NCBI RefSeq assembly: GCF_900103165.1
Contig: NZ_FNKY01000002.1
Location: 1-40,942, forward strand
Origin: Nitrosospira multiformis
GTDB taxonomy: Bacteria > Pseudomonadota > Gammaproteobacteria > Burkholderiales > Nitrosomonadaceae
Direction: 5' to 3'
DNA length: 40,942 nucleotides
A program made the translations under genes and the position numbers. How positions within the stretch are numbered: position 1 is the stretch's first letter; every line of letters starts with the position of its first letter. This document shows, piece by piece, positions 1-40,942 of the stretch. The notes beneath the pieces were generated by a model. It was not told where the DNA came from. It did no database searches and saw only the letters and a list, made by a program, of their open reading frames with translations.

Positions 1-18
1 AAATAACGGGAGAGCCTT

Positions 19-258
19 ATGAGCGATACAACGCAAAAAGATACGACCAAACCAGTAGTGGCGGTATTTGGTGCCACTGGCCACACGGCCAGGTTTGTCA
101 TTGCAGAATTATTGCGCCGTGGGATGACTCCGATAGGCATCGCTCGTAATGCAGCAGCGTTCTCAGCGGCGAACTTTCCCCAAAGCGAAGTCTTTTGTCG
201 TCAAGCAACCGTTGACGATGCAGTGTCGCTCGACCAACCTCGGCGGCGTCACTGCTAG
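19..258 (+). pseudogene. Truncated NAD(P)-binding (NmrA/saccharopine dehydrogenase-like) protein
   Basis: The first 70 or so residues look like the N-terminus of a Rossmann-fold NAD(P)-binding protein. A beta strand leads into GATGHTARFV, then a helix and a basic stretch (IGIARN) typical of NmrA or saccharopine dehydrogenase-like proteins. A purine-rich GGGAGAG lies upstream of the ATG, so the start is plausible. The reading frame runs into a stop after 79 codons, where such proteins normally continue for 200-300 more residues. The last residues (after about SLD) no longer look like the family, and no continuation is visible in the other frames downstream. I read it as a gene remnant left by a deletion or rearrangement. 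The exact family is uncertain. Confidence 0.55.
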
Positions 259-481
259 GCAAGCCGAGGAGATGTCGCAGGCTTGGCGGCCCTGGCGCAG
301 CTACGCTGTATTTCATATATGGAATATGAAAAGAAAAATATCTTCGGTGTAGCCTTGAAAAAATGATGAAAAAGAGCAGAGTCTAGGCTTCTCGGATTTT
401 CCCGCCGCTGACGTAACTTGCTTTCCAAGATTTTTTAATGCATCCAGATAGTCTTGTTTATCCTATTGCGCACATGGCGAA
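259..481. other. Gap between two broken genes
   Basis: No credible gene is visible. The stretch separates the truncated NAD(P)-binding gene from the truncated egtD, so it probably contains a deletion junction that removed the 3' ends of both genes. No insertion sequence ends or clear terminators were seen. Confidence 0.4.
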
Positions 482-808
482 TTACGTGACCGCGAATCGA
501 TAAAGGAAGTGCGAGTCTATACCTCTTAAAGGCAAAATTCGTGTCTTGGTGGCAGTGCCGGCGCCAAGCTCACCGACAGAAACATTCCGGCCGAGCCGAT
601 CGCATATTTCATCGGCATGAGTCATCAGTATGGCCGCTTCTGTACGCGTCGGGTAATATTCAGGCAAACAGGTGATTTGCTCGAACAAAGCCGAACCTTG
701 GGCATCATATAGCAGCTTGGGCGGCAAACTTTTGGGCATCCGTGAAAGGCCCTCCAAGACATCCCCGGCTATCGCCGTTGCCTGATGCAATTGTTCAACC
801 GCGATCAT
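482..808 (-). pseudogene. egtD: Truncated egtD (L-histidine N-alpha-methyltransferase)
   Basis: EgtD trimethylates histidine to hercynine, the first step of ergothioneine synthesis, and is normally about 320 residues. Here residues 1-93 match the family: the N-terminal helix, LPPKLLYDAQGSALFEQIT, PEYYPTRTE, and the SAM-binding start GELGAGTATKTRIL. After that the protein diverges and stops at residue 108. The rest of the SAM-binding fold and the histidine-binding domain are missing. The start ATG overlaps the stop of egtB (ATGA), so the two were one operon transcribed leftwards. The gene is almost certainly non-functional. Hercynine would have to come from another egtD copy elsewhere, or the pathway is lost. 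Confidence 0.8.
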
Positions 809-2106
809 GAGTCAGCCCCCACATGAAACCGTCCATCATGTGCCAACCTGATCCCCGAGAATTGCCAGCGCATGTGTGGCGGAAAATAGTTACGATAAGA
901 TTTGCGCATGTGCGACACGGGGGTAATACAAGATCCGCCACGTAACACCATCTGGTTGCACATGAACTTTCCGTTATACTCACCCTCTATACCTTCTGGA
1001 ACACAATAACCCGGATAGGCTGAATAGGGACTTGCAGTCCACTCCCACGTATCTCCAAAAATCTGTTGCAGGCCCGCCTGCGTACCGGCCGGTCTGGGAT
1101 GATAATTCTCATCTTCCAAAAAATTCCCAGATATACCGATCGAGTCAGCCGCCACCTCCCACTCGAACTCTGTCGGTAGCCGCGCACCCGCCCAGCGAGC
1201 GAATGCATCGGCTTCGTAAAAACTCACATGGCAGACTGGCTCGCTGAGGTTCAAGGGCAAGGTACCTCTGCAAGTGAATTGAGTCCATTCATCGCCAGCT
1301 TGTTCCCAGTAGAGCGGCGCGGTCCAGCTATGGGCACAAACATGGTCCCAGGCATCCGAAAGCCATAGCTCCGGTCGTGTATAGCCACCATCGGCCATGA
1401 ACGTCAGATACTCTTTATTGGTAACGAGACGGGATGCCATGCTGAAAGGTTGTATATAAGTCAAGTGTCGCGGCAATTCGTTATCAAACGCAAAGCCGCC
1501 CATATCATGTCCAACCTCATAAACACCTTCGTTGAAACAATGCCATGTAAGTGAGGGTGCACCCCATTCCACACTCCGGATTTGGTTGGGCTGGTATCCA
1601 GGTCGCAACGGATTAGTCCAAAAAGCATGTTTGATGTCGGTAATGATGAGTTCCTGATGTTGTTGTTCATGATTCAGACCTAATTCGAGCAACTGTAAGA
1701 TCCTGGGAGACGCATCATGATCCAAAAGATTGCGGATATCCTTATCAACATAGTTGCGATAAAGAAAGATTTGATCAAGTGTAGGACGCGAAAAAGTACT
1801 GCGGATGGTTCGATCAGGATGGTCTCCCAGCCGTTTATAGTACGAATTGAACAGGCCGGTGAATCGTGCATCGAACGGAATGTAATCTCGCATATACGGC
1901 TTTAGAATAAACGTCTCAAAGAACCAGGTCGTATGAGCGATATGCCATTTTGTCGGGCTGGCCTCAGGCATGGATTGAACCATCTGGTCATCTGGCGCGA
2001 GTGTTTCGACTAGCCTCAAAGTTTGATTACGCACTTTCCCGTATCGCTCCATCCACTTATGCGGTAGCGATAAGGACATGGATTGCATATTGGGGGCTGT
2101 GGTCAT
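805..2106 (-). CDS. egtB: Ergothioneine biosynthesis protein EgtB (hercynylcysteine S-oxide synthase)
   Basis: EgtB is a non-haem iron enzyme that joins hercynine to a thiol (gamma-glutamylcysteine or cysteine) with O2, giving a sulfoxide. The 433-residue length fits the family. An N-terminal DinB-like helical domain carries the iron-ligand signatures KWHIAHTTWFFE (His55, His58) and NHEQQHQE (His146, His150). The C-terminal formylglycine-generating-enzyme fold spans about residues 190-430 and ends in the typical VLRGGSCITP ... YRNYFPP ... RWQFSGIRLA. The ribosome binding site AAGGAG lies 11 bases before the ATG. It is first gene of an egtB-egtD operon, and egtD is truncated. This gene itself looks intact. 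Confidence 0.92.
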   Translation of the reverse strand: MTTAPNMQSMSLSLPHKWMERYGKVRNQTLRLVETLAPDDQMVQSMPEASPTKWHIAHTTWFFETFILKPYMRDYIPFDARFTGLFNSYYKRLGDHPDRTIRSTFSRPTLDQIFLYRNYVDKDIRNLLDHDASPRILQLLELGLNHEQQHQELIITDIKHAFWTNPLRPGYQPNQIRSVEWGAPSLTWHCFNEGVYEVGHDMGGFAFDNELPRHLTYIQPFSMASRLVTNKEYLTFMADGGYTRPELWLSDAWDHVCAHSWTAPLYWEQAGDEWTQFTCRGTLPLNLSEPVCHVSFYEADAFARWAGARLPTEFEWEVAADSIGISGNFLEDENYHPRPAGTQAGLQQIFGDTWEWTASPYSAYPGYCVPEGIEGEYNGKFMCNQMVLRGGSCITPVSHMRKSYRNYFPPHMRWQFSGIRLAHDGRFHVGADS

Positions 2107-2351
2107 GGCAAACTTATCTCCTTACCTAATCAAAATCAACTGGGATTGTTCTTGCATGGATACTGGTAGTTTCTGATCGGAATTTTATGATCGGATTAGG
2201 CGAAGGCCTTATCCATAAGCCTGATAAATCGAACAGGCTACATTCCTAAAGCTTATATAAATATCACCATCCATTCTATACACTGACAAGCACAAGAATC
2301 ATTTGTTCTAGCGGAAAGGAAACAAGCCCTTGCATTATAGCAGGCGAGTAT

Positions 2352-2654
2352 ATGCGAATATATAAGTGGGGAACCGAACAGAATTCCATGGATTTTTCTG
2401 CATATATTTATATCTTCGAAATTACATATAAACGAGGGCATATGACGATAGTAGGCCGGAAACTGATGGAAGATCGGGTAAGCGAAGCCTACTTAGGACT
2501 AAAAAAAGAATACTATCGCTTATTGTCGAACAAGCCTGAAACTGAGACAGAAAATCGTTGTGAAGCCAAACCGATAGCATTTGGGTCAATCAGAATGCGA
2601 CGCCCATCAATGAAAACGGAAGTGGATAATGGGCAGAATTTATGGGGCGCATGA
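2352..2654 (+). CDS. Doubtful small ORF in the left intergenic region
   Basis: A 100-codon frame with no recognisable domain lies in the roughly 900-bp gap between egtB and the integrase. An internal ATG at 2442 would give a 71-residue basic protein (MTIVGRKLMEDRV...), but its upstream sequence is not a strong ribosome binding site. The surrounding DNA (2107-2750) is AT-rich and otherwise shows no gene, RNA or repeat that I can support. It may be chance, or a decayed flank gene. Confidence 0.2.
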   Translation: MRIYKWGTEQNSMDFSAYIYIFEITYKRGHMTIVGRKLMEDRVSEAYLGLKKEYYRLLSNKPETETENRCEAKPIAFGSIRMRRPSMKTEVDNGQNLWGA

Positions 2655-2751
2655 TTACATGAAACAGCAATTTAAAATCAGGGTGTGTGCCATGAGAGAA
2701 GATTTCAGATTTTTATGGTGTGTTGAATTGGGGCAGGCTAACCTCTCCTTT

Positions 2752-2779
2752 ATTATTGATAAAATACGTTATCGATAAT
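2752..2779. repeat. dif-like palindrome 1 (11-6-11)
   Basis: Arm ATTATTGATAA, six-base spacer AATACG, arm TTATCGATAAT. Ten of 11 arm positions pair. It has the ATAA-N6-TTAT core layout of XerC/XerD dif sites. It is one of three such sites upstream of the tyrosine recombinase and a likely recombinase binding or crossover site. An operator role is possible. Confidence 0.6.
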
Positions 2780-2815
2780 TGCGCGAGCAAAATCTCAGTA
2801 AAATTCTTTCTATCA

Positions 2816-2849
2816 TTTACCCTTGATAACCTATTTTATCGGGGGTAAA
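2816..2849. repeat. dif-like palindrome 2 (14-6-14)
   Basis: Arm TTTACCCTTGATAA (2816-2829), spacer CCTATT, arm TTATCGGGGGTAAA (2836-2849). Twelve of 14 arm positions pair. It shares the GATAA-N6-TTATC centre with the other two sites. Confidence 0.6.
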
Positions 2850-2971
2850 TTTGACCTATATAAAGCTCGATTTTGCGGTGATACGCCCAAAGCCAGAGAC
2901 TTAACTCATTTTTACAAGCAGGAGCAATCAGTTCGGACACTTGCTCGTCACACTTCTTTTCATAGAGTTTA

Positions 2972-3001
2972 TATATGTGATAATGTCCTTTATCACATAT
3001 A
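2972..3001. repeat. dif-like palindrome 3 next to the integrase start
   Basis: Perfect 12-bp arms (TATATGTGATAA and TTATCACATATA) around the spacer TGTCCT, ending 22 bases before the integrase start codon. It could be the recombinase core site, and it could also regulate the integrase promoter, since it sits where RNA polymerase would bind. Confidence 0.65.
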
Positions 3002-3023
3002 GAGAATATGGTAAAATGTTCAC

Positions 3024-3986
3024 ATGAACTCGCTTGCCACTCTACCTTCGACATTCGTATGTCCGACCCTGATCGCTGCTGCCGGCGATCGGGCAAGACT
3101 TCGCTTTCTGGAATTCTTCGCTTCGAATATCCGCAACCGGCACACGCGTCGCGCATATATCCGGGCGGTCACCGAATTTCTCGACTGGTGCGCGTTTGCG
3201 GCGGGCGTATCGTCCGTCGTCGATGTGGAGCCGCTGCACGTCGCCGCATGGATTGAAGGCAAAACTCACCAGCTGTCGGCGCCGAGCGTCAAACAGCATC
3301 TGGCGGCGATCCGTCATCTGTTCGATTGGCTGGTGACGGGGCAAATCGTGGCGGTCAATCCGGCTTCATCAGTGCGTGGTCCGTCGCATGTGGTAAAAAC
3401 CGGAAAAACACCGATCCTGGATGCCACGGAAGCGCGTCACTTACTGGCCAGTATCGATGCGACCACTCACGCAGGACTGCGCGACCGGGCTTTGATTGCC
3501 CTGATGGTGTATTCCTTCGCTCGCATTGGCGCAGCTTTAGGAATGAAAGTCGAAGATGTATATACGCAAAACCGTCGCCTTTGGGTGCGGTTGCGCGAAA
3601 AAGGCGGCAAGCGCCATGAAATGCCCTGCCATCATAATCTGGAGGAATATCTTGCAGCCTATCTGGATAATGCCAACCTGCGCGACGATCCCAAAGGGCC
3701 ATTATTCCGCACGATTGGGCGTGGTACGCGCAAACTTACCGGCACCTCACTGGTTCAAGCGAATGCCCATGCCATGATTCAGCGCCGCATGGCCACCGCC
3801 GGAATTGCAACGAAAGCCGGCAACCATAGTTTCCGGGCGACAGGCATTACGTCCTATCTCAAGAATGGCGGTTCCCTGGAAAAGGCTGCGGCCATGGCGA
3901 ATCACTCCAGCACACGTACAACACAGCTTTATGACCGTCGGCATGAGGAAATGTCGCTGGATGAAGTGGAGAAAATCGGAATTTAG
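3024..3986 (+). CDS. Tyrosine site-specific recombinase/integrase
   Basis: This 320-residue recombinase cuts and rejoins DNA through a 3'-phosphotyrosine. Residues about 20-110 form the SAM-like core-binding domain (NRHTRRAYIRAVTEFLDWC). Residues about 130-310 are the catalytic domain. The catalytic set is complete: Arg167 in YSFARIGA, Lys196 in EKGGKRHEMP, His268 and Arg271 in NHSFRATGIT, His294 in ANHSSTRTTQ and nucleophile Tyr303 in LYDRR. It resembles the short integrases often found on proteobacterial plasmids and islands rather than tRNA-targeting phage integrases. No good ribosome binding site precedes the ATG. It sits at the left edge of the mobile element, just after three dif-like palindromes, so it is the best candidate for the enzyme that integrates the element. 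Confidence 0.93.
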   Translation: MNSLATLPSTFVCPTLIAAAGDRARLRFLEFFASNIRNRHTRRAYIRAVTEFLDWCAFAAGVSSVVDVEPLHVAAWIEGKTHQLSAPSVKQHLAAIRHLFDWLVTGQIVAVNPASSVRGPSHVVKTGKTPILDATEARHLLASIDATTHAGLRDRALIALMVYSFARIGAALGMKVEDVYTQNRRLWVRLREKGGKRHEMPCHHNLEEYLAAYLDNANLRDDPKGPLFRTIGRGTRKLTGTSLVQANAHAMIQRRMATAGIATKAGNHSFRATGITSYLKNGGSLEKAAAMANHSSTRTTQLYDRRHEEMSLDEVEKIGI

Positions 3987-4114
3987 GTCACGCCAGCAAT
4001 GCTCGTAATCCTAAATCCCTACCCCAAAAATTACGTGGCGGTTTTTGCAGCTATGTGCACACTAGCCCTTTTAGAGAAAATGTCGGACAGCAAGTTGTAC
4101 CAAGTAAGAAGTCA

Positions 4115-4270
4115 ACTCCACTGACCGCGCCGCTGTTCGATCATCACCGGCGTACCCTCGACGGACTGCTTACACTCGCGAAGGCACCAACGGCAGCGGT
4201 CTTATCTGGCTACGCCAGCCGCCCGGCCCGCCGAAGCCCAAGCATGTGCTGGCCCATTTGGAGCGGCTAA
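4115..4270 (+). pseudogene. Tn3-family transposase relic with frameshift
   Basis: Two consecutive frames together match an internal piece of Tn3-family TnpA. The first reads APLFDHHRRTLDGLLTLAK. After a shift near 4183 the other frame reads GTNGSGLIWLRQPPGPPKPK and then HVLAHLERL, stopping abruptly near 4270. A full transposase is about 1000 residues, so only about 5% remains. No inverted terminal repeats were recognised. The DUF3800 gene starts 70 bases later and a resolvase stub follows that gene, so all three may come from one decayed transposon. Confidence 0.65.
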
Positions 4271-4342
4271 TGAGGCATCCGTTACCATTCGGTCCTTCGT
4301 GCGGGTCAGACCGATGTAAACATCGTGCAGGGGAAGAGTCAA

Positions 4343-5404
4343 ATGGAATGTTTCCGAGTCGACGAGAGTGGCTACACGGGGTTCGACCTTCTGAACGCCG
4401 AACAGCGCTTCCAGGGGGCCACGGCTGTCGCCATCAGCGACGAGGATGCCGCACGCCTGATCAAAGAGCACTTTCCAAAGCTGCAAGCCTCAGAGCTTAA
4501 GTACCGAGCGCTGGCGCGCCGATCCGGAAACCACCCTCGTCTGCTGAACCTGCAGCGGGACATCCTGACCAATTACAAGTGTGTAACTTACGTCTGTAAC
4601 AAGCGCTACCTGCTGTTGCTGATGTTCTTGGATTATGCGGTAGAGCCGTTTTACTACGAGGGAGGAGTTAATTTCTACGAGAATGGGCAGAACTACGCGA
4701 TGGCGTCGCTGATATACATCGTTGGTCCCAAACTATTGGGCAAGATGGCCTTCGATGGCCTGCAGGCTGCCTTTCAGCGGGCCGTCAAGGAAAAGAGTCC
4801 TGAAGCCCTTAACGATCTGGTCTCTGCGGCGCGCAAAACTAAGTGGCAAGAGCTACCGGAAGCACTGGGGCCATTGGCAAAATATGCTGCGCCGGAGTGC
4901 CTAGAGGCGATTGCAACGCCCGGCGTCAGTACCGATGCGGCCTTCGTGGTGTTGCAGTCACTGGTCAGCCGCATGGAAGAAATGGCCGCAGGGCCGTACC
5001 GTGTCGAGCACGATCAGTCCAAGAATCTGCTCACCTACCACGATCTAATGCGGCGCTACATCAACCATGAGGAGACCATCGAGTTCCGCCAATCCGAGAT
5101 CGCACGCATCAAATTTCCACTCAAACTTGCGTCGGTGACACAGGTGGACTCAAAGACAAGTCCGGCAGTGCAATTAGCTGACGTGTTGATCGGCGCCGCT
5201 ATCGAGGCGGCCAATACGCTGACGGGTCAGCGTATGGGAGAGTTGGATGCCGAAGCGGTGATGGCACTGTATGCCGACCACCAGTTCATCCATATGGTGC
5301 CGTCGATTGACTTCGCCGAGCAGCGGCGGTTCCGCCAAGGCACGCAGGCTGCGGAGATAATCGACTACTTCGGGACTCACTTTCATGGCTCGTCCAAAGG
5401 CTAG
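4343..5404 (+). CDS. DUF3800 family protein
   Basis: The 353-residue protein opens with MECFRVDESGYTG, the DESG signature at the start of DUF3800 proteins, and has the family's late motif DSKTSPAVQLADVLIGA near residue 280. These acidic motifs suggest an RNase H-like nuclease fold, but no activity is established for this protein. An upstream in-frame ATG at 4325 exists. I chose 4343 because AGGGGAAG lies just before it and the DESG motif follows at once. DUF3800 genes are common on mobile elements and near restriction systems. Here it stands alone between a transposase relic and a resolvase relic, just upstream of an MmeI-like enzyme. A role in defence or DNA processing is an inference from context only. 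Confidence 0.75.
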   Translation: MECFRVDESGYTGFDLLNAEQRFQGATAVAISDEDAARLIKEHFPKLQASELKYRALARRSGNHPRLLNLQRDILTNYKCVTYVCNKRYLLLLMFLDYAVEPFYYEGGVNFYENGQNYAMASLIYIVGPKLLGKMAFDGLQAAFQRAVKEKSPEALNDLVSAARKTKWQELPEALGPLAKYAAPECLEAIATPGVSTDAAFVVLQSLVSRMEEMAAGPYRVEHDQSKNLLTYHDLMRRYINHEETIEFRQSEIARIKFPLKLASVTQVDSKTSPAVQLADVLIGAAIEAANTLTGQRMGELDAEAVMALYADHQFIHMVPSIDFAEQRRFRQGTQAAEIIDYFGTHFHGSSKG

Positions 5405-5471
5405 GCGATTCGTTGGGCGTGGCACTGAGCGGAGCCGGTAATGGTACCTTGGAGGGACGATGGAGGGAATA

Positions 5472-5639
5472 ATGGACGGTGGAGTATGTCCAGCCAGATT
5501 GAATCAGGAGCAAATCAGTCATGCGGTCAGGATGATTACGGAAGAGCGGGAAACGGTATCTGGCATGGCCGGATTATTAAAAGTGGATCGCACCACCTTG
5601 CATCGAGCATTAAAGCGAAAATTAACGAAATCCTCGTGA
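5472..5639 (+). pseudogene. C-terminal stub of a serine resolvase (helix-turn-helix)
   Basis: A 55-codon frame reads PARLNQEQISHAVRMITEE and then SGMAGLLKVDRTTLHRALKR. This is the C-terminal helix-turn-helix that serine resolvases and invertases use to bind res sites (consensus xxxAxxLGVSRxTxYRALR). The catalytic N-terminal domain (about 140 residues with the active serine) is absent. Upstream in-frame codons reach a stop at 5438. It is most simply the remnant of a Tn3-family tnpR that matches the transposase relic at 4115-4270. The fragment is too short to act as a recombinase. Confidence 0.7.
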
Positions 5640-5681
5640 ATCAATTATCTTTTTATATAGCCACTATAATCAAACAGATCT

Positions 5682-8489
5682 ATGTCAGCCCTCACTCGCA
5701 ACGAGACACGTCGCCGCCTCCAGGCATTTGCCAAGCAATGGGAAAATACTACTCGCGAGCATGCGGATGCTAAGCTCTTTTGGGCACGGTTCTATGAATG
5801 TTTTGGCATTCGGCCAGAGTCGGCCACGATTTATGAAAAAGCGGTGCAAAAAATTGACGGTGCTACGGGATATATTGATAGCTTCATCCCCGGCAAGCTG
5901 ATAGTTGAGCATAAAAGCCGGGGTAGGGATTTCACGAAAGCCTTTACACAGGCCAGTGACTATTACACCGGTCTCAAAGAATTAGAGCGACCACGCTACA
6001 TTATAATTTCAGACTTCGCGAGATTTGAGCTAACTGATCTGAGAACGAACACCGTCCATACCTGCGGATTAGCAGAGCTCCCGCAACGAGCAGATTGGTT
6101 CTCCTTTTTAATAGAAGGTGATGAACGAGAAATTCTCGAAGAGTCTCCCATCAACCGTGAAGCGGCTTATCAAATATCAAAGCTCCACGAGGCACTGCTT
6201 AGGGTTAAGTTTAAAGGGAAAGACCTTGAAATCTTCCTCACGCGCCTGTTGTTTTGTCTGTTTGCTGATGACACAGGTATCTTTGGCGAAAACAATTTAT
6301 TTCGGCGAATTGTAGAAGCTAGCCGTGAGGATGGTCGCGATCTGGGCGCAAGGCTCGCGGATTTGTTTCAAGTGCTCGATACTCCCCGCCTTGACAGGCA
6401 ATCTAACCTCGACGAAGCATTAGCGGTATTTGAATACATAAACGGAAGCCTGTTTTCAAGAAACGGACGTATCCCTGCATTTGATTATGACCTGCGCCGT
6501 CAGCTCATAGCCTGTGTCGAGCTGGACTGGAGTGGCATTTCGCCAGCCATTTTTGGCTCAATGTTCCAGGGCGTATTGGAAGAACATGATCCTGATGCAG
6601 AGAATCGTAAGGGCACACGCCGCGAACTTGGTGCGCACTTTACCAGTGAGCGCAACATTTTGCGGGTAATCAACCCGCTATTCATGGATAGCTTACGGAC
6701 TGACCTGGCGAATGCAAAGAGTAGTAAACCACGGCTGCAAGCTTTATATGACAAGCTACCTATGCTCACGTTCTTTGATCCCGCTTGTGGTTGCGGCAAC
6801 TTTCTAGTAATTGCATTTCGTGAACTGCGTCGTTTGGAAAATGATGTGATTGAAGCGCTATGGACTAAGCAAAAAGGTTTGCTGGATGTTTCTACCTTAT
6901 GTCGGGTAAAGGTAAGTCAGTTCTACGGTATCGAAATAGATGAGGCCGCCGCCCATATCGCACGGGTGGCCATGTGGATCACTGATCATCAGATGAACCT
7001 GGAAGCCGCCGAACGCTTCGGCACTACCCGCCCCACTGTACCGCTGATTGACAGTCCGACCATCGCTTGTGCTAACGCATTACGAATAGATTGGACGAGT
7101 ATTCTCTCATCGGAGAAATGCAGCTACATCATGGGAAATCCCCCTTTTGTTGGTTATAGCTACCAATCCAAAGAGCAAAAAGGGGATCTGATGCTTATTT
7201 TTCATAAGATGCATGGCGCAGGCGTATTGGACTATGTAACCGCTTGGTACCTAAAGGCAATCCGGTATATCAAAGCAAATCCCAGTATCACCGTAGCCTT
7301 TGTATCAACCAACAGTATTTCGCAAGGTGAACAACCTGCCGTACTGTGGGCAGAATTACTAAAGTATGGGACACAGATGCATTTTGCCCATCGTACTTTT
7401 CGGTGGAGCAATGAAGGTAAAGGCGTTGCCGCTGTTCATTGCGTCATTATTGGTTTTGGTTTGCAAGAGGGCAAGCAAAAGCGCTTATTTGACTACTCCG
7501 ACAGTATCAAGGGTGAGCCTGCTGAAACTATTGTTAAAAGAATTAACCCCTATTTGGTGGATGCACCTACTGTTTTGCTTGATAAACGCCGAGTACCTAT
7601 ATCTGCAGATATGCCGGAAATGATTAAAGGTAGTCAACCCACCGATGGTGGAAATCTCTTATTAAGCGCGGAAGAAGCAGCTCAGATTCACAATAATGAT
7701 CCCATAGCAGCCAAGTACATTCGACCGTTTTTAGGAGCCGATGAATTCATTAATAATATTCCCCGTTTTTGTCTCTGGCTCAAAAACAGCACTGCCCAAG
7801 ACCGCAATGACTCCCCTGAGTTGAGAAAGCGTATTAAGGCCGTGCAAGCCATGCGGCTGGCAAGCCCCAAGTTACCAACCCAAAAACTGGCGAGAGTAGC
7901 TTACCTATTTGGTGAAATACGACAAACAGATCAGCCTTATTTGTTAATTCCAAGCGTTTCGTCAGAGCATCGGGTCTATGTGCCGATCGGTTATTTTGAA
8001 CCCGAAGTTATTGCTAGCAATCTTGTCTTCATGCTCCCGAATGCAATGCCATATCACTTCGGCATTTTATCGAGCAGCATGCATAATGCATGGATGCGTA
8101 CTACATGTGGCCGGTTAAAAAGTGATTATCGGTATTCGAATACCATCGTCTATAACAATTATCCGTGGCCATTAAATTTAAACGACAAAGCAAAAATTAG
8201 AATCGAGAACGCAGCACAAGCTGTACTGGACGCACGTCAAGCAGAAGAATCTCGGAGTAAGGCAAACCATTCCAGAAGTTCGCTAGCGAGCATGTATGCC
8301 ACCGGCGCCATGCCACAAGAGCTCGCGGACGCCCATCAAATTCTTGATAAGGCGGTGGATGCTGCCTATGGCTATAAAAGCGGAAAGGATGATGCTAGTC
8401 GAGTTGCGTATTTGTTTGAGCAATATCTGGAACTAACCAGTTTGCTACCGACCGAGCGACCCAAGAAGAGAATTAGAGCACATAGATAA
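5682..8489 (+). CDS. MmeI-like type IIL restriction-modification enzyme
   Basis: A single 935-residue protein combines nuclease, adenine methyltransferase and target recognition, as in MmeI. The N-terminal PD-(D/E)XK nuclease is intact: Asp66 in GYIDSFIPGK and Glu76-His-Lys78 in LIVEHKSRG, with the D-X9-EXK spacing of MmeI. A helical connector follows (about 160-330). The methyltransferase has motif I FFDPACGCGNFLV (364-376) and catalytic motif IV GNPPFVGY (485-492). The target-recognition and C-terminal helical regions fill about 600-935. One strand of the target is expected to be methylated, with cleavage at a distance. No separate methylase or specificity gene is needed, and none is present. 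The upstream ribosome binding site is weak. The recognition sequence cannot be read from the protein. Confidence 0.9.
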   Translation: MSALTRNETRRRLQAFAKQWENTTREHADAKLFWARFYECFGIRPESATIYEKAVQKIDGATGYIDSFIPGKLIVEHKSRGRDFTKAFTQASDYYTGLKELERPRYIIISDFARFELTDLRTNTVHTCGLAELPQRADWFSFLIEGDEREILEESPINREAAYQISKLHEALLRVKFKGKDLEIFLTRLLFCLFADDTGIFGENNLFRRIVEASREDGRDLGARLADLFQVLDTPRLDRQSNLDEALAVFEYINGSLFSRNGRIPAFDYDLRRQLIACVELDWSGISPAIFGSMFQGVLEEHDPDAENRKGTRRELGAHFTSERNILRVINPLFMDSLRTDLANAKSSKPRLQALYDKLPMLTFFDPACGCGNFLVIAFRELRRLENDVIEALWTKQKGLLDVSTLCRVKVSQFYGIEIDEAAAHIARVAMWITDHQMNLEAAERFGTTRPTVPLIDSPTIACANALRIDWTSILSSEKCSYIMGNPPFVGYSYQSKEQKGDLMLIFHKMHGAGVLDYVTAWYLKAIRYIKANPSITVAFVSTNSISQGEQPAVLWAELLKYGTQMHFAHRTFRWSNEGKGVAAVHCVIIGFGLQEGKQKRLFDYSDSIKGEPAETIVKRINPYLVDAPTVLLDKRRVPISADMPEMIKGSQPTDGGNLLLSAEEAAQIHNNDPIAAKYIRPFLGADEFINNIPRFCLWLKNSTAQDRNDSPELRKRIKAVQAMRLASPKLPTQKLARVAYLFGEIRQTDQPYLLIPSVSSEHRVYVPIGYFEPEVIASNLVFMLPNAMPYHFGILSSSMHNAWMRTTCGRLKSDYRYSNTIVYNNYPWPLNLNDKAKIRIENAAQAVLDARQAEESRSKANHSRSSLASMYATGAMPQELADAHQILDKAVDAAYGYKSGKDDASRVAYLFEQYLELTSLLPTERPKKRIRAHR

Positions 8490-8566
8490 ATTTCATAGCT
8501 ACAGAAAAAGGGTTGTGCATCCAGGGCAATAGTTAGGCTGATTGATTGTTCCAGAGCTTGCTGTGT

Positions 8567-8848
8567 TTACGCAGCTTCCAGTACGCGCATTTCGATGTGC
8601 AGGCCGGCGGCAGCAGCCATATTTACCAAGGCATCGAGGGCAAACAAGTTGATCTTGCCGCGCATCAGATCAGAGATACGTGGCTGCGTGACACCGAACA
8701 GCTTGGCGGCTTGGGCCTGGCTAATGTTAGCGCGGACCAAATGGTTTTTCAGGGCCAGCATCAGGGAAGAACGGAGTTTCATATTTTCCGCTTCTTCGGG
8801 AGTGTCCTCAATGGCATCCCATACACTGGCAAATCGTTTGTAGCTCAT
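8567..8848 (-). CDS. HigA-like XRE antitoxin
   Basis: This 93-residue protein has an XRE helix-turn-helix in its second half (ISQAQAAKLFGVTQPRISDL), matching antitoxins paired with HigB/RelE toxins. Its start codon overlaps the toxin stop (ATGA), and the order toxin then antitoxin is that of higBA. It should neutralise the toxin and repress the operon, presumably at the palindrome just upstream of the toxin gene. It lies convergent with the MmeI-like gene. A function in plasmid stability or phage response is inferred. Confidence 0.85.
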   Translation of the reverse strand: MSYKRFASVWDAIEDTPEEAENMKLRSSLMLALKNHLVRANISQAQAAKLFGVTQPRISDLMRGKINLFALDALVNMAAAAGLHIEMRVLEAA

Positions 8849-9201
8849 TGGACTAACTCCTTTACAAGATCACGGTAGCGCTTCTCGGCTAAATCGAGAT
8901 CCGCTTTGCTGGTTTTAGGCGTCTTCTTCTGAAAGCAGTGCAGCACGTAAATGGTATCTGAGAACTTTGCGACGTAAAGAACCCGGAACGCACCAGATTC
9001 ATCCCGGATGCGGATCTCTCGCACACCTTGGCCAATAGCGCTCATTGGCTTCCAGTGATCTGGATCGACGCCATGTTGTACCTGGTCGAGCTGAAACCCG
9101 GCCTCACGCCTAGCCGAGTCAGGAAAGGCGCGCAAGTCACCTAGGGCGCTGCCCCTGAACTCGATGGGTTTTGGTTCACTGGCTGACTTGGGATCATTCA
9201 C
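8845..9201 (-). CDS. HigB/RelE-like toxin (Gp49 family)
   Basis: The 118-residue protein matches the phage-derived Gp49/HigB toxin family: IEFRGSALGDLRAFP, then GVREIRIRDESGAFRVLYVA, then IYVLHCFQKKTPKTSKADLD and a final helix AEKRYRDLVKEL. Such toxins are ribosome-dependent mRNA interferases. The only sensible start is a GTG at 9201, which directly abuts the 32-bp palindrome 9202-9233. That leaves no visible Shine-Dalgarno sequence, so translation may be leaderless or weak. It is the first gene of the two-gene operon. Confidence 0.85.
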   Translation of the reverse strand: MNDPKSASEPKPIEFRGSALGDLRAFPDSARREAGFQLDQVQHGVDPDHWKPMSAIGQGVREIRIRDESGAFRVLYVAKFSDTIYVLHCFQKKTPKTSKADLDLAEKRYRDLVKELVQ

Positions 9202-9233
9202 GCTATAATATACAAAAATTTGTATATTATAGC
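9202..9233 (-). promoter_or_regulatory. Perfect 32-bp palindromic operator/promoter of the toxin-antitoxin operon
   Basis: Arms GCTATAATATACAAA and TTTGTATATTATAGC flank a two-base centre, with no mismatch in 15 bp. Read on the minus strand it contains TATAAT, so a -10 box lies inside the operator, as in autoregulated toxin-antitoxin operons. It ends exactly at the toxin start codon. Confidence 0.75.
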
Positions 9234-9300
9234 AAGCAAAAATAAGAATTCTTCATCAGGTACCAGAAATACAGAATTCTATAAATCCATAAAACAGGGT

Positions 9301-9585
9301 TTATTTCTTGCCGCTATTTACTGCCGCCTTAAGCGTGGCACCCGCTTTGAATGCCGGCGCCTTGGACGCCTTGATCTTCAGTTCTTCGCCCGTCTTGGGA
9401 TTGCGGCCAGTGCGCGCGGCACGCTTGCGGACCTCGAAAGTACCAAAGCCCACCAGAGAGAGCGAATCGCCTTTTTTTAGGGTATCCGAAATGATGTCGA
9501 GCAGCGCGCTAATGGCGCGGTCGGCATCAGCTTTGCTGGAGCCGGTCTTAGTTGCCAGTGCATCGATGAGTTCTTTTCTGTTCAT
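9301..9585 (-). CDS. hup: HU family DNA-binding protein
   Basis: The 94-residue protein is a full-length HU homologue: MNRKELIDALATKTG, the dimerisation helices, VGFGTFEVRKRAARTGRNP with the DNA-intercalating RNP arm, and a Lys-rich end. HU bends and compacts DNA as a dimer and can assist replication initiation or site-specific recombination. The ribosome binding site GGGAGG lies just before the ATG. It stands alone between the toxin-antitoxin operon and repeat A. Carriage on a mobile element suggests a nucleoid-like stealth or accessory recombination role, which is an inference. Confidence 0.93.
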   Translation of the reverse strand: MNRKELIDALATKTGSSKADADRAISALLDIISDTLKKGDSLSLVGFGTFEVRKRAARTGRNPKTGEELKIKASKAPAFKAGATLKAAVNSGKK

Positions 9586-9683
9586 GCTTGCCTCCCTTTG
9601 GTGATGGTTGATAGAACTGAAGCGATAGTCCTACTGTAACAGCATGATCCCCGCGGTCACAATTCCCGCCAGTCGCCTTTCGC

Positions 9684-9866
9684 CAACCCCGGGGTTACCT
9701 ATAGACAATCAAAAGTGCTATCCAAGAGAAAAGCAATTTTTTAACCATGTGTCCAAAGCCCTGCAAAGCAGGGTTTGCCGGTAGGGGCCGGGGCGGTAGC
9801 CCTGCCGCTTCGCGGCACCCCGTATCCCGGCAAAGACATGGTTAAAACTAAGAAAACTATTGAAAA
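9684..9866. repeat. Repeat A, copy 1 (nested inverted repeat element)
   Basis: An approximately 183-bp sequence is repeated nearly identically at 23731-23914, in the same orientation. Outer arms TTAACCATGT (9741-9750) and ACATGGTTAA (9836-9845) enclose arms TTTGCCGG and CCGGCAAA and two small hairpins (CCCTGC-AAA-GCAGGG and TGCCGC-TTC-GCGGCA). It lies just beyond the 3' end of the trb operon, so it could be a terminator or insulator. DNA just before it (9653-9684) resembles the 5' end of repeat B. Confidence 0.8.
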
Positions 9867-9880
9867 TAGGCATTCAGGAT

Positions 9881-10327
9881 TTAACGTGCCACAGTCACCT
9901 CATAGGTGGCAAATCGGGCATCCAGCCATTTCCCCCACTTGGCCGCCCTTCGCATCAGATCCACCCGATATGCTGCATTGAGATGCGGCGTATATGAATG
10001 GTAGTTTGACACTCTCGTCCACAGGTCGCCTTGGTCGTTGCGAATGTGCGTGCGGAGTCGCCAAGCGGCCAGGGTATAGGAATAACACCCTGCCTGGGCC
10101 ACATGCGCCGGAGTGATGCCATACTTGGCCAGGTCGGATAGATAAGCCGTGTTAAATTGCATCGCCCCGATATCGTAGGTATTGTTCGAGTTCCGCACCC
10201 ATTGCCCCGGCTTGCCGCCTTCCTTCTCTGCCACGGCAAGCAGGATATTCGCCGGCACCTCGTATTTCACAGCGGCTTCGATCGAGCAGACGATACGGTC
10301 TTGCATGTCCGGGGGCAAGTCCATCAT
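9881..10327 (-). CDS. trbN: TrbN/VirB1-like lytic transglycosylase
   Basis: This 148-residue protein has the SLT/VirB1 lysozyme-like fold: the helix with likely catalytic Glu36 in ILLAVAEKEGGKPG, then NTYDIGAMQFN and a final aromatic segment around RVSNYHSYTPHLNAAYR. It would open the peptidoglycan for assembly of the mating channel. No clear signal peptide is visible, which is unusual for a periplasmic enzyme but not rare among annotated TrbN proteins. It is the last gene of the trb operon and follows trbL directly, where RP4 has trbM between them. Confidence 0.82.
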   Translation of the reverse strand: MMDLPPDMQDRIVCSIEAAVKYEVPANILLAVAEKEGGKPGQWVRNSNNTYDIGAMQFNTAYLSDLAKYGITPAHVAQAGCYSYTLAAWRLRTHIRNDQGDLWTRVSNYHSYTPHLNAAYRVDLMRRAAKWGKWLDARFATYEVTVAR

Positions 10328-10343
10328 GCAAGCAATCTACCCT

Positions 10344-11675
10344 TCATTTGCTATCGCGGAACGCGGCGGCTTCCGCTTCCGGATCGAGTTTTGTTTCCGC
10401 AGAATTGGCGAAAGCATTGCCTTTGAATTTAGGCTCCGGGGCATTGGCGCGGATGGCATCCGCGACTTTTCCGCCAGGGGTTTGTGCCACGCGCCCGCCT
10501 TGCGAGGCAACACTGGTTTTAACTGCCTCCTTCATACCGCGAGACAGATGGGAGGTCATTTCTCCGGCAAAACGCGCGCCCGTATCCATCATCTGACCCA
10601 GTCCTCCGCTTGAAGACTGCCTGCTCTGCCCCCCTCCCCCTCCACCGTCCGCAAACAGGCCCATACCGCCTTCCATGCTGCCATGCGCCGCATCGAAAGC
10701 GGCTTTGATCGCGGAAGCGCCGCCCGCCGCATGGGCGGCTGACGCCATCATCATCCCGGCCGCAACGCCCGTCGCGGCGGCAGCCGCGCCGACCGCGGCG
10801 CCCGCTCCCAGGTTGCCGATCCCCCCTGCCCCGCCGCCAACGATACTGGCCAGCATGGGGGGAATCTTGTTGACCAAGGTAAGCAGCACTACCGAGACCA
10901 CCATCAGCACGCCCATTTCCTTCAGGTTGAGGCCGCCGCTCATTTGCGCATAATAATCGTCGAGAAACGTCTTGCCGATGCCCACCAGCAAGACCATGGC
11001 AAAGAGCGACACCGCAACCCCCAACACCGTCTTGTAGTAATTGATGGCGATGTCGGAAGTCCAGCGCGATCCTCCGAAGCCCAGGAAGAAGATGCCAGCG
11101 TAGGCCAGTATCCAGCCAGATATCAACAGAATGACCATATTGACGCTGATCAGCGCCAGAATGACTAGAATGACAGTGGCCATAATTATACCGGCCGCAC
11201 TATGAACCGGCATCCGGATATTAGATTCGTCCATTGCCTTATAAAAGATCTCAAACCCGATATCTACGATACCTGACGGTGATGCCATGCCGCGCAGTCC
11301 GCTGGCTTCCGACCCTATCTGTTTGAGCGACGCGATGATGGAAGTGGCAAAAGCAGGCCCATTGATGAGCAGCCACCAGAAGAAGCCGGTGAAGACCGTG
11401 AAACGGATGAATTCAGCAAAGAATTCGCCTATGTCCGACCGCCGCAGCGCCATCAAGCCGAATGTCCACACCATGCTGATCGTCACCAGCAGCCAGAACA
11501 ACCAGCTCGCGCGCTGGGTGATGACTGTCTGCCAGGCGGTTGCCGCTGCATAATAGCGTGAAAGAATATTATCCATCACGCCCGCACTTTCAAGCGCAGC
11601 ATGGGTTTGGGTGGTAAAAAATATCAGTGCCAGAAGCAGCAAACAGGGCAATACTTCCCAATTCCTCATCCTCAT
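10344..11675 (-). CDS. trbL: TrbL/VirB6 inner-membrane channel protein
   Basis: TrbL is the polytopic inner-membrane component of the mating channel. The 443-residue protein starts with a hydrophobic leader (LPCLLLLALIFFTTQTHA), followed by several membrane segments between residues about 55 and 280 (for example WLFWLLVTISMVWTFGLMAL and MATVILVILALISVNMVIL). A Gly/Ala-rich stretch and a hydrophilic tail with little predicted structure follow. I start at ATG 11675, five bases after the trbK stop, because GGAG precedes it. A GTG at 11687 would overlap trbK. Confidence 0.88.
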   Translation of the reverse strand: MRMRNWEVLPCLLLLALIFFTTQTHAALESAGVMDNILSRYYAAATAWQTVITQRASWLFWLLVTISMVWTFGLMALRRSDIGEFFAEFIRFTVFTGFFWWLLINGPAFATSIIASLKQIGSEASGLRGMASPSGIVDIGFEIFYKAMDESNIRMPVHSAAGIIMATVILVILALISVNMVILLISGWILAYAGIFFLGFGGSRWTSDIAINYYKTVLGVAVSLFAMVLLVGIGKTFLDDYYAQMSGGLNLKEMGVLMVVSVVLLTLVNKIPPMLASIVGGGAGGIGNLGAGAAVGAAAAATGVAAGMMMASAAHAAGGASAIKAAFDAAHGSMEGGMGLFADGGGGGGQSRQSSSGGLGQMMDTGARFAGEMTSHLSRGMKEAVKTSVASQGGRVAQTPGGKVADAIRANAPEPKFKGNAFANSAETKLDPEAEAAAFRDSK

Positions 11676-11680
11676 GGCAA

Positions 11681-11887
11681 TTACCACTCCTTCGGTTCAC
11701 TTTTTTTGAATGTGCCTCGTGTAGCTTCTTCTGCGGAAGCAGCCTCTTTAGGACATTTTTTTGCCATTCCCTCGTATTCGGGCATGCCCCGATATCTCCA
11801 GATCTCACTACAGGGTATGTTCTCCGTGCAGCTGCTCAAAATGACTGCTACCAGAATCCATGTGCCGGCTGAATATTGAAGCTTCAT
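11681..11887 (-). CDS. trbK: TrbK-like entry-exclusion lipoprotein
   Basis: The 68-residue lipoprotein has a short signal with lipobox LSSC (lipidated Cys20) and lies between trbJ and trbL, as trbK does in RP4. There the product blocks uptake of the same plasmid by cells that already carry it. Its last 16 residues, ATRGTFKKSEPKEW with its lead-in, are nearly the same as the end of TrbJ. The matching codons differ at many synonymous positions, so the tail is kept by selection rather than being a fresh duplication. A ribosome binding site (AAGGAG) precedes the ATG. Confidence 0.78.
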   Translation of the reverse strand: MKLQYSAGTWILVAVILSSCTENIPCSEIWRYRGMPEYEGMAKKCPKEAASAEEATRGTFKKSEPKEW

Positions 11888-11896
11888 GTTTTCTCC

Positions 11897-12670
11897 TTAC
11901 CATTCCCGGGGTGTGCTTTTTTTGAAAGTACCGCTTGTGGCTTGCGCCGCTGCTGCCGCCTGCTGTGCTTCGATATCAGCCATCTTCGCCTGGCGCGTTG
12001 CTTCCGCATTCTGCTGCGCGATCAACAGCGCTCGGATCTGCATGAGCTGGGCCGCCTGGTTGCTGGCGAGCTGGTTGGCCGCCTGGATCGCGGCCATTTG
12101 CCCCGGTGCGTCCTGCGCGTTTTTCTGCAACGCTTCCAGCCGCTCCGCATCCGCCTTCAAGTCTAGTTGTTGCTGGTCGAGACTGCGGATCATGGCGTCA
12201 TTCGCGAGCTTCTCACCGTCGGCGTTCAGGCGCCGATTGTTTTCGAGGATGGCGCGCTCCGATGGCGTGCAGCCGTTGGGGCCAAAGCAGGGGGAGCCCA
12301 TGTAGTAAGAAGGGTTCTGGTAGCGGTACAGGTAGCCGTCCAGGCTCCCCGCCTGATAGCGGTAGTAGTTGACCGTGTTCATCATGCCCATCAGGCGCAT
12401 GGTGGTCAACTGCGCCCGGTTCCAGACGTAGGCGGCGGGCGCCATGGTGTTTCTCAACATATTCTCGTACTGGAGCAATTGCAACTGGTATTGCTCGATC
12501 ATCTTCATGGTCTGGTTCACCCCCTCGATCGCCGAGATCGTATTCTGCTTCATGTTGGCGACATCGAAGACCGGAACGCCCCCGGCCGAGACAGGCAGCG
12601 CGGAAGCGAGTACTGACAGCAGCGTCAACCTGACCGCGGTGGCATGGCAAAATCCGGGACGTGTTTTCAT
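11897..12670 (-). CDS. trbJ: TrbJ/VirB5 minor pilus protein
   Basis: TrbJ is a secreted, mostly helical protein thought to sit at the pilus tip and in adhesion. The 257-residue form starting at 12670 has GGAGG before its ATG, then a signal peptide ending near ALPVSAGG. The body is helical: VFDVANMKQNTISAIEGVNQ, a Tyr-rich middle (GYLYRYQNPSYYMG), CFGPNGC and a long Gln/Ala-rich coiled region. An upstream start at 12715 would overlap trbI and lacks a ribosome binding site. The C-terminus ATSGTFKKSTPREW is shared with TrbK, which is unusual and may be a recognition tag. Confidence 0.88.
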   Translation of the reverse strand: MKTRPGFCHATAVRLTLLSVLASALPVSAGGVPVFDVANMKQNTISAIEGVNQTMKMIEQYQLQLLQYENMLRNTMAPAAYVWNRAQLTTMRLMGMMNTVNYYRYQAGSLDGYLYRYQNPSYYMGSPCFGPNGCTPSERAILENNRRLNADGEKLANDAMIRSLDQQQLDLKADAERLEALQKNAQDAPGQMAAIQAANQLASNQAAQLMQIRALLIAQQNAEATRQAKMADIEAQQAAAAAQATSGTFKKSTPREW

Positions 12671-12671
12671 C

Positions 12672-13970
12672 CTATCCTCCAAGTTTGTAGTCGAATGCCT
12701 GGTAGGGCCGGGCAAATACCATATCCTTCGTCACGGTGACATTGAACCGGTATCCGGGCCGTATTTCAAGCGTCGGAGAGATATTGAGATTGCGCGAGAT
12801 CATCTGCGTCATCACACGCCCGAGTTGCTGGCCCAGGGTCGCGCTCAGCACACTACTGGTGGTGGGCGCGCCGAAGGTACCGGCCACCTGGTTCTGGCTT
12901 TGACTTAAGGCCACACCCGCCGTGATGGCAGACATGAGGATGGCCGTGCCGAAAAGGCGCAAGTAGTGATTGTTTACCTGATCGGCGAACCCGGCGTAAC
13001 CCGCCGAATTGGATCCCGGCATGGCGCCGATATCCATGGTCTTGCCATCGGGGAATACCAGGCGCTGCCATGCGACCAGCACGCTCGCCTGACCATAGGC
13101 GACGTCGCTGGAATACTCCCCTTCCAGCTTGGTCCCTTGCGGGATCAGGAGATACTTGCCGGTCGCGGTATCATAAACGTCCTGGCTCACCTGTCCAAAT
13201 ATCTTGCCAGGAAGCGAAGAGTTGATCCCGCTGATGAGGATCGCCGGTATGACAAAAGTGGTTTGCACCGCATAGGGGGACTTTGGCGCAATGGGCCTCG
13301 AATCCAGCTTCCAGCGGTCTCCTTCGCCTTTCCCGCTGAATTCGCTAATGTCGTTACGGGGCTTTTGTTCCCCATTCAACCCTCCCTCGTACGCGCCTTC
13401 ATCGCCCGGATAGCCTCCCGCCCCGCCATACCCTGCAAGCCCGGATCTTTTCAACTGAGCCAGTCTTTGTTGATATGCCGCCGTGGGGTCGGCGCTGGCG
13501 TGCGCGGGCCGGGGCATCTCGGACGATTGTTGAGCGCGCGGCTGGGCCTGAGTTTGTATGGTCGTCTTGGCCCGCAGCGCTTCTTCGAATTGCTGCATCT
13601 TTATTTGGCGAATGCGCTGGGCTTCCGCCATTTCTGGCGCTTGCGGCGCGTTCCCGATGGTTGGCGGCATTGGGGGCAAGTCTGGGTTAATCAGATTATT
13701 ATCATCCACCGGCATCGAGGCCGGGGCGATCATGCCGCCCTGATGCTCGCCCGCGATTTCCTTGGCGTAAAGGGCCGCGTTTCCGCTGGCCTTGACGGTT
13801 TCTTCCTCATGTCTGGTATTTGCCCGATCCATTGCAACCAGCATGACGATCAGAAAAAACACCAAGGCCGCTGCCCCAACAAGGTACATGGGCAGATTGT
13901 TAACGCGACGCACCCCCCATTTTTGCGGCAACTCATTCGGGGACGCGGCCGGGGACAAGGGATCGCTCAT
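12672..13970 (-). CDS. trbI: TrbI/VirB10 channel protein
   Basis: TrbI spans the envelope, linking inner-membrane ATPases to the outer-membrane pore. The 432-residue protein has a cytoplasmic N-terminus, one membrane helix (about 26-47, MYLVGAAALVFFLIVMLVAM), a long Pro/Gln-rich periplasmic linker and the conserved C-terminal VirB10 domain (about 230-430). The latter includes YAVQTTFVIPAILISGINSS, GQVSQDVYDTATGKYLLIPQ and VLSATLGQQLG. Its start overlaps the trbH stop (ATGA). It ends just before trbJ. Confidence 0.93.
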   Translation of the reverse strand: MSDPLSPAASPNELPQKWGVRRVNNLPMYLVGAAALVFFLIVMLVAMDRANTRHEEETVKASGNAALYAKEIAGEHQGGMIAPASMPVDDNNLINPDLPPMPPTIGNAPQAPEMAEAQRIRQIKMQQFEEALRAKTTIQTQAQPRAQQSSEMPRPAHASADPTAAYQQRLAQLKRSGLAGYGGAGGYPGDEGAYEGGLNGEQKPRNDISEFSGKGEGDRWKLDSRPIAPKSPYAVQTTFVIPAILISGINSSLPGKIFGQVSQDVYDTATGKYLLIPQGTKLEGEYSSDVAYGQASVLVAWQRLVFPDGKTMDIGAMPGSNSAGYAGFADQVNNHYLRLFGTAILMSAITAGVALSQSQNQVAGTFGAPTTSSVLSATLGQQLGRVMTQMISRNLNISPTLEIRPGYRFNVTVTKDMVFARPYQAFDYKLGG

Positions 13971-14485
13971 TTGTCCCCCCTATAGGTCCAGGCGCCGGCC
14001 GGAGCCGCCGCGCCGGGATTATGACTGTCCGTCAGGTAGGCGCGCGCAAGCACCGCGCCGCCGATTCTTATTGTGATGCGCGAAATCGATCCCGCGTGCG
14101 GGGGATCAAGCAGGTAACGCAACTCGATACCCGGCGCAGCCGCAACGGGCACGCTGCCCGGACCTGGAGTTCCCGATCCCGGCCGGAACTCATCGTTGAA
14201 AGAGAACGGGAATGCCCTGGGCTTCGCCTCGATGGTTTCCGACACCCCGAAGCCTTGGCCGCGCAGCTTGTCAGCCAGCAGCGGCCCAAAGGAGCCGGGA
14301 GTTGCCGAGACCACATTAAGCTGCGTCTTGGCCGGAGGAAACAGCCTTGCGATCTGCTTCACGGTATCGGCCGCGATACGTTCCTCGAATGCCGCGCTTT
14401 GCGCATCCTTGGGCTGCGGAAATCGCGGCGGAGCGGCGCACGCCGCCAGGAATACCGACAGGGAAACCAGATATATCCAGCGCAT
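13967..14485 (-). CDS. trbH: TrbH-like outer-membrane lipoprotein
   Basis: This 172-residue protein starts with the lipoprotein signal MRWIYLVSLSVFLAAC (lipidated Cys16) and sits between trbG and trbI, the trbH position. In this family it is thought to stabilise the outer-membrane pore together with TrbG, analogous to VirB7 though longer. I chose the ATG at 14485 because GGAGAGGGAGG precedes it and the lipobox then lies correctly. A start at 14572 would overlap trbG. The downstream sequence has low similarity to anything I recognise, so the name rests on position and lipobox. Confidence 0.78.
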   Translation of the reverse strand: MRWIYLVSLSVFLAACAAPPRFPQPKDAQSAAFEERIAADTVKQIARLFPPAKTQLNVVSATPGSFGPLLADKLRGQGFGVSETIEAKPRAFPFSFNDEFRPGSGTPGPGSVPVAAAPGIELRYLLDPPHAGSISRITIRIGGAVLARAYLTDSHNPGAAAPAGAWTYRGDK

Positions 14486-14486
14486 A

Positions 14487-15554
14487 TTACCTCCCTCTCC
14501 TGATGGTGACCCGATCCTGACTGGACCCCACGCCCGCTGCCAGTATCGCCTTGTCGAAGAGGCTATCGACAATGTAGCGGTCGCCTTGCAGCCGGTAGTT
14601 CACCTGCACCGATTCCTCATCGGTGAAGAGTCCGCCGTCCTTCCGCACCACTAACAAGATGGGCGCCTCGGACTGATGCAAGGTAACGGGCATTTGGATG
14701 ATGGTCTTGACGCCATCGTTGTATACCCGCAGCGGCTTCCAGCCGGAAGCCTGGCCTTCGATGCTGTAATTGAAATCGAGGTTGCCCAGGTACTCGCCCG
14801 TGCCAGGCAGTATCTGGCGGTTATAGGCGGCGTGCTCCTGCTTCTTGATCTCTTCCCATTTCGCCATCGCTTCATCCGGGTAAGTGAACGCCACGCGCGG
14901 CATGAACTCGGAACGGTGCGATCTCAGCCGCAGATGATAGGTGCGCCGGTCGGTGGTCACGATAAGGGAGGTTTCCAGTCCCGTATCCATGGGCTTGATG
15001 ATGAGATGCTGTACCGCCAGGCTGCCGGAGCCGGTGACGGCCGGCTCCACCGTCCAGCGGGCGGTATCACCCAAGTGCAGGGAATTCACCTGTTCGCCCG
15101 GCTGCAGCTCCACGTCGCACACTTGCAACACGGCACAGATGATGCTCGGCTGAGCCGCCCCGAAAAGGAAGCGGATGGCTCCATCGGCTCCGGGCACCGG
15201 CTTAACCCCTTGCCCAGAGACGCCCGCTTTCCATTTCTTCGCCAAATCCAGCGAGGCGCGTTCCTGCGGCGTCAGCTTCAGTTCCGGGTTATTGAAATGC
15301 AGCGCGGCCGGCGAAGCAGGCTCCGGGTTAAGCGGCACAGCCGCGACCGGAACGGGCATCGACCTTGAAGCTGCCGGCATGGATCCGGCAGCCGGAGCGG
15401 GAGGAGGCGGCAGCAACAGCCCTTTTTGCGCGATATCCTCGTCCGGAACAGGGGGCAGGTTATTCGCGATCGCTACCGTCACCATGAGAATAGGCGACAA
15501 AAGCACCATCGCCACAAACAGCTTTTGCAACGGAATTTCAAGGGAAACGTTCAT
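14487..15554 (-). CDS. trbG: TrbG/VirB9 outer-membrane channel protein
   Basis: VirB9-type proteins form the outer-membrane pore with VirB7 and VirB10. The 355-residue protein has an N-terminal hydrophobic signal (LFVAMVLLSPILMVTVAIA), a Pro-rich linker (LLLPPPPAPA), an N-terminal beta domain with LGDTARWTVEPAVTGSGS, and the conserved C-terminal CagX/VirB9 domain with NYSIEGQASGWKPLRVYNDG, VKTIIQMP and VNYRLQGDRYIVDSLFDKA. The start has GAGG upstream. It follows trbF by nine bases, as expected within the operon. Confidence 0.93.
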   Translation of the reverse strand: MNVSLEIPLQKLFVAMVLLSPILMVTVAIANNLPPVPDEDIAQKGLLLPPPPAPAAGSMPAASRSMPVPVAAVPLNPEPASPAALHFNNPELKLTPQERASLDLAKKWKAGVSGQGVKPVPGADGAIRFLFGAAQPSIICAVLQVCDVELQPGEQVNSLHLGDTARWTVEPAVTGSGSLAVQHLIIKPMDTGLETSLIVTTDRRTYHLRLRSHRSEFMPRVAFTYPDEAMAKWEEIKKQEHAAYNRQILPGTGEYLGNLDFNYSIEGQASGWKPLRVYNDGVKTIIQMPVTLHQSEAPILLVVRKDGGLFTDEESVQVNYRLQGDRYIVDSLFDKAILAAGVGSSQDRVTIRRGR

Positions 15555-15563
15555 GGGGCACCT

Positions 15564-16343
15564 CTAAAGTTGTTTCGACCAAGCGAAATCGGATACGAAA
15601 ATGCCAAGCGGATTGTTGCGCAATTGAGCTTCGTTGATATCGGGGGATGGCGCAATAACATGCACTGTCACCAGCGCACGCATGCGATAGGGCGCCTGCT
15701 TCACGATCCCTTGCCGGTCCCGCACGGTTTCCGTCCAGTCCACTTGCCAGGTATCGGGGGTTTGCGCGATGACGGAAACAATCTCGGTGCTCACCATTTC
15801 GCGTTCCGCGCGCTTGAAAGGGCTTGAATCGGGACGGCCATTCATGAATTCATTCATTTTCGTGGTTGCCACATCGTCAGGAGAAAGCATGGCATACACC
15901 GCGAAGATGGCCTTGCGCTGCAAGGCCACATCGGGGGATACCATGCGCGCCGACTGGATGAAGGCGGCTACCGCTGCATGGATCACGCGCTGGTCCACAC
16001 CGCGGGCGCGATCCACCGGCGCCACCGCCAGCGTTTGGCCAAACTTGTCCACTTCGACCACATAAGGAATGAACTTGGACTGGCTGCCGATATAAATCAT
16101 GCCGCCCACCCCGGCCAGCGCGATCAGGAGCGAAAGCAGGCCCAGCATTTGCCAGGTCTGGCGGGAAGCAGCCATGTCTCCCACATGCTCGTTCCAGGTT
16201 CGCCGCGCGGACAGATAGGGATTGGCCCCCTCCCCTTCCCTGCGTCCATCAGACATCTCAGCGCCGGTCGGGCGCTCGCCGCTCTCCGTTCGCGGTTTCC
16301 TCATGATCAGCGATTTCATCGCCCGAGCCATGCCCATGTTCAT
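15564..16343 (-). CDS. trbF: TrbF/VirB8 inner-membrane assembly protein
   Basis: VirB8-type proteins are bitopic inner-membrane scaffolds. The 259-residue form starting at ATG 16343 overlaps the trbE stop (ATGA) and has GGAGG before it. It has a cytoplasmic N-terminus, one membrane helix (MLGLLSLLIALAGVGGMIYI) and a periplasmic NTF2-like domain from KFIPYVVEVDKFGQTLAVAP to NNPLGIFVSDFAWSKQL. The last part is a typical TrbF/VirB8 ending. An earlier in-frame ATG at 16409 would lie inside trbE and is less likely. Confidence 0.92.
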   Translation of the reverse strand: MNMGMARAMKSLIMRKPRTESGERPTGAEMSDGRREGEGANPYLSARRTWNEHVGDMAASRQTWQMLGLLSLLIALAGVGGMIYIGSQSKFIPYVVEVDKFGQTLAVAPVDRARGVDQRVIHAAVAAFIQSARMVSPDVALQRKAIFAVYAMLSPDDVATTKMNEFMNGRPDSSPFKRAEREMVSTEIVSVIAQTPDTWQVDWTETVRDRQGIVKQAPYRMRALVTVHVIAPSPDINEAQLRNNPLGIFVSDFAWSKQL

Positions 16344-18907
16344 GCCGCTTCCTCCATGTTGTAGTCGGATAGATCGAGTTCCCGCATGGCCAGCCATGCC
16401 TGCACCCATTCATTTCCATGCTTCGCTTCAAGCGCTTTGATGTTCGCCACGGATTCCTTGTCGGTGCTGCCGATGAACGCCAATGCCAACGGCCCTAAGG
16501 CCATCTCGTACAGGCGCCGGCCCATTTCGGACACATAGTAGTATTGCCGCTTCTGCACCGCCGTCGCCAGAATCTCAATCTGCCTGTCGTTCAGGCCCAT
16601 GCGCCGGTATAACGCAGCCGTGTCCTGGTCTTGGGCATACACGTTCGGCAGGAAGATCTTGGTCGCGGTGGATTCGACGATCACATCCAGGATGCCGGAA
16701 TGCACCGCATCGGTCAGGCTTTGCGTTGCCATCAGCACCATGCAGTTTGCTTTGCGCAGCACCTTCAGCCACTCCCGGATCTTTTCCCGGAAGACCTTGT
16801 GGCCGAGCATGATCCACGCCTCGTCCAGCACGATCATGGCGGGCTGCCCCTTGAGCGACATTTCGATGCGGCGGAAGAGATACAGCAATACCGGCAACGC
16901 GTAACGGTCGCCCAGGTTCATTAATTCCTCGATCTCAAACACCGTGAAATCGGAGAGCGACAGTCCATCATCCTGTGCGTCCAGCAAGTAGCCCATGCTG
17001 CCTTCGACGGTGTAAACCTTGAGCGTTTCGCGCACCTTCGAATCCTGGATCAAGGTGAAGAACTCGGAGAGCGTTTTCGACCCAGACTTGTGCATGGAAC
17101 CAATTGCCAGACCGATCTCGTTGCGCTGCGCGGGCGTGGTGACAAGACCGTTTAGCGCCAGGAGCGCATCAATCCATTCCATCGCCCACGCGCGGTCGCT
17201 TTGCGAACCGAGGAATTGCAGCGGGCAAAACGACAGGCCCGAATTCTGGCTGGTGTCGGCGGATACCGTGAAGTGCCTGGCCCCGGCCGCCTTTGCCAGG
17301 GGATAAAGCGACATGCCTTTATCGAAACAATAGAGCGTCATGCCCCGATAACGGCGCGCTTGAGCAATCACCGCGCCTAATAGCGTGGACTTGCCCGAAC
17401 CAGTTGGGCCAAACACGAAAGTGTGTCCCACATCGCGGACATGTGTGTTCAGGCGGAACGGGGTCGCGCCTTGCGTCACGCAATACATCAATGCCGGCGA
17501 GTTGGGCGGGTACATGGGACAGGGGGCTTCATTCAGCCCGGTCCAGATGGTGGAAGTCGGCAGAAGATCCGCCAGATTCAAGGTATTCATGAGCGGGCGA
17601 CGCACGTTCTCCACGCCATGACCCGGTAGGCTGCCAAGATAGGCATCAAGCGTGTTGATGGTCTCGATCCGCGCGGTGAATCCCAATGCGTTGACCGCTT
17701 TTTCCAGACGGCGCGCAAGCCCTTCCAGTTGAGTTCGGTCTTCCAGCATCAGCACGACCACGCTGGTGTAATAGCCTTGCGCCACGCGCCCGCTGTTGAC
17801 TTCGGCCATGGCGGCCTCCGCATCGGCGACCATGGCCATTGCGTCTTGATCGATCACGCCGATATGCGTATTGAAAACCTGGTCAAAAAAACCGCGAACC
17901 TTCTGGCGCCACTTACGACGGTACTTTTCCAGGTGCGCCACCGCCTCATGCGGGTCCATGAAAATGAACCGGCTCGACCAACGGTACTCGCACGACAATT
18001 CGGCGAGCGCCGAGAGTATCCCCGGATAGGACTCGGAGGGGAAACCCTCAATCGCCACCACCTGCATGAATTTGCCCCCGATCCGGGGCACCACCCCGCC
18101 CCATAGTTCCTGGCCGCCCAGCAGTTGATCCAGATACATCGGATTGCGCGGCAACTGCACCAGATGGTCAAGGCCGGTTACGCAGAATTGCAACCAGCGC
18201 AGAAAATCGTCTTGCGTCGCGTCCACCCCATTCTCCGCCACGACCCGTTTCCCGCCCAAGCGCGCGAGCTTAACCGCTTCCGACAAGCGCGATTCGATGG
18301 AGAGGCAGTCGCGCTTGAATGACTCGATCAGGCCACGTGTCTGCGCCTTATGATCGGGGGGCGCCGTATCATCCTCGAACATCAGCTCAATGAACTTGCG
18401 TTGCACCAGCAGCGGCGGGAACCAAGTCAGCGTCAGCACAAAGTACCCCTCGTACATGGTTCCCAGGCTCTTGAACAACTGGCGCCGTTCCTCGTCGATT
18501 GCAGCCGTCACCGGATCGGGGAAATGCGAAAGCCCGCGCTCCGGGTAGTGCGGCGCCGGCCGCCTCACGGCATCGACATGGATCATCCACCCGGAACCCA
18601 GCTTGCTCAATGCCTGGTTGATGCGGTAGGACACAAGATTGCGCTGCTCCACACTGGCGCTGGCGTTGTCTTCGCCCCGATACATCCAGGCGGCCATGAA
18701 GGCGCCGCTTTTACAAACGATCACGCCATCATCCACCATCGCGGCGTAATTCAGGAGATCGGATAAGCCCGCATCGACCTCGCGGTGCTTCTTCAAGCGG
18801 CTTTCCTCGCCCACGGCGCGGATGCGCAGATACAGCACGGCAAGAAACAGGACGCCGACCATGGCAATCATCAGCGCGAGGAATCCAATCAGCGAAGAGG
18901 CGATCAT
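16340..18907 (-). CDS. trbE: TrbE/VirB4 conjugation ATPase
   Basis: TrbE is the large ATPase that powers pilus assembly and substrate transfer. The 855-residue form starts at ATG 18907, overlapping the trbD stop (ATGA). It has an N-terminal hydrophobic segment ([19 protein letters not shown]), the VirB4 N-domain, Walker A FGPTGSGKSTLLGA near residue 500 and Walker B MIVLDEAWIML near residue 692, followed by MATQSLTDA and a conserved end. A start further upstream at 19090 would run through trbD and has no support. Length and motifs fit a functional protein. Confidence 0.95.
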   Translation of the reverse strand: MIASSLIGFLALMIAMVGVLFLAVLYLRIRAVGEESRLKKHREVDAGLSDLLNYAAMVDDGVIVCKSGAFMAAWMYRGEDNASASVEQRNLVSYRINQALSKLGSGWMIHVDAVRRPAPHYPERGLSHFPDPVTAAIDEERRQLFKSLGTMYEGYFVLTLTWFPPLLVQRKFIELMFEDDTAPPDHKAQTRGLIESFKRDCLSIESRLSEAVKLARLGGKRVVAENGVDATQDDFLRWLQFCVTGLDHLVQLPRNPMYLDQLLGGQELWGGVVPRIGGKFMQVVAIEGFPSESYPGILSALAELSCEYRWSSRFIFMDPHEAVAHLEKYRRKWRQKVRGFFDQVFNTHIGVIDQDAMAMVADAEAAMAEVNSGRVAQGYYTSVVVLMLEDRTQLEGLARRLEKAVNALGFTARIETINTLDAYLGSLPGHGVENVRRPLMNTLNLADLLPTSTIWTGLNEAPCPMYPPNSPALMYCVTQGATPFRLNTHVRDVGHTFVFGPTGSGKSTLLGAVIAQARRYRGMTLYCFDKGMSLYPLAKAAGARHFTVSADTSQNSGLSFCPLQFLGSQSDRAWAMEWIDALLALNGLVTTPAQRNEIGLAIGSMHKSGSKTLSEFFTLIQDSKVRETLKVYTVEGSMGYLLDAQDDGLSLSDFTVFEIEELMNLGDRYALPVLLYLFRRIEMSLKGQPAMIVLDEAWIMLGHKVFREKIREWLKVLRKANCMVLMATQSLTDAVHSGILDVIVESTATKIFLPNVYAQDQDTAALYRRMGLNDRQIEILATAVQKRQYYYVSEMGRRLYEMALGPLALAFIGSTDKESVANIKALEAKHGNEWVQAWLAMRELDLSDYNMEEAA

Positions 18908-19215
18908 CGGTATTGCCGCTCCTGGATGCGCCCGTTGCTGCGAAAGGGCGTGGCGCGCGGCGCGTAATACGCTTTGTAGCGCCGATGGCGCAGATAAACC
19001 GGGCGCATTTGCGGATCTGATTTTGCCATGAGGCGCAGCAGAAACAGGGCGGATACCCAAAGACCCGTGCCAATGATGGCTGCCCGCCATTCCTGGGCAT
19101 TGAACACAAGAGAGAAGGCAATCAGCCCGGTCAGCATGACCAGTTCGCGGTCGCCCCCCATGAAAAGATTAGAGCGGTTGCCGACACGGCGGATCGGAAC
19201 TTTACGCAATTCCAT
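18904..19215 (-). CDS. trbD: TrbD/VirB3 inner-membrane protein
   Basis: TrbD is a small membrane partner of TrbE. The 103-residue form starts at ATG 19215 with GGAGGAGG upstream, and overlaps the end of trbC by 14 bases. Motifs typical of the family are visible: [20 protein letters not shown], a membrane hairpin ([13 protein letters not shown] and [19 protein letters not shown]), then [17 protein letters not shown]. The longer frame up to 19290 would intrude into trbC. Confidence 0.92.
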
Positions 19216-19615
19216 GGCCGCCCTCCTCCACTTCAGCTCCAGCCAAATGCGCCGGTTGCCCAGCCGACGTGATTTCCGCGCCGCGCCCAAAGAAATTGCT
19301 CATCATGTTTTGAGCCCCGACCAGAAATGCCAGAACCAGAACAATGAATATCAAGGTACGAAAAAATCCGCTCAAGTCTCCTCCCATCACCAATGCTCCG
19401 CCCGCCACCACGATCCCGATCATGGACAAGGAAAACGCCACGGGGCCGGTCACGGAATTTCGTAGATTCATCAGCCAACTCTCATAGGGAAGCGTGCCCC
19501 CGATCCCCTCCGAGGCATACGCCGGATGCGGGGCCATCAGGCAAAACCCAACGATCAAAATGGCAATTCCCATCCACGCGAATAATCTACCGTCGGATAT
19601 GTTGCGAATTTTCAT
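19202..19615 (-). CDS. trbC: TrbC/VirB2 pilin precursor (predicted cyclic)
   Basis: TrbC is the conjugative pilus subunit. The 137-residue precursor has a long leader ending PAYA before Ser35, then [20 protein letters not shown] and two membrane helices, and FFGRG ending at Gly112. Ser35 to Gly112 is exactly 78 residues, the length of the RP4 cyclic pilin, and Gly112 is followed by AEIT, close to the AEIA released in RP4. So head-to-tail cyclisation by TraF (at 32572-33105) is very likely. The 25 residues after Gly112 would be removed. The ribosome binding site AAGGAG precedes the ATG. Confidence 0.94.
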
Positions 19616-19617
19616 GG

Positions 19618-20589
19618 TTACTCCTTGAAAGGTTGGATTAAATAATGCCCGTCATCAAAGCCTGATAGCTCCAGAATTTCCTCAATCCGCCGATTGCCAA
19701 GGCCGCCGCTGGCGCGCGCGATATGCACTATCAATTGCACCGCCTCGCCTATCAGCGGTTCGATCGGCTTGGGAGAATCGGGATGCATGCTGATCAGCAT
19801 GGCAAGGCGTGAGAGCCCGGCCCGCGCGTCGTTGGCGTGTAGAGTCGCCACTCCGCCCTGATGACCGGTGTTCCAGGCCATGAGCAAATCCAAGGCTTCC
19901 GGCCCCCTCACCTCTCCCACGATAATGCGGTCAGGTCGCATGCGCAGTGTGGTACGCAGCAGTTGCGTCATGCCGACTTCAGCAGAGGTGTGGTACTGGA
20001 TGTAGTTGTCGGCTGTGCATTGGATCTCGCCGGTATCCTCGATGATTACCACCCGAGACAGGGGTTCCAGCGCCATGACGTGATTGAGGATGGCATTGAC
20101 CAGAGTGGTCTTGCCTGAACCGGTGCCGCCCGATACTAGAATATTGGAACGCACCGCCACCGCAACACGGATACGTTCGCACTGTCCGGGCGTCATAATG
20201 CCCGCCTTCACATAGTCATCCAACGTGAACACGGCCACCGCCTTCTTGCGAATGGCGAAAACGGCTTCCGACACGACAGGCGGAATCTGGCCGGCAAAGC
20301 GCGATCCGTCGAGCGGGAATTCGCATTCGAGCGTCGGATTCTGGCTGGTCAGCTCCCGTCCATGCATCCCGGCCACATTGCGGATAATGCTTTGGGCAGT
20401 CGCCGCGCGCATCGTTCCAAAACAGCGCATGGGTTCTCCCAGCCGCTCCTGCCACAGCCTGCCATCGGCGTTCAGCATAATTTCCACCGTCTTGGGATCA
20501 TGCAAGACCAACAGGAATTCATCCCCGAGATCACGCGCCAATTTCAACTTGGCCCGGTCGTTGATAAATATGGTGTCCTGCTGGTCCAT
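19618..20589 (-). CDS. trbB: TrbB/VirB11 traffic ATPase
   Basis: TrbB is a hexameric cytoplasmic ATPase that works with TrbE during pilus assembly and DNA transfer. The 323-residue protein has an N-terminal domain, then Walker A GGTGSGKT (154-161), an Asp box and the conserved [20 protein letters not shown] and [13 protein letters not shown] motifs of the VirB11/PulE family. It is the first structural gene of the trb operon, with GGGAG before its ATG and a promoter/operator region upstream. Confidence 0.95.
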
Positions 20590-20622
20590 CGAAAACTCCC
20601 GATCATTAATTAGATATAATGA

Positions 20623-20684
20623 ATACTATACCTAACTTGCTACTTTGGCAAGATGTATTCGTGTTGATCATTTAATGCAACACG
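20623..20684 (-). promoter_or_regulatory. Predicted trbB promoter and operator
   Basis: On the minus strand a -35 TTGCCA (20646-20651) and a -10 TAGTAT (20623-20628) are 17 bases apart. Just upstream lies an inverted repeat with arms CGTGTTG (20660-20666) and CAACACG (20678-20684) around 11 bases. In IncP plasmids TrbA and KorB repress here, and TrbA is encoded directly upstream. Which protein binds this repeat is unknown. Confidence 0.5.
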
Positions 20685-20739
20685 AGCCGCTACCTTAACG
20701 GAAAGAAATCGAGAGTAAAACTGTAAGATGTTACAGGTA

Positions 20740-21147
20740 TCAGACTACTTTATTGTGTTTGCGGGGAGCAAACGGGCCGCGCAGCTTCTTGCGATTGGCC
20801 GCATCCCACTCTGTTGCCAAGTAGGCTTGATAATCGGTCAGCACTGCGGAAATGCGCTTATATCCAGGAGGAAGTGATTGAGGGGCTTTTCCGCCCGCGA
20901 GGTCATTGAGGGATCTGGTGTCGAGGTCAGTTGTATCGAGCAGGATGGGCAGCGACACATCCAGCGCGATGGAGATTGCCTCCATGGTGAGAATCGAAGG
21001 ATTCCCCTGCCCTTTCGCAATGTCGGAGATAAACGCGGTCGAAATTCCAGCGCGTTCCGCCAGTTCCTTTTGTGTCATCTTGCGCTCATCAAGGATGCGA
21101 AGCACATTGGTAAAGAAAATATCTTTATAGATGAAATTTCGGGCCAT
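20740..21147 (-). CDS. trbA: TrbA-like transcriptional repressor
   Basis: TrbA represses the trb and tra operons in IncP plasmids. This 135-residue protein has an N-terminal helix-turn-helix (MTQKELAERAGISTAFISD) nearly matching RP4 TrbA, then GNPSILTMEAISIALDVSLP and a C-terminal RKKLRG segment also found at the TrbA end. It lies just upstream of trbB in the same direction, the RP4 arrangement. A TTG at 21153 is in frame, but ATG 21147 is preferred. It probably controls its own region and the divergent parA gene. Confidence 0.88.
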   Translation of the reverse strand: MARNFIYKDIFFTNVLRILDERKMTQKELAERAGISTAFISDIAKGQGNPSILTMEAISIALDVSLPILLDTTDLDTRSLNDLAGGKAPQSLPPGYKRISAVLTDYQAYLATEWDAANRKKLRGPFAPRKHNKVV

Positions 21148-21165
21148 ATTCAAAACCTATTTTTG

Positions 21166-21178
21166 TAAAGCCGCTAAA
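21166..21178. promoter_or_regulatory. Possible KorB operator
   Basis: TAAAGCCGCTAAA matches the IncP KorB operator TTTAGCSGCTAAA at 11 of 13 positions. It lies in the divergent region between trbA and parA, and korB is present in the element. A promoter for parA with TTGACG near 21265 is plausible. The operator call is an inference from the consensus. Confidence 0.45.
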
Positions 21179-21320
21179 TCAATCCGCCTCCTTTAGAGAC
21201 GGCAGTTAGCTTATGTCCCACCCCCATCAATGTCAACAAGCCAAGCATCAATCCATTAGCACTTGACGTGCACATATTTCTGTATTATCGTGAATCATTA
21301 TTTATGGTAAGGTACAAATA

Positions 21321-21953
21321 ATGATTATCGCAATACTGAACCAAAAGGGCGGCGTGGGCAAAACCACACTCAGCATCAATCTAGCCGCAAGCTTAGCGCG
21401 ATCAGGCGCACGGGTACTATTGATCGACGCGGACCCGCAAGGCAGCTCGCTTGATTGGGCCGCAATGAGGCAGGAAACGCCCCTCTTTCCCATCGTGGGT
21501 TTGCCTCGACCCACAATCCACAAGGAGATTGCACAAATCGGCAAGGATTACGATCATATCGTGATAGACGGACCGCCGCGCGTAACTGAGCTGGCTCGGT
21601 CCGCCATCATGGCGGCGGATGTAATCCTGATACCCGTGCAACCCAGTCCCTACGATGTATGGGCTGCCGACGAAGTGGTAAAGCTGATCCAAGATGCGAA
21701 AATATATAAAGAAACCCTTATTTCATTTTTTGTAATAAATCGCAAAATAACAAATACAGCAATTGGACGCGATGTCGGAGAAGCCTTGGCTGCTTATCCG
21801 ATTCCCATCCTAGATGCGGCCATTACCCAGCGCATCATATTCGCTGAATCAGCCGCTCAAGGAAAGGCTGTCTATGAGATTGACCAAACCAGTTTCGCCG
21901 CAAACGAGATCGAATCACTTAAGGACGCCTTACTGAAGGAGACCAATCCATGA
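21321..21953 (+). CDS. parA: ParA-family partition ATPase (ParF type)
   Basis: This 210-residue protein has the deviant Walker A KGGVGKTT (residues 9-16), DADPQGSSLDW, the IDGPP switch region and a length typical of small type Ib ParA (ParF) proteins without an N-terminal DNA-binding domain. It would segregate the plasmid together with the ribbon-helix-helix protein encoded next, whose start overlaps its stop (ATGA). It is divergent from trbA and starts the parA-parG-repA block. Confidence 0.92.
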   Translation: MIIAILNQKGGVGKTTLSINLAASLARSGARVLLIDADPQGSSLDWAAMRQETPLFPIVGLPRPTIHKEIAQIGKDYDHIVIDGPPRVTELARSAIMAADVILIPVQPSPYDVWAADEVVKLIQDAKIYKETLISFFVINRKITNTAIGRDVGEALAAYPIPILDAAITQRIIFAESAAQGKAVYEIDQTSFAANEIESLKDALLKETNP

Positions 21954-22183
21954 CCAAGAAAATCATTATGAATCCACGGCCCAGCAAACAGCCAGATCCA
22001 GCCACAGCCGATCAGTGGGTGGAAAATCGTGCACCGGATGTAAAGGAGCCTGTCAAACGGTTGACGCTAGACATTCCTGTAAGCCTGCATCGAACCATAA
22101 AAGCGCAGTGCGCGATGCGCGATACCAAAATGGTCGAAGAAATACTAGAATTATTAATAAAGAAATACGGAAATCCGCAATAA
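21950..22183 (+). CDS. parG: ParG-like ribbon-helix-helix partition protein
   Basis: The 77-residue protein has a flexible, charged N-terminus and a C-terminal ribbon-helix-helix: VKRLTLDIPVSLHRTIKAQC, then two helices ending LELLIKKYG. This is the layout of ParG, which binds the centromere and stimulates ParF. It overlaps parA by four bases. It could also repress the par operon. The centromere site itself was not identified. Confidence 0.8.
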   Translation: MTKKIIMNPRPSKQPDPATADQWVENRAPDVKEPVKRLTLDIPVSLHRTIKAQCAMRDTKMVEEILELLIKKYGNPQ

Positions 22184-22234
22184 AGTATTTCTTTATATGT
22201 AATTAATTACTTGCAATGAAAGTAGGAGCGCATC

Positions 22235-23263
22235 ATGGCTAAGACGGAACCTGGAAACCCACCCCTACCCAAGCCAGAATCAAAACTGGATATCGACTAT
22301 CGAGCAGGCGCCGTACCCCTTTGGGTAAAGGAAGTCATCGAGACCCATTTAGCCATAGAAACAGAAGATGCAAAAAGCGCGGGCACGCTAGGCTACATGG
22401 CTCGGGCGCTGGTGATCGCCACCATGCCTTATAAGGATCCAAAGGCAGATGTATTCAAGCGGGAGAATGGCAATTTCCGTCTACGGATACTTGCCGGATA
22501 CGAAGGTGGAATACCCTATGGAATTTATCCGCGGCTTTTACTCTCCTGGGTTTCAACCGAAGCTGTCAGGACTCAATCCCCCATCATCGAGCTCGGCGAC
22601 TCGCTATCCGATTTCCTGCGGGACGTCCTGGACCTTTCAAGCAGCGGTGGCGCGCGTGGAACCAGCACGCGTGTGATAGAGCAGCTCAAGCGATTATTTG
22701 GCTCACTCATAACAGCCGAATATGTAGGTGGGATGCAGGAACGTGGGTTTTTGCTAAAAAATGTGCTCATTGCCGACGGCATCCAGATTCACGAGGACGA
22801 TTTAACCCTGAAACCATCATCCACCAACGGCATTGACAAACCTCATGACCCCGCCCCATTGTGGACACCGCAAAAGCAGCATGAGGCGGGCAAATGGCGA
22901 AGCAAAGTCCAACTTTCCAATTCATTTTTCAATGAATGCATCGACCGGCCAGTCCCGATCGATCTGCGAGCCTACAAAACCTTGCGTGGATCTCCATTAG
23001 CCATGGACGTCTATACTTGGCTTACTTACCGCATGAGCTACACCGAACGTCGAACCAGGCCCATACCCTGGGAATCCCTTATGGGACAGTTTGGAAGCAA
23101 TTACACCACGGACCGCGCCGTGCGTGATTTTCGCCGCGCATTCGAAAAAGCATTGAAAGCTGTTCAGGTTGTATACCCGCGTGCTAATGTCCAGACCGAG
23201 GATAGGGGATTGATACTCAACCCGTCGCCGCCACACATAATAAAGCAAACATCCCTGTTTTAA
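22235..23263 (+). CDS. repA: Plasmid replication initiator RepA
   Basis: The 342-residue protein resembles the plasmid-encoded RepA family: conserved GIYPRLLLSWVSTEAVRTQS, LGDSLSDFLRDVLDLS, VQLSNSFFNECIDRPVPIDL and DVYTWLTYRMSY segments. It would bind the six iterons directly downstream and recruit host DnaA. It is not TrfA, so the replicon differs from classical IncP even though tra, trb and korB are IncP-like. The ribosome binding site is TAGGAG. It lies right after parG, with its own origin at its 3' end. Confidence 0.9.
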   Translation: MAKTEPGNPPLPKPESKLDIDYRAGAVPLWVKEVIETHLAIETEDAKSAGTLGYMARALVIATMPYKDPKADVFKRENGNFRLRILAGYEGGIPYGIYPRLLLSWVSTEAVRTQSPIIELGDSLSDFLRDVLDLSSSGGARGTSTRVIEQLKRLFGSLITAEYVGGMQERGFLLKNVLIADGIQIHEDDLTLKPSSTNGIDKPHDPAPLWTPQKQHEAGKWRSKVQLSNSFFNECIDRPVPIDLRAYKTLRGSPLAMDVYTWLTYRMSYTERRTRPIPWESLMGQFGSNYTTDRAVRDFRRAFEKALKAVQVVYPRANVQTEDRGLILNPSPPHIIKQTSLF

Positions 23264-23720
23264 TTACGCTGAAGAACTCCCATACTTTACGCTGAAGAAC
23301 TCCCACTTCACTAAAGTATTTGGATAACCCTGTGGATATAAGAAATTATCCACGCTGAAGAACTCCCAATTGTATCAATCAAATAGGTAATTGATTAAAG
23401 ACAATTATTTTCTCTTATCCCCAAAATCGGACGCTGAAGAACTCCCCAATCCACGCTGAAGAACTCCCAATTGTATCAATCAAATAGGTAATTGATTAAA
23501 GACAATTATTTTCTCTTATCCCCATAATTGGACGCTGAAGAACTCCCAATATACTTGCTGCATAATCCTAAAAAAACCAATGCCAGAGTGCATCTTGACC
23601 GTATTTATCATCTTCCCCCTGTATTTGCCTTTAGTCTTTATCCTCTATAAAACCTGTAGTTGACCAGTGATTATCCACAGATAGCTTATTTCAAGTAGCT
23701 ACAATCTCTTTTTATAATCT
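23264..23720. other. oriV with six iterons and a DnaA box
   Basis: Six 17-bp direct repeats of ACGCTGAAGAACTCCCA begin at 23266, 23289, 23352, 23431, 23453 and 23532 (the fourth reads ...CCCC). Two of them sit in a larger tandem duplication of period 101 bp. A perfect DnaA box TTATCCACA is at 23671-23679, and a near match (TTATCCACG) is at 23347-23355. The region is AT-rich and follows repA. Iterons and a DnaA box together mark a theta-type plasmid origin. Confidence 0.9.
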
Positions 23721-23730
23721 TTTTCAACCC

Positions 23731-23914
23731 CAACCCCAGGTTACCTATAGACAAATCAAAAGTGTTATCCAAGAGAAAAGCGATTTTTTAACCATGTGTC
23801 CAAAGCCCTGCAAAGCAGGGTTTGCCGGTAGGGGCCGGGGCGGTAGCCCTGCCGCTTCGCGGCACCCCGTATCCCGGCAAAGACATGGTTAAAACTAAGA
23901 AAACTATTGAAAAA
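23731..23914. repeat. Repeat A, copy 2
   Basis: Almost identical to 9684-9866, in the same orientation, with the nested arms TTAACCATGT (23788-23797) and ACATGGTTAA (23883-23892) and the same inner hairpins. The two copies bracket the trb-par-rep segment, so homologous recombination between them could loop out about 14 kb containing trb, par and repA/oriV. Confidence 0.8.
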
Positions 23915-23939
23915 TAAGTCTTTCTAGATAATTATCGCT

Positions 23940-24290
23940 GTCACAAACTCCACCAGCCGCCTTTTGCGGTGCGCTTCGCCTGTCATGGCCTGTGATCCGG
24001 AACCTTCGGAGGATTCCGGCGGCGACAATCATCAGATCCAGCCCATTCAAAAGATATTCAGCAGCACGGGATCACCCTGTTGCGTCATTCCCCATTCACT
24101 CCCCCAATCGTCTGCGAGGGGGGCTTGTGGGGGGATAACCAGACCGCAACAGGATAAGCCCGTCTGTTCCTTGCGCATTCACCCCACCTAATCCCAGACC
24201 TTGCCCGTGAAGGCAAGGGGCGCCGCCCCAGGGCGAGGCGAGAAGGTTCGAGCAAGAGGATCTGGTTTTCAGAGCTTCCAGCATTTTAAC
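23940..24290 (+). repeat. Repeat B, copy 1: structured element upstream of ssb
   Basis: An approximately 350-bp sequence is repeated, diverged but clearly alignable, at 35765-36130. Conserved blocks include GGTGCGCTTCGCCTGTCATG and GGCTTGTGG, a CGCCCCAGGGCG hairpin and a final GAGGATCTGGTTTT. Stems are conserved by paired changes: CCGGAA/TTCCGG here (23997-24002 with 24014-24019) against CCGCAA/TTGCGG in copy 2, both with an 11-base loop. It lies 100 bases before ssb. It may be a long 5' leader or a promoter that works on single-stranded DNA. Confidence 0.75.
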
Positions 24291-24391
24291 CAGTAGTGGA
24301 AAAATGCCATTTTAAGCCTTATTATTATATGTTATATTGTATTTGTAGTTCTTTATACATTTTTATATTTGATATTCTTATGGAGGTTGAA

Positions 24392-24787
24392 ATGAGTTCT
24401 CTTAACAAAGTCTGTTTGATCGGCAACCTGGGCAATGATCCTGAGATGCGTTATACGGTGGATGGCGTGGCTATTACCAATCTCAGCATTGCCACAAGTG
24501 AAAAGTGGAAGGACAAGGATGGAAAAAAACAGGAAAAGACCGAATGGCATCGCATCGTTTTCTACAAGGGACTTGCCGAGGTAGCCGGTGAATACCTCAA
24601 GAAAGGCGCAATGATCTACCTTGAGGGCAAGCTGCGCACGCGGGAATGGGAAGACAAAGAGGGCATCAAACGATTCACTACGGAAATTACCGGCAATCTG
24701 CTGAAGATGCTGGATAAGAATCCTATCAAGCATCCGGTGGATGGAACGGCATTGGATGAAGATGAAGATCCGGATATCCCGTTCTGA
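24392..24787 (+). CDS. ssb: Single-stranded DNA-binding protein
   Basis: The 131-residue SSB has the usual OB-fold start (MSSLNKVCLIGNLGNDPEMR), a central basic, aromatic core (EKTEWHRIVFYKGLAEVAGE, GKLRTREWED) and the acidic C-terminal tip ending DPDIPF that docks partner proteins. The start at 24392 has TGGAGG upstream. A longer frame from 24296 is not supported. Plasmid SSBs protect incoming single strands after conjugation. The plus-strand orientation matches the predicted transferred strand as template. An ATP-independent role is assumed. Confidence 0.95.
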   Translation: MSSLNKVCLIGNLGNDPEMRYTVDGVAITNLSIATSEKWKDKDGKKQEKTEWHRIVFYKGLAEVAGEYLKKGAMIYLEGKLRTREWEDKEGIKRFTTEITGNLLKMLDKNPIKHPVDGTALDEDEDPDIPF

Positions 24788-24828
24788 CGACTACCATATA
24801 GATTTATGTTAAGTTTTTCTTCAACAGC

Positions 24829-24849
24829 GCCCGCCGCAAGGCGGGCTTT
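24829..24849 (+). terminator. Hairpin after ssb
   Basis: A perfect 7-bp stem GCCCGCC with loop GCAA and GGCGGGC, followed by TTT. It is a plausible weak intrinsic terminator or attenuator between ssb and the kleE-like gene. Confidence 0.6.
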
Positions 24850-24863
24850 AAAGAGTCTTAAAA

Positions 24864-25160
24864 ATGAACATCACTGCAGCCAAACACGATCCTAAGCAAG
24901 TTGGCTTAAATGAAGGCAATCAGAAGATCAGAAAGATGATCTCGGTTTTGCTATCTTTGCTGGCGCGCGTCCTGTGGTTGTTCCTGGTCATGACTTGGCC
25001 TATTCTGCGCCGGGTGTTGGTGATCGACATCACTTTCCTCTTCTTGCGGATGTCCGTCAATATCGCGCGGCACGGCCCATATTTCGACTGGATCTTTTGG
25101 GGTCATTTTGTTCTATACGTTGCCTTGATCTGCATCATTATTCCCCATAAATCAAGATAA
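24864..25160 (+). CDS. KleE-like small membrane protein
   Basis: The 98-residue protein has a charged N-terminus and two hydrophobic stretches (VLLSLLARVLWLFLVMTWPI and FWGHFVLYVALICIIIPHK). The middle reads LRRVLVIDITFLFLRM and HGPYFDWIFWGHFVLY, similar in arrangement to KleE of the IncP kle operon, a stable-inheritance gene of unknown mechanism. The position just before korB agrees with IncP control regions. The match is by recollection of the pattern, so it is moderate only. Confidence 0.5.
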   Translation: MNITAAKHDPKQVGLNEGNQKIRKMISVLLSLLARVLWLFLVMTWPILRRVLVIDITFLFLRMSVNIARHGPYFDWIFWGHFVLYVALICIIIPHKSR

Positions 25161-25201
25161 GAAGAGTGTAATGCAGCTAAACACTTAATATATTCCTTTT
25201 A

Positions 25202-25223
25202 ATTTGCTAGACTTGCAGCAAAT
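25202..25223 (+). promoter_or_regulatory. Inverted repeat upstream of korB
   Basis: Arms ATTTGCT and AGCAAAT flank an eight-base centre, 21 bases before the korB start. It could be an operator, with KorB or another regulator acting, or part of the promoter. No consensus match to the KorB operator is seen here. Confidence 0.4.
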
Positions 25224-25244
25224 CAAAAGGATACAGGTTGAGGG

Positions 25245-26150
25245 ATGATTAAATCGAGAGCAGGGAGCGTAAAGAAATCAGATCGTGTCCAAGCTTCCCC
25301 AGAAGCACATGCGCATCCAATTGATATTCCGCTGGATCTGATAGAGGAAGATCCCAACCAGCCTCGCACCGTCTTCGATCCGCAGCTGCTCAACGAGCTG
25401 GCCGATACCATTCGGCAGCGAGGGGTTAAAAACCCGATATCCGTGCACCATCATCCAGAAAAATCCGGCAGGTATGTCATCAACGACGGCGCGCGGCGCT
25501 ACCGCGCCTCACATCTGGCCGGCAAGAAAACCATCAAGGCATTTATCGACGTTGACTTCACCAAGATTGACCAGATCATCGTAAATGCCCATCAAGCGGG
25601 TTTTACACCGAGAGAATGGGCAATCCTCATCGAGCAGGAGGAAAAAAAGGGCAAGTCCAGACGGCAGATCGCGCGCGAGCTGGGCATGTCCGCGCCCCAT
25701 ATCACCAGCCATGCCGCGTTGTTGCGCTTGCCAGATTGCATTGCAGACGCTTTCAACTCCGGGCGGTGCCAGGATGTGACTGCCGTGAACCATCTCGTCG
25801 TCGTTTGGCGGCAATATCCAGATGACGTGGAGTTCTGGCTGGAAGATCCGACCGTCGAAATCACGCGGGCATCCATCGCGCGACTACGCGCGTTCCTGGA
25901 CAGCCGCGACCAGTCCGAACAACCGGTCGGGCCAGCCGCCGTGGCAAAGGAACGCAAAACGCGCATACCCAGTCCATTGAGGCTGCACAAGCCGATAGTC
26001 AGAATTCGATACGAAGGAGAGCCCGCACAATTGCTGTTCAACCGCCGGCCCTCACAGCCCGGCTATGCGTGGATTAGAAGCGAGAACGGCAATGAAAGGG
26101 AAGGCGCCATCGAAAAAATGCAGCTTACAGAGCTGAGCGAAGGCAAATAA
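25245..26150 (+). CDS. korB: KorB/ParB-family partition and repressor protein
   Basis: This 301-residue protein has a ParB N-terminal domain (IPLDLIEEDPNQPRTVFDPQ, then YVINDGARRYRASHLAGKK), a helix-turn-helix middle (KSRRQIARELGMSAPHITSH) and a C-terminal SH3-like dimerisation domain (KPIVRIRYEGEPAQLLFNRR). In IncP plasmids KorB both partitions the plasmid and silences promoters at a distance together with other Kor proteins. Its usual partners IncC and KorA are absent from the neighbouring genes, so its partition partner may be the ParA at 21321. A GAGGG lies before the ATG. Confidence 0.93.
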   Translation: MIKSRAGSVKKSDRVQASPEAHAHPIDIPLDLIEEDPNQPRTVFDPQLLNELADTIRQRGVKNPISVHHHPEKSGRYVINDGARRYRASHLAGKKTIKAFIDVDFTKIDQIIVNAHQAGFTPREWAILIEQEEKKGKSRRQIARELGMSAPHITSHAALLRLPDCIADAFNSGRCQDVTAVNHLVVVWRQYPDDVEFWLEDPTVEITRASIARLRAFLDSRDQSEQPVGPAAVAKERKTRIPSPLRLHKPIVRIRYEGEPAQLLFNRRPSQPGYAWIRSENGNEREGAIEKMQLTELSEGK

Positions 26151-26173
26151 AAGCAGAAGATGAAGGGCAACTA

Positions 26174-26539
26174 ATGTCCCAGGACACGGCACCGAAAAAA
26201 CAGCGCATTCTCGTCATGAACGGACAACGTTTGATCCAAACCGATGAGGATGGAAAGTGGGTCACGCAAAAGGTTGGAAAGGCGGGAAGCCTCAAGCCTG
26301 GCATTTATGCTGCCTACATGGCAACGGATGCGGACAAGGCGCTGCAACATACCGGAATCGTGTTTCACATAGACGAACGCTATGTATACCTGCAAGAGCC
26401 GCATGGGAACACGCGGCATCCGCTGAAAGCGTTCGATGCGGTCCCGGAAAACGGCAAGACGATTTGTATCACGTATGAAGCGGGCAGGGCGCTGACCACG
26501 GCGGTGGTGTTGAGCCCCACGCACAAGCTGACTCGCTGA
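26174..26539 (+). CDS. KfrB-domain small protein
   Basis: The 121-residue protein carries a C-terminal segment (TGIVFHIDERYVYLQEPHGN to GKTICITYEAGRALTTA) that matches the KfrB domain found in some plasmid accessory proteins and in relaxase fusions. The N-terminus (RILVMNGQRLIQTDEDGKW) is not recognised. It follows korB by 23 bases and is probably in its operon. IncP has korF and korG at this place, which are not similar. The function is unknown. Confidence 0.5.
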   Translation: MSQDTAPKKQRILVMNGQRLIQTDEDGKWVTQKVGKAGSLKPGIYAAYMATDADKALQHTGIVFHIDERYVYLQEPHGNTRHPLKAFDAVPENGKTICITYEAGRALTTAVVLSPTHKLTR

Positions 26540-26556
26540 TTTCGTGCAGCCACAAG

Positions 26557-26973
26557 CTAGCTTACCCAAAGCACGGTGGCGGCTGCGACCAAGGACAGCA
26601 TGGATATAATGGCACTGAGTCCCGCATAGCGCCGCCAATGCAGGAAATCCGTCATCAACTTATGGTTTGCCGCTTCGCCCTCCAATTTGAATTCTTGGAA
26701 AAGCCGTTGTGCTTCCTGCCGCAAGGCCAGCTTCGCGGCCACGGTGGATTCACGTATGGTTGCATCCAGACGGTTTGCGGACTGGTCCTGAAGTTGTGTC
26801 GACAAGGTTTTCATGGCGGTTAAATACTCTTCAAGCAAGTTATGTTGAATGCCCATACTTGCCTCCATCACCTGCCGATTGATGGTGTATATCATCAGTA
26901 TAGGATCGTCGCGATCCAGGATAATGCCATGCCTGGCCATGACCTCCTGGATGATTTTATCTATGCTAGTCAT
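26557..26973 (-). CDS. traM: TraM-like conjugal transfer protein
   Basis: This 138-residue protein is largely helical and ends in a single membrane helix (AIISMLSLVAAATVLWVS). Features are IILDRDDPILMIYTINRQVM near the start and a long charged coiled region. It follows traL with an ATGA overlap, the IncP traK-traL-traM order. TraM is needed for efficient transfer, but its mechanism is not known. Confidence 0.85.
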   Translation of the reverse strand: MTSIDKIIQEVMARHGIILDRDDPILMIYTINRQVMEASMGIQHNLLEEYLTAMKTLSTQLQDQSANRLDATIRESTVAAKLALRQEAQRLFQEFKLEGEAANHKLMTDFLHWRRYAGLSAIISMLSLVAAATVLWVS

Positions 26974-27698
26974 GCAAGTTCAGCCGCGGTGTCGCACTGT
27001 GTATAAAGCCGATCACGCACGATCTTTAGACGCTGGCGAGTCATGATCGGCAGCGATGCAAGCTGCAGCGACTCATCGAAGGTGCGCCGCGCTTGCAGCA
27101 TGTCCGACAAGTCGCGGCCATACGTTTCCTGCTTCAGTAGCGGAATTTCAACAATGGCGGCTACCTGCTTGCGATGATCCTTGCAGGCTTTCATATCCTG
27201 GAATTGCTTGCCCTCATGCTCGATCGGTCCCCAGTAGGGGTTGAGCCAAACGACAAATACCGCATCCTCAGGAAACTGCGCGGCCATCTGCGAAAAACCG
27301 CTCACGGTATCACGCAGGGCCTGGCCTCCGGTGACGACGGTATGCACCATCATTTGGTGGCCCATTTCCTTCAGTAACGCCGGTACCTGATTGGAAATGA
27401 GATAGTGCGATAGCGGTACGAAAGAGCTGGCGCCGTTGTCGATGATGACATCAACCTCGGCCGGCGCGAGCAATTCCACCAGCGCATCGAAATTGCGCGG
27501 GTTGATCTCGTCGCCTTCCATGATTTGAAGGCGCTGGACTTCGAGCGCCTTATAGCCATGAAAGGTGGCATTGACCGGGTCGGTATCGACGCACAGGGGT
27601 TTTTGCCCCCTGGCCGCCTTGTACTGAGCGAGCACGGAGGCAATGAAAGATTTGCCCACGCCGCCCTTGCCTTGCAAAACCGTGTGTATTTTAGCCAT
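26970..27698 (-). CDS. traL: TraL-like ATPase
   Basis: The 242-residue protein has the ParA-type Walker A (GKGGVGKS, residues 10-17), PLCVDTDPVNATFHGYKALE, IIDNGASSFVPLSHYLISNQ and VVWLNPYWGPIEHEGKQFQ, all closely matching the RP4 TraL sequence. ATG 27698 overlaps the traK stop (TGATG). It lies between traK and traM on the minus strand. Proposed roles are in DNA processing or transfer-complex positioning, not proven. Confidence 0.93.
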   Translation of the reverse strand: MAKIHTVLQGKGGVGKSFIASVLAQYKAARGQKPLCVDTDPVNATFHGYKALEVQRLQIMEGDEINPRNFDALVELLAPAEVDVIIDNGASSFVPLSHYLISNQVPALLKEMGHQMMVHTVVTGGQALRDTVSGFSQMAAQFPEDAVFVVWLNPYWGPIEHEGKQFQDMKACKDHRKQVAAIVEIPLLKQETYGRDLSDMLQARRTFDESLQLASLPIMTRQRLKIVRDRLYTQCDTAAELA

Positions 27699-28063
27699 CA
27701 AAGTATATCCTCATCGTTAGGGGTGGAAGAAAAAGTAAAGCCATCCGACCTGGATGCCGCGGCTGGATGGCCCGTGGCGATTGCCTTGGCGGGCGAAGCC
27801 AGCAGGCTCATTGCCTGCTTGTGGCTCCTGCCCGCGTTTTTGAGAACCAGGCGCTTAACCTGGTTGCAGAAAGTGTTGTAGCTTGCCGCGATCTTCTGTT
27901 CTGCATGCAGCGTCTCCCAAATCTGGTACACCGACCACCCATCGTTCAACGCTTGCTGAATTTCTTCACGTTGCGCCAGGAATGCAGCGAGATTGCGCGC
28001 GTTCCGGCTGGATACTTTGTCCTTGACTCGAAGCGAAATGCGGAATGAAAGGTCTTTTTGCAT
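27698..28063 (-). CDS. traK: TraK oriT-binding protein
   Basis: TraK binds and bends oriT DNA, helping expose the nick site. The 121-residue protein has NARNLAAFLAQREEIQQALN, SVYQIWETLHAEQKIAASYN and ends in GFTFSSTPNDEDIL, the C-terminal GFTF..TP motif also present in RP4 TraK. It is the first gene of the leftward traK-L-M operon, starting 150 bases from the predicted nick. Confidence 0.9.
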   Translation of the reverse strand: MQKDLSFRISLRVKDKVSSRNARNLAAFLAQREEIQQALNDGWSVYQIWETLHAEQKIAASYNTFCNQVKRLVLKNAGRSHKQAMSLLASPAKAIATGHPAAASRSDGFTFSSTPNDEDIL

Positions 28064-28096
28064 AATTCATATTAGATTAATCGAACATTTATTAAT

Positions 28097-28124
28097 AATA
28101 TACACTTATTTTGTGGTTGCACAA
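28097..28124 (-). promoter_or_regulatory. Predicted traK promoter
   Basis: On the minus strand a -35 TTGTGC and -10 TATATT are separated by 16 bases. It faces the traK-L-M operon and lies beside oriT, so relaxosome proteins could compete with RNA polymerase. Confidence 0.5.
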
Positions 28125-28194
28125 CCCATCTTTTTTTGGTAACTTGGATTCAGCAGCGAAATAAAGCGGGAAAAATAATTCCCAGTGAAAAACG

Positions 28195-28320
28195 TTATTG
28201 CGAAGAGACAGGGCAAGATATGTGAAGTGGGCCTACCCGCAAGCGGGTATTCCACACTTCACTCCCGCCTTATTCGCACGATGTGCTCAACGGGGATCTT
28301 GCCCTGCGGGGCAACCATAA
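28195..28320. other. oriT, IncP (RP4-like) type, with predicted nick 28213/28214
   Basis: The region closely follows RP4 oriT: GTGAAGTGGGCCTACCCGC, a hairpin TACCCGC-AA-GCGGGTA, CACTTCAC, CTTATTCGCACGATG, then TGCTCAACGGGGATCTTGCC. An inverted repeat of CAGGGCAAGAT (28210-28220) and ATCTTGCCCTG (28297-28307, approximate) spans the site. By analogy the nick is on the minus strand at ATATCTTG^CCCTG, between 28214 and 28213, so the transferred strand is the minus strand moving leftwards. The traK-traJ spacer is the expected position. Confidence 0.93.
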
Positions 28321-28350
28321 TGGACGGCTGCCGCCGTCAAGGAAAAGGAA

Positions 28351-28737
28351 ATGGATACCGACCGCGCGCCGACCAGGAAGGGCAGCACACCCATCAAGGT
28401 GTACTGCCTTCCAGCCGAAAAGGACCAGATCAGCCGGAACGCGCAGGCTGCCGGGCTGAGCGCGTCGATGTTTCTGCTGCACGTGGGCGCTGGCTACGAG
28501 GTGCGAACCATCCTCGACTACCAGCGCATCGACGACCTGGCCAGGATCAATGGCGACCTGGGACGGCTGGGCGGGCTCCTGAAGCTGTGGCTTACCAACG
28601 ACGAGCGGCTGCGCCAAATGAAAGCCACTGAGCTGCGCGCCGTCTTGAACAAGATTGAGGCCAACCAGGAAGCCATGCGCGCTATCATGCGCGCCGTGCT
28701 CCGGCGCGAGCCGGGCAGGGGAAGGGAGGAGGCGTGA
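28351..28737 (+). CDS. traJ: TraJ relaxosome accessory protein
   Basis: The 128-residue protein binds oriT with a ribbon-helix-helix domain and guides TraI to the nick site. PTRKGSTPIKVYCLPAEKDQ, GYEVRTILDYQRIDDLARIN and GDLGRLGGLLKLWLTNDER match RP4 TraJ closely. It is the first gene of the rightward operon after oriT, and its stop overlaps the GTG start of traI. Confidence 0.95.
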   Translation: MDTDRAPTRKGSTPIKVYCLPAEKDQISRNAQAAGLSASMFLLHVGAGYEVRTILDYQRIDDLARINGDLGRLGGLLKLWLTNDERLRQMKATELRAVLNKIEANQEAMRAIMRAVLRREPGRGREEA

Positions 28738-30668
28738 TCGCCAAGCACATTCCAATGCGCGCGGCACGGCGCAGCAGCTTCCGGGATCTCGTGGCCTACA
28801 TTACGCAGACGAAGGACAAGGCCGTGCGGGTGGGCGCGGTGCGGGTGTCGAATTGCCATCAAGAGGACGCCGGCGATGCGGTCAATGAAGTGTTGGCGGT
28901 GCAGCTCCAGAACCGGCGCGCATGCAGCGACAAAACCTATCACCTGCTCATCTCTTTCGATGCGGGCGACCATCCGTCGCCGGAGGGGTTGCGCGACATC
29001 GAAAGCAAACTGGCGGACGCCTTGGGGTTCGCGGGCCACCAGCGGGTGAGTGCCGTGCACACCGATACCGACAATCTGCACATTCATGTGGCGATCAATA
29101 AAATCCACCCGAAGGCGCTCACCATCCACAACCCGTACTGCGACTATAAAACCTTGGGCGAAGTCTGCCAGCGCCTGGAACAGGCCCACGGGCTGGCGCC
29201 CACCAATCATAAGACAATTGCGCGGGGCGCGCGCAACGCCGCCCTGGACATGGAACATACGGCAGGGGTGGAAAGCCTGTTGGGATGGGTCAGGCGCGAG
29301 TGCCTTGACGATTTAAGGGCGGCCCAAAGCTGGCAGTCATTGCACCAGGCGTTGGGCAAATCCGGCCTTGCGCTGCGGGCGCAGGGCAACGGATTCATCA
29401 TTACCGACCAGGAGGGCAGGGCAGTCAAGGCAAGCTCCATTGCGCGCGACTTGTCCAAAACCCAGCTAGTAAAGCGGCTGGGCGCGTTCGAGCCCGGCCG
29501 CCCAGCACAGATCCAGTCTGCCCGCTCCTATCGGATGCGGCCCGTATTGCCCCAACCGGGGAGTACCGTGACGGATGATCTCTACCAAAGCTATCGGGCC
29601 GAGCAGAGCGAGAACCGGCAGGCACGGGTCAAGATTCGCCGCGCGCTGCGCCAACAAAAGCAGGATCAGCTCTCGGCGGCAAAGAAGAAAGCCCGGATCA
29701 GGCGCGGCATCATCCGGGAACTGAATTGCGACAGCCTCTCCCGGCGCGCGCTCTATTACCAAGCGGGCGCAGCGTTGCGGGCAGAATTGCAGGACATTTA
29801 CGGCCAGCACCAGTCGCAGCGCGAACATCAGCTTGCGCAGTCCAAGCCCCAGGCATGGTTCGACTGGCTGGCCGACCGGGCGGCGGCGCACGATGCGGCG
29901 GCACTGCAAGCCTTGCGCCTCCGCAGCCAAAAGGCGGCACGGCGCGCGGACAGCCTCATGGGGACTATCCAAGCGGGCAGGGGAGGCGAAAAGGCAGACG
30001 GAATGCAGGTTGATAGCGTCACCCACCAGGGCACGATCATCTACATCAAGAAAGCATCCGCCATCCGCGACAGCGGTCACCGCCTGGAAGTATCGGAGGA
30101 CATCACCCAGGATGCTTTGGAAATCGCAATAAGCATGGCGCTGCGGCGTTTCGGGCGGAACATCACCATCGAGGGCGACAGCGCCTTCAGGGATCGCGTA
30201 CTGCATACCGCCAGCGCCTTGAAACTGGATATCGCCTTTACCGACCGTACGGCGAAACAGGCGCGCACGGACGTTTTACAGGAAAAACCGGTGCTGCCGC
30301 CTCAGGCCGAGACTGAACCTGTCAAACTGCATAGGCACTCCGCTAGCCATGTAGCGCCACCGCGCCAGGACAATCCCGGAGAAGCCGCCGCGCGGCGCTA
30401 CATCGCGGAACGCGAAGCGAAGCGGCAACTCATCGCCGGCATCCCGAAGCACGTCCTTGGCAATCCCAGCCTGCTTGCGGAGATCCGCTACGCGGGCTGG
30501 CGAAAGGTGGATGGGCAATTTCTGCTGCTGGCAGCCACCCGCATGGACGAAGTGGCGGTGATTCCGGTTGACGCCACCACGGTCGCGCGGGCCGCGGGGA
30601 CGCGGCTGGGCGCGGCAATTCACCTGGACGGCAAATGCCTGAATGAATCCAGGGGATTAAAATTGTGA
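28734..30668 (+). CDS. traI: TraI relaxase (MOB-P)
   Basis: TraI nicks oriT and stays attached to the 5' end of the transferred strand. The 644-residue protein begins MIAKHIPMRAARRSSFRDLV. Catalytic Tyr22 (AYIT), Ser74 (HLLISFD) and His116 with His118 (DTDNLHIHVAINKIHP) are at the RP4 positions. The N-terminal 300 residues are the relaxase domain. A C-terminal LPD7-like segment (about 440-510, including SGHRLEVSEDITQDALEIA) and a basic tail follow. The GTG start overlaps traJ, with GGGAGGAGG upstream. RP4 TraI is longer (732), and this one still looks complete. Confidence 0.95.
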   Translation: MIAKHIPMRAARRSSFRDLVAYITQTKDKAVRVGAVRVSNCHQEDAGDAVNEVLAVQLQNRRACSDKTYHLLISFDAGDHPSPEGLRDIESKLADALGFAGHQRVSAVHTDTDNLHIHVAINKIHPKALTIHNPYCDYKTLGEVCQRLEQAHGLAPTNHKTIARGARNAALDMEHTAGVESLLGWVRRECLDDLRAAQSWQSLHQALGKSGLALRAQGNGFIITDQEGRAVKASSIARDLSKTQLVKRLGAFEPGRPAQIQSARSYRMRPVLPQPGSTVTDDLYQSYRAEQSENRQARVKIRRALRQQKQDQLSAAKKKARIRRGIIRELNCDSLSRRALYYQAGAALRAELQDIYGQHQSQREHQLAQSKPQAWFDWLADRAAAHDAAALQALRLRSQKAARRADSLMGTIQAGRGGEKADGMQVDSVTHQGTIIYIKKASAIRDSGHRLEVSEDITQDALEIAISMALRRFGRNITIEGDSAFRDRVLHTASALKLDIAFTDRTAKQARTDVLQEKPVLPPQAETEPVKLHRHSASHVAPPRQDNPGEAAARRYIAEREAKRQLIAGIPKHVLGNPSLLAEIRYAGWRKVDGQFLLLAATRMDEVAVIPVDATTVARAAGTRLGAAIHLDGKCLNESRGLKL

Positions 30669-32530
30669 ACCCCGGCCCGAACAATGCCATCGGTCCGCAA
30701 GTGCGCGGAGAGAGCGGAAACCGCCCGCTCTTGATGCTTGCGCTGTTCCTGCTGGTGCTGGTCGTGAGCCTAGCCGCCGCGACACAGTATCTCGCCCATG
30801 CTCTTCAATACCATGCGGCATTGGGCGCCAACGTGAGCCATCTCTACGCCCCCTGGAAGATTCTGGAATGGGCAAGGCAATGGCCGGGCCGCTATTCCGA
30901 CCAGTTCAGCATGGCAGGCAGCATAGGGCTCATGACCGCAGCATTTGGCCTGATCCTGCTCATGGGCTACAAAAAACACTTGGCACAGTCCAGTAGCGTG
31001 AGTTCCCGCTTACACGGGTCGGCGCGCTGGGCAGACAAGAAGGACATCCTGGCTGCTGGCCTGCTGCCACGCAACGCTTCGTGGCTGGACAGGTTGAAGG
31101 GGAAAAGCAGGGAAGAGCAGCGTGCATCGGTATACGTGGGCGCCTGGCTGGACAAGCACGGGCGGCAACACTACCTGCGCCACAACGGCCCGGAACACGT
31201 GCTGTGCTACGCGCCGACGCGCTCTGGCAAGGGCGTGGGGCTGATCGTGCCCACTTTGCTGTCGTGGCCCGAGAGCGCCGTCATTACAGACCTGAAAGGG
31301 GAGCTATGGGAATTGACCGCCGGATGGCGCAAGCTCCATGCCCGCAACCGAGTATTGCGCTTCGAGCCCGCATCAGTCGGCGGCGGCGCACACTGGAATC
31401 CGCTAGACGAAATTCGCATCGCCAGCGAACAGGCGGTAGGTGACGTGCAGAATCTCGCCACCCTGATCGTCGATCCGGACGGGCGGGGATTGGAAACCCA
31501 CTGGCAGAAATCGGCGCAATCGCTGCTGGTGGGGCTCGTCCTGCACGCGCTTCACCAAGCGCTACACGATGGCAAGCCTACGCCCGCCATTGCTGATATC
31601 GACGCAATGCTGTCCGACCCCGACCGCGAAATTGGGGAATTATGGATGCAGATGTTCGCTGCGCCGATCCCGGACGGCACGCATCAGCGCATCGTTGCCG
31701 CCACTGCGCGCGACATGATGGACCGGCCCAAGGAGGAAGCTGGCTCGGTACTGTCCACCGCCAAATCCTATCTGTCGCTCTACCGCGACCCGGTGGTGCG
31801 GGACAATACCGCGGATTCGCATTTTCGGATAGCAGACCTGATGCACCACGACAATCCGGTGAGCCTCTATATTGTCACCCGCCCAGCCGACAAGACCCGG
31901 CTGCAACCGTTGGTGCGCATCCTGCTCAACATGATTGTTCGGCTGCTGGCGGACCGCATCGAATTTGAGCATGGGCGGGCAAAACCCGTATACAAGCACC
32001 GTCTATTGATGATGCTGGATGAGTTCCCCAGCTTGGGCAAGCTCGGAATCCTGCAAGAGTCGCTGGCTTTCCTCGCCGGGTATGGGATCAAGTGCTACCT
32101 GATCTGCCAGGACATCAATCAACTTCGGTCAGGCACCACCGGCTATGGGCGTGATGAATCCATTACCTCGAACTGCCACATCCAGAGCGCTTTTCCGCCC
32201 AACCGCGTAGAAACCGCCGAGCATTTATCGAAACTTACGGGGCAGACCACCATTGCCAAAGAACAGGTCTCCAAGAACGGCAAGCAGACTTCCCGCACGA
32301 TGCAAGAGGTTCAACGTTCGCTGCTGACCGTGGATGAATGCCTGCGCATGCCGGGGCCGGTCAAGAGAACGCAGGATGGACAGGATGTGATCGAGAAAGC
32401 CGGTGACATGATTATCTATGTCGCCGGATGCCCGGCCATTTACGGCAAGCAGCCGCTTTATTTTCAGGACAGGATTTTTCAGGCGCGAGCGGCAATTGCC
32501 GTGCCGATCCAAAGCGATCGACTGATATAA
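30665..32530 (+). CDS. traG: TraG/VirD4 coupling protein
   Basis: This 621-residue ATPase brings the relaxosome to the mating channel. It has N-terminal membrane helices (LLMLALFLLVLVVSLAAATQ, and around LMTAAFGLILLMGYKK), Walker A APTRSGKG (183-190), Walker B LLMMLDEFPSLGKLG with Asp452 and Glu453, and the conserved DLKGELWELTAGWRK and ICQDINQLRS stretches. A GTG start overlaps the traI stop. IncP traH, nested in traI, was not looked for. Confidence 0.95.
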   Translation: MNPGPNNAIGPQVRGESGNRPLLMLALFLLVLVVSLAAATQYLAHALQYHAALGANVSHLYAPWKILEWARQWPGRYSDQFSMAGSIGLMTAAFGLILLMGYKKHLAQSSSVSSRLHGSARWADKKDILAAGLLPRNASWLDRLKGKSREEQRASVYVGAWLDKHGRQHYLRHNGPEHVLCYAPTRSGKGVGLIVPTLLSWPESAVITDLKGELWELTAGWRKLHARNRVLRFEPASVGGGAHWNPLDEIRIASEQAVGDVQNLATLIVDPDGRGLETHWQKSAQSLLVGLVLHALHQALHDGKPTPAIADIDAMLSDPDREIGELWMQMFAAPIPDGTHQRIVAATARDMMDRPKEEAGSVLSTAKSYLSLYRDPVVRDNTADSHFRIADLMHHDNPVSLYIVTRPADKTRLQPLVRILLNMIVRLLADRIEFEHGRAKPVYKHRLLMMLDEFPSLGKLGILQESLAFLAGYGIKCYLICQDINQLRSGTTGYGRDESITSNCHIQSAFPPNRVETAEHLSKLTGQTTIAKEQVSKNGKQTSRTMQEVQRSLLTVDECLRMPGPVKRTQDGQDVIEKAGDMIIYVAGCPAIYGKQPLYFQDRIFQARAAIAVPIQSDRLI

Positions 32531-32571
32531 GCATATTTCTGTATATCTATATTTCTGTATTTACTAAAAAG

Positions 32572-33105
32572 ATGGTTGTGTCACCGCATATCAGCCGTGC
32601 CTTTGCCATCGGCGGCATCGGTTTCATGGTGCTCGGATTGCTGTGTTATGCAGCCGGCTTGCGGGTCAATACCACCCGGAGCATTCCGGTGGGCCTATAT
32701 TGGATGACCGACGAGGCGGTAGCCAGGGGCCAATATGTGCTTTTTTGCCCGCCGCAAACGCTCCTGTTCGAAGAGGCGAAACGGCGCGGATACATTGGAG
32801 CAGGATTCTGTCCGGGAAATTATGGCTACATGATGAAGCGTGTGTTGGCCGCAGCCGATGATCGGGTGGTCATAGCAGGGGAGGGCGTCAGCATCAATGG
32901 GAAACTTTTGCCTGCCAGTGAGCCGTTCAAAGCGGATAAAGCGGGCAGGGCAATGCCGCATATCTCATCGGGCACCTACACCCTGGCAAAGTCAGAATTG
33001 CTGCTAATGTCGGATGGGAGCCCTACCTCTTTCGATGGGCGCTACTTCGGGGCAGTGGATGCATCTCAGGTCAAGGGCGTAATCCAGCCGCTACTTATAT
33101 GGTGA
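32572..33105 (+). CDS. traF: TraF pilin peptidase (S26 family cyclase)
   Basis: TraF removes the C-terminus of TrbC and joins it head to tail. The 177-residue form begins at ATG 32572 with a membrane helix (AFAIGGIGFMVLGLLCYAAG). Catalytic Ser37 (RSIPVGLYWM) and Lys89 (YMMKRVLAAADD) occupy the RP4 positions exactly. An upstream frame would overlap traG with no ribosome binding site. It closes the traJ-I-G-F operon, and no traE or traD genes follow. Confidence 0.93.
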   Translation: MVVSPHISRAFAIGGIGFMVLGLLCYAAGLRVNTTRSIPVGLYWMTDEAVARGQYVLFCPPQTLLFEEAKRRGYIGAGFCPGNYGYMMKRVLAAADDRVVIAGEGVSINGKLLPASEPFKADKAGRAMPHISSGTYTLAKSELLLMSDGSPTSFDGRYFGAVDASQVKGVIQPLLIW

Positions 33106-33138
33106 GGCGCACCCTGTAGCTTGCTTCAACACGGCAAT

Positions 33139-33409
33139 CCCGCTCACCTGCGGTCAACGGGCCGGGCTCTATGTGCTCTGCACACCGGGCCTGTGGTCCC
33201 GGCCATGCGGTAACGATCCCTTTTGCGACTATCCCATCTAGCAGCCCCGCCCGTTCCGGGCCGCGCTGTTCGTCAGAACTAATTCCATCCTATGCGGAGC
33301 GCTTTGCGCTGCGCTGTAGAGCCAAGCCGCGTTTCATTGCAAGGGGCGCGTTGCGCCTTACCTTTTCGTTGTTCAGGCCCAGCCCTTGCAATCTCATTCC
33401 TTCGTCTTG
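33139..33409 (+). repeat. Repeat C, copy 1: structured element before kfrA
   Basis: A roughly 270-bp sequence alignable to 34333-34665. The shared block runs from CCCGCTCAC through GGGCCGG, CTCTATGTGCT, CACACCGGGCCTGT and CGATCCCTTTTGC to CCCTTGCAATCTCA, with the stems TGTGC/GCACA and CCCG/CGGG conserved around different loops. It ends 19 bases before the kfrA promoter. Like repeat B it stands upstream of an accessory gene. Function unknown. Confidence 0.75.
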
Positions 33410-33427
33410 GCCAGCTGCCCAAAATAC

Positions 33428-33455
33428 TTGACAAACACAAATTATTTGATAAAAT
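33428..33455 (+). promoter_or_regulatory. kfrA promoter
   Basis: A perfect -35 TTGACA (33428-33433) and a -10 TAAAAT (33450-33455) are separated by 16 bases, in an AT-rich stretch before the kfrA ribosome binding site (GAGGGGG). Confidence 0.7.
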
Positions 33456-33502
33456 AACATAAGATAAAAAGTAATTACTTTATTAAATATGAGGGGGCCA
33501 CC

Positions 33503-34183
33503 ATGGGACGCAAAGCACTCCACACGCAGGAACAAGTTTTCGAAGCAGCCGATCATCTGGCGGCAAGCGGGCGGGAAGTCACGCCGACCACCTTGCGCGA
33601 TGCGCTGGGCGGGGGCAGCCTAACTACCATTTACCGGCACCTCGAAGCTTGGGAAGCCACCTGTAAGGCGGTGCCAGCCCCGGTCAGCATTCCCATGCCG
33701 GATGCCGTAAGACTGGCCTTCGAGCAGGCTTGGCAAGCGGCTGCCACCGAGGCCGGCAAAGAAATCGCGGTCATCCGCGAAAAAGCGGATACCGAAATCA
33801 AGGCGACGCACCGGCGCCTGGAAGAAGCGGTGGCGGCTATCGGTCAACTCGAAAGTGAGCAGCTGGCCGACGCCGACCGGCTGGAGGGACTGGAAACCAC
33901 GCTGCTCAAGGAACGGGAAATCGCGCGGCAGGCTGTGATCGATGCCGCCACCCGGGAAGCCGGGCTTGCGGCCACTGTGGTCGAGCTAAAACATCACAGC
34001 GGCGAGGTGGTCAATAAACTGACGATCAGCAAGCAGGCCATCGAGGCCGAGTTATCCGAAATACGCAAGGAAGTTCGTGCGTTGACTGAAAAGCTCGGCA
34101 AGGCCACCGGCGCCGCCGACGCGTTGCGCAGCCAGGTTGCCGAGCAGCAAGCAACTATCCGCGACTTATCCGGGCGGCGCTAG
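33503..34183 (+). CDS. kfrA: KfrA-like DNA-binding coiled-coil protein
   Basis: The 226-residue protein starts with a KfrA N-terminal helical DNA-binding domain (VFEAADHLAASGREVTPTTL, GGGSLTTIYRHLEAW) and continues as a long alpha-helical coiled coil to the end (about residues 75-225). KfrA in IncP plasmids autoregulates and supports stable inheritance, perhaps by forming filaments. It has its own promoter and GAGGGGG ribosome binding site, and does not seem to be cotranscribed with traF. Confidence 0.9.
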   Translation: MGRKALHTQEQVFEAADHLAASGREVTPTTLRDALGGGSLTTIYRHLEAWEATCKAVPAPVSIPMPDAVRLAFEQAWQAAATEAGKEIAVIREKADTEIKATHRRLEEAVAAIGQLESEQLADADRLEGLETTLLKEREIARQAVIDAATREAGLAATVVELKHHSGEVVNKLTISKQAIEAELSEIRKEVRALTEKLGKATGAADALRSQVAEQQATIRDLSGRR

Positions 34184-34332
34184 CCGGGCGGCAGGGGTAG
34201 CGCCTTAGGATATGGAATAAAAAAAGATCATGCCGGTTCTTATTTAAATGGCGGCTGGTGACACGACTGCTTGTGCTACCTCTATTTGGATAAAGATCTA
34301 GGCAAGGTATTAACCCAACCTTCATGCGGCGG

Positions 34333-34665
34333 CCCGCTCACACATTGTCAGCGGGCCGGACTCTATGTGCTGAGCACACCGGGCCTGTAGTCCCGGCCAT
34401 CCGATAACGATCCCTTTTGCAAATACCTGTCTAGCAGCGTCACCTGCCCGGTCACGCTGACCATCGCGGCTAACCCCACGCGCAACGCTTCACGTTCCGC
34501 TTCATCCGCTCTCACTAGCCCACCCGCTTACTACCCCGCAGTCGCTTCATTCGGGTATCGCCAAGCACTAAGACCCTAGCCAAGCCGCGTTCCATTGCAA
34601 GGGTGCGCTGCGCCTTGCCCTCTCGTTGTTCAGTCCAGCCCTTGCAATCTCACTCTCCCGTCTTG
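34333..34665 (+). repeat. Repeat C, copy 2, in a 624-bp gene-free gap
   Basis: Second copy of repeat C, with about 60 extra bases in the middle relative to copy 1. Shared pieces include CCCGCTCACAC...GGGCCGG, CTCTATGTGCTGAGCACAC and AAGCCGCGTTCCATTGCAAG. It occupies most of the gap 34184-34807 between kfrA and the methylase-like gene. Nothing else is visible in that gap. Confidence 0.75.
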
Positions 34666-34807
34666 TCATCCCGCCGTGCTTCAACGGCGAAACCCTCAGC
34701 GAAGCGATGTTTTACAGCAGTAAGCAGGTTGGCCAAGTCTGTTCGAGCAAATCAGTTCAAGACCTGGCTCGCCCCTAACAAAACGATGACCGGAAGGGAG
34801 AGGATCA

Positions 34808-35620
34808 ATGGCGACGAACTACATTGGATTGAACAAACACCAGCAGGAGTTTGCCAAGCTGGTGCATGAAAACAGCCGCAGCCGTCATCCCTATACGGTT
34901 TTCAAGGATTTCTGCGAGCTGGCCGCGCTGTCGTTTAGCAACGCAGTTGACCGGGCGCAATTTGAAATACGGGAGGCACGGTATATGCAGATCGTCAAAG
35001 GCTATAAGCCGGAAGAAGTTGCGCGCTTCCCCAAGATGCTGGCCTGTCTCACGCTATCGCTGGAAGAGGGCATGAGTGATTGCCTCGGTCAGTTATTCAT
35101 GGCGCTTGAGCTGGGAAACAGTGGGGCAGGGCAGTTTTTTACGCCTTATCACGTATCTGTTCTGATGGCGCAAATACTCTGCGGCGATGCAGGTCAGGTA
35201 TGTAAGGAAAGGGGATTCGTGTGCGTGATGGAGCCGGCAGTCGGGGCAGGGGGGATGGTGATCGCCACCGCGGAAGCCTTCGCGGAGGAAGGCATCAATT
35301 ACCAGCAGGCGATGCATGCTACTTGTATCGACATCGATGCAACCGCCGTACACATGGCTTACGTGCAGTTGTCGTTGCTGCACATTCCGGCAATTGTCGT
35401 GCATGGCAATACGCTATCGATGGAGCAATGGGGATACTGGTTGACCCCCGCGCATGTGCTGGGGTTTTGGGATGCGAGGCTCAAGCGGGACGTGAGCGCC
35501 CGACAGGATTGGGGCGAAAAAGCCGATCATGCCGTACCGCCTATGCCGGAAGCGGTTGTGCAGCAGGTGCGCGAGGTTGTGGCGGTACAAACCGGCACGG
35601 GGCAATTGACGTTGTTTTAA
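34808..35620 (+). CDS. N6-DNA-methylase-like protein lacking motif IV
   Basis: The 270-residue protein has the start of an N6-adenine methylase: GQFFTPYHVS (108-117) and a SAM-binding motif EPAVGAGGMVIA (142-153), then CIDIDATAVHMAYVQLSLL. Where catalytic NPPY/NPPF is expected there is HGNTLSMEQWG, so the activity is doubtful. Similar proteins are carried by several broad-host-range conjugative plasmids with unknown role. A GGGAGAGG precedes its ATG, and repeat C copy 2 lies upstream. It may bind SAM or DNA without methylating. Confidence 0.75.
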   Translation: MATNYIGLNKHQQEFAKLVHENSRSRHPYTVFKDFCELAALSFSNAVDRAQFEIREARYMQIVKGYKPEEVARFPKMLACLTLSLEEGMSDCLGQLFMALELGNSGAGQFFTPYHVSVLMAQILCGDAGQVCKERGFVCVMEPAVGAGGMVIATAEAFAEEGINYQQAMHATCIDIDATAVHMAYVQLSLLHIPAIVVHGNTLSMEQWGYWLTPAHVLGFWDARLKRDVSARQDWGEKADHAVPPMPEAVVQQVREVVAVQTGTGQLTLF

Positions 35621-35630
35621 GGTATCCGGT

Positions 35631-35663
35631 GCAGGGCGTCTTGCCTGCCAATAGACGCCCTGC
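35631..35663 (+). terminator. Stem-loop after the methylase-like gene
   Basis: A perfect 10-bp stem GCAGGGCGTC and GACGCCCTGC around a 13-base loop, 11 bases after the stop codon. No T-run follows, so termination is plausible rather than certain. Confidence 0.6.
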
Positions 35664-35764
35664 AAGGCAAGGGCAGGGCACCCGCGCCCCCGGCCACGGC
35701 CAAGCCGGCGCGCGCGGCCAGGACTGAACGGATTTTCCTGGTCAAGAAAATTGTCCCTGCTTGC

Positions 35765-36130
35765 CGCTGTCACACGCCCCGCCAGCCGCTCAGACTTCGT
35801 AGCGGTGCGCTTCGCCTGTCATGGCGTGTGATCCGCAACTGCTGCGCAATTGCGGCCGCAGCAATCATCAGGCCTTACCCCATTTAAAACTTTTTAGCGG
35901 CACGGGCCGATCCCGTTGCGCCATCCCCCCATCAATTCCCCCCAATCGCTTGCGAGGGGGACTTGTGGGGGATAAGCAAACCGCAACAGGAAAGGCCCGG
36001 TTGTTCCTTCGCCTGCCCACCCCACCCATTCCCAACCCATGCCCGTGAGGGCAGGGCTATTCCCCACTCCCGTCGCCCCAGGGCGAAGCGAAGAGGTTCG
36101 AGCGAGAGGATCTGGTTTTAAGACTCTCTT
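35765..36130 (+). repeat. Repeat B, copy 2: structured element before a small gene
   Basis: Diverged copy of 23940-24290. Stem CCGCAA/TTGCGG (35833-35838 with 35850-35855) replaces CCGGAA/TTCCGG of copy 1, and TGCCC/GGGCA (36040-36044 with 36049-36053) replaces TTGCC/GGCAA. These are compensatory changes that keep the structure. It ends about 27 bases before the start of the next gene, closer than copy 1 to ssb. Confidence 0.75.
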
Positions 36131-36156
36131 TTTCAACCTTACTTTGGAGGCTAGCC

Positions 36157-36462
36157 ATGGAACAAATCAAGCAACCGTTATTTTCACTGGGGCAGGTGGT
36201 GGCAACACCCGGCGCACTGGATAAGACCCATCCAGTGTGGATGGCGAATTGTCTTGCGCGGCATATGCGAGGCGATTGGGGTTCGGTGGACGAGGAAGAT
36301 ATCGCCACCAACAATGAAGCGGTGCGCCTTGGGTTTCGTGTCTTATCGGCCTATCCGATTGACGAGACCCAGCCCTGTGAAGGCTTTGGCGACAATACGC
36401 TGTGGATCATCACGGAAGCCGATCGCAGCGTGACCACCTTTCTTTTACCCAACGAATACTAG
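36157..36462 (+). CDS. Conserved mobile-element protein, function unknown
   Basis: The 101-residue protein has the pattern LGQVVATPGALDKT, a helix with LARHMRGDWG and DEEDIATNNEAV, then ITEADRSVTTFLLPNEY. It recalls a small family that is common on integrative elements and plasmids, with a conserved end and no known activity. The ribosome binding site is TTGGAGG. It lies directly after repeat B copy 2 and before the ParB-domain gene, in the same direction. An establishment role in the recipient is inferred from context only. Confidence 0.65.
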   Translation: MEQIKQPLFSLGQVVATPGALDKTHPVWMANCLARHMRGDWGSVDEEDIATNNEAVRLGFRVLSAYPIDETQPCEGFGDNTLWIITEADRSVTTFLLPNEY

Positions 36463-36469
36463 AACCCAT

Positions 36470-36502
36470 GCCGGTGCGGCGCACCGGCTCTTCTTTCTCT
36501 TT
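36470..36502 (+). terminator. Hairpin with T-rich tail
   Basis: Arms GCCGGTGC and GCACCGGC around GGC, followed by TCTTCTTTCTCTTT. It is a likely intrinsic terminator or attenuator between the small gene and the ParB-domain gene. Confidence 0.65.
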
Positions 36503-36531
36503 ACTAAACCCTTTTCACAGGAAAAATCATC

Positions 36532-38451
36532 ATGAAAAACACCCACGTTACGCAAGCCATTGAAACCGGCAACATTCAGCGCATTGCCATCAAGAATCTT
36601 GTTAAATCGCCTCTGAATGTCCGCAAGAAAGAGAGCGGCGGTATAGGCGAACTGTCCGCTTTGATTGCCGCGCAAGGGCTGATACATAATCTGATCGTCA
36701 CCGAGCAAAAGAAGAAGAACAAAAAGACCGGAAAATATGAAGTCGTCGCCGGTGGGCGGCGGCTGGACGCGCTGAATCTGCTAGTGGCCGAGGAGCGGCT
36801 ATCAAAAGAGAGTGAAGTGAATTGCCGCGTGGTGGGTGCGGAAGAGGCACTGGAACTCAGTCTTGCGGAAAACTCCGGACGCGAAGCCATGCACCCCGCC
36901 GATCTGGTCATGGCCTACCGCAATCTGACTGAAGCGGGACTGTCGCCGGACGAGATTGCCCCGCGCTTTGGCGTATCTCCCCTGACCGTCAAGCGTTACC
37001 TCAAGCTCACCCACGTTTCCCCGGCCATCTTCAAGCTGTATGCCGAGGATGAAATGAATTTTGAACAGATATCCGCGCTGGCGCTGACCGAAGACCACGA
37101 ATTGCAGGAGCGCATCTGGAACAGTACGCCCGAATGGCAGCGCAGCGGATCAAACTTCCGGCGATTGATAACCGGAACCGAGATCGACATTCAGCGCAGC
37201 CCGCTTGCCAAGTTTGTCGGATTGGAGAAATATGAGGCTGCAGGAGGGTTGGTGCGCCGCGACTTGTTCGGGAAAGAGGGCGAAGGCTATATACAGGATA
37301 CAGAGCTTTTGGAATCGCTTGCGCTGGAAAAACTCAATCAGGCGATTGAAGCCATCAAGGGCGAGGGCCATGCGTGGGCGCAATGCCACACTACGTTCGA
37401 CCATTCGGACAGGGCAGAATTCGTGAGGGCGCGAACCAGCAGGCGTGAACCGACAGCCGAAGAACAAGCCGCAATGGATGCGCTGGATGCTGAAATGGAA
37501 GCCCTCACGGCCGAATTTGAGGGATACGATGAGGAAATGGACGAGGACGGCGAAACCTATGCCGCGATTGAAAAGAAGCATGACGTCGTACAGGAAAAGA
37601 TAGCGGCATTGAATGAATCGCTGGAAGAGCCGGACGCCACCGACCTTGCCATTGCAGGTGTCATCGTTACCATTGACCATGCAGGGGAATTACGCATCGA
37701 GCGGGGCTTGATCCGGAAAGAGGACGTGAAGAAACTGCCCAAGGCGCAGGGAGGAGAATCAGGGTTGGCAGGAAGTGAGCAGAGCGAAACGGCGAAACCT
37801 GTGCACTCGGAAAAACTCACGCGCATGTTGACGGCTCACCGTAGCGCAGCGATTCAGGCGCAGATCATGGACCGGCCGGAAATTGCGCTGGCGGCACTCG
37901 TGCATCGGCTGGCACAATCGGTTTTCTCGAACGGCTACCTGTCGAATCGCATCGTTCAGGTCAACATCGAGCAAACCTATCTCAAGAAGGACGCAGAGAA
38001 CATCGAAGAGAGCCGTGCAGCCAAGGTAATCGAGGAAAAGCGGGCGTATTGGACAGCGCGCATCGAGGCAACAGGGCAGGGCGGCAAGACGCTGTTCGGG
38101 TGGCTGTTGGAGCAAGACCTTGCGGATTTGCACGACCTGCTGGCGTTTTGCACGGCGGTTTCGATCAATACCGTATCGGGGCGGGAGCATGCGCCATCGG
38201 ATGACGTGACGGCGATCATGGCCGCCTTGAATCTGGACATGGCCGACTGGTGGGAACCCACGCCCGAGAATTATCTTTCGCACGTATCCAAAGATCGGAT
38301 TATTGAAGTAGTGGGAGAGGCGGTTTCCCCTCAAATGGCGCAGACCATGACAAAGATGAAAAAGGGTGAACTGATCGAGTCCTCGAATGCGAAACTGTCG
38401 GGCTTGCGCTGGTTGCCGGATAATCTCAAAGTGGAGGCGCTGCAGGAATAA
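36532..38451 (+). CDS. Large ParB/Srx-domain protein (YubM-like leading-region type)
   Basis: The 639-residue protein has a ParB N-terminal domain (IKNLVKSPLNVRKKESGG, VVAGGRRLDALNLLVAEERL, then LSLAENSGREAMHPADLVM) and a KorB-like helix-turn-helix (SPDEIAPRFGVSPLTVKRYL). A long helical C-terminal part contains an acidic stretch near 320-350. This arrangement matches large ParB-nuclease-domain proteins encoded in the leading region of F-like and many other conjugative plasmids (YubM). The nuclease label is by family only. It probably acts early in the recipient, but its role is unproven. It ends at a strong hairpin and is the last recognisable element gene. Confidence 0.82.
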   Translation: MKNTHVTQAIETGNIQRIAIKNLVKSPLNVRKKESGGIGELSALIAAQGLIHNLIVTEQKKKNKKTGKYEVVAGGRRLDALNLLVAEERLSKESEVNCRVVGAEEALELSLAENSGREAMHPADLVMAYRNLTEAGLSPDEIAPRFGVSPLTVKRYLKLTHVSPAIFKLYAEDEMNFEQISALALTEDHELQERIWNSTPEWQRSGSNFRRLITGTEIDIQRSPLAKFVGLEKYEAAGGLVRRDLFGKEGEGYIQDTELLESLALEKLNQAIEAIKGEGHAWAQCHTTFDHSDRAEFVRARTSRREPTAEEQAAMDALDAEMEALTAEFEGYDEEMDEDGETYAAIEKKHDVVQEKIAALNESLEEPDATDLAIAGVIVTIDHAGELRIERGLIRKEDVKKLPKAQGGESGLAGSEQSETAKPVHSEKLTRMLTAHRSAAIQAQIMDRPEIALAALVHRLAQSVFSNGYLSNRIVQVNIEQTYLKKDAENIEESRAAKVIEEKRAYWTARIEATGQGGKTLFGWLLEQDLADLHDLLAFCTAVSINTVSGREHAPSDDVTAIMAALNLDMADWWEPTPENYLSHVSKDRIIEVVGEAVSPQMAQTMTKMKKGELIESSNAKLSGLRWLPDNLKVEALQE

Positions 38452-38464
38452 TCTTAAAACCTTG

Positions 38465-38496
38465 CCACCACAGACCCTTATCTGGGGCTGTGGTGG
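38465..38496 (+). terminator. Stem-loop after the ParB-domain gene
   Basis: Perfect arms CCACCACAG and CTGTGGTGG around 14 bases that add a CCC/GGG pairing, 14 bases after the stop. No T-run follows. It may also mark the end of the element. Confidence 0.65.
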
Positions 38497-38824
38497 CACG
38501 AGGGTGTTTTCGTATATGCGAAAACTCCGGATTCGCAGGATTGGTCTGCACTCCGGAAAGTCGTCTTAATTTTTATATGCCAATGAAACTCGAAAAAGCG
38601 GCCCCATAGGAAACCTCGATTATAATCATTGATATGTGCGAACGTTTTGAACATCTGGAACACACTGCGAAACACGTGCTCATGAGCGGATGTTATGTTA
38701 CTCGACCTGTGATCCGCGGTTAATCAGCTGCATGCCATTGCCCACGCGCTCAAATCGGCAAGGGAATTCCCAGTCGATATTGAGCCTGGTTATTGCGGCC
38801 GGTGCGAACAGTTATCAAGATGTG
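38497..38824. other. Gene-free junction region
   Basis: No gene, RNA or clear att site is visible. An open frame without ATG (about 38712-38870) reads ...AIAHALKSAREFPVDI... and contains CGRC. It could be a decayed coding fragment. The right boundary of the element is probably in this stretch, but I could not match it to the left-hand palindromes. Confidence 0.35.
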
Positions 38825-39403
38825 CTATGAGCGCCGTGAAGCACGCCAGTTCCGTACCTGCTTCGATTTCATGAGCTTGTATCCAAAGAAAGTCAGCAAC
38901 AGCAGCGCTATCAGCGGCCCTATCGCCGCACGAAAAATATTTGTATAGTTGATCATCTTTACACGCAATGGATACTGGTAATGTACGGGAGGCACTGCCT
39001 CCCCAGTAATGAATACCGTATAGACACCCTTATCCAGGCTGGTTTCCCCCCTGATTACCCCATCAGGGTGGTAGCTCGGACGCAGGTATGTCACCGTCTC
39101 ATCCTCTACTTCGCTGGTTCCTCTCACTATCCGTACCCCAATAGGAATCTCCCGCAGTGCCTGGTCCACCAGATCCACCACCAGGAAGGTATCACCTTCC
39201 TTGGGGATTTCCGTGCAGTATTGGTCGTCCGGCTCGTGTTGCGGCTGGTAGGCACTCAAATGCACCATGCTGTTATCGCCGAGCCGGCGCATGCAGGTAT
39301 CCTCTTCCATGCCTACCTTTCCATGCGCTCCAGCCGCGCCACAGTAAAGAGCCATCGCGAGGGTAAGCGCCGATATGCTTGCCTGTACCACTTGCTTGAT
39401 CAT
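38825..39403 (-). CDS. Exported, membrane-anchored protein with N-terminal His-Gly after cleavage
   Basis: The 192-residue protein has a signal peptide (ISALTLAMALYCGAAGA) with likely cleavage before His27, giving a mature start HGKVGMEED. The periplasmic part has Cys, His and Met residues (EEDTCMRRL, HLSAYQPQHEPDDQYC, IPKEGDTFLVVDLVDQALRE), then a C-terminal membrane helix (AAIGPLIALLLLTFFGYKLM) and basic tail. Topology and metal-ligand residues recall AmoD/PmoD-type proteins, but I do not claim homology. It follows amoC at 390 bases in the same direction. AAAGGAG lies upstream, and I prefer ATG 39403 over TTG 39409. Confidence 0.8.
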   Translation of the reverse strand: MIKQVVQASISALTLAMALYCGAAGAHGKVGMEEDTCMRRLGDNSMVHLSAYQPQHEPDDQYCTEIPKEGDTFLVVDLVDQALREIPIGVRIVRGTSEVEDETVTYLRPSYHPDGVIRGETSLDKGVYTVFITGEAVPPVHYQYPLRVKMINYTNIFRAAIGPLIALLLLTFFGYKLMKSKQVRNWRASRRS

Positions 39404-39457
39404 AATCAATTTACTCCTTTTTTATACTGTTCAACCGTGAATAGGTTCCACCACTCT

Positions 39458-39490
39458 GCATATCGTCCCTGTGAAGCCAGGACGATATGC
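39458..39490 (-). other. Perfect 11-bp stem-loop upstream of the exported-protein gene
   Basis: Arms GCATATCGTCC and GGACGATATGC around an 11-base loop, 55 bases before the start of the gene on minus. It could be an operator or an mRNA 5' structure. Confidence 0.5.
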
Positions 39491-39705
39491 GTGGGAGGCG
39501 GCACTCTCTATGGGTATACCGAAGCGGTTGTGAGCAGCCAACAGGTTCTTTACATTCGTTATTTATCCCTTCTGGAAGCCTTCTTCGCCGTAGGCAGTGA
39601 TGTCATTCTTTAAAAGTGTTATGGTCACACGACCTTAAAGCTGGAAAGGATACTTATTCCAATCTATCGCTATGACGGCTTGCTGCTCAATTATCGCTGG
39701 TCGGC

Positions 39706-39744
39706 AATCGCCCCGCTCCCCTGTCATGCGGGAGTGGGGCGATT
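39706..39744 (-). terminator. Long stem-loop downstream of amoC
   Basis: Arms of AATCGCCCC-CTCCC and GGGAG-GGGGCGATT (14 paired bases with one bulge on each side) start 50 bases after the amoC stop. No T-run. It is likely a terminator or a 3' stabiliser for the amoC mRNA. Confidence 0.6.
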
Positions 39745-39793
39745 GTCATACGGTTCAGGGTTTCAGCCGGTTCTCATGTCCTCAAAGTGCCGC

Positions 39794-40942
<1,149 letters not shown>

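Follow-up and report, generated by a model that had tools for sequence, protein, structure and literature searches.

Establishment genes of conjugative plasmids are known to be preceded by several kinds of repeated element, and the architecture closest to that of the element described here, termed repeat B, is found in EGeRS1 (establishment gene regulatory sequence type 1) of pLS20, which lies before ardC and four more operons. According to that report, no promoter was found in EGeRS1, read-through was blocked, and the authors concluded that it is not a single-strand promoter, the mechanism not being known to them (PMC8708921). Repeat B shares with EGeRS1 the presence of several diverged copies per plasmid, the many inverted repeats and the location directly 5' of the RBS of establishment genes. 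However, the EGeRS1 elements belong to Bacillus plasmids and measure 420-750 bp, and the transferred strand (T-strand) is the non-template strand there, whereas it is the template at repeat B. The Frpo/ssi elements of F and ColIb-P9 likewise show inverted repeats before ssb or anti-restriction genes, several copies per plasmid and a T-strand serving as template, but the Frpo stem carries -35, -10 and UP elements (PMC11541004), none of which is seen conserved in repeat B. Repeat B also exceeds Frpo in length and, if the plasmids are circular, would occur outside the leading region as well. A search of copy 2 against 72,556 plasmid records (E 0.01) matched no Bacillus and no enterobacterial record, which is indirect evidence against sequence similarity to EGeRS1 or Frpo. 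The CUP elements of IncN plasmids also form a conserved repeat, which stands in constant orientation at the head of the operons of an ard-type regulon, but CUP operons have a duplex promoter along with a putative ArdK site (PMC5371602), while repeat B shows no conserved promoter. Finally, the STAXI and radC motifs are structured as well; STAXI is a repeated pseudoknot of Enterobacteriales located near ssb, integrase, topoisomerase or anti-restriction genes, for which action as RNA was weighed against action as single-stranded DNA (PMC2864571). Repeat B, including its Janthinobacterium copy, reached the cut-off of no Rfam family, the STAXI and radC RNA covariance models included, and a match to Betaproteobacteria-1 was regarded as chance (19 bits, cut-off 49.4).

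The window, i.e., the whole analysed stretch of 40,942 nucleotides from Nitrosospira multiformis, contains two diverged copies of repeat B on the plus strand, delimited by BLAST at 23935..24273 (copy 1) and 35764..36123 (copy 2) and ending at 24269 and 36119, respectively, as judged by nhmmer. Their identity of 76% (E 4.7e-62, BLAST of copy 1 against the genome) bears out the duplicated structured element of the original prediction, and the compensated stems quoted there are indeed present: hairpin H2 reads CCGGAA, 11-nt loop, TTCCGG in copy 1 (23997..24019) and CCGCAA, a loop of the same length, TTGCGG in copy 2 (35833..35855), and hairpin H6 with its GTGA loop changes from TTGCC/GGCAA (24198..24219) to TGCCC/GGGCA (36036..36056). 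A large hairpin occupies 24044..24169 and 35880..36009, scoring 68.3 and 82 bits with model R2, which was built from the repeat B family itself, including these two copies. Copy 2 shows a C-tract linker (36019..36038), read on the minus (transferred) strand as a G-quadruplex motif, a hairpin H7 (36067..36095) and the conserved 3' tail GAGCGAGAGGATCTGG (36100..36115), and is preceded by a hairpin H0 at 35730..35752 (GGATTTTCC...AGAAAATT) recognized by eye, none being seen by eye at copy 1. The downstream genes are also those predicted. Copy 1 lies 5' of ssb (24392..24787, plus strand; PF00436, 1.2e-34), with 118 nt between its end and the ATG at 24392, and this interval contains a promoter-like site on the plus strand (24297..24325; a consensus match only, 9/12). 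Copy 2 is followed on the same strand by a small gene of 101 aa (36157..36462), which had no match in Pfam, NCBIfam or PADLOC and whose homologues follow repeat B elsewhere too, and by a ParB-domain gene of 639 aa (36532..38451; PF17762 above and PF02195 below cut-off).

The genes behind the other copies are of the same kind. They encode ArdC, Ssb, RadC, DUF932, N6-methyltransferase or ParB-like proteins, with start codons usually 19-50 nt away. In a manual count over the Nitrosospira, pNRS527 and Diaphorobacter contigs, broken stretches included, about 30 of 46 stretches are followed by ardC, the small gene (with a ParB-like gene), ssb, radC plus N6-methyltransferase, DUF932 or DUF4160, mostly at 24-43 nt in the intact stretches; no such gene was recognised behind the other 16 or so, which are mostly partial or chromosomal. 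Elsewhere, ardC follows at 19 nt, a ParB-like gene at 34 nt and ssb twice at 50 nt, these genes having been called by blastp or by eye and ssb confirmed separately. Both ssb-linked copies, that of the window among them, are about 117 nt from ssb. Gene partners vary between copies and the junction is sharp, the sequence 3' of the conserved tail tracking the gene and not the element (by eye). Thus, as at EGeRS1, a repeated structured sequence is found next to the RBS of ardC and other establishment operons.

Repeat B was found in 15 of 125 searched genomes of the family, all from one genus (Nitrosospira/Nitrosovibrio), and outside the family in Diaphorobacter, Ralstonia, Herminiimonas, Janthinobacterium, Eleftheria and four further genomes of the same order. 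The Janthinobacterium plasmid matched at four places by BLAST, one stretch of which was studied. The plasmid search with copy 2 (blastn) returned three records, from Nitrosospira and Diaphorobacter only, and the 3' part of copy 2 matched no phage record. Matches in a Thiogranum MAG and two betaproteobacterial MAGs (best E 1.2e-4, a short stretch) remained unconfirmed, as did a single IMG/VR contig on re-examination, and two weak class-wide matches of 27-31 nt were taken as chance. In two genomes, perhaps three, related insertions interrupt repeat B at one common position.

Folding of both strands, suggested as a check in the original prediction, showed more structure than expected by chance, with mean z-scores of -4.4 (plus) and -4.3 (minus) for 31 full copies against 40 dinucleotide shuffles each; the minus strand of copy 2, folded as single-stranded DNA, gave z -4.4, with 0/100 shuffles as low. 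The minus strand folds lower in energy in all 31 copies, but its z-score is the lower one in only 11; since the z-scores are alike on both strands, the lower energy was ascribed to composition and dropped as strand evidence. The covariation that had been anticipated was recovered at the level of helices, but not column by column within Nitrosospira: among 31 copies, a column-pair test with a tree-based null gave no pair at E<0.05, and restriction to the predicted structure gave one pair, compared to 0-2 in slid controls. This test, which was not significant, was replaced by helix-level arm-swap tests. The large hairpin, about 130 nt long, keeps its pairing across genera: own arms fold at -35.7 and swapped arms at -27.1 kcal/mol (z -12.8; 0/10000; 35 distinct sequences), although just 12 of the 35 find their best partner in their own arm. 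Cells with double changes numbered 61 compared to 28.9 after shuffling (0/500; 34 sequences), while further pair types did not exceed the shuffles (42 vs 40.1; 128/500) and one slid control had more double-change pairs than the real structure (18 vs 16); the swap and double-change tests of this hairpin exclude two Nitrosospira copies missed by the anchor pattern. Arm swaps in the 31 copies gave 0/5000 for the upstream hairpin, 1-4/5000 for the first hairpin, 38-49/5000 for the inner part of the large hairpin, 0-1/5000 for the segment pairing just 3' of this part and 187-283/5000 for H6; H2 (445-461/5000) and H7 (299-764/5000) were not significant.

The mismatches in the stems bear on whether this pairing is selected in RNA. 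At strictly flanked positions, repeat B has G-T and A-C mismatches in equal measure (25:24; large hairpin alone 14:14), compared to 22:5 in RNase P from that genus, and thus gives no clear sign of selection for pairing as RNA; other mismatches numbered 54 in repeat B and 8 in RNase P, and alignment noise may blur this comparison. Raw counts vary by helix (7:40 for H2, H6 and H7 together, 62:28 for H4 and H5), which could be explained by arm-specific constraint, and the strict-position count was therefore relied on. Of 39 copies with H6, 37 carry a GTGA loop, of GNRA type, when read on the plus strand, 5 of 44 segments giving no H6.

Taken together, these data give good support to repeat B being a structured copy of about 340-420 nt before establishment genes or operons (ardC, ssb, radC, DNA methyltransferase, ParB-like, DUF932), and we consider it very likely that it represents a cis-regulatory element common to the establishment regulon of a plasmid. 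Since the fold is conserved in related bacteria despite sequence change and recurs before such genes, repeat B probably helps to time their expression. Position, structure, gene set and orientation are read directly from the sequences. As to the mechanism alone, a structured leader or read-through gate comparable to EGeRS1 is the most likely reading, if with somewhat less than an even chance: repeat B would be transcribed, its RNA would fold into the large hairpin and smaller ones, in established cells the C-rich, G-poor linker and the stems would stop transcription that arrives from further upstream, and the establishment genes would be opened briefly after plasmid entry. Transcription through repeat B, the stop and the transient opening are inferred, and the complete reading, an establishment-regulon element working as such a leader or gate, falls just short of an even chance. 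It is weakened by the lack of an RNA-like bias in the mismatches, by the nearest upstream ORF being divergent in 10 of 31 copies (rough ORF calls), so that nothing obvious reads into these, and by the ssb copies lying some 117 nt off, with the promoter-like site in between in the window. No terminator-like site was found in the scans.

The original prediction proposed a candidate single-strand promoter of an unrecognised type or a structured leader RNA, and its interpretation is partly supported: the leader fits at least as well as the promoter. In RP4, the model IncP plasmid, leading-region genes are induced on entry, and the authors state that single-stranded promoters had not been identified for them (PMC7314908). 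For repeat B, such a promoter would mean that the folded T-strand is recognised after entry and transcribed ahead of complementary-strand synthesis, as at Frpo, and is silenced on conversion to duplex; this appears rather unlikely. Strand polarity agrees with it. In the window, the traJ-II RNA/oriT region (28211..28313, plus strand; RF01760, 89.7 bits) carries GGGCAAGATA, which is complementary to a nic of IncP type, and the nic position within this region, which we take to be as in RP4, places nic on the minus strand; the transferred minus strand would then be the template for the genes behind both copies, as had been proposed. The traI relaxase gene (28734..30668; PF03432, 8.9e-33) is on the same strand as both copies, and this holds for 28/28 copies wherever a relaxase match was obtained too (16 contigs), some of these matches being fragments or 28% identical. 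The Janthinobacterium and Eleftheria copies were excluded from the count because no relaxase domain was found there (the Janthinobacterium record being read in part). On eight IncP-type contigs with a nic region (18 copies; seven called by pattern, pNRS527-1 by eye), the T-strand is the template, the loose pattern matching once on the opposite strand too in G107. Further points in favor are the unbiased stem mismatches, the gene set including ssb, whose product stimulates Frpo (PMC11541004), the scarcity of duplex sigma-70-like pairs on the plus strand (1 of 31 copies; 6 on the minus strand, about 2.9 in shuffles) and the G-quadruplex motif, present on the T-strand of 27/31 copies, where the plus strand shows the complementary C-tract, and on no plus strand. 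However, both ssb-linked copies are devoid of this motif, consensus scans detected no -35/-10 hexamers in the GC-rich paired stems and no sigma-70-like pair in copy 2 with its flanks, leaving the proposed promoter unsupported, the GTGA loop sits on the plus strand, and repeat B is longer than Frpo. A chromosomal remnant without relaxase (G114_C2_589000), which has traL/traM on the strand of repeat B, is possibly discordant. Moreover, EGeRS1 is similar in architecture, yet its T-strand is non-template. With the plasmids taken as circular, copy 1 enters about 4 kb after nic, copy 2 about 33 kb, which would place the latter outside the leading region, and the pNRS527-1 copies about 46-56 kb after it, so that four of five measured copies on two plasmids enter far from oriT (33-56 kb). 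A T-strand element of new architecture, with a GC-rich hairpin of about 130 nt, mostly a T-strand G-quadruplex motif and no -35/-10, is slightly less likely again; if true, IncP-type and mobilizable Burkholderiales plasmids would express establishment genes from entering single-stranded DNA at any location.

A duplex operator or promoter freed from a plasmid repressor on entry, as for the IncN CUP elements, seems improbable. The like distribution of CUP, whose repeats precede operons and share one orientation (PMC5371602), the overshoot of ardC and ssb in R388 (PMC3937220) and the promoter-like site before ssb would fit, but no shared sigma-70 site is seen in or beside repeat B, and large inverted repeats with compensatory change would not be needed. 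A site, present several times round the plasmid, at which synthesis of the complementary strand starts on single-stranded DNA would account for large hairpins in several copies but is very unlikely, since it need not abut start codons and the association with genes speaks for control of their expression. Cassette shuffling at a recombination or insertion site, despite the sharp junction with differing gene partners and the insertions at one position in two or three genomes, can hardly be credited, because repeat B lies upstream in one orientation wherever a gene is recognised and no recombinase constantly adjoins it in the blastp maps.

As a probable establishment-regulon element, repeat B provides a compact, repeated and alignable element in related plasmids with a strand polarity opposite to that of EGeRS1, and comparison of the two would constitute a direct test of action as single-stranded DNA or as RNA. 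It may also serve as a marker, the genes behind it, such as the 101-aa family, being candidates for establishment or anti-defence genes.

The original prediction described a duplicated structured element, here termed B, whose copies are confirmed at 23935-24273 and 35764-36123 with 76% identity (E 4.7e-62), and both compensated stems are present in them as described. In a genome of two contigs, the window is contig 2 (40,942 bp); it is of IncP-like character, carrying a traJ-II RNA at 28211-28313 as well as TraI, TraG, KorB and KleE. The chromosomal contig 1 also carries three B fragments, two of which look like the halves of a single copy with an insertion between them. Two 99-nt units of 98% identity follow repA at 23348-23547 and possibly mark an origin region.

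The 31 full copies share, from 5' to 3', an upstream hairpin (H0), a first hairpin, H2, a large hairpin of ~130 nt, H6, H7 and a conserved tail, with H0 occurring in most of them and being absent at copy 1 of the window. The place of H0 is taken there, directly 5' of B, by one copy (23754-23913) of a 160-nt repeat that recurs at 9707-9866 with 99% identity and appears MITE-like, its ends looking inverted by eye. Also by eye, the first hairpin appears tandemly duplicated in two distant copies, those of Janthinobacterium (L147, 20118-20423) and of contig 33 of genome G835. The pairing of the large hairpin is kept despite quite different arms in Ralstonia, Herminiimonas, Diaphorobacter, Janthinobacterium and Eleftheria. 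In an arm-swap test on 35 distinct sequences, own arms paired better than swapped ones (z -12.8, 0 of 10000), the own arm being the single best partner in just 12 of the 35. A plain alignment shows double changes in 16 of 34 pairs (61 cells vs 28.9 after shuffling, 0 of 500); further pair types in this alignment are no higher than in the shuffles, and one slid control reached 18 pairs. H6 is likewise compensated (TTGCC/GGCAA, TTTCC/GGAAA, CGCCC/GGGCG), with a GTGA loop in 37 of 39 cases, and is unmatched in 5 of 44 segments. The C-tract 5' of H6 constitutes a minus-strand G-quadruplex motif in 27 of the 31 copies, and this motif is absent from both ssb-linked ones.

Two inserts with related transposase genes, which from our reading of the sequence are probably IS110-like, break the large hairpin at an identical model position in two genomes (L080, 2997-4590, on contig 39 of G100; L084, 8791-13394, on the G000 chromosome), which suggests a site-specific insertion target; L136 may be a third such case.

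A recognised establishment-type gene follows about 30 of 46 B stretches, by our own count on 31 contigs or contig parts with broken stretches included; the remaining stretches, most of which are partial, chromosomal or located at the end of a contig, have no such gene recognised behind them. Intact copies mostly lie 24-43 nt before ardC (PF08401, PF18818), a gene for a 101-aa protein plus a ParB-like gene, radC plus an N6-methyltransferase gene, or DUF932 or DUF4160 genes, and ssb starts ~117 nt 3' of B in two copies. The genes recur in other families: a ParB-like gene (37% identity) starts 34 nt after B, ardC (61% identity) 19 nt after it and, in two cases, a confirmed ssb 50 nt after it. There, radC lies behind B in Janthinobacterium, an N6-methyltransferase-like gene ~80 nt downstream in Ralstonia, and N6-methyltransferase and DUF932 genes at 50 and 72 nt in Eleftheria. 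All of these are gene types that leading regions typically carry, radC and DUF932 genes included. Anti-restriction, methyltransferase and ssb genes are named as leading-region genes in PMC11541004. Judged by eye, the sequence beyond the 3' tail tracks the gene, whereas B itself is kept. The 101-aa family, represented at 36157-36462 and repeatedly sited between B and the ParB-like gene, has no match in Pfam, NCBIfam or PADLOC and is a candidate establishment or anti-defence protein.

Searching the family with copy 2 yielded matches in 15 of 125 genomes (up to six per genome), all from the window's own genus, which contributed 23 genomes. Scanning the GTDB collection of contigs by pattern retrieved 28 stretches, of which 23 bear a Nitrosospira or Nitrosovibrio title; nhmmer (~1e-30) confirmed two of the remaining five, in Ralstonia sp. 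A12 and in a Herminiimonas MAG. Further copies came from searches of plasmids: two in Diaphorobacter, three in Eleftheria terrae and, in Janthinobacterium, the one that was examined. A covariance model of B matched 6 of 399 genomes of the order, which we take to be Burkholderiales (GTDB), including four outside the genus, each in a different family. A class-wide plain DNA query gave 3 of 369 genomes, namely the own genome and two matches of 27-31 nt, and thus none convincing outside the genus, so B is either uncommon beyond Nitrosospira or has diverged past the reach of BLAST. No description of B was found in the open-access literature searched; one in a subscription journal could have escaped.

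B lies on the relaxase strand in 28 of 28 copies, on all 16 contigs with both B and a relaxase match, although some of these matches are fragments or weak (28% identity) and the contigs are not independent, comprising about six distinct backbones in our judgement. The orientation may be discordant in G114_C2_589000, a chromosomal remnant without a relaxase. On eight IncP-type contigs (18 copies), the nic region, located by pattern on seven and by eye on pNRS527-1 and with a nic position that we assume from RP4, makes the transferred strand the template. With the window and pNRS527-1 taken as circular plasmids, copy 1 of the window enters ~4 kb and copy 2 ~33 kb after nic, and all three copies of pNRS527-1 enter beyond 46 kb; B therefore does not appear to be limited to the leading region.

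As to the mechanism, our tentative preference is for a structured leader or a gate against read-through. Folding z-scores are similar for the plus and minus strands; as the strand that folds, the plus strand is favored by the GTGA loop and by the site of B beside start codons. G-T mismatches are as common as A-C ones (25:24) at strictly flanked positions of the stems in B, whereas 22 RNase P sequences from this genus give 22:5; this argues against RNA pairing as the sole constraint, although other mismatches are also commoner in B and noise may add to its ratio. A crude scan for sigma-70-like sites, from 75 nt upstream to the gene, scored just one of 31 copies on the plus strand and 6 of 31 on the minus strand (~2.9 in shuffles); in the window, a 9-of-12 promoter-like match falls in the interval from copy 1 to ssb. 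The nearest upstream ORF is divergent in 10 of 31 copies by crude ORF calls, and seven of these ten lack a sigma-70-like site in up to 400 nt upstream. A promoter acting on the transferred strand is a less probable, still plausible reading, and a duplex operator appears improbable; replication or recombination roles take up the small remainder.

A second diverged structured repeat (A) precedes orf33503 and the N6-methyltransferase gene (33139-33409 and 34333-34665). In 7 of the 31 full Nitrosospira copies, the 5' module of A is also present ahead of B, at a distance of 45-148 nt, and the two repeats may thus be parts of a single longer regulatory unit. The nearest design to B is EGeRS1 of pLS20 (establishment gene regulatory sequence type 1; PMC8708921), although no sequence match is seen and the strand polarity is opposite. 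B is well supported as a new variant of an establishment-gene regulatory sequence, with the leader or gate as its tentatively favored mode of action.
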